Shown here: positions 1 through 64,000 of the stretch, in pieces
How the letters are laid out: the number at the start of each line of letters is the position of its first letter
How positions within the stretch are numbered: the stretch's first letter is position 1
Assembly: GCF_029433105.1 (NCBI RefSeq)
Contig: NZ_JARNTW010000007.1
Location: 62,001 to 126,000, forward strand
From: Runella sp. MFBS21
GTDB lineage: Bacteria > Bacteroidota > Bacteroidia > Cytophagales > Spirosomataceae
DNA length: 64,000 nucleotides
Direction: 5' to 3'
The notes under the pieces: model-generated
Seen by the model: only the letters and a program-made list of their open reading frames with translations
Databases searched by the model: none
Told to the model about the DNA's origin: nothing
Translations under genes and position numbers: made by a program

Positions 1-985
1 TAGGACCATTGGCACCTTCTACTATCATTTTGGCTTGGATATGAGCCGCATTTTCTTGGGTAATTACGTCTTCTTTGGCCGCAGGTACGAGTACATCTAC
101 AGGCAGTGCGAGCAATTCTTCATTGGTGATAGGCTCCGCTTGTTGGTAGCCTTCTAGTATGCCGCCGTTGGCAGCGCGATAGGCGATTGCATCTTCTATA
201 TCAATACCACGTTCATTGTAATATCCTCCTGAAATATCACTAATCGCCTGAACTGTGACACCACGCTCGTGCAAAAGTGCCGCTGCATACATCCCTACAT
301 TCCCAAATCCTTGCACGGCAGCCGTGGTTCGGTAAGGATTCAAGCGCATTTTTTCCATTGCTGCCAATGCCGATACTGTCACTCCTCGGCCTGTAGCCTC
401 AGTACGGCCTAACGAGCCTCCCAATACCAATGGCTTGCCAGTCACTACGGCTGGTACAGTCATCCCCATGGCTTTGGAATATTCATCCATGAGCCACGCC
501 ATTTCGCGAGGTCCCGTGCCCATGTCAGGAGCCGGAATGTCTTTGTCAGGTCCGAATTCATCGAGCATAGCAGTAGTATAAGCACGCATCAAACGTTCAA
601 TTTCACCGGCTGACATTTGGCGAGGGTTGCACGCAATTCCCCCCTTAGCTCCTCCGTAAGGAATATCTACTACGGCGCATTTCCAAGTCATCCAAGCAGC
701 TAAAGCGCGTACTTCATCGATGTTGACGCCCATATCAAATCGAATTCCACCTTTGGCGGGGCCTAAGATAGTAGAGTGAATGACGCGGTAGCCTTCAAAA
801 ACCTTGATTTGCCCGTTGTCCATTGTCACAGGAAGTCCTACAACTACTTGCTTGCGAGGAACTTTGAGGATATGGTACATTTCGTCGCTGATACCGAGAA
901 GCTCGGCTGCTTTGTCAAAGCGCGACATCATAGACTCCAGTGGATTCTCCTTATCTTTGATAGGAGCTGGTTCAATATAAGTCAT
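1..985 (-). CDS. gdhA: Glutamate dehydrogenase, Glu/Leu/Phe/Val family (3' end outside window)
   Basis: Reversible oxidative deamination of glutamate to 2-oxoglutarate with NAD(P), linking nitrogen and carbon metabolism in the cytoplasm. Read on the minus strand from ATG at 985-983, the frame stays open to base 1, giving about 328 residues. The fingerprints of the family are visible: the catalytic lysine segment PYGGAKGGI, the PAPDMGTGPREMAW stretch, GRTEATGRGV, and the Rossmann start of the nucleotide domain (VQGFGNVGMYAA). Family members run about 410-450 residues, so roughly the last quarter lies outside. The ATG chosen begins MTYIEPAPIKDKENPLES, a normal N terminus. Divergent from the DksA-like gene, with its own promoter candidate at 1080-1114. 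Identity is secure; cofactor preference cannot be read here. Confidence 0.93.
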   Translation of the reverse strand, partial: MTYIEPAPIKDKENPLESMMSRFDKAAELLGISDEMYHILKVPRKQVVVGLPVTMDNGQIKVFEGYRVIHSTILGPAKGGIRFDMGVNIDEVRALAAWMTWKCAVVDIPYGGAKGGIACNPRQMSAGEIERLMRAYTTAMLDEFGPDKDIPAPDMGTGPREMAWLMDEYSKAMGMTVPAVVTGKPLVLGGSLGRTEATGRGVTVSALAAMEKMRLNPYRTTAAVQGFGNVGMYAAALLHERGVTVQAISDISGGYYNERGIDIEDAIAYRAANGGILEGYQQAEPITNEELLALPVDVLVPAAKEDVITQENAAHIQAKMIVEGANGP

Positions 986-1079
986 AATTTTAACGATTCT
1001 GATTGTTTTGGAATTGCTGTTTGTTGAAAAAAGAAACGAACTATTTACTTACTTATTTTAGTAGTCTATTTCCTGAACG

Positions 1080-1114
1080 CAAACTTAATATCTTTATAAC
1101 GAAAAAAACAAAAA
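1080..1114 (-). promoter_or_regulatory. Promoter candidate for glutamate dehydrogenase
   Basis: On the minus strand TTTTTG (1114-1109) is followed after 21 nt by TAAGTTTG (1087-1080), a full match to the Bacteroidota -7 element TAnnTTTG. It lies about 95 nt before the ATG. The spacer is two longer than in the four best promoters of this window, so the call is moderate. Confidence 0.38.
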
Positions 1115-1289
1115 GATAGTTTTTTCTTGTTTAAGTACAATTTAATTTTATAAGAAGGTTGTATTAACTAAATCATAAAGTGTAGAATCGTATAGAAGTT
1201 TAGTGTTTATTTTCCAAATAAAACTTGGTATTTACGACATTTATGCAAATCAAAAAATAATAACTTTTTAGTAAACGGTCACTAAAATC

Positions 1290-1320
1290 ATTGGTATAAA
1301 TAGAATAAAGCGTAATTTTG
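1290..1320 (+). promoter_or_regulatory. Promoter of the DksA-like gene
   Basis: ATTG (1290-1293), 19-nt spacer, TAATTTTG (1313-1320): a full match to the Bacteroidota primary-sigma promoter (TTG ... TAnnTTTG). The predicted transcript start is about 50 nt upstream of the ATG at 1376. The same 19-nt spacing recurs at the tRNA-Ser, kbp and dnaA promoters of this window. Confidence 0.55.
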
Positions 1321-1375
1321 CGGCTGAATATCGAAGGCCGCCATTTAAGTTTTTACCCCAAAAAGTAAACTGAGT

Positions 1376-1759
1376 ATGACAGTACAGGAAGAAAAAAAAC
1401 GTTACTCCGAAGAAGAGTTGAAGGAGTTTGAAGGTATCATCAACCAAAAACTAGAAGCAGCCCGCAACGAATTGGCTTACATCAAGGATACATTGAGTCG
1501 GAAAAATGATAGCGGAACTGACAATACTGGCGCTGCTACCAAGCTGATGGAAGATGTAGATACAAGTGAGCGGGAGCAAATGAGCCAATCGGCTGCTCGC
1601 TTGCAGAAATTTATTACACAGCTTGAAAATGCCCTTGTGCGTATCAAAAACGGTACTTATGGTATTTGTATAGATACTGGCAAGTTGATTCCAAAAGAGC
1701 GTCTACGTGCTGTACCACACACGCAGCAGACGATTGAAGCAAAATTGCGTCGGGTATAA
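1376..1759 (+). CDS. DksA/TraR-family transcription regulator lacking zinc ligands
   Basis: 127 residues. DksA-type proteins enter the secondary channel of RNA polymerase with a coiled-coil tip and modulate rRNA and stress promoters together with ppGpp. The first 90 residues are charged and helical (expected coiled coil, with acidic residues around 58-68, LMEDVDTSERE). The C terminus carries the DksA signature NGTYGIC ... G-x-LIPKERL-x-AVP. The usual four-cysteine zinc finger is degenerate: only Cys98 remains, the partner position is Thr101, and the second CxxC is replaced by PHTQQ. The protein therefore probably folds without zinc, as known for some cysteine-poor DksA paralogues. Monocistronic: own promoter at 1290 and a strong terminator at 1781. 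Confidence 0.85.
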   Translation: MTVQEEKKRYSEEELKEFEGIINQKLEAARNELAYIKDTLSRKNDSGTDNTGAATKLMEDVDTSEREQMSQSAARLQKFITQLENALVRIKNGTYGICIDTGKLIPKERLRAVPHTQQTIEAKLRRV

Positions 1760-1780
1760 ACTTTTAGGCTAGCTTCCCTG

Positions 1781-1841
1781 AGGCGACAAAAGTACGATTC
1801 TTGCTAGTTTAAGCAAGAAAGTGCTTTTGTCGCCTTTTTTG
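1781..1841 (+). terminator. Rho-independent terminator after the DksA-like gene
   Basis: Long near-perfect hairpin: AGGCGACAAAAG with CTTTTGTCGCCT, continued inward by TTCTTGCT/AGCAAGAA, followed by a T6 run at 1835-1840. It starts 21 nt after the stop codon. Confidence 0.88.
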
Positions 1842-1924
1842 TGACAAAATATTATGGATAGAATGTGCTTAAAATGCAGGTTTTTAGGGGGTTATGGATA
1901 TGGTGTTTTGATTTACTTTTATTC

Positions 1925-2680
1925 CTATTGTTCCATCCAACGAAGAAAATGAGAGGCTTTGGCTTTGCTCACCAAGATTGTTTCGGGAGTAGTTAAACTA
2001 AGTTTTAGAACTAACTTCCGCGCAAAATACTGCTCTACTGAAATGATAGCATCTTTGTGGACGATAAACTGCCGATTGGCGCGGTAAAACATTTGCGAAT
2101 CGAGCTGATTTTCAAGGTCGTCAAGCGAATAATGTAGCTGATAGCGGAGGTTTTTGTGAGTATAGGCCGCCAATGTTCCATTTTCGTAATAAAAAAAGGC
2201 AATTTCATGGGCTTTGACGGGGAGGATTTTGTCTTTGAAATAAACCAATAACGTCGATTTATGCGAAGGCTTAAGAACCGCCAGAAGGTTATCCAGTTGG
2301 GTATTGGGGGCTTTAAAGGCGTTTTTTAGGGTAGTTAGTTTAGATAGCCCTTGTTGTAATCGATCTTTATCAATAGGTTTGAGAAGATAATCGATGCCAT
2401 TGGTCTCAAATGCTCGAATGGCGTACTCATCAAAAGCAGTACAAAAAATAACAGGGGCTTGTATCTTGACTTCCTTGAAAATGTCAAAACTGAGGCCGTC
2501 AGCTAGCTGAATATCCGAAAAGATAAGATCAGGGCTGGGATGTTGGTTTAACCACTCAATAGATTCTTCAACAGAGGGTAATATACCCATAATCGTAGCT
2601 TCAGGGTATATATCTTCGAGCATCCGCTTAAGTTCTTTTGCGGCTTTGATCTCGTCTTCTATGATGAGTATTTGTGACAT
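1925..2680 (-). CDS. LytTR-type response regulator
   Basis: 251 residues. Receiver domain 1-120 with phosphoacceptor Asp56 (IFSDIQLADG), N-terminal acidic pair (EDE) and Lys of the YLLKPID motif. The LytTR DNA-binding domain occupies about 145-250, with the typical FYRANRQFIVHKDAI and ISVEQYFARKL segments. It activates or represses target promoters when phosphorylated. The start codon overlaps the 3' end of the kinase gene by 22 nt, so the two are translationally coupled. They sit at the 3' end of a minus-strand operon behind a TonB receptor and a DUF4249 lipoprotein. The targets are unknown; autoregulation of the receptor operon is a reasonable inference. Confidence 0.92.
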   Translation of the reverse strand: MSQILIIEDEIKAAKELKRMLEDIYPEATIMGILPSVEESIEWLNQHPSPDLIFSDIQLADGLSFDIFKEVKIQAPVIFCTAFDEYAIRAFETNGIDYLLKPIDKDRLQQGLSKLTTLKNAFKAPNTQLDNLLAVLKPSHKSTLLVYFKDKILPVKAHEIAFFYYENGTLAAYTHKNLRYQLHYSLDDLENQLDSQMFYRANRQFIVHKDAIISVEQYFARKLVLKLSLTTPETILVSKAKASHFLRWMEQ

Positions 2681-3684
2681 AAGAGCAAAGGAAGTTTGAC
2701 CGTAAAAGTAGGAGAAGTTTGAGAGATTTCGACTGGTTTGTCGGCCAGTAAGGCATATCGACTAATGATGTTTTTAAGTCCTATTCCCGTACTTTCCTCT
2801 ACTGATTTTTTTGGCTGTAGATTGTTTTGAACAACTAAGTAGTCATTTTCATCAAAAATACTGATTGTGAGTGGTTTGTTGAGAGAAATGACATTGTGCT
2901 TTATACTATTTTCGACAAGTATTTGTAATGATAATGGAGGAATACTACATTTCAAAGTCTCAGGAGATACCTTAATGTCAATCAAAAGTGCATCTTCAAA
3001 ACGCTCTTGTAAAATGTAAAAGTAAGATTTTACAAAGTTAAGTTCTTCTTCGACAAGAGCTAAATGACGTTCTGAATGATGAAGCAAATAGCGATATACG
3101 TTTGAAAGTTGAATCACATAATTTTTTACATTTTCTTCCTCAGTCAATGTTTTGAGGGTATTCAATGAATTAAATAAGAAATGAGGACTGATTTGTTGTT
3201 TGAGCGAACCAAGACGTGCCGATAAATTATCTTGCTTTAAGTGCTCTATCTCTAACTGAATTTTTTGGGTACGAAGCAGTAAGTTGAAGTAGTAAATAAT
3301 AAACGACAAAACCCCGCCTACCATCATGCCTCTAAAAAGCACAATTCCTAGGCGCTGTTTCCAAGATAAACCATTAAAAAAAAATGAAATAGTAGGTTGG
3401 GGGAGAAGCTGAATAAAAAAAGAATAATGAAACAGCGAGAGAACCATGCAACCACATATCCCCACCCAAAACCTGAAATAAATATTTGTAAAACGAGGGC
3501 TTTGAAAAAGTATTTGTAAAAGGGTCCAACAGAGAAATGAAAATGTAAATGTAAAGAAGAGGTTTTCGGTGATATTGCTCACATTATCCATGTCAAAGCG
3601 AATAATCCTTGGCAGTAGCGCCAGAATTGAGATAAAAAAAGAGATGACGGCTCCGGTTTTTATTTGGTATTTTTTCATATGCAA
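2659..3684 (-). CDS. LytS/YehU-type sensor histidine kinase
   Basis: 341 residues, inner membrane. Four hydrophobic segments lie in residues about 10-135 with short loops and no extracytoplasmic sensor domain. A short coiled-coil linker follows, then the His_kinase (PF06580-type) box QQISPHFLFNSLNTL with the phosphorylated His168. The HATPase region has ILVENSIKHN (N box) and GIGLKNIISRY (G box). It pairs with the LytTR regulator it overlaps. Upstream, 80 nt separate it from the DUF4249 gene, so receptor, lipoprotein, kinase and regulator are probably co-transcribed. The stimulus is unknown; with no large periplasmic domain it may sense membrane or envelope state. Confidence 0.9.
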   Translation of the reverse strand: MHMKKYQIKTGAVISFFISILALLPRIIRFDMDNVSNITENLFFTFTFSFLCWTLLQILFQSPRFTNIYFRFWVGICGCMVLSLFHYSFFIQLLPQPTISFFFNGLSWKQRLGIVLFRGMMVGGVLSFIIYYFNLLLRTQKIQLEIEHLKQDNLSARLGSLKQQISPHFLFNSLNTLKTLTEEENVKNYVIQLSNVYRYLLHHSERHLALVEEELNFVKSYFYILQERFEDALLIDIKVSPETLKCSIPPLSLQILVENSIKHNVISLNKPLTISIFDENDYLVVQNNLQPKKSVEESTGIGLKNIISRYALLADKPVEISQTSPTFTVKLPLLLCHKYSS

Positions 3685-3765
3685 ATCTTAAAATCTCAAT
3701 GTTTCCAAAATTACCATTCTCTACATTGCCAACCCAATTTTTGAAAAAATCTTCATAAGTAGTCT

Positions 3766-4581
3766 TTATGGCTTTATCACTACTGTTTGCTTTTGAGAGG
3801 TGTGTGCACTGAAATAACCTAAAGCACCTCCAACAATATTGCTTGGCGGATTGGTAGGAGTAGTGCCTTGATTAACCCCATCACCTTGGAGTCTCATAAG
3901 CGTATTGAAATACTCATAAGCCTCTTTGGATATACATTGCATTTCGACAGTAATGGCATCATTTGCGGCAATATCTATGTCGCTATTGATGGATTGGCGG
4001 ATTGAATTACCATTTGTAAAAGCATCAGAACGTACAAACACCGTCCTAGACTGTATGCCGTTGCCATAAGTAATCCACCGATAGAAGTTTTCGGTCGATG
4101 CAGGGTCTTTAAAAATAGCTACCATGCGGGTTTGAGAGTTATTTTGTGGTCTGCGAGGCCCTTCTTCGTAGGTCAATTCTTCAAAATTCACTTGTTGGGG
4201 CATGGTGGAGGTCGCCGAATATATTTGACCATTGTAGGCTACTTTTAAAGCATAGGTGTGTCCTTCTATACCTTTGAGGGCAGTGATAGCATATACACCT
4301 GCTGAAGTTTGAATGAGCTTTTCTGACTCGCCAGTTGTTTGGTCGGTAAGGCTTACGTCGGCCGTTGTGATGGGGGGGAATTCGTTTTTCAATTGAAAAT
4401 CGACGCTTGTAGTGATGATTACTTCATTTTCGGAAGGGGTATTGGTAATTTTCCCCTCAATGACCAATTGCGGTTCTACTTCTCTTAAGTCCAATTGAAT
4501 CGTATCAACGCAAGAAGTAAGACTGACTAAACTAAACACTAGCAATAAAGAGTTGAGAATAAGTGTATTGGGAGATTTCAT
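3766..4581 (-). CDS. DUF4249-family lipoprotein
   Basis: About 271 residues. The ATG at 4581 is preferred over the one at 4629 because it gives a direct lipoprotein signal peptide: hydrophobic stretch ending in LTSC, then VDTIQLDL. The mature part begins with PQLVIEGKITNTP and a beta-rich domain, as in the DUF4249 family, which in Bacteroidota is almost always encoded directly behind a TonB-dependent receptor. Predicted to be attached to the outer membrane and to work with that receptor, possibly as a surface lid or binding partner (inference). The receptor gene lies just upstream, followed here by a two-component system downstream. Substrate unknown. Confidence 0.82.
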   Translation of the reverse strand: MKSPNTLILNSLLLVFSLVSLTSCVDTIQLDLREVEPQLVIEGKITNTPSENEVIITTSVDFQLKNEFPPITTADVSLTDQTTGESEKLIQTSAGVYAITALKGIEGHTYALKVAYNGQIYSATSTMPQQVNFEELTYEEGPRRPQNNSQTRMVAIFKDPASTENFYRWITYGNGIQSRTVFVRSDAFTNGNSIRQSINSDIDIAANDAITVEMQCISKEAYEYFNTLMRLQGDGVNQGTTPTNPPSNIVGGALGYFSAHTSQKQTVVIKP

Positions 4582-4690
4582 GGATGTAATGGGAAATTTT
4601 AGTGGAGTGCGGAAGTTATGTGTCTCCATTGACTCATTTTTTGGTAATAATTACAGCGATTGACAACTGGAAAAGCAGCTGCGTAAACAT

Positions 4691-6949
4691 TTAAAATTTG
4701 AAATTGTAAGTAATGTAAGGAACATACTTAAAAAGCGACACGCGTTGAACTTCGGTCGTATCGCCATTCTCTTCAAAATTGATGGCCCAAGGATTAGCTC
4801 TACCATAGGCATTGTAAATCCCAAACGAAAGATCCGAATCGAAATGCTTCCGTTTGTTGAATTTGAGCGTAGCCCCCAAGTCAAGTCGGTGATAATCAGG
4901 CATCCGATACCCATTCCGCTCCGAATATTGAAAAACTACCGCATCATCAATCCGGTATTTGCCCGTCGGAAAAGTGACGGCATTGCCGGTATTGTAAACC
5001 CACGTTCCTGAAAAAGTCCATTTACTAGAAAGCTTGTAGACACCCACCACCGATAAGTCGTGGGTACGGTCTTGCTTGGCTGCGTACCATTGACCTTGAT
5101 TGATACCGTCGATTTGTTTTTCGGTACGAGAAAGGGTATAGCCCACCCAACCTGTAAGTTTGCCGTTGTTTTTACGTACCAAAAACTCTATCCCATAAGC
5201 CCTTCCTTGCCCAAAAAGGAGTTGTGATTCAATTTGGTCGTTGTAGGTTAAGTCGGCTCCGTCTTTATAATCTATTTGGTTTTTCATGGTTTTGTAATAC
5301 ACCTCTGTACTTAGTTCGTAAGCATTATTGTGGAGGTTTTTAAAAATTCCAAAAGACACTTGGTCGGCTATTTCGGGTTTGATGTGAGCTGTGCTCATGA
5401 GCCAGCGGTCGGTAGGTGAAGAGGCATTGGAATTGGTGAGCAAATGGAGGTTTTGTACATTTCTGGTATAAGAACCTTTGACCGAAAGCGAGGGACTTGC
5501 GATGTATGCTACCGAAAGCCTAGGCTCTACATTGAAATAATGTGTCTGGCTCTGGGTACTATCTAAGGTCAAGAAAGAGGTCATGCGTAGTCCATATTCC
5601 ATACTAAACTGAGAGGAAGGCTGCCATTTGTTGCTAAAAAAAGCGGCATTTTCAAGGGCGGTTCGATTGGGTTCGCTAGTGTTGTTGACACTTGAATTTG
5701 GGGCATTGGCGATACGGTTGCGGGGGCTAAGGGTATGGTGTATGAAATTTACCCCAAACCGCATTGCATTTTTGGGATTAGGAAAATAGCTAAATTCTTG
5801 TTTGAGGTTGAAATCTTTGATAGAAGAAGATAGGTTAAATTCATTGCTACCATTGGCGATACTGACGCTATAATCGTAATTGCTATAAATGAGTGAAGTA
5901 TTGCTAAATAGTTTTTCGTTGAAAAGGTGATTCCAACGAAGCGTGCCAGTGGCATTGCCCCAGTTGATACCAAACAAATCCCCCAAGCCAAACTTGTCTC
6001 GACCAAAATAACCCGATAAGTAAAGTCGGTTTTTGTCCGAAAAAGTATAGTTCATTTTGGCATTGAGGTCATAAAAGTAAAGTGTGTTTTGGTTGATATC
6101 AGGGTCGGAAGAAAGCTTAAGAAAAGCATCGGCATAGGTACGGCGCCCGGTAATAAGAAATGAACTCTTGTCTTTTTGTAAAGGTCCTTCTATCGACAAT
6201 CGACTCGAAATCAGACCGATGCCTCCTCCTACGTGATAGTCTTGATTGTTGCCGTCGTTCATTTTGACATCTAGTACCGAAGATAATCTACCCCCATATT
6301 GCGCGGGCATACCGCCCTTGTAAATGGATAAATCTTTGATAGCGTCGGCATTGAAAGTAGAGAAAAACCCCAACAGGTGAGACGCATTGTAAACAGGAGC
6401 TTCGTCAAGAAGAATGAGATTTTGGTCAGCATTGCCACCCCGTACATTAAAACCACTATTGCCTTCTCCTGCCGACTTGATTCCGGGCAAAAGCTGCATT
6501 ATTTTGAGAGGGTCTCGTTCGCCCATTAAAGCCGGGATATTATTGATTTCTTTGATACTTAGCTTCTCAACCCCCATGGTAGGGTTTGTTATCTTGTCGT
6601 TGTCGGAAGTGGCTTTAACAACTACTTCAGCTAACAGCGCCGTGGTTTCCAAAATCTGAAAATCTAGCTTTTGGTTAGACGTAAGAACAACCTGTGTTTC
6701 TTTGGTATCATAGCCAATCAAGCTAGCCGCTAGGGTATAATTACCTTGAGGTAAAGTGAGGGAATAAAAACCGTATTCATTGCAAATGGTGCCGGTGTTG
6801 GGGAGTTCTTTGACACGAACGGTGACCCCAATCATAGTTTCGCCTGTTTTGGCGTCTTTGATAGTACCACTGATAGTGTACTTGTTTTGGCCTAGGGCAG
6901 AATGTACTACTAATAAAGCAAAAAGGAAGTGTTTTAAGATTTGTAGCAT
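4691..6949 (-). CDS. TonB-dependent outer-membrane receptor with carboxypeptidase-like N-domain
   Basis: 752 residues. Signal peptide (MLQILKHFLFALLVVHSALG) is followed by a CarboxypepD-regulatory-like beta-sandwich at about 22-110 (YTISGTIKDAKTGETMIGVTV) and a plug domain at about 115-230 (NVRGGNADQNLILLDEAPVYN). The rest is a 22-strand type barrel ending with a terminal aromatic residue (TYNFKF). It imports a ligand across the outer membrane with TonB energy; iron chelate, cofactor or oligomer cannot be told apart. No STN domain is seen, so signalling through FecR is not expected. First gene of the operon with DUF4249, kinase and response regulator, suggesting that uptake and the local two-component system serve the same signal. 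Confidence 0.9.
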   Translation of the reverse strand: MLQILKHFLFALLVVHSALGQNKYTISGTIKDAKTGETMIGVTVRVKELPNTGTICNEYGFYSLTLPQGNYTLAASLIGYDTKETQVVLTSNQKLDFQILETTALLAEVVVKATSDNDKITNPTMGVEKLSIKEINNIPALMGERDPLKIMQLLPGIKSAGEGNSGFNVRGGNADQNLILLDEAPVYNASHLLGFFSTFNADAIKDLSIYKGGMPAQYGGRLSSVLDVKMNDGNNQDYHVGGGIGLISSRLSIEGPLQKDKSSFLITGRRTYADAFLKLSSDPDINQNTLYFYDLNAKMNYTFSDKNRLYLSGYFGRDKFGLGDLFGINWGNATGTLRWNHLFNEKLFSNTSLIYSNYDYSVSIANGSNEFNLSSSIKDFNLKQEFSYFPNPKNAMRFGVNFIHHTLSPRNRIANAPNSSVNNTSEPNRTALENAAFFSNKWQPSSQFSMEYGLRMTSFLTLDSTQSQTHYFNVEPRLSVAYIASPSLSVKGSYTRNVQNLHLLTNSNASSPTDRWLMSTAHIKPEIADQVSFGIFKNLHNNAYELSTEVYYKTMKNQIDYKDGADLTYNDQIESQLLFGQGRAYGIEFLVRKNNGKLTGWVGYTLSRTEKQIDGINQGQWYAAKQDRTHDLSVVGVYKLSSKWTFSGTWVYNTGNAVTFPTGKYRIDDAVVFQYSERNGYRMPDYHRLDLGATLKFNKRKHFDSDLSFGIYNAYGRANPWAINFEENGDTTEVQRVSLFKYVPYITYNFKF

Positions 6950-7057
6950 AACTGTTTTGTGACATTGTTTGCTACAAAATGAGGCAAGAACGAGAAAAGA
7001 GCGAGTAAGAAAAGAAATGAAGCGGACAGAAAAGCGAACTAAACGGGCGAAAGTAGG

Positions 7058-7090
7058 GTAAGCTGATTCAAGATTATCGAATCAGCTTAC
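7058..7090 (-). terminator. Hairpin after the dienoyl-CoA reductase-like gene
   Basis: Perfect 12-bp inverted repeat GTAAGCTGATTC / GAATCAGCTTAC with a 9-nt loop, 8 nt past the stop of the SDR gene. No T-run follows on the minus strand, so termination is likely but not certain. Confidence 0.4.
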
Positions 7091-7097
7091 AAAAAAC

Positions 7098-8000
7098 TTA
7101 CCCCTCAGACTTGCCTTCTTGCTTACTAGCGCGGTTGGCGTTTTTGATTTGGGCTTCCAAAATATCCCACATTTGGGGAGTGACTTCTCGTAAGAAATTA
7201 AACTGCCCCCCGTTTAATACTTCCCCTCCATCGAGCGTAATGACTTCGCCCGTCATATAAGCCGAAAAATCGGACATGAGATAGGCCGCGAGATTGGCTA
7301 ATTCTTGATGCTCGCCCGTGCGGTGAAGAGGAATACGGTTTTCGAAAGCAAATTTTTCGGCCAAATCTTTCGGAAAAAGACGGTCCCAAGCTCCCTTGGT
7401 AGGAAAAGGCCCCGGTGCGATTGCGTTGAGCCTGATGCCGTATTGCCCCCATTCATAAGCCAAGGACTTGGTCATTGCCAAGGCACCCGCTTTGGCCATA
7501 GCTGAAGGTACTACCCAGCCAGAACCTGTCCAAGCATAAGTAGTGGATATGTTGAGGATAGTGCCTTTGATTTGGTTTTCAATCCAATATTTCCCAATCG
7601 CAAGGGTAAAGTAGTACGTTCCTCTTAAAACAATATCCACCACGGTATCGATAGCTTTGTAAGAAAGCCGTTCGGTAGGACTGATAAAATTGCCAGCGGA
7701 GTTGTTGACCAAACCATGAACTGCACCAAATCGACTGATACCCGCTTCAATGACAGCTTCAATCTGGTCGGTTTTTCGGACGTCACATTCTGCGGCCAAG
7801 ACTTGCCCACCAGTGGCTTCGGTGAGTTCTTGGGCAGTGGCTTCTAACACCGCTAAACGACGGCTACAGATGACCACATTGGCACCCAATTCAAGAAAAT
7901 ATTTAGCCATCGATTTGCCAAGGCCAGTGCCGCCGCCCGTGACGATGATGGTTTTGCCCGCCAAAGAGCCTTCGCGTAGCATAGGTTGAGAATAGTTCAT
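7098..8000 (-). CDS. SDR oxidoreductase, 2,4-dienoyl-CoA reductase-like
   Basis: 300 residues. NADP-binding Rossmann fold with TGGGTGLGKSMA at about 22-33 and NNSAGNF at about 98-104. The classical YxxxK is absent. Instead the pattern is ISTTYAWTGSGWVVPSAMAKAG, with a tyrosine upstream and Ser-x-x-x-Lys in the usual place. That arrangement is characteristic of mammalian-type 2,4-dienoyl-CoA reductases (DECR), which use an upstream Tyr and a Ser/Lys pair. Probable reaction: NADPH-dependent reduction of 2,4-dienoyl-CoA to 3-enoyl-CoA in degradation of unsaturated fatty acids. The dienoyl-CoA isomerase-like gene lies 110 nt upstream on the same strand, which supports this. It could alternatively reduce another CoA thioester. 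Confidence 0.82.
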   Translation of the reverse strand: MNYSQPMLREGSLAGKTIIVTGGGTGLGKSMAKYFLELGANVVICSRRLAVLEATAQELTEATGGQVLAAECDVRKTDQIEAVIEAGISRFGAVHGLVNNSAGNFISPTERLSYKAIDTVVDIVLRGTYYFTLAIGKYWIENQIKGTILNISTTYAWTGSGWVVPSAMAKAGALAMTKSLAYEWGQYGIRLNAIAPGPFPTKGAWDRLFPKDLAEKFAFENRIPLHRTGEHQELANLAAYLMSDFSAYMTGEVITLDGGEVLNGGQFNFLREVTPQMWDILEAQIKNANRASKQEGKSEG

Positions 8001-8110
8001 GGAAAGAGTTTAAGCGCTAAAAATATAAGTGAATGTACTAATTTGGAAATGCGTTAATGAGATGCTTGTTTGTTGTAAATCAATGGGTTAAATAAGGTTG
8101 TGCCTTAATC

Positions 8111-8917
8111 CTACTTAAAAGTAGCTTCGCGCTTTTGTATTTTGGCCTGAAATGCTTCGGTTAAATCATCAGACAGCAGCATGGCTGCATTCCAGTTAGC
8201 AATGTATTCAAGTCCATCGCTCACAGAATGATCTCTCGAATAGTTCATGACAGTTTTGATGCCTCTGATAGCCAAAGGAGATTTGCTGGCAATGAGTTGG
8301 GCTATTTTGAGAATTTCGGAATTCATTACATCAGAGTTTTCAAAACTTCGATTGACCAGCCCAATGCGTTCGGCTTCTTGTCCGCTCACGTTTCGCCCCG
8401 TAAAAGCCATTTCGCGGGCTATGCCAGGGGCAATGATTTTGGGTAAACGTTGGAGCGTACCTAAGTCGGCGACCATGCCCATGTCTATTTCTTTGACCGT
8501 AAAAAAAGCATCGGAGACGGCATAGCGCATATCGCAAGCACTTGCAATATCCACCCCTGCGCCAATACATCCTCCATGAATCGCCGCAATAACGGGCTTG
8601 CTACATTGCTCGATAGCGTTGATAGGAGCTTGTAAGTCAAGGATTTTTTTGCGAAGTTGCTCGCGTTTTCGGCCTTCGCATTTTTGCGAAAACTGAGCGA
8701 CATTCATCAATAATTCTAAATCAATACCAGCGCAAAAGTGTTTGCCTGCTCCGCTAAGGATGATTACTCTTACGTCTTCATTTTCATCTAAATCTTCAAA
8801 TATACTTTTCATTTCGTCCCATGCTTTTTGATTAAGGGCATTGGCGCGTTCGGGGCGGTTGAAAGTAACATGCGCAAGATGAGATTCTATGTTAAGCTGA
8901 AAAGTTTCCAAATTCAT
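8111..8917 (-). CDS. Enoyl-CoA hydratase/isomerase, delta(3,5)-delta(2,4)-dienoyl-CoA isomerase-like
   Basis: 268 residues, crotonase fold. Oxyanion-hole segments: SGAGKHFCAGIDLELL (about 55-70) and IHGGCIGAGVDIASACDMRYA (about 113-133). The stretch FFTVKEIDMGMVADLGTLQRLPKII closely follows the ECH1 (dienoyl-CoA isomerase) signature, including the Asp in EID that ECH1 uses for proton shuttling. A Glu pair typical of plain hydratases is not evident at these positions. Role: isomerises 3,5-dienoyl-CoA to 2,4-dienoyl-CoA, the substrate of the neighbouring reductase. Together they form an auxiliary module for odd-position double bonds. Function is inferred from motifs; a generic enoyl-CoA hydratase is the fallback. 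Confidence 0.85.
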   Translation of the reverse strand: MNLETFQLNIESHLAHVTFNRPERANALNQKAWDEMKSIFEDLDENEDVRVIILSGAGKHFCAGIDLELLMNVAQFSQKCEGRKREQLRKKILDLQAPINAIEQCSKPVIAAIHGGCIGAGVDIASACDMRYAVSDAFFTVKEIDMGMVADLGTLQRLPKIIAPGIAREMAFTGRNVSGQEAERIGLVNRSFENSDVMNSEILKIAQLIASKSPLAIRGIKTVMNYSRDHSVSDGLEYIANWNAAMLLSDDLTEAFQAKIQKREATFK

Positions 8918-9004
8918 GACATGCAGAAAGAAAAGGTAAGTACTAAAAATCTGATTTTGAATCCATAATCTTACAAGCTAATGTTCTGCTTGCATACTAT
9001 ATTA

Positions 9005-9036
9005 CAAACCTACACAACTAATTTTTGATTCAAAAA
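9005..9036 (-). promoter_or_regulatory. Promoter candidate for the dienoyl-CoA isomerase/reductase pair
   Basis: On the minus strand TTTTTG (9036-9031), 18-nt spacer, TAGGTTTG (9012-9005), matching TAnnTTTG exactly. It lies about 90 nt before the crotonase ATG. The spacer is one shorter than in the best local promoters. Confidence 0.38.
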
Positions 9037-9093
9037 GATTTGCTGTAAAATTGTGTAGTTAGTTGACCATCGATTCAAACACTCATTTTAAGC

Positions 9094-10212
9094 ATGAATA
9101 TAGAAACACTTGCCATTCAAAGTACCCAATTTCACGACGCCAATGCCAGTGCAGTAGTACCGCCAATTTATCTCTCTACTACTTTTGAGAGAGAAGCAGA
9201 CGGCAGTATGCCGCACGGACATATTTATACTAGAGCCAGCAACCCTAATCGCAATGCCTTGGAAAAAGCCTACGCAGCTTTGGAGGGAGGGGCTATTGGG
9301 ATGGCATTTGCATCGGGACAGGCGGCTGCGAGCACTATTTTTCAATGTTTAAAACCTGGTGACCACGTGATTATCCCCGACGACGCCTACTATGGTACTC
9401 CCGCATTGCTAGAAGATGTGATGCGTATATGGGGGTTAGAATATTCCAAAGTCGATATGGGAAATGTAGAAGCAGTAGCCCGCAGCTTTAAGTCAAATAC
9501 CAAACTTGTATGGATAGAAACCCCTTCAAATCCACAACTTAAAATTGCGGATATTAAGGCTATCGCCGACTTAGCACGTCAAAAGGGTGCTTACTCCCTA
9601 TGTGACAATACTTGGGCCACTCCCATTTTACAGCGTCCGCTTGAGTGGGGTTGTGATGTATCAATGCACTCTGCTACCAAGTATTTTGGAGGACACAGTG
9701 ATTTGCTCAGTGGAGCTTTGATTTTTAAAGAAAATAGCCCATTGGCCGAAAAAGCCCGGCAAATTCAGACACTAGGAGGGGCTGTGCCGTCGCCTTTTGA
9801 TTGTTGGTTGATTTTGCGCGGTATTAAAACCTTACCTCTACGCGTGCGTCAGCAATCGGCCAATGCCACTCAGTTGGCGCATTTTTTAAGTACTCATTCT
9901 GGTTTGGAAGCAGTACATTACCCCACATTAGAGAGTCATTTGGGTTATGAAGTTGCCCAAAAACAAATGCTATCAGGCGGTGGTATGCTATCGATACAAG
10001 TCAAAGGAGGGGCGGAAGAAGCATTGAGAGTTAAAAGCAGGGTGAAGGTATTTGTACGAGCTACTAGCTTAGGAGGGGTAGAAAGTTTGATAGAGCATCG
10101 TGCTACGGCAGAAGGAGCGCATTCGGTCAGTCCTAAGAATTTGTTGCGTATTTCGGTAGGACTAGAGCATGTTGATGATTTGATAGCAGATTTAGCACAA
10201 GCACTTTCATAA
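9094..10212 (+). CDS. PLP-dependent transsulfuration enzyme (cystathionine gamma-synthase/lyase family)
   Basis: 372 residues, Cys/Met-metabolism PLP family, cytoplasmic tetramer. Motifs in order: YTRASNPNRNALEKA (substrate and PLP phosphate contacts), ASGQAAAST, DDAYYGT with the stacking Tyr, ETPSNP, DNTWATP, and SATKYFGGHSD, which carries the Schiff-base lysine. It ends with SLGGVESLIEHRATAEG and LLRISVGLE. Length is normal (about 380). Members make cystathionine from an activated homoserine and cysteine, or cleave cystathionine to cysteine; the sequence alone does not decide which. No other methionine or cysteine gene is adjacent, and the gene appears monocistronic, ending before the tRNA-Ser promoter. 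Confidence 0.87.
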   Translation: MNIETLAIQSTQFHDANASAVVPPIYLSTTFEREADGSMPHGHIYTRASNPNRNALEKAYAALEGGAIGMAFASGQAAASTIFQCLKPGDHVIIPDDAYYGTPALLEDVMRIWGLEYSKVDMGNVEAVARSFKSNTKLVWIETPSNPQLKIADIKAIADLARQKGAYSLCDNTWATPILQRPLEWGCDVSMHSATKYFGGHSDLLSGALIFKENSPLAEKARQIQTLGGAVPSPFDCWLILRGIKTLPLRVRQQSANATQLAHFLSTHSGLEAVHYPTLESHLGYEVAQKQMLSGGGMLSIQVKGGAEEALRVKSRVKVFVRATSLGGVESLIEHRATAEGAHSVSPKNLLRISVGLEHVDDLIADLAQALS

Positions 10213-10304
10213 GGGCAAGTCTTTGATTATCAAAATATTGCTCTCAGAGCGGTATTTTTTAGGAATTTTATCTCAATTTTTTTTGAAAAATTTTACTGAA
10301 AACG

Positions 10305-10335
10305 CTTGACAAACGATTTAAAACATCTACCTTTG
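10305..10335 (+). promoter_or_regulatory. Promoter of tRNA-Ser
   Basis: TTGAC (10306-10310), with 19 nt between TTG and TACCTTTG (10328-10335), a perfect TAnnTTTG. It lies about 35 nt upstream of the mature tRNA, as expected for a stable RNA. Confidence 0.62.
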
Positions 10336-10369
10336 CAGTCCCAAAGCAACGAGCTCTGGGGCAAAAATT

Positions 10370-10454
10370 AGAGAGATGGCAGAGTGGTCGAATGCGGCGG
10401 TCTTGAAAACCGTTGACTGTAACAGGTCCGGGGGTTCGAATCCCTCTCTCTCTG
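10370..10454 (+). tRNA. tRNA-Ser (anticodon TGA)
   Basis: Class II tRNA of 85 nt. Acceptor stem AGAGAGA (10370-10376) pairs with TCTCTCT (10447-10453), discriminator G at 10454. The anticodon loop CTTGAAA gives anticodon TGA at 10404-10406. A long variable arm lies around 10415-10430. The T-arm is GGGGG-TTCGAAT-CCCTC. No CCA is encoded (GCA follows), normal for Bacteroidota. It has its own promoter and terminator. An AT-rich foreign-looking segment starts directly behind it. Confidence 0.96.
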
Positions 10455-10459
10455 CAACT

Positions 10460-10491
10460 GGCTGTAAATCAACGATTTACAGCCTTTTTTT
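10460..10491 (+). terminator. Terminator of tRNA-Ser
   Basis: Perfect 11-bp stem GGCTGTAAATC / GATTTACAGCC with a 3-nt loop, followed by T7 at 10485-10491. Confidence 0.92.
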
Positions 10492-10548
10492 GTTCTAAAC
10501 CTTTGATTTCCTTGTTAGAATAGTTTCAGTTAATGACCTATCTATCAT

Positions 10549-10635
10549 ATGAAACACTTTGTATATCTGCTTGCCTTACTCTTTGTTTCTTTAATAAATG
10601 CCCAAGTCTGCACTCAAAATACTTTGACAGCTTAA
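10549..10635 (+). pseudogene. 28-codon signal-peptide stub, possible gene remnant
   Basis: ATG to TAA reads MKHFVYLLALLFVSLINAQ followed by nine residues. The first part is a well-formed signal peptide with an ...NAQ cleavage site of the kind common in Bacteroidota secreted proteins, but the mature part is only a few residues. The likeliest reading is the 5' end of a secreted-protein gene cut off when the AT-rich segment behind tRNA-Ser arrived. A genuine short secreted peptide is also possible. Confidence 0.4.
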
Positions 10636-10713
10636 TTGTTATTTCTCCTTAGAGAATGCAGGTCATCAACAACGAGTTTGGAAATTGATCAGGTTCCAAT
10701 AACTTATAACAAT

Positions 10714-13700
10714 ATGAAAACTGTTACGAAGGAAAAGGTAGTTGAATTTGGTGCGAATTTAGCCCAAATTACAATATGGGTAGGGGTAGCATATGCATTG
10801 GTAAACCCTGCGATATTGCCTTTTGCACTGCCTGTATTTCTTAGTAAAGAGGTACTGGGTACAACTGTAGGCGCACTTACGGGAAACAAATTTGGGGAAT
10901 TGGTTGCTAAGTTGACAAAAGTGTTTCAAGGTAAAAACCAAGAATTAGATAAAATTATAAAGAAGGCACTTAAAAATACATTTCCAGCCTTGGAAAGAAA
11001 TCTTCTTGAACATTATAATGAATCTAACGATGAGTCTCAAAGTGCAATTTCTAGTTTAATTGCCCACTATATCAATATTGATTTTATAAATTTTGATATA
11101 ACCCAACAAACTAATTATGAACTTGTCAAAAATTTCGCCAATTCATTTGAATATCTACTAGCTACTCCATTCGAAGATTGGAAAGATAAGTATATTAAAG
11201 AAAGTTCTTTGCCAGAAAATTTTGAAAAAGTTTTTGTCGAAAGATTTATTGTAGTTTTTGTTGATAAGTTGCACGACCAACTTACAAATGAAGATCATAA
11301 AAAAGCTTTTGTTGAATATACACTATCCTTACTTGAATTAAGTATAGAGCTGAATAGAAAGAACCAAGAATTGCTTTTTCAAGCTCACGAAATATTATCC
11401 ACACTTAAATCAAATACAGACGTACTAACTGGATATACTAAAGATATCTTGAACTTAAATGAATTGTTATTACAACTTATTCCTTCTGTCAGTAGACAAA
11501 TAAGTGATATAAGGACGGAGATTCTAAGTGAAATAAATAAACAGAATCAACCGGATTTATTAGTGCCTTCGATAGATACATATAAGAGAGATGCCTATGA
11601 TTTTCGTTATAAAGCTCAATACACTACCTTTTTAGGAAGGGAGCTGGAAATAGATTCTCTCAGAAAATTTGCTTTAACTAATAAAGCTGATAAAAATTTT
11701 TATTGGTGGTATTTAACTGGAAAGGGTGGCTCAGGCAAAAGTAGAATAGCGTATGAATTATGTATTCAACTTAAATTGTGGGATTTTTATGCAGGATTTA
11801 TAGAAAAAAGTTTGCTCGAAAATACTCAACTTTGGCATAAATGGATGCCAGTTAGAAATACTTTTATTGTTATTGATTATGCAAATGAAAAAAGTGATTT
11901 AATTGTTGAATTATTAAAAATATTAGAAAGTCGCCAAAGCCTGTTTAAGTATAGTGTTAGGGTTTTATTAATAGACCGTGAACTAACTAAAGAGATAATA
12001 GAGAAATTCTCTATTGAAATTGAAGTTGAAAATTCCTCATATACTAATGATTTAAGCCCAATTGTTTTATCTGATGCTAGTGATGACATACTTTGGGGAA
12101 TAATACAAGAGGTGCATCTAAAAAAAGAGAAAAATATTGCCTATGAAAAAAAAGAATTGTTGATGTATTTATATAATATTGATAATTTAAAGAGACCGTT
12201 GTTCGCTTTTTTAGCAGGTGTTGCTTTAGTAGAAGGGGATGATATAAGAGGTTGGAATAAAAGTGAATTGCTTGGAAAATTAATTGTACGCGAAGAAAAT
12301 AAGGTATGGAATTTAAATAAGGTTGAGAAACCGATTTACGAGAAGCATAAAACTTTACTTGTAATAGCAACTTTGCTTAGAGGAGTGTCAAATGAATTCA
12401 TAGCTCATTTGGATTCGAATAACTATGTGTGGTTTAATCCTTCAATCCAAATAGATAATGATATTTATAATAGAATATCTTCATCTTTACTTATTGGTGA
12501 CAAAATACATTATTTAGGGTTAGAACCCGACATACTTGGAGAGTATTTTGTCATAAGGCATTTTTCAAAAATGATTGAAGGGTCAAGTAACGGTAAGGAT
12601 AACATTTTAGCTTTGCTAAGTGAATTATGGAGCCATAAACCAGATAATTTTGTGTTTATGCTTTCGATGTTACTACAAGATTTTGATGATTGTACTGAGA
12701 CTAATTTATTAGTATATAAAATACTTTTGAATACAAAACCAATTAATAGTTTAAATTTACAATCTTGGATTGCGTGGAGTATATATAGAAATTTTATATG
12801 CAACCCTTTGTTTTTGCCTAAAATATCTATTTCTGAGAAAGAGAAATTTTTTTTAGAAATTCAAACTAGCGTAGGCGATTTAGATATGGAAGGCGTATGT
12901 ATTTGGTTGAGCACTATTACGATGAACTTTACTAGCTATTTTGGACAACAAAAAGAAACAAATAAACTAATTCGTTATTTAGAAATTACACATAGTTATA
13001 CTCTGAAGTATCCTCACAGTCAACTAATAATGGCTCAATACGTTAATGCGTTAAGAAATGGGATATTGGACGGTTTAGTGAATTTTAAAAATGATCAAAT
13101 AAATAAATACTTTAATGGTTTAGAGGTAATAATAGCTGCATTTTCTCAAAATGAGTATATAAATTATATTTACTCATTAGTTTTATGCGATATAATTCGA
13201 CAGCTATCAAAGAGTTTAAATTTTATAGCATCTCATTTCGAATTATGCAATTATGCTCTTGATAAAGCAAGGGGACTTTGTGAATTATATCCCGAAAATC
13301 ACAATTTTCATGCCCAATTAAATGGAATTGTATGTGCCATTGCCGTAGGTTATGCAAAGGGTGGGAGGTATGATCGGGCGAATCAATTTAGAGAGGAATC
13401 TGCTAGTATAAAGGAGAAATTTATATCTAATTATCAAATAGTATATGATAATTATTTGATGAATTTAGATTTAGCAAGGCATGGTAAAAATCTTTTAGAA
13501 ACAGAGAGTCAATTACTGGTTTATTATGATAGCGCAGAAGAAGTATGGGAAATGTTTAGAAAAGAAAGGGATATAGCACTTTACTTTGCTAAAACAAACT
13601 GGGAGTTTGTGTGTTGTAATGATATATTCGATGGTGTTCGGATTTCAGATTCAAATATACAAAGAATGAAAAAGAATTTACGTGAAATTGAAAAAGATTT

Positions 13701-13785
13701 TGGAAATGATTGGGAGTTTATTAGGTACATAATTGCGGGGGAGAGCGATTTTTTACAAAGTAATTCTAGTAGCCAACTTAGCTAA
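10714..13785 (+). CDS. Large P-loop NTPase of STAND-like layout, candidate defence protein
   Basis: 1023 residues from the ATG at 10714; a frame beginning at TTG 10636 is open but gives an implausible N terminus. Residues about 10-55 hold hydrophobic segments (ITIWVGVAYALV, ILPFALPVFL), then a helical region rich in Lys/Glu up to about 305. The NTPase core starts after FLGRELEIDSLRKF. Walker A is GKGGSGKS (336-343, Lys342); Walker B is TFIVIDY with Asp388. A helical winged-helix-like region follows, then a C-terminal half of about 450 residues that looks like alpha-helical repeats. An N-terminal effector-like region, central NTPase and helical sensor is the STAND/NACHT/Avs layout. No nuclease, TIR or protease motif was recognised. 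Codon use is much more AT-rich than neighbours (many ATA, AAT, TTA), suggesting recent transfer. No family could be named; a defence role is inference. Confidence 0.72.
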   Translation: MKTVTKEKVVEFGANLAQITIWVGVAYALVNPAILPFALPVFLSKEVLGTTVGALTGNKFGELVAKLTKVFQGKNQELDKIIKKALKNTFPALERNLLEHYNESNDESQSAISSLIAHYINIDFINFDITQQTNYELVKNFANSFEYLLATPFEDWKDKYIKESSLPENFEKVFVERFIVVFVDKLHDQLTNEDHKKAFVEYTLSLLELSIELNRKNQELLFQAHEILSTLKSNTDVLTGYTKDILNLNELLLQLIPSVSRQISDIRTEILSEINKQNQPDLLVPSIDTYKRDAYDFRYKAQYTTFLGRELEIDSLRKFALTNKADKNFYWWYLTGKGGSGKSRIAYELCIQLKLWDFYAGFIEKSLLENTQLWHKWMPVRNTFIVIDYANEKSDLIVELLKILESRQSLFKYSVRVLLIDRELTKEIIEKFSIEIEVENSSYTNDLSPIVLSDASDDILWGIIQEVHLKKEKNIAYEKKELLMYLYNIDNLKRPLFAFLAGVALVEGDDIRGWNKSELLGKLIVREENKVWNLNKVEKPIYEKHKTLLVIATLLRGVSNEFIAHLDSNNYVWFNPSIQIDNDIYNRISSSLLIGDKIHYLGLEPDILGEYFVIRHFSKMIEGSSNGKDNILALLSELWSHKPDNFVFMLSMLLQDFDDCTETNLLVYKILLNTKPINSLNLQSWIAWSIYRNFICNPLFLPKISISEKEKFFLEIQTSVGDLDMEGVCIWLSTITMNFTSYFGQQKETNKLIRYLEITHSYTLKYPHSQLIMAQYVNALRNGILDGLVNFKNDQINKYFNGLEVIIAAFSQNEYINYIYSLVLCDIIRQLSKSLNFIASHFELCNYALDKARGLCELYPENHNFHAQLNGIVCAIAVGYAKGGRYDRANQFREESASIKEKFISNYQIVYDNYLMNLDLARHGKNLLETESQLLVYYDSAEEVWEMFRKERDIALYFAKTNWEFVCCNDIFDGVRISDSNIQRMKKNLREIEKDFGNDWEFIRYIIAGESDFLQSNSSSQLS

Positions 13786-13863
13786 TATAATAGCCCCATT
13801 GATTGGATAGTTTAAAATTAGTAAAATTTATGTTGTATTCAGACAATGGTGTTTTTTGATGAC

Positions 13864-14190
13864 TTAATTTTGTTTCATTAAGAATCCACTAAAATCATTT
13901 TGCCTTTCATAAATACCTGAACAGTCTTTGGCGTTAAGCCCGTCACGTTCCTGTAAAAGTCTAAAACACTCAATTCCTGCTCTATCACGGTCGAGGAAGC
14001 AGTTTACTTTTTCAAACTGACAAAGGAACTCAAGAGCCTTCTTTCGATTAGCGGTTGAATTAAGTACCACCGTTGAAATACGCGGCTTTTCCAGTCCAAA
14101 CCATACCAAGGCCGATAAGAAGTCAAAAAAGCCTTCAAAAACCGCTACTGTTGAACGGTTGCCCGTGTCGAAGGTGGGCTTTAATACTTG
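13864..14190 (-). pseudogene. Toprim-domain primase fragment (DUF3991/Toprim_2-like), decayed
   Basis: The minus-strand frame is open from 14190 to the stop at 13864 (108 codons) and is preceded in frame by a TAA at 14193-14191. The encoded fragment reads STVAVFEGFFDFLSALVWFG, with the Toprim Glu in FEGFFDFLS, and later VNCFLDRDRAGIECF, with the DxD-type acidic pair of Toprim domains. These are the hallmarks of plasmid and ICE-borne DUF3991/Toprim primase-like proteins, normally 300 residues or more. The zinc-binding N-terminal part is missing. The only ATG in frame (14109) lies inside the domain, so the gene is broken. It marks a former mobile element around the AT-rich NTPase gene. Confidence 0.68.
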
Positions 14191-14362
14191 TTACGGGTTG
14201 CAGATTTTCTTGCTAATAGAATAAGGGAGTATTTGTTTTGTCAGGTAATTGATAAGGGGAAGATGAGAAATAGGAAAGTTTATATCAATTTGTTGAGGTT
14301 TTGCTTAACTTAAGGGTGAGGCCACCGTATTTTATCACATACGAAGATAAAGGCAAAGATCA

Positions 14363-14830
14363 TCATAGTACAGCGGGCTTAACAAATATGTATTTATCCA
14401 AATACCCTTTTACTACCTTGTCATTTTGAATTTTGCTTACGTATACATAAGCAGAGTCATTGGTTGTATCAGGAAATTCAAATTTCATTTCTATCTGTAG
14501 TCCTCGGTCGGTGAGCAAATAAAGATGATTTGAACCTCCAACTTTATCCGTTTTGGCAACGCGATCTTTGAAAATAATCTTATTGTCTTTTTGGAAATAC
14601 AAACTATCTAAGCCTCGGGGAGGCTGTGTCATTGTCCACCCCGACCAAGTACGTATGAATAATTGATTGGCATCACTGACCCTTATTTCATTTCCTTTTT
14701 CATCAACTTCTGCTACTTTTTTCCAATAGGCATAAGCGAAAGCATCATAGGCATCGGAATCAATCATATCCCTTTTTTTACAAGAAAAAATAGAAATCAA
14801 TAGGTATACATATAAGAATGTATTTTTCAT
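14363..14830 (-). CDS. Hypothetical lipoprotein
   Basis: 155 residues. Lipoprotein signal peptide with lipobox SIFSC (Cys17) followed by KKRD. The mature part is polar with alternating strands (NQLFIRTWSGWTM, NHLYLLTDRGLQIEMKFEF), compatible with a small beta-rich fold. No family recognised. It stands alone between the broken Toprim fragment and the SusD gene on the same strand, with 274 nt to the SusD stop, so it may form its own transcript. Whether it belongs to the transferred segment is unclear; its codon use looks closer to the host genes. Confidence 0.6.
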   Translation of the reverse strand: MKNTFLYVYLLISIFSCKKRDMIDSDAYDAFAYAYWKKVAEVDEKGNEIRVSDANQLFIRTWSGWTMTQPPRGLDSLYFQKDNKIIFKDRVAKTDKVGGSNHLYLLTDRGLQIEMKFEFPDTTNDSAYVYVSKIQNDKVVKGYLDKYIFVKPAVL

Positions 14831-15040
14831 AAGTACTTATCCGTTAATTGTTAATCGTAAAATACAGATTCGCAATTGATTAAATCTATTTCCAGAATAA
14901 AAAATGATAGAAACTAATTTTAAAGAATTACTTAGATAAAGATAGTCGCCTGCAATAGAACCACAACTCGTAGTTTCCCTTGATTTGAGCATGAAAATAA
15001 GTGTTTTTTAAATTTGTTTCTGCTTCCTGCGCTATAAACA

Positions 15041-15071
15041 TCATTAGCTCAACCAAAGGTCGAGCTAATGA
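15041..15071 (-). terminator. Hairpin terminator candidate after susD
   Basis: Perfect 10-bp stem TCATTAGCTC / GAGCTAATGA with an internal ACC/GGT extension, 34 nt past the SusD stop. The following minus-strand sequence (TGTTTATAG) is only weakly T-rich. Confidence 0.45.
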
Positions 15072-15104
15072 CTTGAAATTCATAGGGGTTACTGTTTGTT
15101 TTTT

Positions 15105-16883
15105 CTACCAACCAGGGTTTTGGGTAAGTTTAGGATTGGTAATAATATCGCCTGTTGGAATGGGGTAATAGTAGTTTTTGTCGGTCCATTTACGAGGAAT
15201 GTTGTTTAGCCATGTTAGTTCGCCCGAAGTTTCACCTGAGATAAGCTGAGAGTTGGGCTTACCAGCTATCATGGGTGACACTTCTACATAAGTCACTCCT
15301 GATACTTTGGTAGGAGCGGTTGTTTTATAAAAAGCCACATCCAAAATTCCGTCTTCATTTAAGTCCATTGGTGTATTGAGGGCCGGAACATACATACCGT
15401 TCCATTCCATTTGCATGAGCTCTCCTCTTTTCCATCTTACGATATCATCGAAACGAAAACCTTCCAAACACAACTCAATACCCCTTTCGCGGCGTACTTC
15501 GAGTAGCACAGGGTCAGAGATGGCAGGGAAGTACTTTGACTGTAAATACGTATCGACCTTGGTAGGTTTGGTGGTCAAGCCGCCTGTGATACCCGCTCTT
15601 TTCCGCAAAGCACCGATAGAAAGCGCCCAATCAGCATCGGTAAGTGTACCAAGTTCGGCCTTGGCTTCGGCATAGTTGAGAAGTACTTCACCATAGCGAA
15701 AAATAGAAATAGAATTGATATTCAAATCGCGGGTGTCATAATACATATCATCCAAAGTCCACTTGATGGGCATATAGCCTGTATAAGTGTATGAAAACAA
15801 AGGTGGCGAAGGAACCAACTGCCCACCGCTCGTGCGCTTATAATCACCTACTCGAATGGTCTGCTGTAGGCGTCGATCACGACCTTTTACCTCATCTTTG
15901 AAAAGCATGGTCTTATAGGCAGGATTGTCGGTAAAGGGCGTACCGTCGATGTTCAAATAGGTATTGATAAAAGTCCGAATAAAACTCGCTTTGTCGCCAT
16001 AAGTACCACTGGTCCAGTACCAATTGGCGTCGTTTAGGTTATTTAGAGCCAAATCGCACACCGCCGAAAGCATCACTTCGGTGGTGACGGGGGCGGGATT
16101 AATAAATACTTGTCGGTAAGACTTGTCGGTACCCGAACCGTCAAAAAGTTTATATCCGCTTTCGTCTATTACTTTTTTGGCAGCTTCAGCAGCTTGATTT
16201 AAGAAATTAGAAGAAGTGGCTTGCAGTCCTAAATTGGTATGGTATTTTCGGAAAGTTCCTTCATATAAGCATACCCGTGATTTGAAGGCATAGGCTACGT
16301 ATTTTGTAACCAAGCTTCGAGTAGGCTCGTTGGCCGCGGTGATATTTTGGCAGGCATAATCCAAGTCTGCTACTACCGAATCCATCACCAAGGTACGTGG
16401 GTCGCGTCCTTTGTAAAGCAATTCTGCATCTGATACATCGAGTGCTTTGCCGTACCAAGGCACATCACCGAAGCGTTTTACTTTATCAAAATAAAACCAT
16501 GCTCTAAAAAAACGAGCAATACCGAGGTAATTTTTACGAACCGCGAGGGGGACTTTAGGGTCGTTGCAGTTTTGGATAAAATAGTTGATATTCCGCAAAT
16601 CCGACCAACTCCAGCCTGTACTTACTTGGGGGCTATAGTTGCCTTCTGTAATAAAAGGGGGCGATTCGCGGCGTGCAAGATAGTCAGACATGGCATCGGC
16701 ACGGTGGAGATTTTTGCCATTAAACATCGTATAAAACGAGTTGGTGTACAATACAAGTCCGCTTTCACTGCCAAAAATAGGCCCTTTAGAGGTGGTAGCT
16801 TCGGGTAGCTCTTCTAAATTGCAGCTTACCAAGAAGACCGCAGCTAGTAAAACAAGGATATATTTTAGTTTCATTTGCTTCAT
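15105..16883 (-). CDS. SusD/RagB-family nutrient-binding lipoprotein
   Basis: 592 residues. Lipoprotein signal ending LVSC (Cys21), then the N-terminal SusD start NLEELPEATTSKG. The TPR-like helical core is visible in NINYFIQNC, YLGIARFFRAWFYFDKVKRFGDVPWYG and SRVCLYEGTFRKYH. C-terminal elements are SIFRYGEVLLNYAEAKAELG, LEVRRERGIELCLEGFRFDDIVRWKRGE and a final YPIPTGDIITNPKLTQNPGW, all diagnostic for SusD. It sits on the cell surface as a lid over the SusC barrel and binds oligosaccharide or another nutrient. It follows susC by 10 nt in one operon. No glycoside hydrolase gene is adjacent, so the substrate cannot be deduced. Confidence 0.95.
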   Translation of the reverse strand: MKQMKLKYILVLLAAVFLVSCNLEELPEATTSKGPIFGSESGLVLYTNSFYTMFNGKNLHRADAMSDYLARRESPPFITEGNYSPQVSTGWSWSDLRNINYFIQNCNDPKVPLAVRKNYLGIARFFRAWFYFDKVKRFGDVPWYGKALDVSDAELLYKGRDPRTLVMDSVVADLDYACQNITAANEPTRSLVTKYVAYAFKSRVCLYEGTFRKYHTNLGLQATSSNFLNQAAEAAKKVIDESGYKLFDGSGTDKSYRQVFINPAPVTTEVMLSAVCDLALNNLNDANWYWTSGTYGDKASFIRTFINTYLNIDGTPFTDNPAYKTMLFKDEVKGRDRRLQQTIRVGDYKRTSGGQLVPSPPLFSYTYTGYMPIKWTLDDMYYDTRDLNINSISIFRYGEVLLNYAEAKAELGTLTDADWALSIGALRKRAGITGGLTTKPTKVDTYLQSKYFPAISDPVLLEVRRERGIELCLEGFRFDDIVRWKRGELMQMEWNGMYVPALNTPMDLNEDGILDVAFYKTTAPTKVSGVTYVEVSPMIAGKPNSQLISGETSGELTWLNNIPRKWTDKNYYYPIPTGDIITNPKLTQNPGW

Positions 16884-16893
16884 TGTTTAGTAG

Positions 16894-19800
16894 TTAGAAT
16901 GTAACAGACAAGCCCCCCGTCACACTTTTCATCATGGGGTAGTTGTAAGCATCGCCAGAGTTGCCACCAGGATTGAATACTTGGTCAGAGGCCACGGCGC
17001 TTTCTACGTCAAAATCACGGGTACGTTTGTGAAGTGGCGATAGTGTCCAGATGTTTTCGGCAGAGATGAAAACCCGCGCAGCCGAAGCTCCAATTTTAGA
17101 AGCTACCTTACGTGGAATATTGTACCCAAGTTGGATGTTTTTTAGCCTCATATAAGCCACATTTTGAAGATAACGAGTCTGAGGAGCACTCAAAGTACCA
17201 TTGGCATTACTTGCTATCCGTGACACATATCTTGGGAAATAAGCATCGGGATTGTCTTCGGTCCAAATATTTCCCAATTGGCTTTTGGGCACATCTCCAT
17301 AAGGGCGGTTGTATTGTCCCCAAAATAAGCTTGCTTCTCTACTCGGATACCAATTTTGTTTGCCTACCCCTTGAAGGAAGGCCGAAAAGAAGAAATTGTT
17401 CCAATCCGCCCCAAGCATGATTCCGTAGGTATAGCGTGGAGTAGAGTTTCCGATAATAGAACGGTCACCTGGGTTTTCAAGGCGGTCGGTACCTGGGGTA
17501 ATTTGGCCATCTCCATTGACATCTCTAAATTTAATATCTCCCGGAAACCATAGTCCATTGGATGCCGTACGGAATAAGTTTTGGCTGGCGCTATTTTTGA
17601 CATCATCGGCAGATTTGAAAAAGCCTTCGGTAGTGTAGCCCCAAATCTCACCCAATCGCTGACCTTCATAATAGTCACTCAACAGTTTTTGAGGATTGTT
17701 GTATTTCGTAATGACGGCATTATAGTCGGCCAAAGTAAGTCGGATGTCAAAATTGAAGGGTTTAGAAGAAACGTTGAACTTATCTCTATACGAAAGCATG
17801 GTTTCCCAGCCTTTGGTTTCTAGGTCGGCATAATTTCCCTTAGGAGCAGTAGCTCCAAAAACCGCTGGTAAGGTAAGCCCGACCGTAAACATATCGGTTG
17901 TAGTACGGATATAGGCATCAGCCACAAAAGTCAAACGATTGGAGAGCATTGATAAGTCAATACCGATGTTTTTGGTGGTGGCAGTTTCCCAAGTAAGTCC
18001 TTCAGGCAATACCGTTGGGTTTCGGGTTTGTTGGGGACGTTGGCCATTGAGTACCATGGACGATTGCGAAATCGAAAACTGCTCTAAATAGGCATAAGAG
18101 CCAATATTTCCGTTTCCTAAAGAACCATAAGACGCTCTCAACTTCAGATCTGAAATGACTTGCTCAGGCACTCTCCAAAACGATTCTTTGGATAGACGCC
18201 ACCCCACTGAGTAGGAAGGAAAGAAAGCAAAGCGCTGATTGGCAGGGAATTTAGACGAGCCGTCGTAACGACCGTTGAGCTCTAGCAAATAGCGGTCTTT
18301 AAAAGAATAGTTGAGCCGCGCAAAACCTCCTTGGATTTTCCAACGCTCCCAGCCCCCCGATGTAGTAATGGCTTGGCCGAGTGCAAGGTTAATATCGTTG
18401 GCATCTTCAAAAATAAGCCCATTTCGCTGCGCTGATAGCCTCTTATAGTTAGATTGCTCATAGTTATATCCTACCAATGCCTTTAAATAATGGTTTTCTT
18501 TGAAAGTATTTTCATACTCTGTGTAGAAGTTGGTAGTCATATAGGTAGTTTCACGATATACATCAGTGAGGGAGTTTGTAGTAGTTCCTACATATGCGAT
18601 AGTGCCAGGCTTTACGCTATAGGGAACTGGTACGGATTTGGTTCGGTCGTTGTTGTCAGTATTTTGAATGGTAAAGTCTCCTTTCACTCGTAGTTTGTCA
18701 TTAAAAAACTGTGCCGCAAATCCAGTTGTATTTCTGAAGACTTTTTTGTGGTTATCAATACCGTTTTTACCATAATAAAAATCACCGATGCTGTAGGCGG
18801 CCGAGAAAGTGATCGTACCATCTGGATTGAGTAGAGGTGATAGGGGGTGCCCTTCGTCGGCGATATTGCGCCATATACCCCCACCTTCTCCTACATTGAG
18901 GGGATTGTGATATTTCATGTCAGAATACTGCGACATATTGTTGATTTTCAACCAAGGATAAAGCTGAATAGAACCTTTGCCCGTAAAGTTAAACATCTGA
19001 TAGTCGTCAGAGTTGTAGCGAAATAGCCCTTCTTGTCCAAAATACCGCCCCGTGATTAGGTAGCTTGCTTTATCAGTACTACCCGAAATGCTCAGATTGT
19101 GTTCGTTGGAGCTGTTGCGGTCTTTGTACAAAATACCATAATAGTCTGTGCTACCATAATAAACATACTCGCCAGTGACGGGGTCGATTTCGACTTCGGG
19201 CAAGCCGCCAATTTCTGACCGTCTTTTGAGTTCGTTGAGATAGGCTTGCGAAAATTTGAGTGTTTTGTTGGCGTTTTGAGGAAAAGTGCCTCCAAAATTG
19301 ACAAAAGATTCGGCAAACATCGACGCCCATGTGTAGCCGTCAGTGACTAAATCGGGGCGTGCAATGGGGTTTTTGAGGGAGTAGTTGGTAGAGTAAGTAA
19401 CGCTCGTTTTGCCAGCGGTCGGGTTTTTGGTCGTAATCAATACCACCCCAAATACCCCCCTTGCTCCGTAGATAGAAGCCGATGCCGCGTCTTTTAGAAG
19501 CGTCACGCTCGCAATATCGTTGGGATTGAGCAAACTAGGATCTCCTTCCACGTTGTCGATAAGAACAAGCGCGTTTCCACCTTGCCCAATGGACGTAGTC
19601 CCCCGAATGTTGAAGCTAGGTGCTTGATTGGGCTTACCGTCCCCCATTTTGATATTAAGGTTAGGCAATACCCCCTGAAGCCCTTGGTTGACGTTGGTCA
19701 GAGGGCGATTGTCAAATACATCGCTTGTGATCATATCTACCGCTCCTGTCAGATTGGCTTTTTTCTGAACACCGTACCCTACCACAACTACTTCGTTGAG

Positions 19801-20445
19801 GGTTTTGAGGTCAGATTTGAGAGATACATTAAAAATGGTCTGACTTCCCACCACAATCTCTTGGGCACTATAGCCTACGTAGCTAAAGATAAGCACTGCT
19901 TTTTCGTCGGGCACCGACAATGTAAACTCTCCGTTGGGATTGGTAGTCACGCCACGTTGCGTGCCTTTTACTACTACGCTTACACCAGGAAGGCCTTCTC
20001 CTTTTTCGTCCACAACTCGCCCTCTTATGTTTTGGTCAAAGACTTTGGTCGGAACCAGACTTCGTTTTTCAAGAGACTGTACCTCTGCCTTGGTGATGAT
20101 GATATACTCTCCCGAAGCCTCATAACTTAAATTGAGCGGTTTGAGTAGTTTATCGAGTACCATAGCTAAGGGCTGATTGATAGCCGAAACCGTTACTTTT
20201 TCGTTTTTGGCCACGAGCTGTGGTAGGTAGGTAAATTTGACTTTAGCCGATTTTTCGACCATACCCAAAGCCACTTTGAGTGGTTTATTATCAATTTGTA
20301 GACTGATATTACGTAGAAGAGCTTCTTGGGCTAAACTCTCATGGGCTATGGCCAAGCTACTGAGCATGACACTTACGAGGAATTGTAAACAAGTGATTCG
20401 CATAACTAGAAGCAACAGTTTGCGCTTTTTTGTGAAACTTTCCAT
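16894..20445 (-). CDS. SusC/RagA-family TonB-linked outer-membrane transporter with STN domain
   Basis: 1183 residues from the ATG at 20445, chosen because it gives MESFTKKRK and a signal sequence; 30 extra upstream codons are unconvincing. After the signal comes an STN (secretin/TonB N-terminal) domain at about 45-115 (SLQIDNKPLKVALGMVEKSAKVKFTYLP). It is followed by a carboxypeptidase-like domain (IRGRVVDEKGEGLPGVSVVVKGT), a plug with VVVGYGVQKKANLTGAV and DNVEGDPSLLNPNDIASVTLLKDAASASIYGARG spread over residues about 225-330, and the barrel. It imports the ligand captured by SusD. The STN domain normally contacts a FecR anti-sigma factor, and the FecR and ECF sigma genes lie directly upstream, so this is a self-regulated cell-surface signalling system. 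Confidence 0.95.
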   Translation of the reverse strand: MESFTKKRKLLLLVMRITCLQFLVSVMLSSLAIAHESLAQEALLRNISLQIDNKPLKVALGMVEKSAKVKFTYLPQLVAKNEKVTVSAINQPLAMVLDKLLKPLNLSYEASGEYIIITKAEVQSLEKRSLVPTKVFDQNIRGRVVDEKGEGLPGVSVVVKGTQRGVTTNPNGEFTLSVPDEKAVLIFSYVGYSAQEIVVGSQTIFNVSLKSDLKTLNEVVVVGYGVQKKANLTGAVDMITSDVFDNRPLTNVNQGLQGVLPNLNIKMGDGKPNQAPSFNIRGTTSIGQGGNALVLIDNVEGDPSLLNPNDIASVTLLKDAASASIYGARGVFGVVLITTKNPTAGKTSVTYSTNYSLKNPIARPDLVTDGYTWASMFAESFVNFGGTFPQNANKTLKFSQAYLNELKRRSEIGGLPEVEIDPVTGEYVYYGSTDYYGILYKDRNSSNEHNLSISGSTDKASYLITGRYFGQEGLFRYNSDDYQMFNFTGKGSIQLYPWLKINNMSQYSDMKYHNPLNVGEGGGIWRNIADEGHPLSPLLNPDGTITFSAAYSIGDFYYGKNGIDNHKKVFRNTTGFAAQFFNDKLRVKGDFTIQNTDNNDRTKSVPVPYSVKPGTIAYVGTTTNSLTDVYRETTYMTTNFYTEYENTFKENHYLKALVGYNYEQSNYKRLSAQRNGLIFEDANDINLALGQAITTSGGWERWKIQGGFARLNYSFKDRYLLELNGRYDGSSKFPANQRFAFFPSYSVGWRLSKESFWRVPEQVISDLKLRASYGSLGNGNIGSYAYLEQFSISQSSMVLNGQRPQQTRNPTVLPEGLTWETATTKNIGIDLSMLSNRLTFVADAYIRTTTDMFTVGLTLPAVFGATAPKGNYADLETKGWETMLSYRDKFNVSSKPFNFDIRLTLADYNAVITKYNNPQKLLSDYYEGQRLGEIWGYTTEGFFKSADDVKNSASQNLFRTASNGLWFPGDIKFRDVNGDGQITPGTDRLENPGDRSIIGNSTPRYTYGIMLGADWNNFFFSAFLQGVGKQNWYPSREASLFWGQYNRPYGDVPKSQLGNIWTEDNPDAYFPRYVSRIASNANGTLSAPQTRYLQNVAYMRLKNIQLGYNIPRKVASKIGASAARVFISAENIWTLSPLHKRTRDFDVESAVASDQVFNPGGNSGDAYNYPMMKSVTGGLSVTF

Positions 20446-20546
20446 AAATTTGGATTGGTTTAAGTTCAATTTTTTGGACAAAAACTCCCACCAGCACCCG
20501 ATTTTTCGGGTATTTGCCGCAAACAAATAAAGCAAGGGAGCTAAAA

Positions 20547-20573
20547 GGTCGGTAATGCTCGCAACATTACCGA
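20547..20573 (-). terminator. Hairpin between fecR and susC genes
   Basis: Perfect 10-bp stem GTCGGTAATG / CATTACCGAC with a 7-nt loop. On the minus strand it is followed by CTTTTAGC. It probably ends most fecR transcripts, so susCD would be transcribed mainly from their own sigma-dependent promoter downstream of it. The + side is T-rich (TTCTTTTTT), but no + gene ends here. Confidence 0.5.
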
Positions 20574-20667
20574 CTTCTTTTTAGAGATGAGGTAGTTATG
20601 GGGACATAGAAAACAGTTAAAGGTTGTTAGTTAGGTGTTAAAAGAGATAGATAAATAAGTATTAAGA

Positions 20668-21765
20668 TTAGTGGCAGCCACGGCTATTGATAAAAACCTT
20701 CGTTTCCACAATTTCGTAGCGAGCGCCAATGGTTTTGCAAATAATATCCAACTTCACAAAAAGAGGCTCGTTGCCTAAAGGAGCCGTAACCGAACAATTT
20801 TTCATAACATCACTATCATAAATGATCTCTACGTTGTAAGCTTTTTTTAGGTTTGCAAAAACCTCCTTGATAGGTGTATTTTCAAAGTCAAAACTTGGAG
20901 TCTCGGTCGGTTGAGTAATGATGATAGGCTGCTCCACTAATGCCTTGTTGAATCTTTCATTTTGACGTTCAAAAGTTGCCTTTTGATTGGGAGTTAGGTA
21001 TAAACTCTGCACTTGGTATTTCGCATTTTTTTGGGATTTTTTCAGCTCAGAAATCGGAAAAACCATAACCTTTCCCGTTTTGACTGCCACCACTACTTGT
21101 TCATCTTTTGAATATGCTTTGATATTGAAACTTGTCCCTAGCACCCGTGTTACGACCGTATTGGTATATACATAAAAAGGCTGATTGTCTTTTTTGACAA
21201 CCTCAAAAAAGCCTTCTCCCGTAAGAGAAACTTCCCTTTTGTCGCCTAAAAACCGCTCAGGAAAGCTTATTTTACTGCCTTTTTTGAGTTTAACTGTACT
21301 TCCATCGGGCAGGGTAGCAGTATAGTCAGCGGGCGTATTGTTGGAGACTTCCACTTCTTGATTTTTAGGCAGGGCTTTTGAAGTCTTTATTTGAGTTTTC
21401 GTGGTCGAAATCTCTGAAGGGCGATATTTAACCCAAAAACCTCCAATTCCTCCTATCACGACAAGTACTGCCGCGATGCGTTGCCATTGATACAAAACCG
21501 AACGCCCCCAAAAAGGCTTTTTTTTGATCAAGTCCACCATATGTTCTACCTCCAGCGAAATCTCATCATCACTAATAGCAGTGGGTTGATTTTTGAGACC
21601 TAATAGCAAAACTCTTGCTTGAGCAAGCGTTTCAGACTTTTCAGGATGAGCTTCCTCCCAAAACTCCCAAAAAGCCGTGTGTTGGGGCGAAGTGCCCTCT
21701 ACCCACCGCTGGAAAGAAGCATCCCTCACAAAATCTTCAACTTTAAATTTGCTATAATCAATCAT
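20668..21765 (-). CDS. FecR-family anti-sigma factor
   Basis: 365 residues. Cytoplasmic N-terminal part about 1-85 (sigma-binding), one membrane segment near 90-108 (IAAVLVVIGGIGGFWV). The periplasmic FecR domain follows, with TLPDGSTVKLKKGSKISFPERF and REVSLTGEGFFEV at about 150-185, then TRVLGTSFNIKAY. The C-terminal DUF4974 domain is seen in FDFENTPIKEVFANLKKAYNVEIIYD. It holds the ECF sigma factor inactive until the STN domain of the partner SusC protein signals ligand binding. Encoded between the sigma gene (220 nt upstream) and susC (222 nt downstream), the canonical order. Confidence 0.95.
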   Translation of the reverse strand: MIDYSKFKVEDFVRDASFQRWVEGTSPQHTAFWEFWEEAHPEKSETLAQARVLLLGLKNQPTAISDDEISLEVEHMVDLIKKKPFWGRSVLYQWQRIAAVLVVIGGIGGFWVKYRPSEISTTKTQIKTSKALPKNQEVEVSNNTPADYTATLPDGSTVKLKKGSKISFPERFLGDKREVSLTGEGFFEVVKKDNQPFYVYTNTVVTRVLGTSFNIKAYSKDEQVVVAVKTGKVMVFPISELKKSQKNAKYQVQSLYLTPNQKATFERQNERFNKALVEQPIIITQPTETPSFDFENTPIKEVFANLKKAYNVEIIYDSDVMKNCSVTAPLGNEPLFVKLDIICKTIGARYEIVETKVFINSRGCH

Positions 21766-21873
21766 AGAAAAAATAGTATTTATCTGTGGACATATAAGGT
21801 ATATCCAGAAGTGATGTAGTAATACTCATCAAAGCACGAAAAAATTTTAGCACCCTAATTCTTCAAGTGGGTT

Positions 21874-21951
21874 ATGAAATTATTAACCTTTGACACTTTA
21901 GAACCTATCGAATATAAAATGGTGCTTGAAGAAGACGAACAGCGCTTTTAG
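21874..21951 (+). other. 25-codon ORF of uncertain status between sigma and fecR genes
   Basis: On the + strand ATG to TAG reads MKLLTFDTLEPIEYKMVLEEDEQRF. The composition resembles a real protein start, yet it is antisense to the sigma-fecR transcript and very short. An inverted repeat TTCTTCAAG (21859-21867) / CTTGAAGAA (21925-21933) brackets most of it, so the region may rather be a structured leader of fecR. No homologue is recognised. Confidence 0.2.
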
Positions 21952-21985
21952 AAGAACATTAGGGGAGAAAAAGCACAACGGTTTG

Positions 21986-22576
21986 TTAGAAAAGGAGAAG
22001 CATCAACAACAAACCTGTAATTGAGAAAAATAGACGTGTTTTAAGAAGCCTTAGGCCATTACAAAGGAGATTGGCGACGGATTGGCGGTTGATATTCATA
22101 ATCTCGGCAATCTCTTCATTGCTTAGATTATCATAAAATTTCAAGAAAAGTACTTCTTGTTGTCTTTTGGGTAGGTTTTTGACGTGAAGGTTAAGTTTAC
22201 TAATGATGTTTTGAGTTGATTCTTGAGAAATAATCAATGTCTCTTCCGAATCCGTGATTTCGAGATAATCAAAATAGTCTTCCGAGGCTCTGAGTTGCTG
22301 TTTTTGGAGTTCTTTAAAAAGCCGATTTCGGACAATCTTAAGAAGATATACTTTCACATTTTCGTCAGTATCAATATGAGTTCTTTTTTGCCAAATCAGC
22401 AAAAATACATCCTGAATAACATCCTTGATAAGCTCACGGTCTCTAGTGAATTTGCGTCCATAATCAAAAAGTAAGCGATAATATTGAGTTGAAATTTTAC
22501 CAAAGGCATCAGTATCACCCTCTTTGAGTCTTTCCCAAAGGTTGTGTTCTTCCTGATAAACTTTAGTGATTTTCAT
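21986..22576 (-). CDS. ECF sigma factor (Bacteroidota sigma-70 family)
   Basis: 196 residues. Region 2 at about 25-95 (YYRLLFDYGRKFTRDRELIKDVIQDVFLLIWQKR), region 4 at about 130-180 (LPKRQQEVLFLKFYDNLSNEEIAEIMNINRQSVANLLCNGLRLLK) with the helix-turn-helix. It directs RNA polymerase to the susCD promoter when released from the FecR protein encoded next. The protein ends with an unusually hydrophobic tail (FFSITGLLLMLLLF), about 14 residues, enough for membrane contact but short for a full transmembrane helix. Such greasy tails occur in other Bacteroidota ECF factors; the role is unknown. Confidence 0.94.
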   Translation of the reverse strand: MKITKVYQEEHNLWERLKEGDTDAFGKISTQYYRLLFDYGRKFTRDRELIKDVIQDVFLLIWQKRTHIDTDENVKVYLLKIVRNRLFKELQKQQLRASEDYFDYLEITDSEETLIISQESTQNIISKLNLHVKNLPKRQQEVLFLKFYDNLSNEEIAEIMNINRQSVANLLCNGLRLLKTRLFFSITGLLLMLLLF

Positions 22577-22669
22577 TTTTAGAAGAAAAAAATGGGTTAT
22601 TGATACACTTCTCCTTTCCCTCAGTTAGGGGAGATAGAGTAGAAGTTTTCTACCCTACCTCTGATTTTC

Positions 22670-23818
22670 TTAGCTCTTAAACTTCACCCATTTTTGATTG
22701 GCTTTGCCAGAAGCAATGACTGTTTCGACAAACTGCATTCCTCGAATACCGTCGTCAATAGTAGGGAAATCCAAATCAAATTCATTGGGTTCTTCACCAT
22801 TCATTCGCTTGCGAACAGTACGCGCAAAATTGCGATAGATATTAGCAAAAGCCTCCAAATATCCCTCAGGGTGACCAAATGGAATACGCGTATGCGCATT
22901 GGTCGAATCTGAAAGTTTACCTACAGAAGGTTGGTAAATTTGATATCCTTCGGTGCTTTTGTGGTGGAGGTATTGGGGAGTCTCTTGCTGCCAATGTAGG
23001 CTTCCTAGTTCTCCATATATTCTGATATTGAGGCCATTCCAGTCCCCGTTGGCAATTTGGCTGCAATGAAGAATGCCTTTGGCACCGTTGTCAAAATGAA
23101 GAAGTACGTTGGCATCGTCGTCCAGAACCCGGCCTTCTACGACCCTACTTACGTCAGCACAAAGTTCGGTGATTTTCAAACCTGTGATGTATTCGGCCAA
23201 GTTTTCGGCGTGCGTGCCTATGTCGCCCACTGCACCTGCGATACCCGAACGTTTGGGGTCGGTGCGCCATTCGGCTTGTTTGGCACCTTCGCGCTCAATC
23301 GGAAACGATAGCCAACCCTGCGGATACTCTACAATCACCTTACGAATCGTGCCAATCGCTCCACTTTGGATAAGGGCACGCGCTTCTTTGACCATGGCAT
23401 AGCCCGTATAATTATGAGTAAGGGCAAAGGTAAGGCCCGTTTTAGCAATAATTTCTTTCAATTTTTTTGCCTCTGACAACGAAAACGTGACGGGCTTATC
23501 ACAAATCACGTGAAAGCCATTTTCGAGGGCCATTTTAGCTGGCGCAAAGTGCATGTGGTTGGGTGTGACAATCGAGACTACATCCATGCGATCTTTGCGG
23601 CGTTTTTCTTTTTGAATCATTTCTTTGAAATCGCCGTAGCAACGTGCGGGGTCGAGCATGAGATCTTCGCCCGATGCTTTTGACTTTTCGGGCGTGGAGC
23701 TAAAAGCACCACATACTAAATCGATTTCGCCGTCGATAGCCGCAGCAATACGATGAACGCCCCCAATAAAGGCTCCACGACCTCCTCCGACCATCCCCAT
23801 TCTGATTTTACGTGACAT
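22670..23818 (-). CDS. Gfo/Idh/MocA-family NAD(P)-dependent oxidoreductase
   Basis: 382 residues. N-terminal Rossmann fold with GMVGGGRGAFIGGVHR at about 8-23 and IVTPNHMHFAPAKMALENGFHVICDKPV, in which the catalytic-site Lys of the EKP/DKP motif is present (DKP). The C-terminal alpha/beta domain contains GDIGTHAENLAEYITG with the conserved Asp and His. Members oxidise or reduce a hydroxyl of sugars, inositols or sugar derivatives. It lies behind the ECF sigma gene (93 nt) on the same strand and divergent from an MFS transporter. A role in catabolising the carbohydrate imported by these transporters is plausible but not shown. Confidence 0.9.
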   Translation of the reverse strand: MSRKIRMGMVGGGRGAFIGGVHRIAAAIDGEIDLVCGAFSSTPEKSKASGEDLMLDPARCYGDFKEMIQKEKRRKDRMDVVSIVTPNHMHFAPAKMALENGFHVICDKPVTFSLSEAKKLKEIIAKTGLTFALTHNYTGYAMVKEARALIQSGAIGTIRKVIVEYPQGWLSFPIEREGAKQAEWRTDPKRSGIAGAVGDIGTHAENLAEYITGLKITELCADVSRVVEGRVLDDDANVLLHFDNGAKGILHCSQIANGDWNGLNIRIYGELGSLHWQQETPQYLHHKSTEGYQIYQPSVGKLSDSTNAHTRIPFGHPEGYLEAFANIYRNFARTVRKRMNGEEPNEFDLDFPTIDDGIRGMQFVETVIASGKANQKWVKFKS

Positions 23819-24123
23819 ATTTAATGGATTTTTAGATGTTGGTTTTTAATACGTTAGCGGTATGTTTAAGTAATAAACTTATAGTAAAAGTAAGCTAATT
23901 GAAAGGACTTGAACTTTTGAGATATTAACTTAGCCACTTTTGTTTACTTGCTTTCATATCCTATCTTGGTTATTTTTTTATTTTCTTCAAAAGACGCTTC
24001 GGAGGTAAAAGTAAAAAAAGGCTTTTTTCTCACGAAATTGTGGGTAAAAAAAACATAGGTGTTACTTTGCAGACTGTAACAAGCATTATACTCTTTAATC
24101 TTAAACCAAACCTTTAAAAAATC
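23819..24123. other. Divergent intergenic region, oxidoreductase / MFS transporter
   Basis: About 305 AT-rich bases. TTG (24038-24040), 21 nt, TTACTTTG (24062-24069) is a one-mismatch promoter candidate for the MFS gene. Nothing convincing was seen for the minus-strand gene, and no RNA gene or repeat. Confidence 0.4.
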
Positions 24124-25335
24124 ATGATTAATAAAGACAGATTGTTTTATGGTAGTTGTTTCGCTTTGATTACTACTGCTTTTTCTTTTAGTATTAGGGC
24201 AGGTATCTTGGCTCAACTCGGAACAGAATTTAATTTAAACGCTGAGCAGCTTGGTTTTATCAACTCAATGTGGTTTTTAGGTTTTCCTTTGGCCATGATT
24301 GTGGGTGGTCTTGTGTATCACACTGTAGGGCCTAAAACCATCATGCAGATTGCATTTGTAGCACACGCGTTAGGAATTCTTCTTACAATCTACTCAGGTG
24401 GGTACACCGGATTATTGATTTCAACCTTTTTGATTGGATTAGGAAATGGCTGTACTGAAGCGGCCTGTAACCCGATGATTGCTGATACCTATTCGGGAGC
24501 CGATATGAGTAAAATGCTGAACCGCTTCCACATGTGGTTTCCTGGTGGGATTGTAGTAGGTAGTTTAATATCTGAATTTATGACCAAACAGCTCAATACG
24601 GGCTGGCAGCCTCAAATCTGGGTTATTCTTGTTCCTACGTTGATTTACGCTTATTTGTTTTGGGGACAAGCTTTCCCTAGACCCAAAGTGGAAGGGGCAG
24701 CTTCGTTGAGCGAAAACTTCAAAGCCATGCTTACGCCTTTGTACATCTTTATGTTTTTGTGCATGGCCCTTACGGCGATTTCGGAGTTTGGCCCTCAACA
24801 ATGGACAGGTCTTATCATGAGTAAGTCAGGTGCAAGCCCTATGTTGATTCTCGCTTTGGTAACTGGACTTATGGCCGTAATTCGGTATTTTGCAGGACCC
24901 ATTGTGGCCAAGTTTGACCAAACAGGGGTTTTGTTGGGCTCGGCAGTATTAGCCACTATTGGTATCTATCTATTTAGTACCCAAACTGGCACTATGGCTT
25001 ATGTAGCAGCTATATTTTTTGCGATGGGTGTAGCTTTGTTCTGGCCAAACATGATTGGTTTTATCGCCGAGAAAGTGCCTCTTAGCGGCGCTTTAGGGAT
25101 GTCAATTCTTGGAGGTGTAGGGATGTTTTCAACTTCTATTTTCCAGCCTATCATTGGTAAGTGGATTGATGATGCCCGTGCAGAGCAAACAGCCAAAGGC
25201 CTTACGGGCGATGCTATGGAGCTTGCCGCTGGACAGGCTACTTTGAGTACTATGGCGCTATTCCCTGGTGTTTTGATTGTGGCTTTTGGTATCCTTTATT
25301 TCTGGATGCGTAGCCGCAAAACTACTACTGCCTAA
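24124..25335 (+). CDS. MFS transporter, probably for a sugar or related solute
   Basis: 403 residues with about 12 hydrophobic helices, major facilitator fold, inner membrane. Cytoplasmic-loop remnants such as GGLVYHTVGPKTIMQIAF after helix 2 fit the MFS G-x-x-x-D/G-R-x-G pattern only loosely. Helix 4-5 carries GNGCTEAACNPMIADTYSG, a signature shared with sugar-type MFS proteins of Bacteroidota (fucose/NAG-like group). It ends with charged SRKTTTA. Divergent from the Gfo/Idh/MocA oxidoreductase gene, so the pair may form an uptake-and-oxidation unit. Substrate unproven. Transcription ends at the strong palindrome 25355-25388. Confidence 0.83.
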   Translation: MINKDRLFYGSCFALITTAFSFSIRAGILAQLGTEFNLNAEQLGFINSMWFLGFPLAMIVGGLVYHTVGPKTIMQIAFVAHALGILLTIYSGGYTGLLISTFLIGLGNGCTEAACNPMIADTYSGADMSKMLNRFHMWFPGGIVVGSLISEFMTKQLNTGWQPQIWVILVPTLIYAYLFWGQAFPRPKVEGAASLSENFKAMLTPLYIFMFLCMALTAISEFGPQQWTGLIMSKSGASPMLILALVTGLMAVIRYFAGPIVAKFDQTGVLLGSAVLATIGIYLFSTQTGTMAYVAAIFFAMGVALFWPNMIGFIAEKVPLSGALGMSILGGVGMFSTSIFQPIIGKWIDDARAEQTAKGLTGDAMELAAGQATLSTMALFPGVLIVAFGILYFWMRSRKTTTA

Positions 25336-25354
25336 GCTTTAGAAATCATATAAG

Positions 25355-25388
25355 AAGAAGCCCTGCCGACTAGTCGGCAGGGCTTCTT
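25355..25388. terminator. Bidirectional terminator between convergent genes
   Basis: Perfect 16-bp stem AAGAAGCCCTGCCGAC / GTCGGCAGGGCTTCTT with a 2-nt loop. GC-rich core with A/T-rich ends, placed between the convergent MFS and TPR genes, so it can serve both strands. Confidence 0.85.
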
Positions 25389-25409
25389 GATGAGAGGGAA
25401 ATCAAGGCC

Positions 25410-26120
25410 TTATTTACAATATTGCTCTAAAGAAGCTTTGGCCGCTGGATAGCCGAGGCGCTCGGCTTGCTTGAGACTCAAGCAACCTACTTCTTTTTGA
25501 TTTTCCATGATTTGTGCCACGCCTAAGGCATGAAATGCTTTACCAAATTTTGCATCGGCTTTTACTGCTTTTTCAAAACTCACAATCGCGGTTTTGTATT
25601 CTTCTCTTTGAAACAATACATTACCGCGATTGTACCACCCCAAGGCATTGGTCGAGTCTAAGTTTACGGCTTGTTCAAAATCACGCAAAGCAGCGTCGGG
25701 CTGAGCCAATGCCGCTAAAAGTTGTCCTCGATTTACGTATATTTCGGCATTGTTGGGATCGAGACGAATCGCTTCGGCATAGTCTTTCAAAGCGCCGTTG
25801 CCGTCGTTTTGAGCCATTTTGAGCAATGCTCGATTGTAATAAGGTCGATAGTAATTAGGATTGATTTTAAGGGCTTGTTCGTAATCCAAAAGTGCATTGG
25901 TGTATTCTTTAAGCTCAAAATAAACCACGCCTCGCGCATTGAGAGCTTCTACATTTTTGGGGTCACTTTCTACGGCTTTGTTCAGAAAATCAAGGGCTTC
26001 CTTAAATTTTCCTTCTTTCATCAACAATTTTCCTTTTTCGAGCTGTGCCTCTGACGAAAAACTACAAGCTTGTATAATAAATAATAAGCTACTGATAATA
26101 AGCAATATAAAAGATTTCAT
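25410..26120 (-). CDS. TPR-repeat lipoprotein
   Basis: 236 residues. Lipobox IIQAC (Cys19) after a hydrophobic signal. From about residue 25 onward there are five to six tandem tetratricopeptide repeats, for example AQLEKGKLLMKEGKFKEALDFL, AEIYVNRGQLLAALAQPDAALRDF and ALGWYNRGNVLFQREEYKTAIVSF. The end (ENQKEVGCLSLKQAERLGYPAA) resembles the closing motif of many Bacteroidota TPR proteins. It is likely a periplasmic or outer-membrane-attached scaffold for protein-protein contacts; partners are unknown. Monocistronic between a shared terminator and the aquaporin gene. Confidence 0.85.
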   Translation of the reverse strand: MKSFILLIISSLLFIIQACSFSSEAQLEKGKLLMKEGKFKEALDFLNKAVESDPKNVEALNARGVVYFELKEYTNALLDYEQALKINPNYYRPYYNRALLKMAQNDGNGALKDYAEAIRLDPNNAEIYVNRGQLLAALAQPDAALRDFEQAVNLDSTNALGWYNRGNVLFQREEYKTAIVSFEKAVKADAKFGKAFHALGVAQIMENQKEVGCLSLKQAERLGYPAAKASLEQYCK

Positions 26121-26190
26121 GAATCGTATTTTTGGTTAAAAGCCCCAAAGATACGACCAAAAGCGTTGTTTTAGTACTAGCTTAAGAGGA

Positions 26191-26889
26191 TTATAAAAGA
26201 AGAAATCCTGCCAAAATAGCCCCTGTAATAGGCCCTGCAACAGGTACCCAAGCGTATTCCCAATGTGAGCTTCCTTTACTAGCTATTGGCAAAATAGCAT
26301 GGGCAATACGAGGCCCTAAATCACGAGCAGGATTGATAGCATAGCCTGTAGTACCACCCAATGATAAGCCAATCGCCCATACCAAGATACCCACCGCAAA
26401 AGGCCCCAATCCTGTAGTGACGGCCCCGATGCCTTTGATACCCACCAAAAGTACGATAGTGCCTATCACTTCACTAAAGAAATTGGAACCTCCTGAGGCA
26501 ATGGCTGGATCGGTCGCAAAGGTTGCTAATTTGGCTCCTTTGTCTTCGGTTTTGGCATAATGAGGCAAATGATACAACCATACCAAAGTAGCCCCTAAAA
26601 AAGCGCCAATCATTTGGGCACTTACATAATTGATGACTTTGCTGTATTCGTTTTTGGCAATGGCTAGCCCAATCGTAACAGCAGGATTGAGATGAGCATC
26701 ATAGCCACCAAATGCTTTGGAGACAAAGATGGCAATAGTAACGGCAAAAGCCCAACCTGCCGTAATGACAATCCAGCCACCGTTGTGGCCTTTCGTATCT
26801 TTGAGTACTACATTGGCGACGACACCATTGCCCAATAAAATCAACACAAGGGTGCCAAGAAGCTCGCCCATAAAAGGAGAAGAATGCAT
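26191..26889 (-). CDS. MIP-family channel, aquaglyceroporin-like (glycerol facilitator)
   Basis: 232 residues, six membrane helices and two half-helices carrying HLNPAVTIG (about 67-75) and INPARDLGPR (about 190-199), the two NPA boxes. The Asp following Arg in the second box (NPARD) is the mark of glycerol-conducting members, as opposed to the NPARS of water-selective aquaporins. Probable role: passive diffusion of glycerol and other small polyols through the inner membrane. No glycerol kinase or dehydrogenase gene is adjacent. Length is slightly short of GlpF (about 280). Confidence 0.87.
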   Translation of the reverse strand: MHSSPFMGELLGTLVLILLGNGVVANVVLKDTKGHNGGWIVITAGWAFAVTIAIFVSKAFGGYDAHLNPAVTIGLAIAKNEYSKVINYVSAQMIGAFLGATLVWLYHLPHYAKTEDKGAKLATFATDPAIASGGSNFFSEVIGTIVLLVGIKGIGAVTTGLGPFAVGILVWAIGLSLGGTTGYAINPARDLGPRIAHAILPIASKGSSHWEYAWVPVAGPITGAILAGFLLL

Positions 26890-27021
26890 TTTTTAGGAAT
26901 AAGGTTAGAAAGTTTAGCGTAATTAATACTTTATCCCGTAAAGATGCAACTTTACTACTTTTACTCCACTGCTTCTTGATACTAGCTTTGTGCTCTCCTA
27001 AAATTTATTTGTTGTCTACAA

Positions 27022-28014
27022 TCAGCCACCCACCAAAGTGGTAGCCGGATTGAGATTTCCGGATTCAAAATCACTGAGGTTTTGTAATGTGACTTTGGCG
27101 ATTTCACTTAGTGCTTCTTCCGTAAAAAAGCCTTGATGAGCCGTAATCAATACATTGGGAAAAGACATTAGCCGTAAGAGCATATCATCTTGGATGACAT
27201 ACTCAGACAAATCCTTAAAGAAAAGATCGGCTTCTTGCTCGTAGACATCAATTCCCAAATAGCCTAGTTGTCCTGTTTTTAGGGCATTGATTACGGCTTT
27301 GGTATTGACGAGCCCTCCTCGACTCGTGTTGATGAGCATGGCATTGTGCTTCATAAGTCTCAAGGTATCGGTGCTGATAAGGTGTTGAGTTTCAGGAGTA
27401 AGTGGGCAGTGAAGTGATATGATATGGCAAGAACTGAGAAGTTCGTTTTGGGATACATAAGACACCCCCAATGCTTCTAAGTCAGCAGAAGGGTACAAAT
27501 CATGGGCCAAAACTTTACAGCCAAAACCTAACATGATTCGGGCAAAAGCATTACCGATTTTTCCAGTACCTATCACCCCGATTGTTTTTCCATAGATATC
27601 AAATCCCGTGAGGCGTTCGAGGGAGAAGTTCCCTTCTCTTACTCGGTTATAGGCTTTGTGAGTTTTACGGTTGAGGGTCATTATGAGTGCTACCGCATGC
27701 TCAGCTACGGCCTGAGGGGAATAAGCCGGTACTCTTACCACAGCGATACCTAGTTTTTGGGCGGTATCAAGTACTACATTGTTGAAACCTGCGCAGCGAA
27801 GAGCAATGATTTTAATGCCTAGTTCGTGAAGTTTGTAGATGATTTCGGAGGTGAGCTGGTCATTGACAAATACGCATACTGCGTCACTTCCTTTGGCCAA
27901 AAGAGCACTTTCGAGACTAAGATGCGTATCAAAAAAAATAATCTCGTGAGAGGTGTTAAATCGTTCAAAAAAATCTCGGTCGTAAGATTTTGTACTAAAA
28001 AATGAAACTTTCAT
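27022..28014 (-). CDS. ldhA: D-2-hydroxyacid dehydrogenase, D-lactate dehydrogenase-like
   Basis: 330 residues. Substrate domain, then NAD-binding domain with GVIGTGKIGNAFARIMLGFG at about 147-166. Catalytic triad of the family: Arg in NTSRGGLVNT, Glu in GIDVYEQEADLFF, His in ITAHQGFFTEEAL. The sequence MKVSFFSTKSYDRDFF and the LRCAGFNNV segment match fermentative D-lactate dehydrogenases of the LdhA group. Reaction: pyruvate plus NADH to D-lactate, or the reverse. Stands alone on the minus strand, divergent from kbp. Symbol by similarity of motifs; another 2-hydroxyacid substrate is possible. Confidence 0.85.
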   Translation of the reverse strand: MKVSFFSTKSYDRDFFERFNTSHEIIFFDTHLSLESALLAKGSDAVCVFVNDQLTSEIIYKLHELGIKIIALRCAGFNNVVLDTAQKLGIAVVRVPAYSPQAVAEHAVALIMTLNRKTHKAYNRVREGNFSLERLTGFDIYGKTIGVIGTGKIGNAFARIMLGFGCKVLAHDLYPSADLEALGVSYVSQNELLSSCHIISLHCPLTPETQHLISTDTLRLMKHNAMLINTSRGGLVNTKAVINALKTGQLGYLGIDVYEQEADLFFKDLSEYVIQDDMLLRLMSFPNVLITAHQGFFTEEALSEIAKVTLQNLSDFESGNLNPATTLVGG

Positions 28015-28057
28015 GATAGAGTATCTGTGACTTAATGGTGAAATAGTAGTCTAAGGG

Positions 28058-28088
28058 TTTGCAAGCACTCAAAAAAAACTTAGATTTG
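28058..28088 (+). promoter_or_regulatory. Promoter of kbp
   Basis: TTTG (28058-28061), 19-nt spacer, TAGATTTG (28081-28088): perfect TAnnTTTG with the same spacing as the tRNA-Ser and dnaA promoters. It predicts a leader of about 45 nt. Confidence 0.58.
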
Positions 28089-28140
28089 GGTCTTGTCAAG
28101 TTAACTTTTTTTCAAAAATTAAACAAAATCTTTTTCAATC

Positions 28141-28602
28141 ATGGGATTAATGTCATTTTTTAAAGGCGTAGGTGAAAAACTCTTTGGAAAAGAGGAACCA
28201 GCAGCAGCACCCGAAAAGGTAGCTGAATTAAAAGCGAGTGCGTTGCTTCAGCACGTAAAAACACTTGGATTGGCTTATAATAAGCTTATTGTCAAGGTGT
28301 CAGGGCAAACAGTCATTTTAGAGGGTGAAGTAGCTACCCAAGAAGATGCGGAAAAAATTGCTTTGGCAGTAGGAAATGTAGAAGGTGTAGAAGCGGTTGA
28401 TAACAATTTGGTGGTAGCTACTCCTGCGCCAGAAGCGCAATACCACACAGTTGTAGAAGGCGATTGGCTTTCTAAAATTGCGGCAAAGTATTATGGCGAT
28501 CCTCAGAAATACAACATTATTTTTGAAGCTAACCGCCCGATGTTGAGCCATCCTGACAAAATTTATCCCGGTCAAGTATTGCGTATCCCTCCGTTGTCAT
28601 AG
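28141..28602 (+). CDS. kbp: BON-LysM protein, potassium-binding protein Kbp (YgaU) homologue
   Basis: 153 residues, cytoplasmic (no signal peptide). The N terminus MGLMSFFKGVGEKLFG mirrors E. coli YgaU/Kbp (MGLFNFVKDAGEKLWD). A BON domain lies at about 45-97 (VSGQTVILEGEVATQEDAEKIALAVGNVEGVEAVDNNLV). A LysM domain lies at about 102-151 (YHTVVEGDWLSKIAAKYYGDPQKYNIIFEANRPML), ending KIYPGQVLRIP exactly as in Kbp. Kbp binds K+ selectively and helps cells in high potassium or osmotic stress. Single-gene unit with own promoter and terminator. Confidence 0.9.
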   Translation: MGLMSFFKGVGEKLFGKEEPAAAPEKVAELKASALLQHVKTLGLAYNKLIVKVSGQTVILEGEVATQEDAEKIALAVGNVEGVEAVDNNLVVATPAPEAQYHTVVEGDWLSKIAAKYYGDPQKYNIIFEANRPMLSHPDKIYPGQVLRIPPLS

Positions 28603-28643
28603 GCAGAACTAAACTTGGTATTCTTGCCAAGAATTGATATAAG

Positions 28644-28686
28644 AGTGAAATATGAAAAGCATAACTTTTTGTATTTCACTTTTTTG
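28644..28686 (+). terminator. Terminator of kbp
   Basis: Nine-bp stem AGTGAAATA / TATTTCACT followed by a T-run (28680-28685). It overlaps the stop codon of the convergent GNAT-like gene (28676). Confidence 0.7.
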
Positions 28687-29632
28687 TTTTTAAGCGATAT
28701 TGCTGAATTTGGCGTAGTGGAAAGGGCAGTTGATTGAGCCTAAGTGAATGGTATATTTCTGGGTAGGTTCCAAAACTTTTGTAAAAGGCCTCGATTGAAG
28801 GGATTTCTGGACTTTCAAAATCAAATACAATAGGGCGATTGGCGTATTGCTGAATAACATAATCAATAAGCCAGGTACGAGCATTCCCTTTTCGACCTAG
28901 GGGAGAGGCCGCATTAAACAAATAAATAATGCGATTTTCAGAAATGGTAAACAAGGCGCCTGCTTCTATTTGATTATTTTTGGTAGCATATAGCAGCCGC
29001 GCCGCATTTTTTTCTAATAAAACTGAAAATACGTTCTTCAATAATTCATAAGCAGATTCGGCTACACCTCCTTCAATGTTGGAAGCATGATTTTCTTTAA
29101 AAAGTGAAAGAAGAGGGACAATGTCTAGGCTTTCTTGCAATTGCCATTCGTTTTTTTGGGCACGTGCAAGATTGATACGTCGGTCGCGGGAATATCCTTT
29201 ACGAATCAGCTCGTAAGGGGCATGGAGAGACAAAAGATAGTTGGAATGAGCACGGATATCGTAGCTACTTGGGCTTATAAAATTGGGTCCTAGACGCCCT
29301 GTATAAATAGAAATATACCCAAAATAAGCGGGAAGTTGCTGGAGAAATAGCGAGGTAAACTCTTCTGTAGAATGGTTGGGATGTGTAAAAATGCCCAATA
29401 GTTGACAAAAGAAAGGTTGTTGGATGACGCGTGTCATCCATTTGTGACGAATAGGAAGCGGCATAACCGCCTGCCAACTGTCATGGTGAGAAATGACCAA
29501 GGCACCCCATTGGGGGGATACTACGTCTAAGTACCAAGTATAGGCATATACAATACGCTGAGGGGAGGTATCAATGAAATGGTTCCATTGGGCCGCAGAG
29601 ATTTCATGTCTTTGAAGGAATGAAATAGCCAT
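28676..29632 (-). CDS. FemAB/GNAT-like acyltransferase-fold protein
   Basis: About 318 residues from the ATG at 29632 (MAISFLQRHEISAAQWNHFI); the upstream ATG at 29671 would add 13 unlikely residues. The central segment RKGYSRDRRINLARAQKN and the C-terminal LLYATKNNQIEAGALFTISENRIIYLFNAASPLGRKGNARTWLIDYVIQQ arrangement match the FemAB/BioF2-like half of the GNAT fold (CelD-like). This group transfers amino-acyl or acyl groups, often onto cell-envelope polymers. The actual substrate is unknown. Head to dnaA on the same strand, 70 nt downstream of it. Confidence 0.68.
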   Translation of the reverse strand: MAISFLQRHEISAAQWNHFIDTSPQRIVYAYTWYLDVVSPQWGALVISHHDSWQAVMPLPIRHKWMTRVIQQPFFCQLLGIFTHPNHSTEEFTSLFLQQLPAYFGYISIYTGRLGPNFISPSSYDIRAHSNYLLSLHAPYELIRKGYSRDRRINLARAQKNEWQLQESLDIVPLLSLFKENHASNIEGGVAESAYELLKNVFSVLLEKNAARLLYATKNNQIEAGALFTISENRIIYLFNAASPLGRKGNARTWLIDYVIQQYANRPIVFDFESPEIPSIEAFYKSFGTYPEIYHSLRLNQLPFPLRQIQQYRLKTKK

Positions 29633-29702
29633 TTTGGACAAAGCTAAAGTTACCGCAGAGTGCCACGCCACTCAATTACTTAATAATATAACACTGAAGC
29701 GA

Positions 29703-31130
29703 TTAAGCAAAGTTGCTTCGTATCTTTTGAATAGCCTCTTTGACGGCGTCTTGTTGCTCCATCAAATCGCTGATCGTTTGTATGGCGTGAATGACCGTGC
29801 TATGGTCTCGTCCTCCAAAATGATAACCGATTGATTTTAAGGACAAATCCGTTAGTTCTTTCGCAAAAAACATGGCTACCTGACGAGGATATACCAATTC
29901 TTTTTTGCGACTTTTACTCTTCAAATCTGCAATCGTAATATCATAATAATCAGCCACTACTTCTTGAATGGTATCGATTGTTACTTCTTTTTCTTCGGCT
30001 GATACGATGTTTTTGAGTACATTTTTTGCCAATTCCAAATCAATATCACGGCGTACCAAAGATGCTTGTGCCATCAAAGATATAATGACACCTTCTAGTT
30101 CTCTAACGTTGGTATTGACACTGTGTGCTACGTATTCGATGACGCCTGCGTCAATATAAATCCCTTCGGCTTGGAGTTTGCGCTGAATGATCGCAATCCT
30201 AGTTTCGAGGTCGGGCTGTTGGAGGTCGGCCGTAAGTCCCCACTTAAATCTCGACAGCAAACGGTCTTGAAGCCCTTGCAACTCGCTCGGACGGCGGTCG
30301 GAGGTCATGATGATTTGCTTTCCAGACTGGTGAAGGTGATTGAATATGTGAAAAAAAGTATCTTGTGTTTTTTCTTTACCCGACAAAAACTGCACGTCAT
30401 CCAAAATCAAAGCATCTACTTTTACATAAAAATCCGTGAAATCTTGTAGTGTATTGCTTTTGATGGCATTGATAAATTGATTAGTAAATTTTTCAGAGGA
30501 AACATATACCACAAATTTATCATGGTAATGCCCCTTGATATGATTGCCGATAGCTTGTACGAGGTGAGTCTTGCCAAGGCCTACTCCGCCATAAATCAGA
30601 AGGGGGTTGAAAGATGTGACACCGGGACGCTGGGCTACCGCCATCCCTGCCGACCGCGCCAATCGATTGCAGTCTCCTTCAATGTAATTATCAAAACTAT
30701 AGTTGGAGTTGAGAAATAAATCCAACTCTGAGGTATCGGGGCCTTTGGGGGGGTGAGGGGTTTGCTTTTTGGGATCAGCAGCCGCTTTTTGGCGGGCTTC
30801 GGCGGCTTCGGGGGAATTGGTGGTAGGAACGTGCACCTTGATAGGAGGTTGGCGATCTCCACCTGTATCTATAATGATAGAGTATTCGAGCTGTCCATCA
30901 CGCCCTATGGCATAATCCAACGCACGACGTAACACGTGAATGTAATTTTCTTCTAACCACTCATAGAAAAATTGGCTAGGAACCTGAATCGTCAAGGTTT
31001 TGCCGGCCAGTCTAAACGGAACAATCGGCTCAAACCATGTTTTAAAGCTTTGCTCCGAGACATTTGCCTTGATGACTTGAAGGCAATTTTCCCAAACGGA
31101 AGCTACATCATGTTGAAACTGATTATTCAC
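29703..31130 (-). CDS. dnaA: Chromosomal replication initiator protein DnaA
   Basis: 475 residues. Domain I (VWENCLQVIKANVSEQSFKTWFEPIVP) at 10-90, a variable proline-rich linker about 105-135, AAA+ domain III with Walker A GGVGLGKTH and Walker B LILDDVQFLSGKE. C-terminal domain IV has the signature LSLKSIGYHFGGRDHSTVIHA that binds DnaA boxes. DnaA opens oriC and also acts as a transcription factor. No gyrB, dnaN or recF accompanies it, the common scattered arrangement in Bacteroidota. A good promoter lies at 31278-31308. No cluster of DnaA boxes was found around it. Confidence 0.98.
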   Translation of the reverse strand: MNNQFQHDVASVWENCLQVIKANVSEQSFKTWFEPIVPFRLAGKTLTIQVPSQFFYEWLEENYIHVLRRALDYAIGRDGQLEYSIIIDTGGDRQPPIKVHVPTTNSPEAAEARQKAAADPKKQTPHPPKGPDTSELDLFLNSNYSFDNYIEGDCNRLARSAGMAVAQRPGVTSFNPLLIYGGVGLGKTHLVQAIGNHIKGHYHDKFVVYVSSEKFTNQFINAIKSNTLQDFTDFYVKVDALILDDVQFLSGKEKTQDTFFHIFNHLHQSGKQIIMTSDRRPSELQGLQDRLLSRFKWGLTADLQQPDLETRIAIIQRKLQAEGIYIDAGVIEYVAHSVNTNVRELEGVIISLMAQASLVRRDIDLELAKNVLKNIVSAEEKEVTIDTIQEVVADYYDITIADLKSKSRKKELVYPRQVAMFFAKELTDLSLKSIGYHFGGRDHSTVIHAIQTISDLMEQQDAVKEAIQKIRSNFA

Positions 31131-31277
31131 GGGGTAACTTTTTTTTACTTGTTATTGCTACGATATGCCTTGAGAAATACATTGAATAGCTTGAAAATGT
31201 GGTATTTATAAAAGTATGAAATAAATTTTTATAAATAAAACCACACCTTTGAAACTAGCTCAAAGAATAAAGGGCTG

Positions 31278-31308
31278 CAAAAATAGGAAAAAGATAGTCA
31301 TAAACAAT
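31278..31308 (-). promoter_or_regulatory. Promoter of dnaA
   Basis: Minus strand ATTG (31308-31305), 19-nt spacer, TATTTTTG (31285-31278), a perfect TAnnTTTG. Leader of about 140 nt to the dnaA ATG. Confidence 0.55.
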
Positions 31309-31398
31309 GACTAAATGGTACTCATAATAACAAAATAGGGTAATAAAATGAATGTTGCAAAATTGAGATAGATTGCACTGTAAATATGGGATAATGAG

Positions 31399-31429
31399 TT
31401 GAAATCAGAAAATATATATTCTAATTTTA
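31399..31429 (+). promoter_or_regulatory. Promoter candidate for mutA
   Basis: TTG (31399-31401), 20-nt spacer, TAATTTTA (31422-31429), one mismatch to TAnnTTTG. About 50 nt before the mutA ATG. Confidence 0.32.
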
Positions 31430-31484
31430 CCTTTCTTTTTTCCAATTTAAAGTCATTTCTTTAAAAAGTATAAGATACCTATCC

Positions 31485-32873
31485 ATGGATTTGCCACTAT
31501 TTTCTGAATTTCCAGCTAGCAATAAAAATACTTGGAAACAGCAAGCTCTCAAAGACCTCAAAGGAAAAGATTTTGATGCTACACTTCTCTGGAAGGTGGA
31601 TGATGGCATTGTAGTGGAGCCTTATTATACAGAGGAAGATACTGAAAATGAGATTTTTGGGCAAATACGTCAAGCTCAAACCAAATCCCCTGAATGGGCC
31701 AATCAACCTTTGGTGATGTTTGAGAACGAAAAAGAGACCAATGCGACTATCATCAATCATTTTGAGAAAGGTGCGCAGGCAATAACCTTGGATTTTGGGA
31801 ATAAATCGATAGGAGACGTGCCGCTGAGTAGGCTGCTTCATGGAATCAAACTGAGTGAAAGACCCGTTTATTTCATCACTCATCACCAAGCTTTAGACCT
31901 TCTCAATGGCTTGGATGCAGTGATACCTTATCAAATGAAGGGAGGACTGTTGGAGGATGGGCTGGCACTATGGATGACAACGGGTCATTTGCCCAGTTCG
32001 CATTTTAGAGATTTGGCTGAGATAACAAAAAAACAACAAGAAGCACTTCATTTCAGAACCATCTGTGTAAGTAGTCATGCTTTTCATGATGCTGGGGCGC
32101 ACATCGTACAGGAGTTGGCGTTTACTTTGGCTTCGGCTATTACATACGTTGATAAATTGACTGACGAGGGACTTCCTTTGGATTTGGTGATGGAGAAGTT
32201 GATTTTTTCAGTATCGATAGGAACTAATTATTTTATGGAAATTGCCAAACTCCGTGCATTGAGGTATTTGTGGAGGCGCATTCAGGAGGCGTGGGGTACA
32301 TTGGGGACGTTTACTATTGAGCCGTGTTATATTCACGCCCAAACATCCTATTTTTATGATGCTACCATTACCTCTAACACCAATATGCTAAGGGCCACCA
32401 CTGAGGCCATGAGTGCGGTGATTGGTGGGTGCAACGCGCTCACCGTAAGGCCTTATGATGAGGTGTTTAGAAAACCAGATGAGTTTTCGGATAGGATTGC
32501 CCGTAATATTTCTGTATTGTTGAGTGAAGAGAGCTATTTAGACAAAGTTATTGACCCCGCCGCAGGAAGTTATTTTCTAGAGAATCTTACTTTGTCAGTG
32601 TCGGAGGCCGCTTGGGAGTTGTTGTTAGAAATTGAAAATAAAGGGGGGCTGATGGCTGCATTTGAACAAAATTTTATTCAAAATCAAATCGATGCTGCTT
32701 TTCAAAAGAAATTAAAAGATTTGGAAGAAGGTAAGCGTACAATGGTAGGAGTCAACAAATTTAGATTTGACGAAACGCCTTTGGCATTTGAAAATCATTC
32801 CCCAAATGTACAACCTACTACTTATTTTAAGTTGTTAGAACGTAAACGTATTTCCAAGATTTTTGAAAAATAA
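31485..32873 (+). CDS. mutA: Methylmalonyl-CoA mutase, small (beta) subunit
   Basis: 462 residues. Resembles the TIM-barrel part of methylmalonyl-CoA mutase: SVSIGTNYFMEIAKLRALRYLWRRI, NTNMLRATTEAMSAVIGGCNALTVRPYD and DPAAGSYFLENLT all have counterparts in the large subunit encoded 1.2 kb downstream. The C-terminal cobalamin-binding domain is absent (the protein stops soon after GVNKFRF), so this subunit is non-catalytic and structural. With MutB it interconverts succinyl-CoA and (R)-methylmalonyl-CoA using adenosylcobalamin, serving propionate metabolism. Small subunits in other phyla reach about 620 residues; short forms are usual in this phylum. Same strand as the AI-2E-type permease and mutB. 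Confidence 0.92.
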   Translation: MDLPLFSEFPASNKNTWKQQALKDLKGKDFDATLLWKVDDGIVVEPYYTEEDTENEIFGQIRQAQTKSPEWANQPLVMFENEKETNATIINHFEKGAQAITLDFGNKSIGDVPLSRLLHGIKLSERPVYFITHHQALDLLNGLDAVIPYQMKGGLLEDGLALWMTTGHLPSSHFRDLAEITKKQQEALHFRTICVSSHAFHDAGAHIVQELAFTLASAITYVDKLTDEGLPLDLVMEKLIFSVSIGTNYFMEIAKLRALRYLWRRIQEAWGTLGTFTIEPCYIHAQTSYFYDATITSNTNMLRATTEAMSAVIGGCNALTVRPYDEVFRKPDEFSDRIARNISVLLSEESYLDKVIDPAAGSYFLENLTLSVSEAAWELLLEIENKGGLMAAFEQNFIQNQIDAAFQKKLKDLEEGKRTMVGVNKFRFDETPLAFENHSPNVQPTTYFKLLERKRISKIFEK

Positions 32874-32976
32874 AATAGACTATTTTGGTGATATCATTTG
32901 AGCTAAACTGAAAAGAAATAATGCAGGTGATTGATAATTAAATATTTATATATTTTAAATTGACTAATTTATTATT

Positions 32977-34011
32977 ATGCCCACATCCGAACGCGTTAAT
33001 CGATATTTACAAATAGTAGTAATTGTAGCTTTGCTAATGTATTTTACAAAAGTAATCACCATTCCTATGACCTTTGGATTGTTGGTGGCGATTGTGTTGT
33101 ATCCTTTATGTAAATGGCTCGAAAATCGTCGTTGGCCACGCAGTTGGGCGATTGCAGCTTGTTTGTCGGTGGTGTTGGTTATAAGCTTGGGGTTGTTAGG
33201 AATTATGATATGGCAAGTGGCAGAGCTACGAAAAGAACTGCCTCGCCTGACTACTAAGAGCGATTTGGTATTGGTTCAGTTGCAAGACTGGCTAACTGTG
33301 AAGTTTGGTATCACCCTTGATATGCAAATCAGTTGGTTACGTCAAACGGCCAATAACCTGAGCAGTAAACTTGGAACGGTATTGGTCGGAACCGTAAATG
33401 CTACGGCAAGTTTGTTGTTCAATCTGGTGATTATTCCCCTGTTTGCCGCTTTATTTTTACATTATAGAGGTTTGCTAATGCGGGGTGTGTATGAATTTTT
33501 TGGTACAAAATACCAAGAAAGAGTCAAAACTGTAGCTACTCAGACGGTTGATACTTATTACAATTATATCAAAGGGCTGCTGTTGGTATATTTGATTGTG
33601 GGGATTTTGAATACCCTAGGGTTGGCCATAGTAGGTATTAAACAAGCGATTTTATTTGGTTTTATTGCGTCTATTCTGACTATTATTCCTTACATCGGCA
33701 TTGCGATTGGTGCCCTTTTGCCGATTTCGATTGCTTGGATGATGCACGATTCTATTTGGTATCCTTTGAGTGTAGTGGCAGTGTTTGGTGTGGTACAATA
33801 TTTGGAAGCCAATGTGATTTTTCCGTGGGTAGTAGGCGTGCAACTCAAAGTCAATACCTTAGCATCAGTAATAGCGTTGTTTTTAGGAGGGGTGATTTGG
33901 GGCGTTTCGGGAATGGTATTGTTTTTACCTTTTGTGGCTATTATCAAAGTCATTGCTGATAACGTGGAAGAATGGCAGCCTCTGGCGACCTTTTTAGGGC
34001 CTGAGAAATAA
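32977..34011 (+). CDS. AI-2E-family (UPF0118/TqsA-like) membrane permease
   Basis: 344 residues with seven to eight membrane helices. Typical family features: N-terminal helix pair ([39 protein letters not shown]), central amphipathic region around 85-150, [51 protein letters not shown] spread over about 190-250, and the C-terminal VWGVSG-type motif ([21 protein letters not shown]). Family members export small molecules such as autoinducer-2 (TqsA) or act as Na+/H+ antiporters. Lies between the two mutase subunit genes, 103 nt after mutA and 50 nt before mutB on the same strand. No functional link to the mutase is known. Confidence 0.85.
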
Positions 34012-34061
34012 GCGTTAGTTTTTGCGGAAATAGTAGATTGGCAACAATCAAGTATATAATT

Positions 34062-36206
34062 ATGAAACCCAATTTCACCAACCTACCACAGGCTACAGAG
34101 CATCAAGAAGGCCCAATAGTGTCCACTATTAAACCTTTCATAACGGCAGAAGGTATCAAACTGAAGCCTCGTTTTACAAAAATAGATATTCAAAATGCAG
34201 AGCATCTTGGTTTTGCGGCGGGCATACCACCGTTTTTAAGAGGCCCTTATAGTACGATGTATGTGCAGCAGCCTTGGACGATTCGACAGTATGCGGGTTT
34301 TTCGACTGCCGAAGAATCCAATGCCTTTTATCGCCGCAACTTGGCTGCGGGTCAAAAGGGACTTTCGGTGGCATTTGACTTAGCTACTCACCGAGGTTAT
34401 GATTCTGATCATCCACGGGTGGTAGGCGATGTGGGCAAAGCAGGAGTTGCAATCGACAGCGTGGAAGATATGAATGTGCTGTTTGACCAAATTCCTCTTG
34501 ACCAGATGTCGGTATCAATGACCATGAATGGAGCCGTGATTCCAATTATGGCATTCTATATCGTGGCGGCAGAAGAACAAGGAGTGAAGCCCGAACAATT
34601 GGCAGGGACCATCCAAAACGATATTTTGAAAGAATTTATGGTACGCAATACCTACATCTATCCTCCTACGCCTAGTATGCGTATTATCGGGGATATTTTT
34701 GCGTACACGAGTCGTTTTATGCCAAAGTTCAATAGTATCAGCATTAGTGGGTATCATATGCATGAAGCGGGGGCGCCGGCACACTTAGAGCTTGCCTATA
34801 CCTTGGCCGATGGCTTGGAATACCTGCGAACGGGCATCGCCGCTGGAATGGACATTGATGGTTTTGCGCCTCGTCTTTCCTTTTTTTGGGGAATTGGGAT
34901 GAATCATTTTATGGAAATTGCCAAAATGCGCGCAGGGCGTTTGCTTTGGGCCAAAATTGTGAATCAGTTTAAACCCCAAAACGCCAAATCGCTCGCTCTC
35001 CGTACGCATTGCCAAACCTCGGGCTGGTCATTGACGGAGCAAGACCCTTTCAACAACGTAGCTCGTACTACCATAGAAGCAATGGCGGCTGTATTGGGGC
35101 ACACCCAAAGTTTGCACACCAACTCATTAGATGAAGCGATTGCGCTACCTACCGATTTTTCGGCGCGGATTGCTCGAAACACCCAATTATATCTTCAACA
35201 TGAGACGGACGTTTGTCGGATCGTCGACCCGTGGGGAGGGAGCTATTATGTAGAATATCTTACCAAAGAATTGGCGGAAAAAGCATGGACCTTGATTGAA
35301 GAAGTGGAAGTAATGGGCGGCATGACCAAAGCAATCGAAGCAGGTTTGCCCAAAATGCGTATCGAGGAGGCTGCTGCTCGTAAGCAAGCAAGGATTGATA
35401 GCGGTAAAGATACGATAGTAGGTGTTAACAAATTTCGCCCCGATTCCGAAAAGTCTTTAGAACTGCTAGAAGTGGATAATAAAGCGGTGAGGGAAGCACA
35501 AATCGCAAGACTTCAGCAGATAAAGACCGACAGGAATCCCCAAAAAGTGAAGCAAGCCCTTGAGGCACTGACGGAGGCGTGTACTCAGTCGGGTGGAATG
35601 GATTACAATACCAATCTGCTTGCATGCGCGGTAGAGGCCGCTCGCGTAAGAGCTACATTAGGGGAAATTTCGGATGCAATGGAAAAAGTTTTTGGAAGAT
35701 ATAAAGCCGTGATACGTTCAATTTCAGGAGTTTATAGTGCGGAAGTTTCGGACGACGAAAACTTCCGAATCGCCCGCCAAATGGCCGATCGTTTTGCCGC
35801 ATTAGAAGGACGTCGTCCTCGTATTATGGTGGCCAAAATGGGGCAAGATGGCCACGATCGTGGCGCTAAGGTGATTGCCACAAGTTTTGCAGATTTGGGT
35901 TTTGATGTGGATATGGGGCCGCTGTTTCAAACTCCCGAAGAAACAGCCCGGCAAGCGGCCGAAAATGACGTACATATTGTAGGGGCATCGAGCCTTGCCG
36001 CAGGGCATAAGACCTTGGTACCTCAGCTCATCGAAGAACTCAAAAAACTAGGCCGCGAAGATATTATGGTGATTGCGGGAGGGGTGATTCCGTCCCAAGA
36101 TTATGACTTTTTGTACCAAGCAGGGGTAAAAGGGGTGTTTGGGCCGGGTACGGTGATTTCGATTGCGGCGCAGAAGATTTTGAAGGAATTGATGGGGGAG
36201 AAGTAG
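34062..36206 (+). CDS. mutB: Methylmalonyl-CoA mutase, large (alpha) subunit
   Basis: 714 residues from the ATG at 34062; an open TTG at 34038 is less likely. The TIM barrel binds the CoA ester (about 60-420; [23 protein letters not shown] spans two shorter conserved blocks, then [20 protein letters not shown]). The C-terminal B12 domain holds the base-off signature [11 protein letters not shown] (Asp-x-His-x-x-Gly) at about 593-603, and [17 protein letters not shown]. Catalyses the radical rearrangement of (R)-methylmalonyl-CoA to succinyl-CoA with adenosylcobalamin. Heterodimer with MutA. No epimerase or MeaB chaperone gene is adjacent and no cobalamin riboswitch was seen upstream. Confidence 0.96.
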
Positions 36207-36388
36207 AAGTTTGTGTATCCATTTGCAGTATGCACAAAAATACATACCTATCGTTTTGAAAAATACCTATGCAATATCAATAGATATTGATTCTAGGATA
36301 AAAAAGGCAACCGTTTGATAAGTTTTTTGCTACTATTAGGCATATCATGCTTAAACCGCCTTGGCTCCTTTTTTTTATTTTCGGATAT

Positions 36389-36411
36389 TAGGCTATCTTT
36401 TTTCTAGCCTA
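36389..36411 (+). other. Small hairpin directly before the glycosyltransferase gene
   Basis: TAGGCTA / TAGCCTA, perfect 7-bp stem with a 9-nt T-rich loop, ending 15 nt before the ATG at 36426. It could affect translation initiation. A chance palindrome is possible. Confidence 0.25.
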
Positions 36412-36425
36412 TAACTATCCGCGAA

Positions 36426-37982
36426 ATGAAAACTCACCTTTTGCCGGTTTATTCCTTTGCCCGTACTCATTTTCTTAGCCTTTCGCTATTTTTTACCGCT
36501 TTATGTATTACGATTATTCTCAGTGTAAAGATTATTTTTATGGTCAGTCATCATCCCGATATTTCGGGAAGTGAGCGTACCACTACTTATGGTATTCAGG
36601 TAGTAGCGGCTGATTTGCCCCTGTACCAAAATCCTAGTCTTCCTCCCTTTTGGATTACTCATTATTCACCGCTTTATTATCAAATCGTCGGCAAAATCTA
36701 TGCTTTTACAGGTTGGGACGTTAATAATATTTTTCGTGTACAATTTGTGAGTAGAGTAGTCTCTTTTATTTTTATTCTAGCCGCCTTATGGGTTACTTTT
36801 ATTTCCTTAAAACTTCTCCATATTCCCAAATATTATCGTCCTTTTGCATTAGCTCTTCTATTTGGATTATTACAACATTGGTATTTCACCAATTCCCGTA
36901 TCGATAGCCTGCTTTTTTTGTGTCTCACTCTTTTTATTTATTTTATGCTTCGCTCGTTTCAAGAGAAGGAAAGCTGGAATATCTACGTCATAGCGGCAGT
37001 GATTATGAGTATGATAGCATTCTTTACCAAGCAAATTGCGTATATGTATGTAGCAGGATGGGTTGGTTATTTTGTATGGATGCGTGAATGGAAAAACTTG
37101 CTACGAGCTTCTATTTTGTGTTTGGTTTTACTTATTTTATTTACTTTCCTTTTAGGTGGTCACGACACAAAATTATTTTATATCAATCTGATAGGAAGCC
37201 TTATCGTTCGGTTAGAACCTTGGGGATATTATGGATTTACTTACAAACAGTTGATTCCTCATTTTGCGGTACTCATCGGCATGAGCAGTGTGCTGGCCTT
37301 GAAAGGAATTTTTAATCAAGATAAATCCAAAGTTTTTTTGGGAATCGCTACACTCTTGTTTTTTATTTTCTCAACCGCTAATGCCTTCAAATATGGCGCA
37401 GGGGTAGGGTATTTTCATGAATTTGCCTACGTATCTTTACTCTCTGTTTTTTGTTATTTTTCTGAAAAGGTCGCCAAATCCTATTTACATTCAGATACGC
37501 ATTACTTTTTTGTATCGATTATCTTACTCACATTATTGTATTTCACAACTACCCAACTAGAAAGGCTACATTTGGCGGATTTTAATCAATACAACAGCGA
37601 ATACAATCAACAAAATGATGTAAAAAAATACCTAGAACCTCGGCTAAAGCAGGGGGAGTACATCGCGGTGTTGTACGGTGACAACTTTCGTGGAATGCTT
37701 TTACAACAAATGCTTTTTAAGCATAATCTAGCTTACCAAGACGACGTCATACGAGAGCTTTATTTGTCGAAACGAATCAACTTTGATGCTTTTTTTGACC
37801 TCGATAAAAGGGGCGGAGTGAAGTATGTGATTGCGCCAGTTGGGCAATCATATTACTATCCCGCTTTTAATCATCACTTTGACTCTACTTACTATCGGCT
37901 TGAAACAGAAATTCATGGTTACAAACTTTACCGATTTACCCCACACAAAAAACGAGTTGCATCCAATGCAACTCGTTCATAA
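36426..37982 (+). CDS. GT-C-type membrane glycosyltransferase (family 39-like)
   Basis: 518 residues with about ten membrane helices. The first extracytoplasmic loop (GSERTTTYGIQVVAADLPLYQNPSLPPFWITHYSPLYYQIVG, in pieces) carries acidic residues, as in the catalytic loop of polyprenyl-phosphate sugar-dependent transferases (GT39/GT83, ArnT-like). Helices follow, then a soluble C-terminal part from about 390 (NDVKKYLEPRLKQGEYIAVLYGDNF). Probably transfers a sugar from a lipid carrier to an envelope glycan or protein. The last dozen codons (KKRVASNATRS) are read through the hairpin of the convergent terminator, so the natural stop lies inside a regulatory structure. Acceptor unknown. Confidence 0.72.
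   Translation: MKTHLLPVYSFARTHFLSLSLFFTALCITIILSVKIIFMVSHHPDISGSERTTTYGIQVVAADLPLYQNPSLPPFWITHYSPLYYQIVGKIYAFTGWDVNNIFRVQFVSRVVSFIFILAALWVTFISLKLLHIPKYYRPFALALLFGLLQHWYFTNSRIDSLLFLCLTLFIYFMLRSFQEKESWNIYVIAAVIMSMIAFFTKQIAYMYVAGWVGYFVWMREWKNLLRASILCLVLLILFTFLLGGHDTKLFYINLIGSLIVRLEPWGYYGFTYKQLIPHFAVLIGMSSVLALKGIFNQDKSKVFLGIATLLFFIFSTANAFKYGAGVGYFHEFAYVSLLSVFCYFSEKVAKSYLHSDTHYFFVSIILLTLLYFTTTQLERLHLADFNQYNSEYNQQNDVKKYLEPRLKQGEYIAVLYGDNFRGMLLQQMLFKHNLAYQDDVIRELYLSKRINFDAFFDLDKRGGVKYVIAPVGQSYYYPAFNHHFDSTYYRLETEIHGYKLYRFTPHKKRVASNATRS
37946..37976 (-). terminator. Terminator of the phosphoesterase gene, inside the convergent ORF
   Basis: Minus strand: ACGAGTTGCAT / ATGCAACTCGT, 11-bp stem and 3-nt loop, then TTTTTTG (37951-37946). 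It serves the gene ending at 37998 and lies entirely within the last codons of the + strand glycosyltransferase. Confidence 0.82.
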
Positions 37983-37997
37983 TGAGTATTTTTTGGG

Positions 37998-39569
37998 TTA
38001 TCTAGGCGTTTTTTCGATACGGTAGGTTTTGGTTTGGGTAAATGTTCGACCAAACATATCCTTAGCACGTATCTCAATAGTATGGGTGCCTTCGGTAAGT
38101 CCTGAGGGGAAGCCGGTTGTCCACAAATGTTTTGATTTGACGGCATTGCTTGGGCGTCGTCCTCGCATGAGTGTTTCGGTTGTGTCCCAGCGATTGAGCA
38201 AGCTCAAGAAGTGAGGGTCAAACTCCTCTACATAATTCATAGCCTTCCAAGGCAACTGATCGATACGGTACTCTACTAGGTCATTTTTGCTTCCCATAAA
38301 GAAGTTAGCGTATACCTTGGCCGTTGTATTTCGCTCAATAGGTACTACATTGGGTGCAAAAATATCGATTTGGTATTCTTTAGGTTTGCCTGCTACTTTA
38401 TAATCAATCGTGTATTGGTTTCCTTGGAGTGAAAGAAAAATATAGCCTTTGGGAGTGCCATCACGCATGGTTGAGGCGGGGACACCTTGTTCGTTGTATT
38501 CTCCTGAATACCAGTCGCCCGAGGTTGTTCCGGCATTGTATTCATGATGCGGTTTTTCTTGCAACCATCCGTCTGATTTGGTATAAAAATTTTGTTGTTG
38601 ATAATGCGTATGCGCCGACAATGATAAAGTATGGGGAAAATCTTTCAATATATCAAACAACCTTTGGCGGTCTTCTAGTCTGAAAGACTCCCCGTCGGTA
38701 TAAAGTGGAATATGAAAGGCCAATACAATCAGATGCTCTTTAGGAACGAGTTTTAAGTCATTTTCCACAAAATCGAGCTGTTCTTTACGGAAACCTCCCC
38801 AATACCCCTTGCCGTCGCGTGGGTCAGGATGTAAAATATCATCTAGAATAATAAAGTGGGCTTTACCATAATTGAAAGAATAGTTGGCGGGACCAAAATG
38901 AGCCTCAAAAGCTTCGTCAGCGTGGGCGTCGGTAGTGGCATCATAGTTCATGTCATGATTGCCCATAAGATTGTACCAAGGAATACCTACTTTTTTGACC
39001 GCATCGCGGTAGGCAGCGTGTAAATCGAGGTTGTCGCCTACTAAATCACCCAAAGTTAAACCAAAAGATACGTTTTTGATTCCTTCAACTTCGCCGATGA
39101 TTCCCTTCGTAAAATTCTCCACATCTTCCGGAGTATAAGGCTGAGGATCACCAAAAACCAAAGCCGTAAAGTTTTCATCTTCTTGGTAAGGGGTCAAGGC
39201 GAAATCTACCGAAGCTGGCAATGGCCCTGTGGGAGCCACGCCTGCGTATTTTAGAGTTGGCGAGCCATTGGGTTTATGAATGTAGTAATATTTGGGAAGG
39301 TTGTTTGCGTCAAGAGCAATTTTATAGCCCGAAGGCTTGACCACAAACAGAATATTGTCGTCTCCTACAGGTAGTTGGTATTCGCCTTTTTCATTGGTCA
39401 ATACTACTTGTACGCCGTTTGAAACCGCTACATTGGCAATTCCTTTTTCCTTTTTGTCTTTCTTATTGTTGCCATTGGTATCTTCGTATACATATCCTTT
39501 GGCGGTAGATTGTGCCCAAAGCGACGATACGCACAGGCTGCATAATAATACAAATGAGAGTTGTTTCAT
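37998..39569 (-). CDS. Secreted calcineurin-like metallophosphoesterase
   Basis: 523 residues from the ATG at 39569, which gives a clean signal peptide MKQLSFVLLCSLCVSSLWAQ; an earlier ATG at 39629 adds 20 residues without sense. An N-terminal beta-sandwich (AKGYVYEDTNGNNKKDKKEKGIANVAVSNG is split by a Ca-like Asp/Asn-rich loop) matches the metallophosphoesterase N domain. The catalytic core shows FGDPQPY, LGDLVGDN, GNHDMNY, AFHIPLY and SAHTHYQQ, the metal-binding Asp/Asn/His set. A C-terminal domain with RAKDMFGRTFTQTKTYRI closes the protein. Acts outside the inner membrane on phosphoesters; substrate unknown. Not obviously linked to neighbours. Confidence 0.87.
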   Translation of the reverse strand: MKQLSFVLLCSLCVSSLWAQSTAKGYVYEDTNGNNKKDKKEKGIANVAVSNGVQVVLTNEKGEYQLPVGDDNILFVVKPSGYKIALDANNLPKYYYIHKPNGSPTLKYAGVAPTGPLPASVDFALTPYQEDENFTALVFGDPQPYTPEDVENFTKGIIGEVEGIKNVSFGLTLGDLVGDNLDLHAAYRDAVKKVGIPWYNLMGNHDMNYDATTDAHADEAFEAHFGPANYSFNYGKAHFIILDDILHPDPRDGKGYWGGFRKEQLDFVENDLKLVPKEHLIVLAFHIPLYTDGESFRLEDRQRLFDILKDFPHTLSLSAHTHYQQQNFYTKSDGWLQEKPHHEYNAGTTSGDWYSGEYNEQGVPASTMRDGTPKGYIFLSLQGNQYTIDYKVAGKPKEYQIDIFAPNVVPIERNTTAKVYANFFMGSKNDLVEYRIDQLPWKAMNYVEEFDPHFLSLLNRWDTTETLMRGRRPSNAVKSKHLWTTGFPSGLTEGTHTIEIRAKDMFGRTFTQTKTYRIEKTPR

Positions 39570-39755
39570 TTTTAGCATTTTTGAAAGAAGTAAGTAAGTC
39601 TTATTTTTGAGCTGACAGTAACCCGACAAAACAACTGCAAGTAACGCATCTATTATTAACTCATGATGAAGTTGGGAGGTTTGTTTAGGAATCTTTATTA
39701 AAACAAAGCTTTCGACTTTTTATACTTTTCCGACCATTGGGGTTATAAATCCACT

Positions 39756-40502
39756 ATGAAAAAAAACATTTTGATTACAGGCGCGAGTAGAGGAATAGGA
39801 GCTGCTACTGCCTTGTTAGCTGCTAAAGAAGGCTATCAGGTAGGTGTCAATTATCTAAATAACCATGAGGCGGCCCAAAAGGTAGTCACTACCATTCAGA
39901 ATTTGGGCGGGACAGCCATTGCTATTAAAGCTGATGTATCTGTACGCGAGCAAGTAGCTCATCTTTTTGATGAATTTGACAAGCGATTAGGCCCTATTCA
40001 TGCCCTTGTCAACAATGCGGGTATTCTCGAAACCCAAAAAAATGTCGTTGACATGGAAGTAGAGCGTCTGGTACGAGTGATCAACATTAATATTTTGAGC
40101 TGTTTTTTGTGCAGCCAAGAAGCGATTAGAAAAATGTCAACTCGCTATGGAGGTGAAGGGGGAGCTATCGTCAATGTATCGTCGGTGGCAGCCCGCACAG
40201 GCTCTCCCAACGAATACGTTGATTATGCAGTTGCTAAAGGAGCTATAGATACCTTCACGGTAGGTTTGGCTAAAGAGGTGGCTACTGAAGGGATAAGAGT
40301 CAATGCGGTACGACCAGGATTTATTTATACCGATATCCATGCAAGTGGCGGTGAACCTGGCCGAGTAGACAGAATCAAGGGCAACGTTCCGATGAAAAGA
40401 GGCGGGCAACCTGAAGAGGTAGCTAAGGCTATTTTATGGCTTTTATCGGATGCGGCATCATATTCAACAGGTACGTTCATAGATGTGGCTGGTGGGCGTT
40501 AA
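39756..40502 (+). CDS. Short-chain dehydrogenase/reductase
   Basis: 248 residues, classical SDR. Cofactor motif TGASRGIGAAT (about 8-18), NNAG (about 88-91), catalytic Ser in VNVSSVAA, and YAVAK as YxxxK (about 156-160). It ends with GTFIDVAGGR, close to the usual GxxxxVDGG. The replacement of Asp at the end of beta-2 by NYLNNHEAA suggests NADP preference. Substrate not predictable. It lies 42 nt before an ethanolamine-permease-like gene on the same strand, probably one operon. Confidence 0.88.
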   Translation: MKKNILITGASRGIGAATALLAAKEGYQVGVNYLNNHEAAQKVVTTIQNLGGTAIAIKADVSVREQVAHLFDEFDKRLGPIHALVNNAGILETQKNVVDMEVERLVRVININILSCFLCSQEAIRKMSTRYGGEGGAIVNVSSVAARTGSPNEYVDYAVAKGAIDTFTVGLAKEVATEGIRVNAVRPGFIYTDIHASGGEPGRVDRIKGNVPMKRGGQPEEVAKAILWLLSDAASYSTGTFIDVAGGR

Positions 40503-40544
40503 TCAAGTTTTAAACATTTTGTTTTCTTTTTGGCTTCCTATTTT

Positions 40545-41852
40545 ATGCCCCGTTCTTCATTGTCAGCCCCTACTTTACAAACTCTCAAACGAGTTTTAAA
40601 TACTACCCAACTGTGGGGCATTGCCGTCGGAATGGTGATTTCGGGGGTTTATTTTGGGTGGAATTATGGGTGGGCTATTGCTGGTACGTTAGGCTTCTTA
40701 GTGGCCACTCTCATTGTGACAGTTTTGTACGTTACTTTTATTTTTAGTTATACCGAGCTCACTACCTCTATGCCTGATGCAGGAGGGCCTTTTACTTTTG
40801 CCTACCAAGCCCTCGGACCTGTTTTTGGATTTATAGCAGGCTTCGGAACACTCGTAGATTTTGTACTTGGCCCACCTGCAGTGGCGTTTGCGTTAGGGAG
40901 TTATGCGCACTTTTTATATCCTGCCATTCCTACGCTGGGTATTGCAGTAGGTGCTTATGTGGTTTTTATTGGTATCAATTTGTTGGGCATCAAAGAATCT
41001 GCCAACTTTTCAATGATTGTTACGCTACTTTCAGTAGTAGAGTTGCTGATTTTCATGGGGTTAGTGGTGCCTTACTATGAAACCCGAAATTTTACTGCCC
41101 ACAATCCGCCCGTTACTTGGAGCGGTGTTTTCGAGGCTTTGCCTTTTGCTATTTGGTTTTACTTGGCTATTGAAGGGGTAGCAATGGTGGCGGAAGAAGT
41201 CAAAAATCCTCACCGAACCATTCCGCGCGGCTATCTATTAAGTATTGCCACTTTGGTGATTTTGGCTTTAGGTACTATGCTTATTAGCGGCGGTGCCACT
41301 GATTGGCGTCTTTTGGTAAATATTGATTATCCTCTTCCTGAGACTTTATCTTTGACTTTGGGGCGAGATAGTGGTTGGGCCAAAGCCTTCACAAGTTTGG
41401 GGCTTTTTGGACTTATTGCTTCTTTTCATTGCAATACGATTGGGTATTCGAGGCAGATTTATGCATTAGCAAGAGAAGGGTATTTGCCTTCGTTTTTAGC
41501 CTCTGTTAATTCCCGCTTTCAAACTCCCCACTGGGCGTTGATAAGTGGTGGGGCTTTGGGACTAATCGCACTATTGCTAGGTCGTACCGACGATATCATC
41601 ATTTTGTCGGTATTGGGAGCAATGCTCATGTACATTACAAGTATGGTGAGTCTTTTTGTATTGCGCCATACTCAGCCTCTTCTTTTGCGTCCGTTTGTAA
41701 CACCCTTTTATCCTTGGTTCCCAATGATTGCCCTTTGCCTTTCGGTCGTTTGCTTAGGAGCTATTGTTTATTATAATCAAGGTCTGAGTTTGTTTTTCTT
41801 CGCTGGCTTAGCAGCATCATTGTGGGTCTTCTCAAAACTAAAAAAGCGTTAA
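40545..41852 (+). CDS. APC-family amino acid/ethanolamine permease
   Basis: About 435 residues from the ATG at 40545; a TTG 15 nt upstream is also in frame. Twelve predicted membrane helices. GVYFGWNYGW in helix 1, PDAGGPFTFAYQALGP in helix 2-3, and FYLAIEGVAMVAEEVKNPHRTIPRGY match the ethanolamine permease (Eat) subgroup of the amino acid-polyamine-organocation superfamily. Proton-coupled uptake of ethanolamine or a small amine/amino acid is expected. No ethanolamine ammonia-lyase genes are nearby, so the substrate could be something else. It follows the SDR gene and no other gene follows in the operon. Confidence 0.83.
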   Translation: MPRSSLSAPTLQTLKRVLNTTQLWGIAVGMVISGVYFGWNYGWAIAGTLGFLVATLIVTVLYVTFIFSYTELTTSMPDAGGPFTFAYQALGPVFGFIAGFGTLVDFVLGPPAVAFALGSYAHFLYPAIPTLGIAVGAYVVFIGINLLGIKESANFSMIVTLLSVVELLIFMGLVVPYYETRNFTAHNPPVTWSGVFEALPFAIWFYLAIEGVAMVAEEVKNPHRTIPRGYLLSIATLVILALGTMLISGGATDWRLLVNIDYPLPETLSLTLGRDSGWAKAFTSLGLFGLIASFHCNTIGYSRQIYALAREGYLPSFLASVNSRFQTPHWALISGGALGLIALLLGRTDDIIILSVLGAMLMYITSMVSLFVLRHTQPLLLRPFVTPFYPWFPMIALCLSVVCLGAIVYYNQGLSLFFFAGLAASLWVFSKLKKR

Positions 41853-41925
41853 GTGTTAAAAATCAGCAATTTAAGGATCTGAGTTTTACATTGTTAGATA
41901 TTTGTGCAATTATTGTAATAACTGA

Positions 41926-42080
41926 GCCTTAGGCGATAAGCTTTAAGCAGTAGGCATTTTTTGCGATGTTTTTAAGCAATCGCAGCGGAGATTCGTTGCG
42001 TATGCAAAACAATTTTTAACAAAAAGTGTAGGGCTTATAGCCTAAATCGTATCGCTAAGTAGTTACCAATCATTGAAACA
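41926..42080 (+). repeat. Dispersed intergenic repeat, copy A
   Basis: Shares with 50373-50490 the blocks AGCTTTAAGCAGTAGGCATT (18 of 20 identical), GCAAAAC, and ATCGTATCGCTAAGTAGTTA (about 14 of 20), in the same order and orientation. Between the blocks the copies differ in length. It looks like a non-coding repeat family of this genome, function unknown. Confidence 0.5.
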
Positions 42081-42187
42081 ATGACGAACAAAATATTCTT
42101 TAGAGGTATTTTGTGGTTTATTCAAAACTGTCTCTAGTATTTATTCATAAAAAGTTGACGCCTCTTATGCGTCCTTCTTGTCATTAT

Positions 42188-42231
42188 CTTCACATAACCT
42201 TCATATTTGAGTCATTTTTAAGACACATTTA
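42188..42231 (+). promoter_or_regulatory. Pho-box-like array upstream of the alkaline phosphatase
   Basis: Four consecutive 11-bp units: CTTCACATAAC, CTTCATATTTG, AGTCATTTTTA, AGACACATTTA. Each carries a TCA/ACA core at the same phase followed by an A/T tract. This matches the known architecture of PhoB/PhoP sites (direct TCA-type repeats at 11-bp period). A -7-like TTGTTTTG (42236-42243) lies just beyond, as expected for an activated promoter that lacks a -33 element. The next large gene is an alkaline phosphatase. Confidence 0.5.
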
Positions 42232-42258
42232 AGCCGTTGTTTTGTAAATAAAAACGGC

Positions 42259-42411
42259 ATGAAAATCACCAAAATATCACCTCCTTATCCACATTGGAAA
42301 CTCAAATGGAGATGGCGCCAACAATACATTACCCTCCGTACTAAACCGAGAAAAGACGACACCCAAGATATTCAAGAAGCCAAACGCTCTCTTTATTCCG
42401 TCACTTTTTGA
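42259..42411 (+). CDS. 50-residue basic leader ORF
   Basis: ATG to TGA encodes 50 residues, Trp- and Arg/Lys-rich in the first half (PHWKLKWRWRQQYITLRTKPRK) and polar in the second. It lies between the Pho-box array and the alkaline phosphatase ATG (61 nt before it), so it would be carried on the same phosphate-starvation transcript. No family recognised. It may be a genuine small protein, a leader peptide or a chance frame. A solitary perfect TTATCCACA lies inside it at 42285-42293. Confidence 0.4.
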   Translation: MKITKISPPYPHWKLKWRWRQQYITLRTKPRKDDTQDIQEAKRSLYSVTF

Positions 42412-42472
42412 GGCTTTTTTACCTACATTTGCCTCTTATTATCACTTTCCTTTTGTTTGAATCCATTTCCTT

Positions 42473-44302
42473 ATGAAACGCTCTTTGATTCTAATGTTGC
42501 TTGGAGTGGTTGCAGTACTGCCTGCATCGGCCCAACTCAACTACGCTGCTGCGCAAGCTCACTCCCATAATGACTACGCCCAAGCCAACCCGCTACTAGG
42601 AGCCTTTGGGCTACAATGTGGGTCAATAGAAGCAGATGTATTTTTACAAGGCGGTGAACTAATGGTAGCTCATACGCCGCGAGAAGTCACCGCTGGAAAA
42701 ACCCTACAATCGCTCTACCTGGATCCTCTCCAAAGCCAATTGAAAGCAGGGAAAATGTATTCATTACAGTTACTGATTGACCTCAAAACGCCTTTTAATC
42801 CTACCCTTGACACCTTAGTCAATCAACTTAAGCGCTTTCCTGAACTGGTAGGAGAGGGGAGACCCCTGAAAATTGTAGTAAGTGGTAGTATGCCGTCTGC
42901 TTCTGATTTTGAAAAATATCCCGCTTGGATAGGGTTTGATGGCCGTTTTGACCAAATTTATTCTTCCCAAGCACTAAGTCGAGTGGCTCTTTTTAGTGCG
43001 CCTTTTAGCGTAGTTTCTCAATGGAAAGGCCAAGGGCTTTTTCCGAAAGAAGACCGAGAAAAATTGGTGGAATTGGTAAACACCGCTCACCAAAAAGGTA
43101 AAAAAGTTCGTTTTTGGGGTACTACTGATACCGAAACCGTTTGGAAAGAACTAATGGCCGTCAATACCGATTGGATTGGCACAGACACTCCTGCCTCTTT
43201 GATTAATTATTTCAAAAGCGTTAAACCCGCCGACGGAGAGCATACTCAACCTACTGAAGCTTATGTTCCTTATATTCCTTCCTATAAAAGTGACGGCACC
43301 AACAAAACACCCCGAAATATCATTTTTCTTATAGGTGATGGTATGGGCCTTGCCCAAATGCATACGGGGCTTATCGCCAATCGTGGGCAGCTTCATATGG
43401 CTTTATTCAAACACCTAGGCTTAATGCAAACCCAACCTGCCGAGTCTTTTATTACAGACTCAGCGGCAGCGGGTACTGCTCTAGCCACAGGCCATAAGAC
43501 AAAAAATGGCACTATTGGAATGGATGCGACCTTGGTAGCGCGCCCTTCTCTGACAACGACTGCCAAACAACGCGGCAAAAAATGTGCTATCATTTCGTCG
43601 GGGCCGATTACGGATGCTACTCCGGCGGTGTTTTATGCTCACCAACCTAAGCGTAGTATGCAAGAAGAGATTGCGGGTGATTTCCTGAAAGAACCTATGG
43701 ATATTTTGGTCGGAGGAGGGACTAAATATTTCTTCGACCGTAAAGACAAAGGCAATATTGGCGACTCTCTCAAGGTACGTCAATATGATGTATTTAGAAA
43801 ATATAGCGACATCTCTAACGATAATAAAGCAGAAAAGTTTGTGGTTTTGGACGACCAAGCAGCTCTCTCAATGGAAAAAGGTCGTGGCAATTTTCTTCCT
43901 CTTACGGTAGCAGAAAGTATCAAACATCTTCAGAAAACGGCAAAAAAGGGCTTTTTTGTCATGGCCGAAGGCGCTCAAATTGATTATGCAGGTCATGCCA
44001 ACAATGTATCGTATGTAGTGAATGAAGTACTAGATTTTGACAAAGCGGTTGGGGAAGCGCTCCGTTTTGCGGATCAAGATGGACAAACCCTCGTCATCGT
44101 CACAGCCGACCACGAAACGGGTGCTATGAGTATCACAGGAGGTAATGAAAAAGAAGGAAAAGTAAAAGCTAATTTTGGTTCTAAAGGGCACTCGGCTATC
44201 ATGGTGCCAGTCTATGCTTATGGTCCTCAGTCTCAGCTTTTCGGAGGAATTTATCAAAATACTGAGTTATCTAACAAAATCAGAACACTACTCGAAAAAT
44301 AA
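42473..44302 (+). CDS. Alkaline phosphatase fused to a PLC/GDPD-like N-terminal domain
   Basis: 609 residues, signal peptide MKRSLILMLLGVVAVLPASAQ. Residues about 25-255 resemble a PI-PLC/glycerophosphodiester phosphodiesterase barrel (AHSHNDYAQANPLLGAF, SIEADVFLQGGELMVAHT, TDTPASLINYF). Residues about 275-609 form an alkaline phosphatase: FLIGDGMG with metal ligand Asp289, TDSAAAGTALATGHKT with nucleophile Ser330, EGAQIDYAGHAN, VTADHETGAM and the final GHSAIMVPV His. Secreted or periplasmic. A fused enzyme could cleave a phosphodiester and then release phosphate from the monoester. The Pho-box-like array upstream supports control by phosphate starvation. Ends at a bidirectional terminator facing glycerate kinase. 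Confidence 0.88.
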   Translation: MKRSLILMLLGVVAVLPASAQLNYAAAQAHSHNDYAQANPLLGAFGLQCGSIEADVFLQGGELMVAHTPREVTAGKTLQSLYLDPLQSQLKAGKMYSLQLLIDLKTPFNPTLDTLVNQLKRFPELVGEGRPLKIVVSGSMPSASDFEKYPAWIGFDGRFDQIYSSQALSRVALFSAPFSVVSQWKGQGLFPKEDREKLVELVNTAHQKGKKVRFWGTTDTETVWKELMAVNTDWIGTDTPASLINYFKSVKPADGEHTQPTEAYVPYIPSYKSDGTNKTPRNIIFLIGDGMGLAQMHTGLIANRGQLHMALFKHLGLMQTQPAESFITDSAAAGTALATGHKTKNGTIGMDATLVARPSLTTTAKQRGKKCAIISSGPITDATPAVFYAHQPKRSMQEEIAGDFLKEPMDILVGGGTKYFFDRKDKGNIGDSLKVRQYDVFRKYSDISNDNKAEKFVVLDDQAALSMEKGRGNFLPLTVAESIKHLQKTAKKGFFVMAEGAQIDYAGHANNVSYVVNEVLDFDKAVGEALRFADQDGQTLVIVTADHETGAMSITGGNEKEGKVKANFGSKGHSAIMVPVYAYGPQSQLFGGIYQNTELSNKIRTLLEK

Positions 44303-44321
44303 ATATTTTATTTTGATACAA

Positions 44322-44359
44322 TCGAACGTTGGCAAGTTCTAAACCTTGTCAACGTTCGA
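44322..44359. terminator. Bidirectional terminator, alkaline phosphatase / glycerate kinase
   Basis: TCGAACGTTGGCAAG / CTTGTCAACGTTCGA, 15-bp stem with one G-T-type mismatch and an 8-nt loop. The stop codon of the minus-strand kinase (44341-44339) lies in the loop, so its last codons are read from the right arm. Confidence 0.72.
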
Positions 44360-45478
44360 AATTTTGCAAAAAAGCTGAGTCAGTTGTTGAGAGGCATCTT
44401 TGACCCCAGTATAAGCACTAGCAATGGCTTCGTCTAATGTCATAGGACGATTGATTATAGAAGTAGCATAGGTAAGACCAATCCTCCTAATATCATCGGG
44501 CGATACAAGCAGCGCTCCGCACAATGCAACCACAGGAATGCCTTTTAAGTGAGCTGCATTGGCGATTCCAGCAATCAATTTTCCCTGTAATGTCTGTTCA
44601 TCTATTTTCCCTTCGCCCGTAAATATCCAATTTACTCCTTCTAGCTTTTCGGCAAAGTGAGTTTGTTCCATTACTATTTTTACGCCTTCTTTGAGGGTGG
44701 CTCCCAAGAAAAACAAAGCCCCAAATCCCAATCCTCCTGCAGCACCCGCCCCTGGTACATGAGCCAAATCAAGCCCAAAATCTTTTTTTATCAAGTCGGC
44801 TAGGTGCTTAAGTCCTTTGTCTAGTTGCGTTACCATCTCAGGAGTAGCTCCTTTTTGGGGTGCATAAAGCTGGGCTGCTCCGCCAAACCCATACAAAGGG
44901 GCCGTTACATCACAAGCCACTTCTACATGGATTTTGGGAGAGCTAGCAGGTCTAACAATTTTGTGAATTTTAATAAGATTTTCGCCATTTGGCTCTAGCG
45001 GCTGTCCTTCTGCATCCCAAAACTGCCATCCCAAGGCCGCTGCCATCCCAATTCCGGCATCGGTAGTGGCACTTCCCCCGATTCCCAAAACGATATGATT
45101 GGCTCCCTGACGTACAGCCTCTAAGATGAGCTGACCTGTGCCAAAAGTGGAGGTCAAACAGGGATTGCGTTCGTCGGATTCAAGCAGGCGCAATCCCGAA
45201 GCCGATGCCATTTCTATGAAGGCGGTAGCACCATCGGCTGAGATACCGTATGCAGCTTCAATACTTCTCCCAAGAGGGTCGGCTACCGTAGTCGTAAGCA
45301 TGGTACCTCTGGCATCAAAAGTCAAGATTTCGGCGGTGCCTTCTCCTCCATCGGCCATTGGGAGCATGATAATATCTGCCGCTGGAAGTACCGCTCGGAT
45401 TCCTTCTGCCATTGCGCTGCAAACTTCTTCGGCAGTAAGCGAACCGCGAAATTTATCAGGAGCAAGTAAAAATTTCAT
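44339..45478 (-). CDS. glxK: Glycerate kinase (GarK/GlxK family)
   Basis: 379 residues from the ATG at 45478 (MKFLLAPDKFRGSLTAEEVC, the canonical N terminus; the longer frame to 45601 runs through a terminator). Motifs: PMADGGEGTAEIL with the glycerate-binding region, LGIGGSATTDAGIGMAAALG (phosphate and nucleotide loop), PGAGAAGGLGFG, and FTGEGKIDEQTLQGK. Phosphorylates D-glycerate with ATP to 2-phosphoglycerate. No other glycerate or glyoxylate gene is nearby. The gene begins 13 nt behind a strong hairpin that ends the PBP1A transcript. Confidence 0.93.
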   Translation of the reverse strand: MKFLLAPDKFRGSLTAEEVCSAMAEGIRAVLPAADIIMLPMADGGEGTAEILTFDARGTMLTTTVADPLGRSIEAAYGISADGATAFIEMASASGLRLLESDERNPCLTSTFGTGQLILEAVRQGANHIVLGIGGSATTDAGIGMAAALGWQFWDAEGQPLEPNGENLIKIHKIVRPASSPKIHVEVACDVTAPLYGFGGAAQLYAPQKGATPEMVTQLDKGLKHLADLIKKDFGLDLAHVPGAGAAGGLGFGALFFLGATLKEGVKIVMEQTHFAEKLEGVNWIFTGEGKIDEQTLQGKLIAGIANAAHLKGIPVVALCGALLVSPDDIRRIGLTYATSIINRPMTLDEAIASAYTGVKDASQQLTQLFCKISNVDKV

Positions 45479-45490
45479 ACCTAAAAACAA

Positions 45491-45522
45491 AAAAGAAGGG
45501 CAAGCAGTGGATTGCTTGCCCT
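45491..45522 (-). terminator. Terminator of the PBP1A gene, just before glycerate kinase
   Basis: AGGGCAAGCA / TGCTTGCCCT, 10-bp stem, followed on the minus strand by TCTTTTTTGTTTTT. It sits between the PBP1A stop (45540) and the glycerate kinase ATG (45478). Confidence 0.85.
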
Positions 45523-45539
45523 CAAAGTGAATGATTTTT

Positions 45540-47864
45540 TTAGAATAATATACTTTCGTCGTCGGTGACTTTAGGTCGTAAATAAGTATTGACAGTATCA
45601 ATCTTCACGCCACCACAGCCAATATTGGCTTCCATACCATCAGGTTTAATAAAACGATCTCGGCGGTAAGGAGAGCGTTCATTGCCGGCTAAGTCTGGGT
45701 CAGCATATACTTTTTGCATATAAAGTCCCCAAGCAGGCATGGCTATACGCGCCCCCTGCCCATAGGCCATGTTGGTAAAGTGAACGTGATTATCTTCACC
45801 ACCTACCCATACGCCTGTTACAAGGTTGGGGGTCATTCCCATAAACCATCCGTCGGTATAGTCAGAAGTTGTACCCGTTTTGGCCGCAATGTCGTTGTTG
45901 TCCGCTAATTTATATTGGGTACGTAGGCGTTGAGCTGTCCCCCAAGGGTCTTCAACAGCACCTCGCATGATAAACAACATTTGGTAGGCAATACTCGGGC
46001 TAATCACTTCTTTTTCATTAGGTGGGAAATCTGCCAATACTCGCCCATCTTTCAACGTAATTCGAGTCACAAAACGTGGATCAACATGTTTGCCACTATT
46101 AACAAACGTACAATAAGAGTTTACCATCTCAAAAACCGATACGTTAGGGGTACCTAAGCAAATCGTCACTTCTTCGGGGATAGTACTTGTGATTCCTAAT
46201 TTGTGAGCATAGGCTACTACGGCTTTGGGTCTTACCAATTTCATTAAATGAACACTGATGGAGTTTACAGACTTAGCCAGCGCTTGGCGCAGCGTAAGCG
46301 GCTGCCCCGAGTAGCTACCCGTTGAGTTTTTGGGACACCAATCTCCAATACAAACTTGTCGGTCAACGATAGGATCACAAGGGGTGACAAAGTTGAGGTC
46401 AATAGCAGAACAATATACAAAAGGCTTAAAGGTAGAACCCGGCTGACGCTTGCCTTGTTTTACTTGGTCGTACTTAAAGTGTTTAAAATTAATTCCTCCC
46501 ACCCACGCTTTTACATCTCCATTGCGAGGATCCATTGATACCATCCCTATTCTCAAAAATTTGTTGTAATATTTAATCGAATCCAACGGACTCATGATAG
46601 TGTCACGGTCTCCTCTCCACGAAAATACCTTCATTTTAATAGGTCTGCGGAGTTCGGCCCAAATCTTGGTTTCATCATCACCATACATCCTTTTCAATTC
46701 GCGGTATCGCCAACTGCGTCTGACGGCTCTTTTTTCAAAACCCGGGTCGGGAGCATATCCTCCACCTTTGCCTTTTACTACCCAAGGATCCATTTTAAGA
46801 GCTTTGAAATGGTTGAAAAACTTGGTTTGTTGGTCTTTCATATGCTCTTCGGCAGCTTGCTCAGCGTAGCTTTGCATGCGCGAATCGATAGTGGTATAAA
46901 TCCTCAGCCCATCGGTATAAAGGTCATAATCGGTACCATTTTCTTTGTTGTAAGCCGCCAACCATTCTTTCATCCAATCCCGCAGCGTTTCTCTAAAATA
47001 GGGAGCAGGCCCTGTATTATGGTTTTCAATATTGAAATTGAGGGCTAAGGGTTTCACTTTTGTTCTCAAAAATTCTTCTTGAGTCAAAAAACCGTACTTC
47101 ATCATTTGGCCTAGCACCACATTACGGCGTTCGAGAGCCCGTTCTTTAAAAATGCGTGGATTATAGCGTGAAGGATTTTGAAGCATTCCCACAAGCAAAG
47201 CTGCCTCAGGCAAATCCAAATTCCAAGGTTCTTTTTTGAAATAAGTTTTAGAGGCAGTCTTAATACCGTCGGCGTTGTTTCCAAACGAAACTGTGTTGAG
47301 GTACATCATCATGATTTCCTGCTTCGTATAGTTACGCTCCAACCGTACCGACAATATCCATTCTTTGGTTTTTGCAATCACCGTCTTGATGATGGGCAAG
47401 TCTCCCAAGGTACCTTTGTACTTTTCACTACGCGTCTGAAACAAGTTTTTGGCCAATTGTTGCGTGATGGTACTTCCCCCACCGGTGGTACCCTGCTCAC
47501 TAGAGGCGACGCCTTTTAGTACTCGAAACATGGAACGGGGGTCAATACCAGAGTGTCTTACAAAGCGAGCATCCTCCGTGGCAATGAGCGCTTTGATGAC
47601 ATTGGGCGAAAGTTGGTCAAACTCAATCGGAGTACGATTTTCTATAAAATATTTTGATAACGTTTGGCCATCAGCTGAAATAATCTCCGACGCCACCTGA
47701 CTCTGTGGGTTTTCGATTGCTTTCAAATCGGGCATTCCTCCAAACAACCAGAAGAAGTTGAAATAAACTGCCGTTATGTAAAATACAATACCGCCGATAA
47801 AAAGGCTCGCAAGTATCCAAAAACGGATAATAAATTTGCGGTATTTTCCTCTCAAAAAAGTCAT
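45540..47864 (-). CDS. mrcA: Bifunctional penicillin-binding protein 1A (glycosyltransferase/transpeptidase)
   Basis: 774 residues. A single N-terminal anchor (FIIRFWILASLFIGGIVFYITAVYF), then the GT51 domain with EDARFVRHSGIDPRSMFR (catalytic Glu) and GGGSTITQQLAKNLF. The transpeptidase domain has SxxK as STFK (GSTFKPFVY), SVN as the second motif (KSVNSIS) and KTG in AAKTGTTSDYTDGWFMG. Polymerises lipid II and cross-links peptides in the periplasm. Monocistronic with terminator at 45491. The position upstream next to a PorW/SprE-like gene (123 nt) is on the same strand. Symbol by function class; a PBP1c-type is excluded by the C terminus. Confidence 0.94.
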   Translation of the reverse strand: MTFLRGKYRKFIIRFWILASLFIGGIVFYITAVYFNFFWLFGGMPDLKAIENPQSQVASEIISADGQTLSKYFIENRTPIEFDQLSPNVIKALIATEDARFVRHSGIDPRSMFRVLKGVASSEQGTTGGGSTITQQLAKNLFQTRSEKYKGTLGDLPIIKTVIAKTKEWILSVRLERNYTKQEIMMMYLNTVSFGNNADGIKTASKTYFKKEPWNLDLPEAALLVGMLQNPSRYNPRIFKERALERRNVVLGQMMKYGFLTQEEFLRTKVKPLALNFNIENHNTGPAPYFRETLRDWMKEWLAAYNKENGTDYDLYTDGLRIYTTIDSRMQSYAEQAAEEHMKDQQTKFFNHFKALKMDPWVVKGKGGGYAPDPGFEKRAVRRSWRYRELKRMYGDDETKIWAELRRPIKMKVFSWRGDRDTIMSPLDSIKYYNKFLRIGMVSMDPRNGDVKAWVGGINFKHFKYDQVKQGKRQPGSTFKPFVYCSAIDLNFVTPCDPIVDRQVCIGDWCPKNSTGSYSGQPLTLRQALAKSVNSISVHLMKLVRPKAVVAYAHKLGITSTIPEEVTICLGTPNVSVFEMVNSYCTFVNSGKHVDPRFVTRITLKDGRVLADFPPNEKEVISPSIAYQMLFIMRGAVEDPWGTAQRLRTQYKLADNNDIAAKTGTTSDYTDGWFMGMTPNLVTGVWVGGEDNHVHFTNMAYGQGARIAMPAWGLYMQKVYADPDLAGNERSPYRRDRFIKPDGMEANIGCGGVKIDTVNTYLRPKVTDDESILF

Positions 47865-47986
47865 AGTTATGTTTAACTTGATTCAATAAACTTTATGAGT
47901 TAGTTTTTCATAAAATCTACCTAAAATCGATACAAATGCAATAATAAAAATTTTACGCTAGAATAATGGCTAAGTTCACACTTTCC

Positions 47987-50209
47987 CTAGTCATTTTTCT
48001 TGACAGAGGTAGATTGCTGTGATTCGAGGATTTCTCTCACACGTGGCAACAATGGGCTAGTGGGATAATCTTTGATAAAACTATTGAGTGCTTTCAGGTA
48101 TGCTTCACGTCCTTGGAGTTTTCCAAGCAAGTAAATTCGTAGCAAGGCGTATTTATCTTCAATTTTGCTGCCAGCGTAGGTTACGATTGCCATTTCGAGC
48201 TGAGCATAAGCCTCCGAATAGTTGGCGTTTTGATATAAGGTCAATATCTTCTCGTAATCCTTTAAGGCTTCTAACTCTATGTTGCCTGAGGCAGTAGTTG
48301 CGCCATTGGCTTTTGTCAACAAACGAGTATAAGAAGAATTAGGGAATTCTTTCAAAAGTCTTTCTTTCCAACTTTCGGGGTTGGTTTTGCTAGTAAGATA
48401 AAGCAAATAATAAAGCTCAGGTTTGTAATTAGAATTAGGAAAGCGAGTCAATGTTTGTTCAAATGTCTTGACGGCGTTTTGGGGTTCTTCCAAATTAAAC
48501 TTATAAATTTTCCCTAATTTATAATAAGCATCTTCTATGCGCTGGTTTGAAGCATCCAATTCTTGTTTGCGAAGGGGAATGTTGCGATACATCGCATCTT
48601 TTTTTGCTTTCCACTCAGGCGAATCTTTCGTCAATTTTGCCATATTATCGCCCATCGCAGTGGTATTCACGCTTTGAGTTTGCGGTGCTACAGGCGTTAT
48701 ATTGTCGGCTTGAGTCACTAGATTAGACACTTTTGAGCTTCTTCGCCAGTCATCTTCTAGTTTTCGAGTTCCCCATTTTTGTCGAAACTCTATTTTACTT
48801 TGATTGGCCACCACCACATCATACAGCACAAACCGTTCGGCAGGGTCTCCCGCAAAAGGTTGCATATTAGCACCTCGTGCTTGGGCTTGTGCTACTAATT
48901 TTTCGGCCTCTTTGATTTTTTGCTCTTGGGCTTCAATTTCATCTTCTATCACTCCATCCAAAAACTTATCTAGTGCTGCAGGATTGAGTTGAGACAGCCG
49001 TTGGAGGCTATCTTCGGTACGAATCGTAGTGATTTGTTTTACAAACTCATCTAAGACTTCCTTACGCTCTTTGATTTTCAAGAATTGTGGAGAACTCGGC
49101 GGTAGCAACGTCAATGAACTATCAAAATAGGCCTTAGCCAATTCATAATCTTGTAAATGCTCATAATACAACTTCGCCATTTCTAAGTAGGTGTAAGGCA
49201 CCTGTGTGGTATTGACGGTAGTCTGCCGTATCGACTCCTGAAAATAGCCAATCGCTCTAGGGTAGTTTTTTTTTCTGGTTTCAATGACCCCCATCGAATA
49301 ATACAACCTATCTCTTAGGTCGCTTGTTTTACGGTCGTGTAGTAGTCTTCTAAAACCTCCTTCGGTCGATACATTTGGGTCCAGTACCGCTTGATTTTGG
49401 AGTGCATTCATGTTTGCAAAAAAGCTCAAATCGTAGGAAGGACGATTTTTCCCAACCGCTTTGTAGTGTACATTTGCGGCTTGAGGTTTGTTGAGCAAAT
49501 CGTACATTTGTCCAGCAGCAAAATGAATACGAGCCGTCTCTTCACTTTTAGGAAGCAGCGGAAACGTCTCTTCCAAGATAGCCAAAGCAAGCGGATACTC
49601 TTCTCTTTGTTGATGCAAATAAGCTTTTACTAGATAGAAATGGCTCGTGTTTTTGTCGTTGAGTGGCTGAGTTCGTAGGTATTCTGATACACTAAGAGCG
49701 CTGTTGTAATCTTTGGTTTCTGTATAAGCCCGCATGAGCCAAATCAACCCTTCGTGTTTGTCTTCTTCGTCTCTTCCTTTGGCATTTACATATCGAAGCG
49801 TCTCAATACCGTCTGTAAACTGTCCTTTATACAATCTAGCTTTGCCAATCTGAATGAGTGCATTGTCTACCCAACGGCTATTTTGGTGACGGTCAGGTAT
49901 TAGCGATGCTTTCTTGATAACATCTACCAACAAATCATTGACGGGCTGGGCTTCGACGGAATCAAGGGGAGGGAAAATAGGAAGGATGAGATTGTAATTG
50001 TCTTTGTGATTGCGTCTCATCGCAAGTTCTGCTTCGCGCATCTTATCTCTTGCGATAACGTAAGCGTTGAATTTGGCCGTAAGATTATGATACCCTACGC
50101 TCACTCGTCCCGTGCTGTATTGCGAACAGCCAATAAATAAACTCGACATCCCTAACAAAAAAAGGATTGAGAGTAGAGATAAAGAGCTTAGGTGTTTATT
50201 GATTTGCAT
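47987..50209 (-). CDS. TPR lipoprotein, PorW/SprE-like type IX secretion component
   Basis: 740 residues from the ATG at 50209 (MQINKHLSS; the ATG at 50239 adds ten polar residues before the signal). Lipobox FIGC, then SQYSTGRVSVGYHNLTAKFNAYVIARDKM, which resembles the mature start of SprE/PorW (YH-x-x-TAKYN pattern). Many TPR-like repeats span about 95-400 and 560-730, separated by a coiled coil rich in Glu/Gln (about 420-460). PorW links the periplasmic and outer-membrane parts of the type IX secretion/gliding machinery. Supported by N-terminal pattern, size (family about 780-900) and lipoprotein nature; no other por/gld gene is in the window. Confidence 0.65.
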   Translation of the reverse strand: MQINKHLSSLSLLSILFLLGMSSLFIGCSQYSTGRVSVGYHNLTAKFNAYVIARDKMREAELAMRRNHKDNYNLILPIFPPLDSVEAQPVNDLLVDVIKKASLIPDRHQNSRWVDNALIQIGKARLYKGQFTDGIETLRYVNAKGRDEEDKHEGLIWLMRAYTETKDYNSALSVSEYLRTQPLNDKNTSHFYLVKAYLHQQREEYPLALAILEETFPLLPKSEETARIHFAAGQMYDLLNKPQAANVHYKAVGKNRPSYDLSFFANMNALQNQAVLDPNVSTEGGFRRLLHDRKTSDLRDRLYYSMGVIETRKKNYPRAIGYFQESIRQTTVNTTQVPYTYLEMAKLYYEHLQDYELAKAYFDSSLTLLPPSSPQFLKIKERKEVLDEFVKQITTIRTEDSLQRLSQLNPAALDKFLDGVIEDEIEAQEQKIKEAEKLVAQAQARGANMQPFAGDPAERFVLYDVVVANQSKIEFRQKWGTRKLEDDWRRSSKVSNLVTQADNITPVAPQTQSVNTTAMGDNMAKLTKDSPEWKAKKDAMYRNIPLRKQELDASNQRIEDAYYKLGKIYKFNLEEPQNAVKTFEQTLTRFPNSNYKPELYYLLYLTSKTNPESWKERLLKEFPNSSYTRLLTKANGATTASGNIELEALKDYEKILTLYQNANYSEAYAQLEMAIVTYAGSKIEDKYALLRIYLLGKLQGREAYLKALNSFIKDYPTSPLLPRVREILESQQSTSVKKND

Positions 50210-50705
50210 TAATCGACTCGCTTTCAGGCATTTGCCCAAAAATAGGCTTAAATATGTCGTAAAAATAACGTTTTTGCTGAACTAAAATTATACAAGCATA
50301 ATGCCAAACATAGATTTGTTGGGAAATTTTGGATAAAAACGACAGATTCTCAAAAGAATCCTCATTCTCGCTACTTAGCATTAGGCATTAGGCTTTAAGC
50401 TGTAGGCATTAGGCACTTCTAGCGTACACTCATTGAGGGTGCAAAACTATGGAGTTTACCGCTTAAAGCGTATTGCTGAGTATTTATCATGTTTTAAAAG
50501 TGATAGACGTCTGGCTATATATGCAGATGTATAAATTATTTATCTATTTATATGGTTTTTATAAAATAAAAAATCTGTTTTAAGTTTTGATAAAGGATTA
50601 TTTTTTGTTATTTATAACTTGATTGTTATCTCTTTGTCTATGTATGTTAAAACAATCTTTAATTTTGTATTGTTGAATTAAACGAACTACCAACCAACAA
50701 ATTCC
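50210..50705. other. Divergent intergenic region with repeat copy B
   Basis: About 495 AT-rich bases between two divergent genes. It holds repeat copy B. TAATTTTG at 50660-50667 is a good -7 element for the DUF2452 gene, but TTTG upstream (50633-50636) is 23 nt away, outside the usual spacing. No small ORF or RNA recognised. Confidence 0.5.
50373..50490 (+). repeat. Dispersed intergenic repeat, copy B
   Basis: Starts with short tandem units (GCATTAGGC repeated, GGCTTTAAGCTGTAGGCATT), then GCAAAAC and GCGTATTGCTGAGTATTTAT. Matches copy A at 41926-42080 in block order and orientation. It sits behind the 5' end of the PorW-like gene, i.e. in a divergent intergenic region. Confidence 0.5.
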
Positions 50706-51143
50706 ATGATAGAAAATCCTATCAATCCCGATCATGTAGCCGAAAATCCAGGTCTAATGGCTTATGCCCACTCTGTAGGTGGAGCGGTCATTAAGCCCGA
50801 AGATATGGGTAAGGTAAAAGGAAAAGCGGTGTTGGCGATGCGTCAACAAACCGAAAGGCAACTCAACCAAATTTACCAGCAAATGGCTATTTTGGCACAG
50901 CAAGCCAAAGATTTGCGTCAGCGAGTGGATGTATCGGAGCGTATTTATGCGGCTCAAATGAACTTCGAACCAGTGCTTAACGAAACTTATTATGTCTACG
51001 AAAAAGAAGATGGCAAAGATGTGTTGTCGATGGTAGCTCCTCACGAATGGGGACGTTCGTACAAGTTTAGTCGCTACATTGCCAAAGTTACGATGTTAGC
51101 TGACCACACTTGGCATGTAGAATATAATGAATCGAATACTTAA
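50706..51143 (+). CDS. DUF2452-family protein
   Basis: 145 residues, no signal peptide, probably cytoplasmic. Family features: N-terminal NPINPDHVAENPGLMAYAHSVGGAVIKPED, a central amphipathic helix (AMRQQTERQLNQIYQQMAILAQQAKDLRQRV), then FEPVLNETYYVYEK and the C-terminal WHVEYN. The family is conserved in Bacteroidota and a few others but has no established function. Single-gene unit with a clear terminator at 51226. Confidence 0.85.
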   Translation: MIENPINPDHVAENPGLMAYAHSVGGAVIKPEDMGKVKGKAVLAMRQQTERQLNQIYQQMAILAQQAKDLRQRVDVSERIYAAQMNFEPVLNETYYVYEKEDGKDVLSMVAPHEWGRSYKFSRYIAKVTMLADHTWHVEYNESNT

Positions 51144-51225
51144 GCTCTTTTTTGTTCTACGCTCCTGAAGCGCTTCGTGCGTGGTGGTGATTGATAGATG
51201 TCCCCATTTTTCAAAGAAATCGACC

Positions 51226-51258
51226 TCCTCTCTGTGTTGTCACGAGAGGATTTTTTTT
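51226..51258 (+). terminator. Terminator of the DUF2452 gene
   Basis: TCCTCTC / GAGAGGA extended by GTG/CAC around a 4-nt loop (one bulged T), followed by T8 at 51251-51258. Confidence 0.8.
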
Positions 51259-51400
51259 GGGAAAACTAAGAATATTGCAACACTCCTATCTCTAAAGTGC
51301 GTATTATCAACAAAACCCCTTGAAAAAATTGTTATTTTCAAACAAACTTATTTATCTTCATCGGTCGTTTGTTACTTGCCATGAATCAAAGCCCCCACCC

Positions 51401-53929
51401 GTGATTAGACATTTACCTCTCTTTCGACAAGCCTGGCTATTGTTTTTAGTTGTTTTGTTTGGTGCCTTTGAGGGTTTTGCCCAAACATCCTATACTATTT
51501 CAGGGCGTGTTACGGATGCTCAAACTGGCGATCCTGTGCCATTTGCAGCGGTTGCTATTAAGGGAAAAACCGCTGGTGTTACTACCAATTTTGAAGGGTT
51601 TTATACGCTCAAAACTACCCAAATCGGAGATTCGCTCGTTGCCTCTTCTATGTCTTATCGAATACGAGCCAAAGCTATTCAAAAAGATTCGCTCTCTCAA
51701 GTTATTAATTTTCAACTCGAATCGTCCGAAATCAAGCTTCAAGAAGTCAAAATCTATGCCGGCGAAAATCCAGCTTATAATATCTTGAGGCGTGTGGTCA
51801 AAACCAAACCCCAACACAACCCCTCCAGATTGGGAGCCTACGAATACGAGAGTTATAATAAAATTGAAGTAGATGTAGACAATATTTCTGCCCGACTTCG
51901 AAAACGCAAATCTATGCGTCAAATCACTGGTGCAGTAGAGAAATTTGAGAAGATAGCAGGTGAAGACGGTAGGCCCATCATCCCGATTTATTTGTCAGAA
52001 TCTATTTCCAACTATTATTACCGCGAAAATCCCCGCAAAAAGAAGGAACAAATCCTTAAAACCAAAGTGACGGGTATTGCCGTGACCGATGGAAGTTTGA
52101 TATCTCAGTTGATTGGGTCGTCTTTTCAACAATATAATTTTTACCAAAACTGGTTAAGTATTGTAGAGAAAGATTTTCATTCGCCTATTGCTGATGGATG
52201 GAAGTCTACCTATGAGTACTATCTTATCGATACCGTTTTTGTGGGAGGCTATTGGTGCTATCAGGTAGATTATGAACCCAAACGAGCTCAAGATTTGGCT
52301 TTTAGTGGGTCGATTTGGATTGATACCCTTTCTCATGCACTGGTTCAGGTAGATGCTTCGGTGGGCAAAAATGCTAACATTAATTTTGTGGAGCGTATCA
52401 AGATTCAACAAGAATATGAAGAAATAGGAGATAGCACTTGGATGCCGGTCAAGTCGAGGGTACTGATTGACGTAGCCGAACTTACCGACTCCACGGCAGG
52501 AATGCTGATTAAGTTTTATACTTCAAATCGCAATATTGTAACCAACAAGCCGCATCCTCCTAAGTTTTATGATTATCCCATTGAGCTATCGGAAAACTAC
52601 CGAGAATATGACAAGGATTATTGGGACAAAGTACGCCATGAACCCCTGAGTGCAGGCGAAAAAACGGCCTATCAGCTCATAGACTCTGTGAAGCAAGTCC
52701 CCGTGGTACGTACTTATATGGAGGTCATCAACATGGTGGTCAATGGCTACAAACGCATTCCTAAAGTAAACATTGACATTGGCCCGTTTCTTTATTTATA
52801 TTCCAACAATGCTATCGAAGGCAGTCGGATTAGAATCGGCGCCAAAACCAATCCTGATTTCAGTAGAAAATGGGTGCTCAGTGGCTATGCTGCCTACGGA
52901 ACACTCGACCAAAAATGGAAATACAACCTGAGTGTAGACTATATTTTTAGTCGTAAACCTTGGACTATCGGCGGGGTAAGCCACAGCTATGATTTGGAGC
53001 GAATTGGACTTGCGTCGGAAGCCATTGGCAACAATGTTCTGTTTGGAGCCATGACCCGCTGGGGCGCCTATCGAAGAGGGTATTTTGAAGAAGTAAGTAG
53101 CGCGTATCTTAAACGCGAGCTTTTTAGGGGATTTACCCAAACGGTAGGCCTACGACATCGGTCTTTTGACCCTATGTATGCTTTTGCGTATCGCACCACA
53201 CCTACCTTAGGAGAGCGCTCTCCCGTCCAGAGCGATTATCAGACTACTGAGCTATTTTTTGAGACTCGATGGGGCAAAGATGAAATTTTTATTTATAATG
53301 AAAATGAACGCCTTACTTTAGGTACTCAACGGTGGCCATTGGTGATTTTTAGGTATCAAATGGGGATGAAAAAATTACTCAATAGCGATTTCAATTACCA
53401 CCGCCTTTCGCTAAACATCAAACAAAATTTTAGGGTAGGCATCTGGGGACGCTCTTATTATAACCTTACGCTAGGCTATATTCCGTCTACACTTCCTTAC
53501 CCTATGCTTTATACACCTTTGGGCAATGAGTCGTTGTTTTATGTCGAAAATGCCTTCAATCTCATGAATTACTTTGAGTTTGTGAATGATACTTATGCCC
53601 AATTACGCTATGAGCACAATTTTGAAGGTTTGTTTTTTAATCGTATTCCGCTGATTCGACGTTTGAAGTGGCGCTTTTTGGCCAATGCTCGGGTGCTTTA
53701 TGGTACTACCCGTCCCGAAAATATGGAGCTTTTGGCGACAACCGATTCACAAGGGCGGCCTGTTTTGGGCTTCAATACCCTCGACCGATTGCCTTATGTA
53801 GAAGTAGGCTACGCCGTTGATAACATTTTTAAGGTGTTGCGGGTAGACGCTATCCATCGACTTACCTATCGCCAAAATCCTAATGTTAGTCCCTTTGCGG
53901 TGAAGTTTTCATTTTGGTTTAATATCTAA
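51401..53929 (+). CDS. DUF5686 outer-membrane protein with carboxypeptidase-like domain
   Basis: About 842 residues using GTG at 51401, which starts right before a signal peptide ending FEGFAQ; an alternative TTG at 51320 adds 27 residues with no function apparent. Residues about 25-110 form a CarboxypepD-regulatory-like domain (YTISGRVTDAQTGDPVPFAAVAIKG). The remainder matches DUF5686 with NPAYNILRRVVKTKPQHNP, then long alternating strands ending in FSFWFNI with a terminal beta signal. Likely an outer-membrane beta-barrel not dependent on TonB; function unknown, common in Bacteroidota. Its last 21 nt overlap the 3' end of the convergent GH113-like gene. Confidence 0.84.
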   Translation: MIRHLPLFRQAWLLFLVVLFGAFEGFAQTSYTISGRVTDAQTGDPVPFAAVAIKGKTAGVTTNFEGFYTLKTTQIGDSLVASSMSYRIRAKAIQKDSLSQVINFQLESSEIKLQEVKIYAGENPAYNILRRVVKTKPQHNPSRLGAYEYESYNKIEVDVDNISARLRKRKSMRQITGAVEKFEKIAGEDGRPIIPIYLSESISNYYYRENPRKKKEQILKTKVTGIAVTDGSLISQLIGSSFQQYNFYQNWLSIVEKDFHSPIADGWKSTYEYYLIDTVFVGGYWCYQVDYEPKRAQDLAFSGSIWIDTLSHALVQVDASVGKNANINFVERIKIQQEYEEIGDSTWMPVKSRVLIDVAELTDSTAGMLIKFYTSNRNIVTNKPHPPKFYDYPIELSENYREYDKDYWDKVRHEPLSAGEKTAYQLIDSVKQVPVVRTYMEVINMVVNGYKRIPKVNIDIGPFLYLYSNNAIEGSRIRIGAKTNPDFSRKWVLSGYAAYGTLDQKWKYNLSVDYIFSRKPWTIGGVSHSYDLERIGLASEAIGNNVLFGAMTRWGAYRRGYFEEVSSAYLKRELFRGFTQTVGLRHRSFDPMYAFAYRTTPTLGERSPVQSDYQTTELFFETRWGKDEIFIYNENERLTLGTQRWPLVIFRYQMGMKKLLNSDFNYHRLSLNIKQNFRVGIWGRSYYNLTLGYIPSTLPYPMLYTPLGNESLFYVENAFNLMNYFEFVNDTYAQLRYEHNFEGLFFNRIPLIRRLKWRFLANARVLYGTTRPENMELLATTDSQGRPVLGFNTLDRLPYVEVGYAVDNIFKVLRVDAIHRLTYRQNPNVSPFAVKFSFWFNI

Positions 53930-54940
53930 GTTGGCTTTTCCAAACTCCAGTTTTAGGACTTGTTCGGCAGGTTTGTCTTGCGGTGAGTAGCTATCTCTAT
54001 CGCCATGAAAACGGCGTGGGCGGTGCAAAAACCATTTCCAAGCAAACATGCCCACAAGCCATTTTTTGTCCCACACTTCCTGAAAAAAAGCTCGATAAGC
54101 ATTCGCCTGTAATTCATGATTTTGAGGACTTTCTTGGTATGACTCCCAAGGTTTGGCTGTTGCAAAGTCAACACTTCTGTAGCCTAATTCGGTAAAAAGA
54201 ACTGGTTTTTGAAGGGTCGTAGCTAGTTCTTCCAAGCCTTCCAAATGGGTTTTCCAACCTTTTTGAAGGGTTTCTACTGAAGGGTGTTTTTCGGGCGAAA
54301 GAGGAAAATAAGCATCTACTCCGATATAATCTAAATCGGCCCAAAATGGATTGCGATGGTAGTGGTTCCAGTTGTCGGCGTAAGTAAGGTCTCCGTGGTA
54401 TATTTGGCGTGTTTGTTTAATGATAGAGCGCCAAAAAGAAGCTCTTTTACGGACAAAATTGTCCATTTCGGTGGCGATACAAAAGAGTTCTACTTTCATC
54501 GAATCTGCCAGACGGGCGTTGGCCAAGATATAGGCTCCAAAATCTTTTTCGAAAGCCAACCATTCAGCTTCTGACTTAAAATCCAAATCACCTGTGTAAG
54601 TCCCTCTACCAACCCAAGCATGGGGTTTGAGCATCACTTTAAGGCCATTTTGATGAGCTAGTTTAATCGTCTCTGCCGTTCCATCTAGGCTTTCTCCCCA
54701 CCATTGTCGCTCCATATTGAAATAAAATCGCGGTTCGCCCTCGCGACAAAAACCGTAAGGAATCACCGCGACCCACTCAGCATTTATATTTTTGATAGGC
54801 ACAAACGCTGCCGAATCAATAGGCTCGGAAGGTGCTACTGTATTGATACCCCGTATTTTAGTGCCTTGATACACAGGAGGTGAGGTACGCGTGCATCCCG
54901 ACAGTACCATCAAAAACAACAAAAAGGCTCTGATAGGCAT
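53909..54940 (-). CDS. Glycoside hydrolase family 113-like lipoprotein
   Basis: 343 residues. Lipobox LSGC after MPIRAFLLFLMV, so probably outer-membrane attached. The TIM-barrel shows KIRGINTVAPSEPIDS, NAEWVAVIPYGFC, LKVMLKPHAWVGRG, CIATEMDNF (candidate acid/base Glu), DYIGVDAYFPLS and LFTELGYRS (candidate nucleophile Glu). These follow the GH113 endo-beta-mannanase pattern, and the length fits. Possible role: trimming beta-mannan-type glycans. The family is small and some members have other specificities. It converges on the DUF5686 gene with a 21-nt overlap and has no adjacent susCD. Confidence 0.78.
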   Translation of the reverse strand: MPIRAFLLFLMVLSGCTRTSPPVYQGTKIRGINTVAPSEPIDSAAFVPIKNINAEWVAVIPYGFCREGEPRFYFNMERQWWGESLDGTAETIKLAHQNGLKVMLKPHAWVGRGTYTGDLDFKSEAEWLAFEKDFGAYILANARLADSMKVELFCIATEMDNFVRKRASFWRSIIKQTRQIYHGDLTYADNWNHYHRNPFWADLDYIGVDAYFPLSPEKHPSVETLQKGWKTHLEGLEELATTLQKPVLFTELGYRSVDFATAKPWESYQESPQNHELQANAYRAFFQEVWDKKWLVGMFAWKWFLHRPRRFHGDRDSYSPQDKPAEQVLKLEFGKANLDIKPK

Positions 54941-55080
54941 GGTCTATTTTTTCACAACAAAAGCCTTCACCTTTGTAAGCTTACTGCTTTTTGTGTTTAC
55001 AAAAAATCATTTTGCAACCTATGATAATACAGGGTGAAGCAACCGCCGAAGCCAACGAGATACTATTTTTTTGATATTAC

Positions 55081-56205
55081 CTACAAATCGGGTGCGTAGG
55101 CCAATGTTTGTTCTTTGTAAGTTTTCCAACCCAGATAACCTTTCATTGTCAAACCATAATGAAGTTCTCGTTTGGGTGGAGTAAAAGGCCAATTGTTTTG
55201 GAGACGCTCCACCAAATCGGGATTGGCAATAAAAGGCTCTCCAAAGGCTGCAATATCGATTGTTCCAACATTGATTAGGTATTCAGATTTTTGTCGATCC
55301 ATACCTCCAGCCAAAATAATAACACCATCATACCAAGTTCGAAGTCTCTCCAAAAAACCATCTGGCAAGCCAAAACTTCCTCTTGATTTTTGATCCATGA
55401 TGTGGAGATAAGCAATCTTTCTGGCAGACAATTCGCTCGCTAAATACTGATAAGTTGCCTCGATTTCGTCATAATGGGGTAATTCGTGCAAACCACCGTA
55501 AGGGGTAAGGCGAATTGCGACTTTGGCAGCCCCAACCGCCGCAATACACGCATCAATTGCCTCCAACAAAAAACGTGAACGATTTTCGATGCTTCCCCCA
55601 TATTCGTCGGTTCGATTGTTGATAGCTGGATTGAGGAACTGCTCAATCAGGTAGCCATTGGCTCCGTGCAATTCTATTCCATCAAAACCCGCTGCTAGGG
55701 CGTTTTTTGCGGCATTTGCAAAATCTTGCACAATCTGCTTTACTTCTTCGGTTGCTAAAGCCCTAGGCGGAGAACAAATCACAAATCCCTCTTGCCCACT
55801 TTCATCATAGCCCCACGCATACGAATTGGCTGCTTGTAGGTCTGAAGCACCCACGGGTGCAGCGCCATTGGGCTGGATAGAAGTATGCGAAACCCTACCT
55901 ACATGCCAGAGCTGCGTAAATATTTTAGTACCTTTTTCGTGAACTGCTTGGGTTACTTTTTTCCAGCCTTCTACCTGCTCGGTGGTATATAGACCTGGGA
56001 TGTGCAATACTCCCTTTGAAGTAGGCGAAATCGCCGTACCTTCGGTGATAATCAATCCAGCCCCAGTGCGCTCTGCGTAGTAAGTTGCGTTAAAATCTTT
56101 CGGAATCCCGTCTTCGTTTCTGGCCCGCGTCATCGGTGCCATTGCAATTCTGTTTTTAAGCTTTAAAACGCCTATAGTAGCTGCTTCAAAAATGTTAATG
56201 TTCAT
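55081..56205 (-). CDS. Old Yellow Enzyme-family alkene reductase (paralogue 1)
   Basis: 374 residues, FMN-dependent TIM barrel. LKNRIAMAPMTRARNEDGIP at the N terminus, FTQLWHVGRVSH, and GFDGIELHGANGYLIEQFLNPAINNRTDEYGGSIENR in pieces: His and Asn of HGAN bind the substrate carbonyl, the Tyr of GYL donates the proton. The C-terminal GGMDRQKSEYLINVGTIDIAAFGEPFIANPDL binds FMN phosphate. Reduces activated C=C bonds of enals, enones, nitro compounds or maleimide-like electrophiles with NADPH. Lies 81 nt downstream of a second copy; the LysR gene divergent from that copy is the likely regulator of both. Confidence 0.93.
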   Translation of the reverse strand: MNINIFEAATIGVLKLKNRIAMAPMTRARNEDGIPKDFNATYYAERTGAGLIITEGTAISPTSKGVLHIPGLYTTEQVEGWKKVTQAVHEKGTKIFTQLWHVGRVSHTSIQPNGAAPVGASDLQAANSYAWGYDESGQEGFVICSPPRALATEEVKQIVQDFANAAKNALAAGFDGIELHGANGYLIEQFLNPAINNRTDEYGGSIENRSRFLLEAIDACIAAVGAAKVAIRLTPYGGLHELPHYDEIEATYQYLASELSARKIAYLHIMDQKSRGSFGLPDGFLERLRTWYDGVIILAGGMDRQKSEYLINVGTIDIAAFGEPFIANPDLVERLQNNWPFTPPKRELHYGLTMKGYLGWKTYKEQTLAYAPDL

Positions 56206-56286
56206 CTCTGTTGTTGTTTTTGTTAATATTTTCTTTCGCGGCTGTCAATGTTTACGGCTCTTTTTTGTGGTATCCCAAACATCTCC

Positions 56287-57390
56287 TCACTCCTTTATCT
56301 TTGGATAGTCGGTATAGCCTTCTGCACCACCACCAAAGAATTTTTCACGAATAGGTTCATTGAGGGGTAATCCATTTTGCAAGCGGTAGGGCAAATCAGG
56401 ATTCGCAATGAATGGGCGGCCAAAACCAATCAAATCTGCCCAACCACTTTGCAAGGCTTGTTCGGCTCTTTCGACCGTATACTTTCCAGAATAAATCATG
56501 GCACCTCCAAAAGTATGTCGATAAGCTTTTTTAAATTCAACTGACATCACCGGGGCATTGTCCCAGTCAGCTTCAGCAACATGAATATAGGCAATGCCAA
56601 TGTCATTCAGGATTTTGGCAGCGGCGATATAAGTCTCCTCAGGATGATCGTCCATGGCTCCCATCAAGGTAGTAAGTGGTGCCTGACGAACCCCTACTTT
56701 GTCGGCTCCAATAGCCTCCGCTACCGCAGTGGTTACTTCTTTCAAAAAACGTAATCTATTTTCTAACGAACCGCCATATTTATCTGTTCGGTGATTGGTC
56801 TGGGAATCAATGAATTGTTCGATTAGATAGCCATTTGCTCCGTGCAATTCTACCCCATCAAAACCCGCTGCTATTGCATTGCGGGCAGCCTGTTCAAAAT
56901 CTTGCACAATTTGCTGGATTTCGGGTATCGTCAATTCTCTAGGCATAGAATGCTGCTTCATATAGCCTTCGCCGGAGGTTGCATCTTTGCCGTTTTTTGC
57001 CAAAAATACTTTCACGCCTTCAGCGACTATGGCGGAGGGCGCAACGGGTGCCTGCTCATGGTCCTGTAAAGAAGTATGAGAAACTCTGCCTACATGCCAC
57101 AACTGAACAAATATTTTCCCGCCCTTTGCATGGACTGCATTAGTTACTTTTTTCCAACCTTGGATTTGTTCTTGAGTATAAATTCCGGGTGTCCAGGCGT
57201 AGCCTCTTCCTTGACGACTGATGGGAGTTCCTTCAGAAATAATGAGCCCTGCCGATGCCCTTTGGGCATAATATTCCGCCATCAGGTTGGTGGGTGTCTC
57301 ACCTTTGCCAGCTCTAGAACGAGTCATAGGAGGCATTACTATCCTGTTTTTTAAGCTGAGATTTTTTAAATTATACGCTTGAAATAGCAT
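56287..57390 (-). CDS. Old Yellow Enzyme-family alkene reductase (paralogue 2)
   Basis: 367 residues, same family as the neighbouring gene, with LKNRIVMPPMTRSRAGKGETP, FVQLWHVGRVSH, FDGVELHGANGYLIEQF (His, Asn, Tyr active-site set) and GFGRPFIANPDLPYRLQNG. FMN-dependent reduction of activated alkenes, NemA/YqjM-type. The two paralogues are clearly diverged in the middle region (VAEGVKVFLAKNGKDATSGEGY here, ASDLQAANSYAWGYDESG there), so they probably differ in substrate range. First gene of the pair; starts about 100 nt from the LysR gene on the opposite strand, a classic regulator-target arrangement. Confidence 0.93.
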   Translation of the reverse strand: MLFQAYNLKNLSLKNRIVMPPMTRSRAGKGETPTNLMAEYYAQRASAGLIISEGTPISRQGRGYAWTPGIYTQEQIQGWKKVTNAVHAKGGKIFVQLWHVGRVSHTSLQDHEQAPVAPSAIVAEGVKVFLAKNGKDATSGEGYMKQHSMPRELTIPEIQQIVQDFEQAARNAIAAGFDGVELHGANGYLIEQFIDSQTNHRTDKYGGSLENRLRFLKEVTTAVAEAIGADKVGVRQAPLTTLMGAMDDHPEETYIAAAKILNDIGIAYIHVAEADWDNAPVMSVEFKKAYRHTFGGAMIYSGKYTVERAEQALQSGWADLIGFGRPFIANPDLPYRLQNGLPLNEPIREKFFGGGAEGYTDYPKIKE

Positions 57391-57410
57391 TGTGTTATTA
57401 CTTAAATGAT

Positions 57411-57480
57411 TGATAATGCAAATTTCTATCAGAAAATATTATCATACAAATAACTTAAATTGTACATTTGTATCAGAAAA
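57411..57480. promoter_or_regulatory. Operator region between OYE genes and LysR regulator
   Basis: Contains an exact 10-bp direct repeat TATCAGAAAA (57427-57436 and 57471-57480, 44 bp apart, about four helical turns) and an inverted repeat TGATAAT / ATTATCA (57411-57417 / 57438-57444). TACATTTG at 57463-57470 is a -7 element for the LysR gene without a proper -33. This fits a regulated divergent promoter bound by the LysR protein. Confidence 0.4.
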
Positions 57481-57489
57481 ATAATAGAT

Positions 57490-58410
57490 ATGCGATGGAA
57501 CTTAGAATGGCTGCGTACTTTTAAAGCCATATACGAAACAGGAACTCTCTCTGCCGCAGCGCAGGAACTATTTATATCCCAGCCCGGAGTAAGCCTTCAC
57601 CTTAATTCGTTGGAAGCTTATACAGGATATAAGCTATTTGATAGAGCAGCTCGGAAAATGGTACCTACTGAAAAGGGAAAAATATTATACAACTTTTTGT
57701 TGGAGCCTTTAAAAAAGCTAGAAACCGGCGAACAGCACTTTCATAAACGCTCTAAAGAAGAAAGAGCTACGATAAGTGTGGGGATGTGCTTTGAAACTTT
57801 TCAGTATACCCTTGAAGAACACATTAATGAGCTTCCCTTCAATCTCATTATTAAGTTTGGTGAATATCCACAGATGCAACAGGATTTGGACAATGGACTG
57901 CTGGATCTTATTGTGAGTCCGCAGAAAGGAAATCAGCAAAATTTGCAATATCAACCTTTTTCAAAAGAACGAATTGTACTAATCGCAGGCAATCAAACCA
58001 AGACCGCTGACATAGAGGCCTTACTGCACAGTGGGCATACGACCAAAGCAGCTAAGTTGCTCAAGCAGCAGCTCTGGTACAGCACCGCTGCTGATATGGA
58101 GCACCTCAAAAACTTCTGGCTAAAGCACTTTGGAGAGCATCCAGATTTTAGTCCCAATTACATTGTTCCCAACATCAGTTCTATCATAAGATGCTTAAGT
58201 GATAGTACGGGGTTTTCGGTGGTGCCAGATTTTTTGTGTCGTGATGCCATCCTGTCAGGCAAAATCAAGCTGGTTTGGGAAGGAAGTAACCCATTGGAAA
58301 ACACTCTTTATTTTGGTACTCGCAAAAAAACAATCTATGAAAGAGAAATAGCTCAACTTGAAACCTTGTTTAAAGCAAAATGGGAATTGACCGAAAAACT
58401 ATTTCCTTGA
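57490..58410 (+). CDS. LysR-family transcription regulator
   Basis: About 306 residues from the ATG at 57490 (MRWNLEWLRTFKAIYETGTLSAAAQELFISQPGVSLHLNSLE, the standard LysR winged helix at 5-60); ten upstream residues of the longer frame are not needed. The effector domain from about 90 (ISVGMCFETFQYTLEEHI) has the periplasmic-binding-protein fold and ends KAKWELTEKLFP. Tetrameric activator or repressor responding to a small ligand. Divergent from the two OYE genes with a short shared promoter region, so it most likely controls them in response to electrophiles. Followed by a long hairpin. Confidence 0.92.
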   Translation: MRWNLEWLRTFKAIYETGTLSAAAQELFISQPGVSLHLNSLEAYTGYKLFDRAARKMVPTEKGKILYNFLLEPLKKLETGEQHFHKRSKEERATISVGMCFETFQYTLEEHINELPFNLIIKFGEYPQMQQDLDNGLLDLIVSPQKGNQQNLQYQPFSKERIVLIAGNQTKTADIEALLHSGHTTKAAKLLKQQLWYSTAADMEHLKNFWLKHFGEHPDFSPNYIVPNISSIIRCLSDSTGFSVVPDFLCRDAILSGKIKLVWEGSNPLENTLYFGTRKKTIYEREIAQLETLFKAKWELTEKLFP

Positions 58411-58422
58411 TAAGTAGTGAAA

Positions 58423-58485
58423 CTAGGATGATTGAAACGACAATTATTGTATCCATAAGTGTCGTTTCATGGTTTTTGCTCCTAG
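58423..58485 (+). terminator. Long hairpin after the LysR gene, probable terminator
   Basis: Inner stem TGAAACGACA / TGTCGTTTCA (58433-58442 / 58460-58469), outer CTAGGA / TCCTAG (58423-58428 / 58480-58485). GGTTTTTG follows the inner stem. It starts 13 nt past the LysR stop. Confidence 0.5.
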
Positions 58486-58582
58486 AAAAGGTTACTGTCG
58501 ATTTTGTGGTCAATTTGATAAGTTCTTTTAGATTTGTACCTTTTAAGAAGCAATACTTTTTTCTTTTGACGCGCAAAAATAT

Positions 58583-58610
58583 AGTATACGTATACTGATG
58601 GCGGTATACT
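58583..58610. promoter_or_regulatory. GTATAC palindrome upstream of the TPR histidine kinase
   Basis: Perfect 14-bp palindrome AGTATACGTATACT (58583-58596) and a third half-site GGTATACT (58603-58610). It lies 54-81 nt before the kinase ATG, a suitable place for an operator. The binding protein is unknown. Confidence 0.35.
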
Positions 58611-58663
58611 TGAGAAGAATGTATAGCTTTTAGAAGGAAAAATTTCCGTAACTAAATTTACGT

Positions 58664-60757
58664 ATGAATACTCTAAAGGGGGTTAGATTAAATGGTTACA
58701 CCATTACTATTGTTTTTTTGGTGCTTATAGCTTTCTTAACCTCTTGTCAGACAAATTCTACCCAAAAGGTCAACTATCCTGATATCTCCAACAAAATTAT
58801 TGATCATGCGGGCGAATTGGGCCCTACCGAAACCCCTCAACGAGCCATAAGCTATTTAGATTCTGCCTATCATAGATTTCCTAACGCTGGGCCGGAAGAC
58901 CTGTGGAAAAAATATCGCTTCAAATTTGAATACTATCTTTATCACGAATATACACCTACCCTATTAAGAAATGTCATCGATAGTATGTATACGGTGCTAG
59001 GAGGAGAAAATGGGCCTTATAAAGAACTTTATGCACAAACTTTTTTTTCGGAAGGAGACGCTCTGATGAATGAGTACCTCTATTCTGATGCTTTTGACCG
59101 CTATTACCGAGGCAAAGATTTTGCAAAAAAACACTTGGATTCCTGTAAATATTCCACATTTAGCTACGGTTTGGGAATCGTACGTTATAAACAAGAACAA
59201 TATGAAGAAGCCAACACCATGTTCAGAGAGTTTCTGACCGAAAACAGCCGTTGCCGCTCAGGATTTAATGAACGACTCATGCTTCCCTACAACGCGCTCA
59301 ATGCTATGGCTCTGTGCTTCGAAAAACTAGGCAAGCTAGATAGTGCCCTTGCTTACTATCAGAAGAGTCTATCTTTTCTTGATAATCGAGCACCAGAATT
59401 TCTTCCCGAAAAAGCTTCTTATTTTGAAAGAGCAAGAGGAGTGGTATATGGCAATATGGGCGGAGCATATCGCAAGCTGGGTAATGCTAGCCTTGCCGAA
59501 TTGTATCTAAAAAAAAGCATTCAAATCAATAAACGTCCTGGATACGAAATGCCCGACGCTCTTACGGCAGAAATCAAACTAGCAGAACTCTACCTTCAAT
59601 CTAAGCAGTATGCTAAGGCCGATAGTACTTTGAGGCAAGTACAGGCAGGAATTGACAAACTCCGGCATATGAAAAGGCAAGTAGGTAGTTCATTGCTCCC
59701 TTACTATCGCCTAAGTTGGGCGCTGGCCGATAGCCTTGGACATAGTAGTAGAGCCTATCAGTTTTTGAAGTCATATCAACGTTTGCAGGATTCTATCGCT
59801 AGTATCAACACCAAAAAGCAACCCAGAGATATTGGCTCTGTTTTTCAATTAAAAGATCAACAATATCAATTGACTTTATTAGAAAAAGACAACAAAATCG
59901 CGCAGCAAACCTTACTGATGGTTGCTGGGTTTTCGGCTATGTTTGCGCTTCTTCTGGGAGTGGTTTGGGTAAATTACAGACGTTCTTCCAAACAAGTAAA
60001 AGAACTCACTCGGCTCAATCAACTCATTGGAGACCAAAACCTCCACATGCAAGAAGCATTGAGAGATTTAGAGCAAAGTCAAGAAGACAATAGCCGTCTC
60101 TTGCGCATCGTAGCTCACGATTTGCGTTCTCCTATCAGTAGCATTGCATCTTGTATTTCGTTGTTGCAAAGTGATAATCTAACGAAGGAAGAAAGAATGG
60201 AGTTTTTGACAATGATACAAAATGCTTGCTCCAATACTTTGGCATTTACCAATGACTTACTACACACTCATTCCCAAAAAAAACAACTACAACTTTCTCC
60301 AATCAACTTACGTCTAATCCTCCAAGACTGCATCGATGTACTACAACCTAGAGCCTACAGCAAACAGCAGCATATCGAACTCGACGGGACTGATTTGGTG
60401 GTGTTGGGAAGTAGCGAAAAAATATGGCGAGTGGTCAGCAATCTTATCACCAATGCCATTAAATTCAGCACATACGAGGCTATCATTAAGGTGAAATTAT
60501 CCCAAGAGGGCGATAAAGCGCGAATCGCTGTAATTGACCAAGGTATTGGGGTTCCAGAAGATTTAAAAAACAAACTCTTCAGTACAACTGGCGAAATCGG
60601 TAGGGCAGGCACCGAGGGTGAAGAGTCGTTTGGGTTGGGATTAGCGATTTCCAAACAGATAGTGAACGCTCACGGTGGTCATATTTGGTTTGAAAGTCAG
60701 CAAGAGCAAGGAACAGTATTTTTTGTGGAGTTACCACTATCCACAAATCATCAATGA
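58664..60757 (+). CDS. TPR-containing sensor histidine kinase
   Basis: 697 residues. N-terminal hydrophobic segment ending FLTSCQTN resembles a lipobox. Residues about 50-400 hold TPR-type repeats (ALNAMALCFEKLGKLDSALAYYQKSL, GNMGGAYRKLGNASLAELYLKKSI). One membrane helix lies near 420 (LLMVAGFSAMFALLLGVVWVNY), followed by a coiled coil. The kinase core has phosphoacceptor His485 (RIVAHDLRSPISSIAS) and HATPase boxes NLITNAIKFS, DQGIGVP and GLGLAISKQI. The TPR part should lie in the periplasm and sense a protein or peptide partner. No response regulator gene is adjacent, so the cognate partner is elsewhere. Confidence 0.9.
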   Translation: MNTLKGVRLNGYTITIVFLVLIAFLTSCQTNSTQKVNYPDISNKIIDHAGELGPTETPQRAISYLDSAYHRFPNAGPEDLWKKYRFKFEYYLYHEYTPTLLRNVIDSMYTVLGGENGPYKELYAQTFFSEGDALMNEYLYSDAFDRYYRGKDFAKKHLDSCKYSTFSYGLGIVRYKQEQYEEANTMFREFLTENSRCRSGFNERLMLPYNALNAMALCFEKLGKLDSALAYYQKSLSFLDNRAPEFLPEKASYFERARGVVYGNMGGAYRKLGNASLAELYLKKSIQINKRPGYEMPDALTAEIKLAELYLQSKQYAKADSTLRQVQAGIDKLRHMKRQVGSSLLPYYRLSWALADSLGHSSRAYQFLKSYQRLQDSIASINTKKQPRDIGSVFQLKDQQYQLTLLEKDNKIAQQTLLMVAGFSAMFALLLGVVWVNYRRSSKQVKELTRLNQLIGDQNLHMQEALRDLEQSQEDNSRLLRIVAHDLRSPISSIASCISLLQSDNLTKEERMEFLTMIQNACSNTLAFTNDLLHTHSQKKQLQLSPINLRLILQDCIDVLQPRAYSKQQHIELDGTDLVVLGSSEKIWRVVSNLITNAIKFSTYEAIIKVKLSQEGDKARIAVIDQGIGVPEDLKNKLFSTTGEIGRAGTEGEESFGLGLAISKQIVNAHGGHIWFESQQEQGTVFFVELPLSTNHQ

Positions 60758-60860
60758 TTGTGTTTATCGCACAAGAAATCATTTGTTTTTGGGAAGTTTT
60801 CTTTTTGTCTACCTTGTCCTCAGTAAGTATTTTTGAATAATAGGGGTAGGACGAAAACCG

Positions 60861-61247
60861 TTAGTTTAGTTGCTTCACCACTTCTTCTTTAGGAATATAA
60901 CCTACATTTTGCCAGACTAGGCTTTTGTTTTTAAACAACAATAAGGTGGGTAGACCTTCAATACTGAGCTGTTGGGCTAGTTCGGGGTTGTCGTCGGTAT
61001 TGATACGAACAAGCGTGACTTTGTCCGACATTTCGGTTTTGATTTCTTCGAGGTAAGGGGTCATTTTTTTGCAAGGGCCACACCAATCTGCGTAAAAATC
61101 TACTAAGATCAGTTTGTCAGAATCTAGTAAAGCGTCAAACTGAGTTCGAGTCATATTGACAAGGTTTTCTTGCTGATTTTGCTTCGTACCACACCCTCCT
61201 AATAGCCACAATAACGTCAATATAAATGCAAAACTATGTCGTTTCAT
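60861..61247 (-). CDS. Lipoprotein thioredoxin
   Basis: 128 residues. Signal with lipobox LLGGC (about Cys19), then a single thioredoxin fold with DFYADWCGPCKKM: canonical WCGPCK active site, the cis-Pro in EGLPTLLLF. The C terminus (KEEVVKQLN) closes the fold. Because it is exported and lipid-anchored, it likely reduces disulfides of envelope proteins or serves cytochrome/periplasmic maturation rather than cytoplasmic ribonucleotide reduction. No DsbD-like electron donor is adjacent. Single gene. Confidence 0.9.
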   Translation of the reverse strand: MKRHSFAFILTLLWLLGGCGTKQNQQENLVNMTRTQFDALLDSDKLILVDFYADWCGPCKKMTPYLEEIKTEMSDKVTLVRINTDDNPELAQQLSIEGLPTLLLFKNKSLVWQNVGYIPKEEVVKQLN

Positions 61248-61357
61248 CTTCAGATATATTTAGTGTGTATGTAAAATTTGAACAAATCTCGGTCATTTTT
61301 TTTGCATATAATGCAACTTTTGTCACATAATCTATCAATGTAACTCTAAAAACGCCT

Positions 61358-61400
61358 TTTCTAACTTTGCTACATCTAACGCAGGTAGCAAAGTTAGAAA
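61358..61400 (-). terminator. Strong hairpin after the GH43 gene
   Basis: Perfect 16-bp stem TTTCTAACTTTGCTAC / GTAGCAAAGTTAGAAA with an 11-nt loop, starting 9 nt past the GH43 stop. On the minus strand it is followed by AGGCGTTTTT, so the T-run is offset by five bases. Confidence 0.65.
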
Positions 61401-61409
61401 CTTTAACTA

Positions 61410-62435
61410 TTAGCGACGAGGTACTGACAATTCAATGCTGGTTGATAGCGGACTTCCAAATACGGGTGTGCCGTTGGCACTGAAAGTAAAAGGTTGCATA
61501 CGAGGGGAGCGCTCTTTTCCGCATCCTTGGCCTGCTTCACTATTGGCGTGGTAGAGTATCCAATTCTGACTTCCGTCGGGAGATTTGAAAAAACTATTGT
61601 GACCAGCCGCGTGAGTTCCTTTGATGTTGTTGGCCCAAAAAACAGGAGTAGGGTGTTTTTTCCAAGAAGAGGGATTCATCAAGTCGGCATCAGGAGCGGC
61701 ATAAATCATTCCTAAAGCGTAGTAGTCCGTCCAACAGCCACTTGCTGAAAAAATAATGTTGATTCTGCCATTAGGGCTTTTTAAGAATTGCGGGCCTTCG
61801 TTGACCAAAACGATAGGTTTATCATCAGGTCCTGGGCGATAGAGCGAGCCATGTTGTTCCCAGTCAAATTGAGGGTCAGAAATTCGTACACGGGGTCCTA
61901 CGCAGGTCCAAGGATTGCTCATTTTGCATAGATAAATATCTTGACGACCATTTTCATCTCCTTCCCAGCCCGACCAAGTAAGATAAAGCTGCCCTTTATG
62001 TTCAAAAACCGACCCGTCGATAGCCCATTTGTTTTCGGGTGTTTTGAGTTCGCCTTTCATCGTCCATGTACCTTGCGTAGGGTCAGCAGCGGTATTTTCT
62101 AAGACATAAAGACGGTGATTGCGGTTTCGGCCATCGTCAGCGGCAAAATAGATATACCATTTTCCCCTTAGAAAGTGAAGTTCAGGCGCCCAAATTTCTT
62201 TTGAATAAGGCCCCGTGGCAGGAGGAGTCCATACCGTAACTTTTTGAGCAGTAGGAAGCTCAGATAGATCTTTGACTTTCCAGATGTTGAGGTCTCGGGT
62301 GGTGGTATGCATATAATAGTAATAACCATCTTTATAAAAAGACCAAGGGTCAGCTCCAGCGGGTAGGAGAGGGTTTTTGAAAGTCTGGGCTTGTAATAAG
62401 GTGGGGATAAGTAAGAGAAAAAGGAAATTTTTCAT
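61410..62435 (-). CDS. Glycoside hydrolase family 43 enzyme
   Basis: 341 residues with signal peptide (MKNFLFLLLIPTLLQAQ). Five-bladed beta-propeller elements: LPAGADPWSFYKDGYYYYM (catalytic base Asp29), EIWAPELHFLRGKWYIYFAADDG, WAIDGSVFEHKGQLYLTWSGW (pKa-modulating Asp), and VLVNEGPQFLKSPNGRINIIFSASG (acid Glu). Ends HAAGHNSFFKSPDGSQNWILYHANSE. These features match arabinofuranosidase/xylosidase-type GH43 enzymes. Acts extracytoplasmically on arabinose- or xylose-containing glycans. No transporter gene adjoins it; it is far from the susCD pair in the window. Confidence 0.92.
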   Translation of the reverse strand: MKNFLFLLLIPTLLQAQTFKNPLLPAGADPWSFYKDGYYYYMHTTTRDLNIWKVKDLSELPTAQKVTVWTPPATGPYSKEIWAPELHFLRGKWYIYFAADDGRNRNHRLYVLENTAADPTQGTWTMKGELKTPENKWAIDGSVFEHKGQLYLTWSGWEGDENGRQDIYLCKMSNPWTCVGPRVRISDPQFDWEQHGSLYRPGPDDKPIVLVNEGPQFLKSPNGRINIIFSASGCWTDYYALGMIYAAPDADLMNPSSWKKHPTPVFWANNIKGTHAAGHNSFFKSPDGSQNWILYHANSEAGQGCGKERSPRMQPFTFSANGTPVFGSPLSTSIELSVPRR

Positions 62436-62748
62436 TTGTGAACGGTGGTTAGTTTACTAAAAAATGCGTCGGGAACTTTAAGTATTACTAGCTGTAAAGA
62501 CACAACAAAGGCAAAATTACTTTCTAGATAAGTTCATTGGGCAGCGCGCAAGAGGAAGCAAGCCAACTTAAAATACGCTTTTTAAAGCCTATTTTGACAT
62601 AACAAACTTCACAGATTATGAGGGGGTTGACTAATCTGAAAACCGAAAAATAATCTAATAAGACTTTGTATAAAAGGCATGTAATAAATGATTACATTTG
62701 GGCAGATAAAATTCTCAATCGTTAAGAAAACCTAAATCCTTTACCGCA
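62436..62748. other. Divergent intergenic region, GH43 / SnoaL-like operon
   Basis: About 313 AT-rich bases. On the minus strand TAATTTTG (62519-62512) could be a -7 element for the GH43 gene but lacks a partner TTG at the usual distance. The right end contains a palindromic operator (listed). No small ORF or RNA seen. Confidence 0.45.
62679..62700 (+). promoter_or_regulatory. Palindromic operator overlapping a promoter, SnoaL-like operon
   Basis: Perfect inverted repeat ATGTAAT-AAATG-ATTACAT (62679-62697), overlapping a full -7 element TACATTTG (62693-62700). The gene starts at 62749. The geometry suggests a dimeric repressor blocking the promoter; the regulator is not in the window. Confidence 0.5.
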
Positions 62749-63177
62749 ATGGCGACAGCCAACGTAGAACGCAACAAAGCTATCATGCGTAGCATTGTAG
62801 AAAGCAATGATGCGCGTCAATTTGACGCCTATTTAGACGTAGTTTCCGAAGATTTTGTAGGACACAATCATTTTGTTCCGGGCGATTTGCGCGGCAACAA
62901 AGCCTTGAGCTATTTCTTTTATCTGACCGAAGCTGTAGCGTTTCCTGATGGAGTGCATACGATTCACCACCTATATGGAGAAGATGACTTAGTTACGCTC
63001 GAGCTTTCTTATACGGGTACTTTCGTGGCACCTCTTCCTAATGGTACTCCCCCCAATGGCCAAGTGTGTGAGTTTAGATACAACATGATTTGCCGCTTTG
63101 AAAATGACAAAGTCGCCGAAATCTGGTGGTATCCTTATGATTCTTATAGTCTTATGAAACAACTCGGCATGATTTAA
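62749..63177 (+). CDS. SnoaL-like/ester-cyclase-fold protein
   Basis: 142 residues, no signal peptide. Cone-like alpha+beta barrel of the NTF2/SnoaL superfamily: MRSIVESNDARQFDAYLDVVSEDFVGHNH at 14-42, VTLELSYTGTF and CEFRYNMICRFENDKVAEIWWYPYD near the end. Members include polyketide cyclases and small-molecule isomerases. It lies 13 nt upstream of a HpcH/HpaI-type aldolase gene, so the two are co-transcribed and may act on the same 2-keto acid pathway. Function otherwise unknown. Confidence 0.83.
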   Translation: MATANVERNKAIMRSIVESNDARQFDAYLDVVSEDFVGHNHFVPGDLRGNKALSYFFYLTEAVAFPDGVHTIHHLYGEDDLVTLELSYTGTFVAPLPNGTPPNGQVCEFRYNMICRFENDKVAEIWWYPYDSYSLMKQLGMI

Positions 63178-63190
63178 TCCTTCTCTTCTA

Positions 63191-63943
63191 ATGACTTTCA
63201 AAGAAAAACTTCAGGCGGGAGAGATACTCTATGGCCTTACGCTGACGCTTGGCTCTCCCAAAATTGCCGAAATCATCGCTCATTTAGGCTTTGATTGGAT
63301 ATGGATTGAAGCGGAGCATACTACCATGAGTTTGGAAGATATTTTGGCACAGTTGCAGGCGGTCAATGGTACCACTACTACCACCATAGTGAGAGTGGAT
63401 AACAACGACGCTACTACCATAAAGCGGGTGCTGGATACGGGACCGGGTGGCATTATTGTCCCTTCGGTCAATACTCCCGACGAAGCCAAGAAAGCGATCA
63501 AAGCCCTTAAATACCCTCCTCTCGGCGAACGAGGAATAGGACTAGGACGAGCGCAGGCCTATGGGCAGACTTTGGGTGAATACATCAAAACCGCTAATGA
63601 TAAGCTTGTGACGCTTTTTATGATTGAACACATCATGGCGGTTCAAAATATCGAAGAGATTTTAGCGGTGAAGGGCCTCGATGGAGTTATTGTCGGCTCA
63701 CTTGATTTGGCAGGAAGTATGAATCTCCAAAATGATCTGGGAAATCCTCTGCTCGAAATCGAAGTCCAAAAAGTATTGGCGGCTTGCCTGAAAGCGGGCG
63801 TGCCTTGTGGCATCTTTGTGGGGAATGCGCAGCAAGCCAAACTCCGTATCGACGAAGGTTTTCGGATTGTGACTTTGGGGGCGGATGTATTCTTAATAGC
63901 CGCTGCTGCCAAAAATGCCCTTGATTTGGTGAAAGCAACCTAA
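63191..63943 (+). CDS. HpcH/HpaI-family 2-keto-acid aldolase
   Basis: 250 residues, TIM barrel of class II (metal-dependent) pyruvate aldolases. LGFDWIWIEAEHTTMSLEDI holds the base/His region (EAEH), YPPLGERGIGLGRAQAYG resembles the conserved PPxGxRG loop, and FMIEHIMAVQNIEEILAVKGLDGVIVGSLDLAGSMN carries the metal-binding Glu and Asp. Cleaves 2-keto-3-deoxy sugar acids or 4-hydroxy-2-keto acids to pyruvate and an aldehyde. Operon with the SnoaL-like gene 13 nt upstream and probably with the partial gene starting 17 nt downstream. Substrate cannot be settled. Confidence 0.9.
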   Translation: MTFKEKLQAGEILYGLTLTLGSPKIAEIIAHLGFDWIWIEAEHTTMSLEDILAQLQAVNGTTTTTIVRVDNNDATTIKRVLDTGPGGIIVPSVNTPDEAKKAIKALKYPPLGERGIGLGRAQAYGQTLGEYIKTANDKLVTLFMIEHIMAVQNIEEILAVKGLDGVIVGSLDLAGSMNLQNDLGNPLLEIEVQKVLAACLKAGVPCGIFVGNAQQAKLRIDEGFRIVTLGADVFLIAAAAKNALDLVKAT

Positions 63944-63960
63944 ACTAAATTTTAAAAACC

Positions 63961-64000
63961 ATGAATGATGAACAAAACACCCGAGAAGCACTGTTGCGGC
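63961..64000 (+). CDS. Start of a further gene, cut by window edge
   Basis: ATG at 63961 begins a frame (MNDEQNTREALLR) that runs out of the window, 17 nt after the aldolase gene, so probably the third gene of that operon. Too short to identify. Confidence 0.45.
   Translation, partial: MNDEQNTREALLR

Follow-up and report, generated by a model that had tools for sequence, protein, structure and literature searches.

An AT-rich gene located just behind a tRNA-Ser gene in the window (the whole stretch of 64,000 nucleotides of Runella sp. MFBS21 DNA that was analysed) almost certainly codes for a STAND receptor. An immune role of this receptor is quite probable, and it probably works on its own as a STAND-class immune sensor in the manner proposed below. 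The immune proposal is drawn from the predicted domain layout, the conserved NTPase residues, the differing N-termini of relatives that include antiphage effectors, the variable C-terminal repeats, the patchy presence of the gene and its position at a hotspot. Confidence in the immune role was slightly lowered because the N-terminal types mostly follow clades. The source genome (G000) comprises 7.88 Mb in 72 contigs, and the features of the locus are the following.

10370..10455, forward strand: tRNA-Ser (TGA), the last 22 nt of which are 10434-10455
10460..10484, forward strand: terminator-like hairpin with a T run 3' of the tRNA, left limit of the variable slot, similar in relatives
10495..14327, no strand assigned: variable slot
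10549..10635, forward strand: ORF of 28 codons, probably a gene remnant, signal-peptide-like without a body (signal peptide read by eye)
10714..13785, forward strand: STAND NTPase gene, intact ORF with an ATG start and no internal stop, 1023 aa
10714..11610, forward strand: all-helical N-terminal domain (residues 1-299), putative effector or adaptor, hydropathy peak at residues 25-43
11611..12033, forward strand: P-loop NTPase domain (residues ~300-440) with Walker A Lys342, Walker B Asp388, Arg416 and Arg422
12082..12309, forward strand: helical lid (residues ~457-532) with an RPL motif (Arg494, Pro495, Leu496)
12340..12513, forward strand: winged-helix domain of the predicted model (residues ~543-600), helices 543-588 and beta hairpin 591-600
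12529..13761, forward strand: alpha-solenoid of helix pairs in the predicted model (residues ~606-1016), putative sensor
13867..14109, reverse strand: C-terminal relic of a CHC2/Toprim primase, likeness traceable by eye to ~14185

The 1023-residue protein with Walker A GKGGSGKS and a Walker B aspartate described in the initial annotation is encoded by this intact reading frame; an alternative in-frame TTG at 10636, upstream of the ATG, would yield 1049 aa. The AT-rich codon use reported there was also observed. GC content (0.304) and GC3 (0.23) are the lowest among the 40 ATG ORFs of at least 150 aa in the window, the remaining 39 having a GC of 0.430 +/- 0.034 and a GC3 of 0.400 +/- 0.039. 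The codon-bias distance, calculated with a reference set that includes the very ORFs compared, is 0.411 for the STAND gene versus 0.215 +/- 0.051 for 14 other ORFs of at least 400 aa, and is exceeded by that of one adjoining short ORF (14363-14830, 155 aa, 0.437).

The assignment to the STAND class comes from the combination of a P-loop with its Lys and Asp, a lid followed by a winged helix, C-terminal repeats and N-termini that vary between relatives. Gly339, Gly341, Lys342 and Asp388 are invariant in 39/39 aligned family members, and a family motif, LEPDILGE (603-610), stands at the start of the predicted alpha-solenoid that makes up the long helical C-terminal half noticed at first reading. 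NLRC4 was the top VIA-align match of the predicted model. Its alignment spans model residues 271-695 and that of Apaf-1 spans 281-674; the name winged helix relies on the order of the elements and on the alignment to these two proteins. The Foldseek/structure matches of the model also list EfAvs5 and the AVAST5 filament. At the sequence level, the profile A3 gave nine matches against PDB sequences at E 10 (designed coiled coils, TPR, chance-like) and no STAND protein among them. A structural match to a housekeeping AAA+ family had been named beforehand as evidence against the STAND reading. NLRC4 and Apaf-1 cover a larger part of the model with a higher Z than AAA+ chains do, and an ORC/Cdc6/RFC-like housekeeping ATPase can practically be dismissed.

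Apaf-1 and the plant NB-ARC receptors have a WD40 or LRR C-terminus. In the Runella protein, compared with Apaf-1, NRC1 and NRC2, the C-terminus is instead a predicted alpha-solenoid, and neither a death-fold nor a coiled-coil domain gave a Pfam match at E 10. The order of NTPase, lid, winged helix and C-terminal superstructure is common to the protein, bNACHT and the animal NLRs (NLRC4, NOD2, NLRP3). Pfam NACHT is absent among the four families listed for the protein at E 10, a negative that leaves room for a very remote relation since HMMER filters discard most matches above 0.1. Avs/AVAST sensors such as Avs5 possess an N-terminal effector, a central STAND NTPase and a C-terminal repeat sensor, as outlined in a part of PMC12931631. 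The Runella protein has the same tripartite layout along with the fold matches to EfAvs5 and AVAST5, but its N-terminus is all-helical without a recognised enzyme fold, and PADLOC models including Avs1-Avs5 gave 0 families at E 10. The top Foldseek match is the SAMD9 family (E 1.9e-9, TM 0.27, rmsd 17.5, 832 columns). These proteins, antiviral in animals, have a STAND-like NTPase followed by TPR and carry a glycine at the position of the Walker A lysine (passages of PMC5445408), whereas the Runella protein keeps Lys342, as do all 39 aligned members of its family. AlbA, SIR2-like and OB-fold domains are not among its Pfam matches at E 10. Judging by the sequence tests made, it would not be an Avs, NACHT or SAMD9 protein.

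The best Pfam matches of the core, in this protein and in several relatives, are PF25199 (nSTAND_NTPase5) and PF13191 (AAA_16), at 15.8 bits versus a cut-off of 34 and 15.2 versus 32.6, respectively, for the Runella protein. The relative P0004 attains 30.2 bits with PF25199, under the 34-bit cut-off. The protein is likely related to nSTAND_NTPase5 and outside the range of that model. The literature search retrieved no paper naming PF25199, and a search for nSTAND5 gave only unrelated plant papers.

Two family motifs searched against genome contigs matched 423 stretches, 104 of which encode a relative; 80 were kept, and the core profile matches 80/80, partially in some. The family comes from Bacteroidota, Pseudomonadota, Planctomycetota, Actinomycetota, Bacillota-type and other organisms. 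N-terminal parts of at least 50 aa number 76, and 71 were scanned (L044, L048, L050, L082 and L083 were left out). At least 45 of the 71 are without any match; domains found are SMEK (3), DUF676/hydrolase (3), SEFIR (2), trypsin (1) and kinase (1). PADLOC, applied to ten relatives picked for their N-termini, recognised parts of known systems, all inside the first 250 residues: the Aga REase in four relatives labelled SMEK, HNH effectors of SAVED/CBASS type in two, LmuA models in two, and bSEFIR and Avs1b in others. In L074 the Avs1b match is confined to N-terminal residues 24-182. Known antiphage effector domains thus occur in the N-termini of several relatives, in line with the earlier claim of a kinship with STAND sensors bearing N-terminal effectors. 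A PADLOC search at E 0.01 of 39 members, made up of 10 P ids plus 29 loci from the set of 80, found, among the best 25 of 37 families, mad8 in five (best 5e-4), a TPR model (1e-11), PtuA (3e-6), PbeC (1e-4), LeoBC and Csm4 somewhere in these proteins. The statement of a core free of PADLOC matches covers the Runella protein and the ten relatives only. Among the C-terminal parts, scanned for 53 of the 71, TPR_1 occurs in 12, LRR_5 in 4 and Sel1 in 2 (best 25 of 99 families).

A core tree was built by a quick method from 84 rows with a core of at least 250 aa, 25 of them labelled. The tree and the N-terminal tallies leave out L010, which is the same gene as L039, the presumed near-copies L069 and L076, and P0002; the HNH labels of L073, L080 and L108 as well as the assignment of the SMEK, hydrolase, trypsin and kinase loci were made partly by eye. 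The eight N-terminal labels need 8 changes, one above the minimum possible. Considered separately, SMEK requires no fewer than 3 changes and HNH requires 2 on starred branches; L049, labelled SMEK, and L053, labelled HNH, form a sister pair at 98. These changes indicate that N-termini were replaced at least seven times, yet mostly follow clades; SMEK may be an old state. The variation of N-terminus, core and C-terminus in the family is the tripartite STAND pattern stated in parts of PMC12931631, PMC12169576 and PMC10907252. The N-termini also bear on the idea of a MalT-like STAND regulator of transcription or metabolism that sits in the hotspot by chance and senses a nutrient or signal rather than a phage. 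The HNH, SEFIR, protease or hydrolase N-termini of the relatives suit toxicity better than transcription, and no DNA-binding output domain was recognised in the Runella protein with Pfam; such a regulator is quite improbable.

The N-terminal domain of the Runella protein is all-helical in both predicted models (pLDDT 51.5 when modelled alone). It is common to P0003, P0004, P0005, L039, L040, L058 and also P0014, and weakly like L041, L092 and P0006; the search for N-terminal relatives returned P0004 itself, P0014 and P0015. On the core tree the seven proteins of this type cluster together, separated from the other labels with a support of 98. The unlabelled L041 and P0006 lie beside this cluster, and its named members are Persicitalea, a Spirosoma MAG and a Dyadobacter MAG. 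NNH2 is not among the Pfam families listed for the Runella protein at E 10, and reaches E 0.018 (15.1 of 27 bits) in the relative P0006. This all-helical N-terminus is probably an undescribed type. The initial annotation had proposed a membrane-type effector. A hydropathy peak does exist (1.87 over 19 residues, 2.01 in P0003), but the property is not general to the type, the other five members peaking at 1.02-1.53. Values above 1.6 are found in 2/7 of the type and in 16/73 N-terminal parts of the wider family. A membrane role is possible for the closest branch, and an action by membrane disturbance is advanced tentatively.

That the N-terminus is itself the killer is the somewhat favoured reading. 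It may otherwise be an adaptor by which the same STAND sensor recruits a separate effector, on the principle of the effector-associated adaptor domains (EAD) described for such systems (in a part of PMC8195603). The all-helical fold, in which no catalytic domain was recognised (Pfam at E 10 and predicted model), and the low hydropathy of 5/7 of the type are consistent with an adaptor. When the genes around the window's STAND gene and those at seven loci were all compared with one another, no shared partner-like gene emerged, which argues against an adaptor in these neighbourhoods, and this alternative appears unlikely.

The tRNA-Ser (TGA) ends at 10455 and the STAND gene starts at 10714, directly behind it as first reported. 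The tRNA and the gene to its left have a long match in 12/13 genomes of the genus, and short matches only in G002 (83% complete). The tRNA locus was read at nine loci of eight relatives (L119-L121, L123-L128), leaving out G002, G005 and G007 and with G012 covered by 330 nt only. In the nearest genome, G008 (94% identical), similarity to the window ends at the tRNA end. The first gene behind it is of recombinase type (Arm-DNA-bind_5, E 0.00098, 20 of 22.6 bits) and the following ones look structural by eye, so that the stretch reads as a prophage. A second contig of G008 carries the 22-nt tRNA end and the terminator once more, and we infer this copy to be the other end of the prophage. Behind the second copy lie 1.68 kb of other genes before the window sequence resumes at 14328, indicating a single slot that holds 3,833 bases here versus 1.68 kb there. 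G011 has HsdS, HsdM and HsdR genes (Pfam) 3.6 to 10.4 kb behind the tRNA, and some of its genes in between, common to G009, may be ancestral. G003, G004 and G010 contain an intact 293-aa primase gene close behind tRNA-Ser (in G010 behind a second tRNA copy), with CHC2 and Toprim domains in G003 (Pfam) and, nearby, two genes read by eye as tyrosine recombinases. The broken Toprim primase noted early on the other side of the STAND gene is 61.5-62.8% identical, over 78-79 positions, to the C-terminal part of these primases.

No second tRNA 3' end was found downstream in the window with up to 3 mismatches allowed; the inserted unit therefore lost, or never had, its own attachment end. The slot contains no further ORF of at least 100 aa, hence no integrase of its own was seen, and no flanking direct repeat. 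The suggestion of a gene acquired at a tRNA integration site is backed, as to accessory status, by variable slot content and patchy presence. The comparison supports the view that the STAND gene is an accessory gene in a variable slot, the tRNA in front of which is used for attachment in relatives. G008 retains the flanking SusC/SusD block without the STAND gene, a further argument against a regulator, as is the very patchy presence of the gene.

Among 59 genomes, its own included, a match at 0.001 was obtained only in its own genome and in G029. None was found in 12 other genomes of the same genus, whereas homologues at the same locus in all related genomes had been named as refuting acquisition. 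When alignment A3 was run against 390 genomes of the order (E 1e-20), its own genome alone matched, as a lower bound since at most two candidates were scored per genome among the matches listed. The gene might also have served a mobile element, for instance in superinfection exclusion or stability, and have been stranded after decay of that element. The tRNA-Ser hotspot, the adjoining element relic, the AT-richness and one relative (L150, the only one encoded by 42 matched stretches of IMG/VR viral contigs) would fit this origin. The fully open reading frame speaks against it, as do 50,697 phage records without a match and 72,556 plasmid records with one partial match, covering 13% of the query (both at E 1e-5). 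It is considered improbable and does not contradict an immune role.

The survey of homologues' neighbourhoods for defence islands, proposed at the outset, did not bring the expected signal. PADLOC at E 1e-10 was applied to 121 ORFs within 4.5 kb of 19 relatives (those of the 80 loci on long contigs) and to 136 ORFs from 19 control regions elsewhere on these contigs, with ORFs called by length only. Neighbours of the relatives matched RmrA (2), capP (2), LmuA, CARF6, a 1TM effector and mad3 (1 each; best 25 of 35 families), and the controls mad3 (3), mad8 (2), RdrB, SspA, DndA, PD-T4-6, mad6 and MkoA (1 each; best 25 of 43). No enrichment of PADLOC defence families was thus seen around the 19 relatives; with so few loci and such broad models this neither supports nor excludes defence. 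Genes shared among the neighbourhoods of the window and the seven loci read as SusC/SusD/FecR/sigma.

In the proposed mechanism, the winged helix and the C-terminal alpha-solenoid would close the P-loop domain around ADP and keep the resting protein shut. An invader-derived ligand, most likely a phage protein, would bind the solenoid and open it, ATP would displace ADP and the NTPase domains would form an oligomer. The clustered all-helical N-terminal domains would then switch on and the infected cell would be killed or arrested. Hydrophobic and amphipathic N-terminal helices, once clustered, may disturb the membrane, this chemistry being the least certain part.

A wider and more doubtful proposition is that the nSTAND5-like core founds a class of antiphage sensors largely absent from PADLOC 2023, spread over several phyla with at least eight N-terminal types, and that the all-helical N-terminus of its Cytophagales branch is an undescribed death domain acting on membranes or as a pore, comparable in working principle to the plant resistosome and MLKL-type killing. 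If true, a little-catalogued NLR-like sensor branch would pair one core with many ready-made effectors. A group of Cytophagales would possess an immune receptor encoded by one gene at a defined hotspot, and a helical membrane-type effector in a bacterial STAND protein would have a candidate open to testing.

The STAND NTPase gene (1023 residues in the window) is adjoined by genes that were read as SusC/SusD, FecR and sigma factors in three loci, delimited as follows by neighbour comparison:

15105-20535, window: SusC/SusD/FecR/sigma-like neighbours
736-7682, locus L058, which holds a STAND-family relative: the same kinds of neighbour
11598-16800, locus L043, likewise with a family relative: the same kinds of neighbour

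This adjacency is probably due to chance, because the nearest genome of the same genus (G008) possesses the flanking block without the STAND gene.

Further members of the family were also encountered. The database protein P0002, encoded on a contig of 71,329 bp, shares the query's exact sequence for roughly the first 552 residues and then carries another short tail, for which no match was found in the window or in any compared locus. P0002 could perhaps be an insertion variant or the product of an assembly joint. In Methylobacter tundripaludum (L090, 7269-8384), the frame of a hydrolase-type relative stops at 372 residues and similarity continues further along, past its end. Another family member is located on an IMG/VR contig classed as viral (L150, 4452-6308), downstream of a gene that resembles by eye a phage or satellite primase-helicase.

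A short reading frame precedes the STAND gene in the window:

10549-10635, + strand: 28-codon ORF lying after the terminator and ahead of the STAND gene

Its translation, by eye, resembles a signal peptide and then meets a stop; it may be the stump left where some insertion cut a gene.

Various contents were observed behind tRNA-Ser in same-genus genomes: an apparent prophage in G008 (L119, 3546-19001), HsdS, HsdM and HsdR genes in G011 (L123, 6435-13201), and in G001 a region encoding a 760-residue protein (L126, 2505-4787) with no Pfam match at 0.001. The 22-nt end of tRNA-Ser recurs in G008 (L120, 15609-15670), on a contig separate from that of the apparent prophage. tRNA-Ser is likely an attachment site in this genus.
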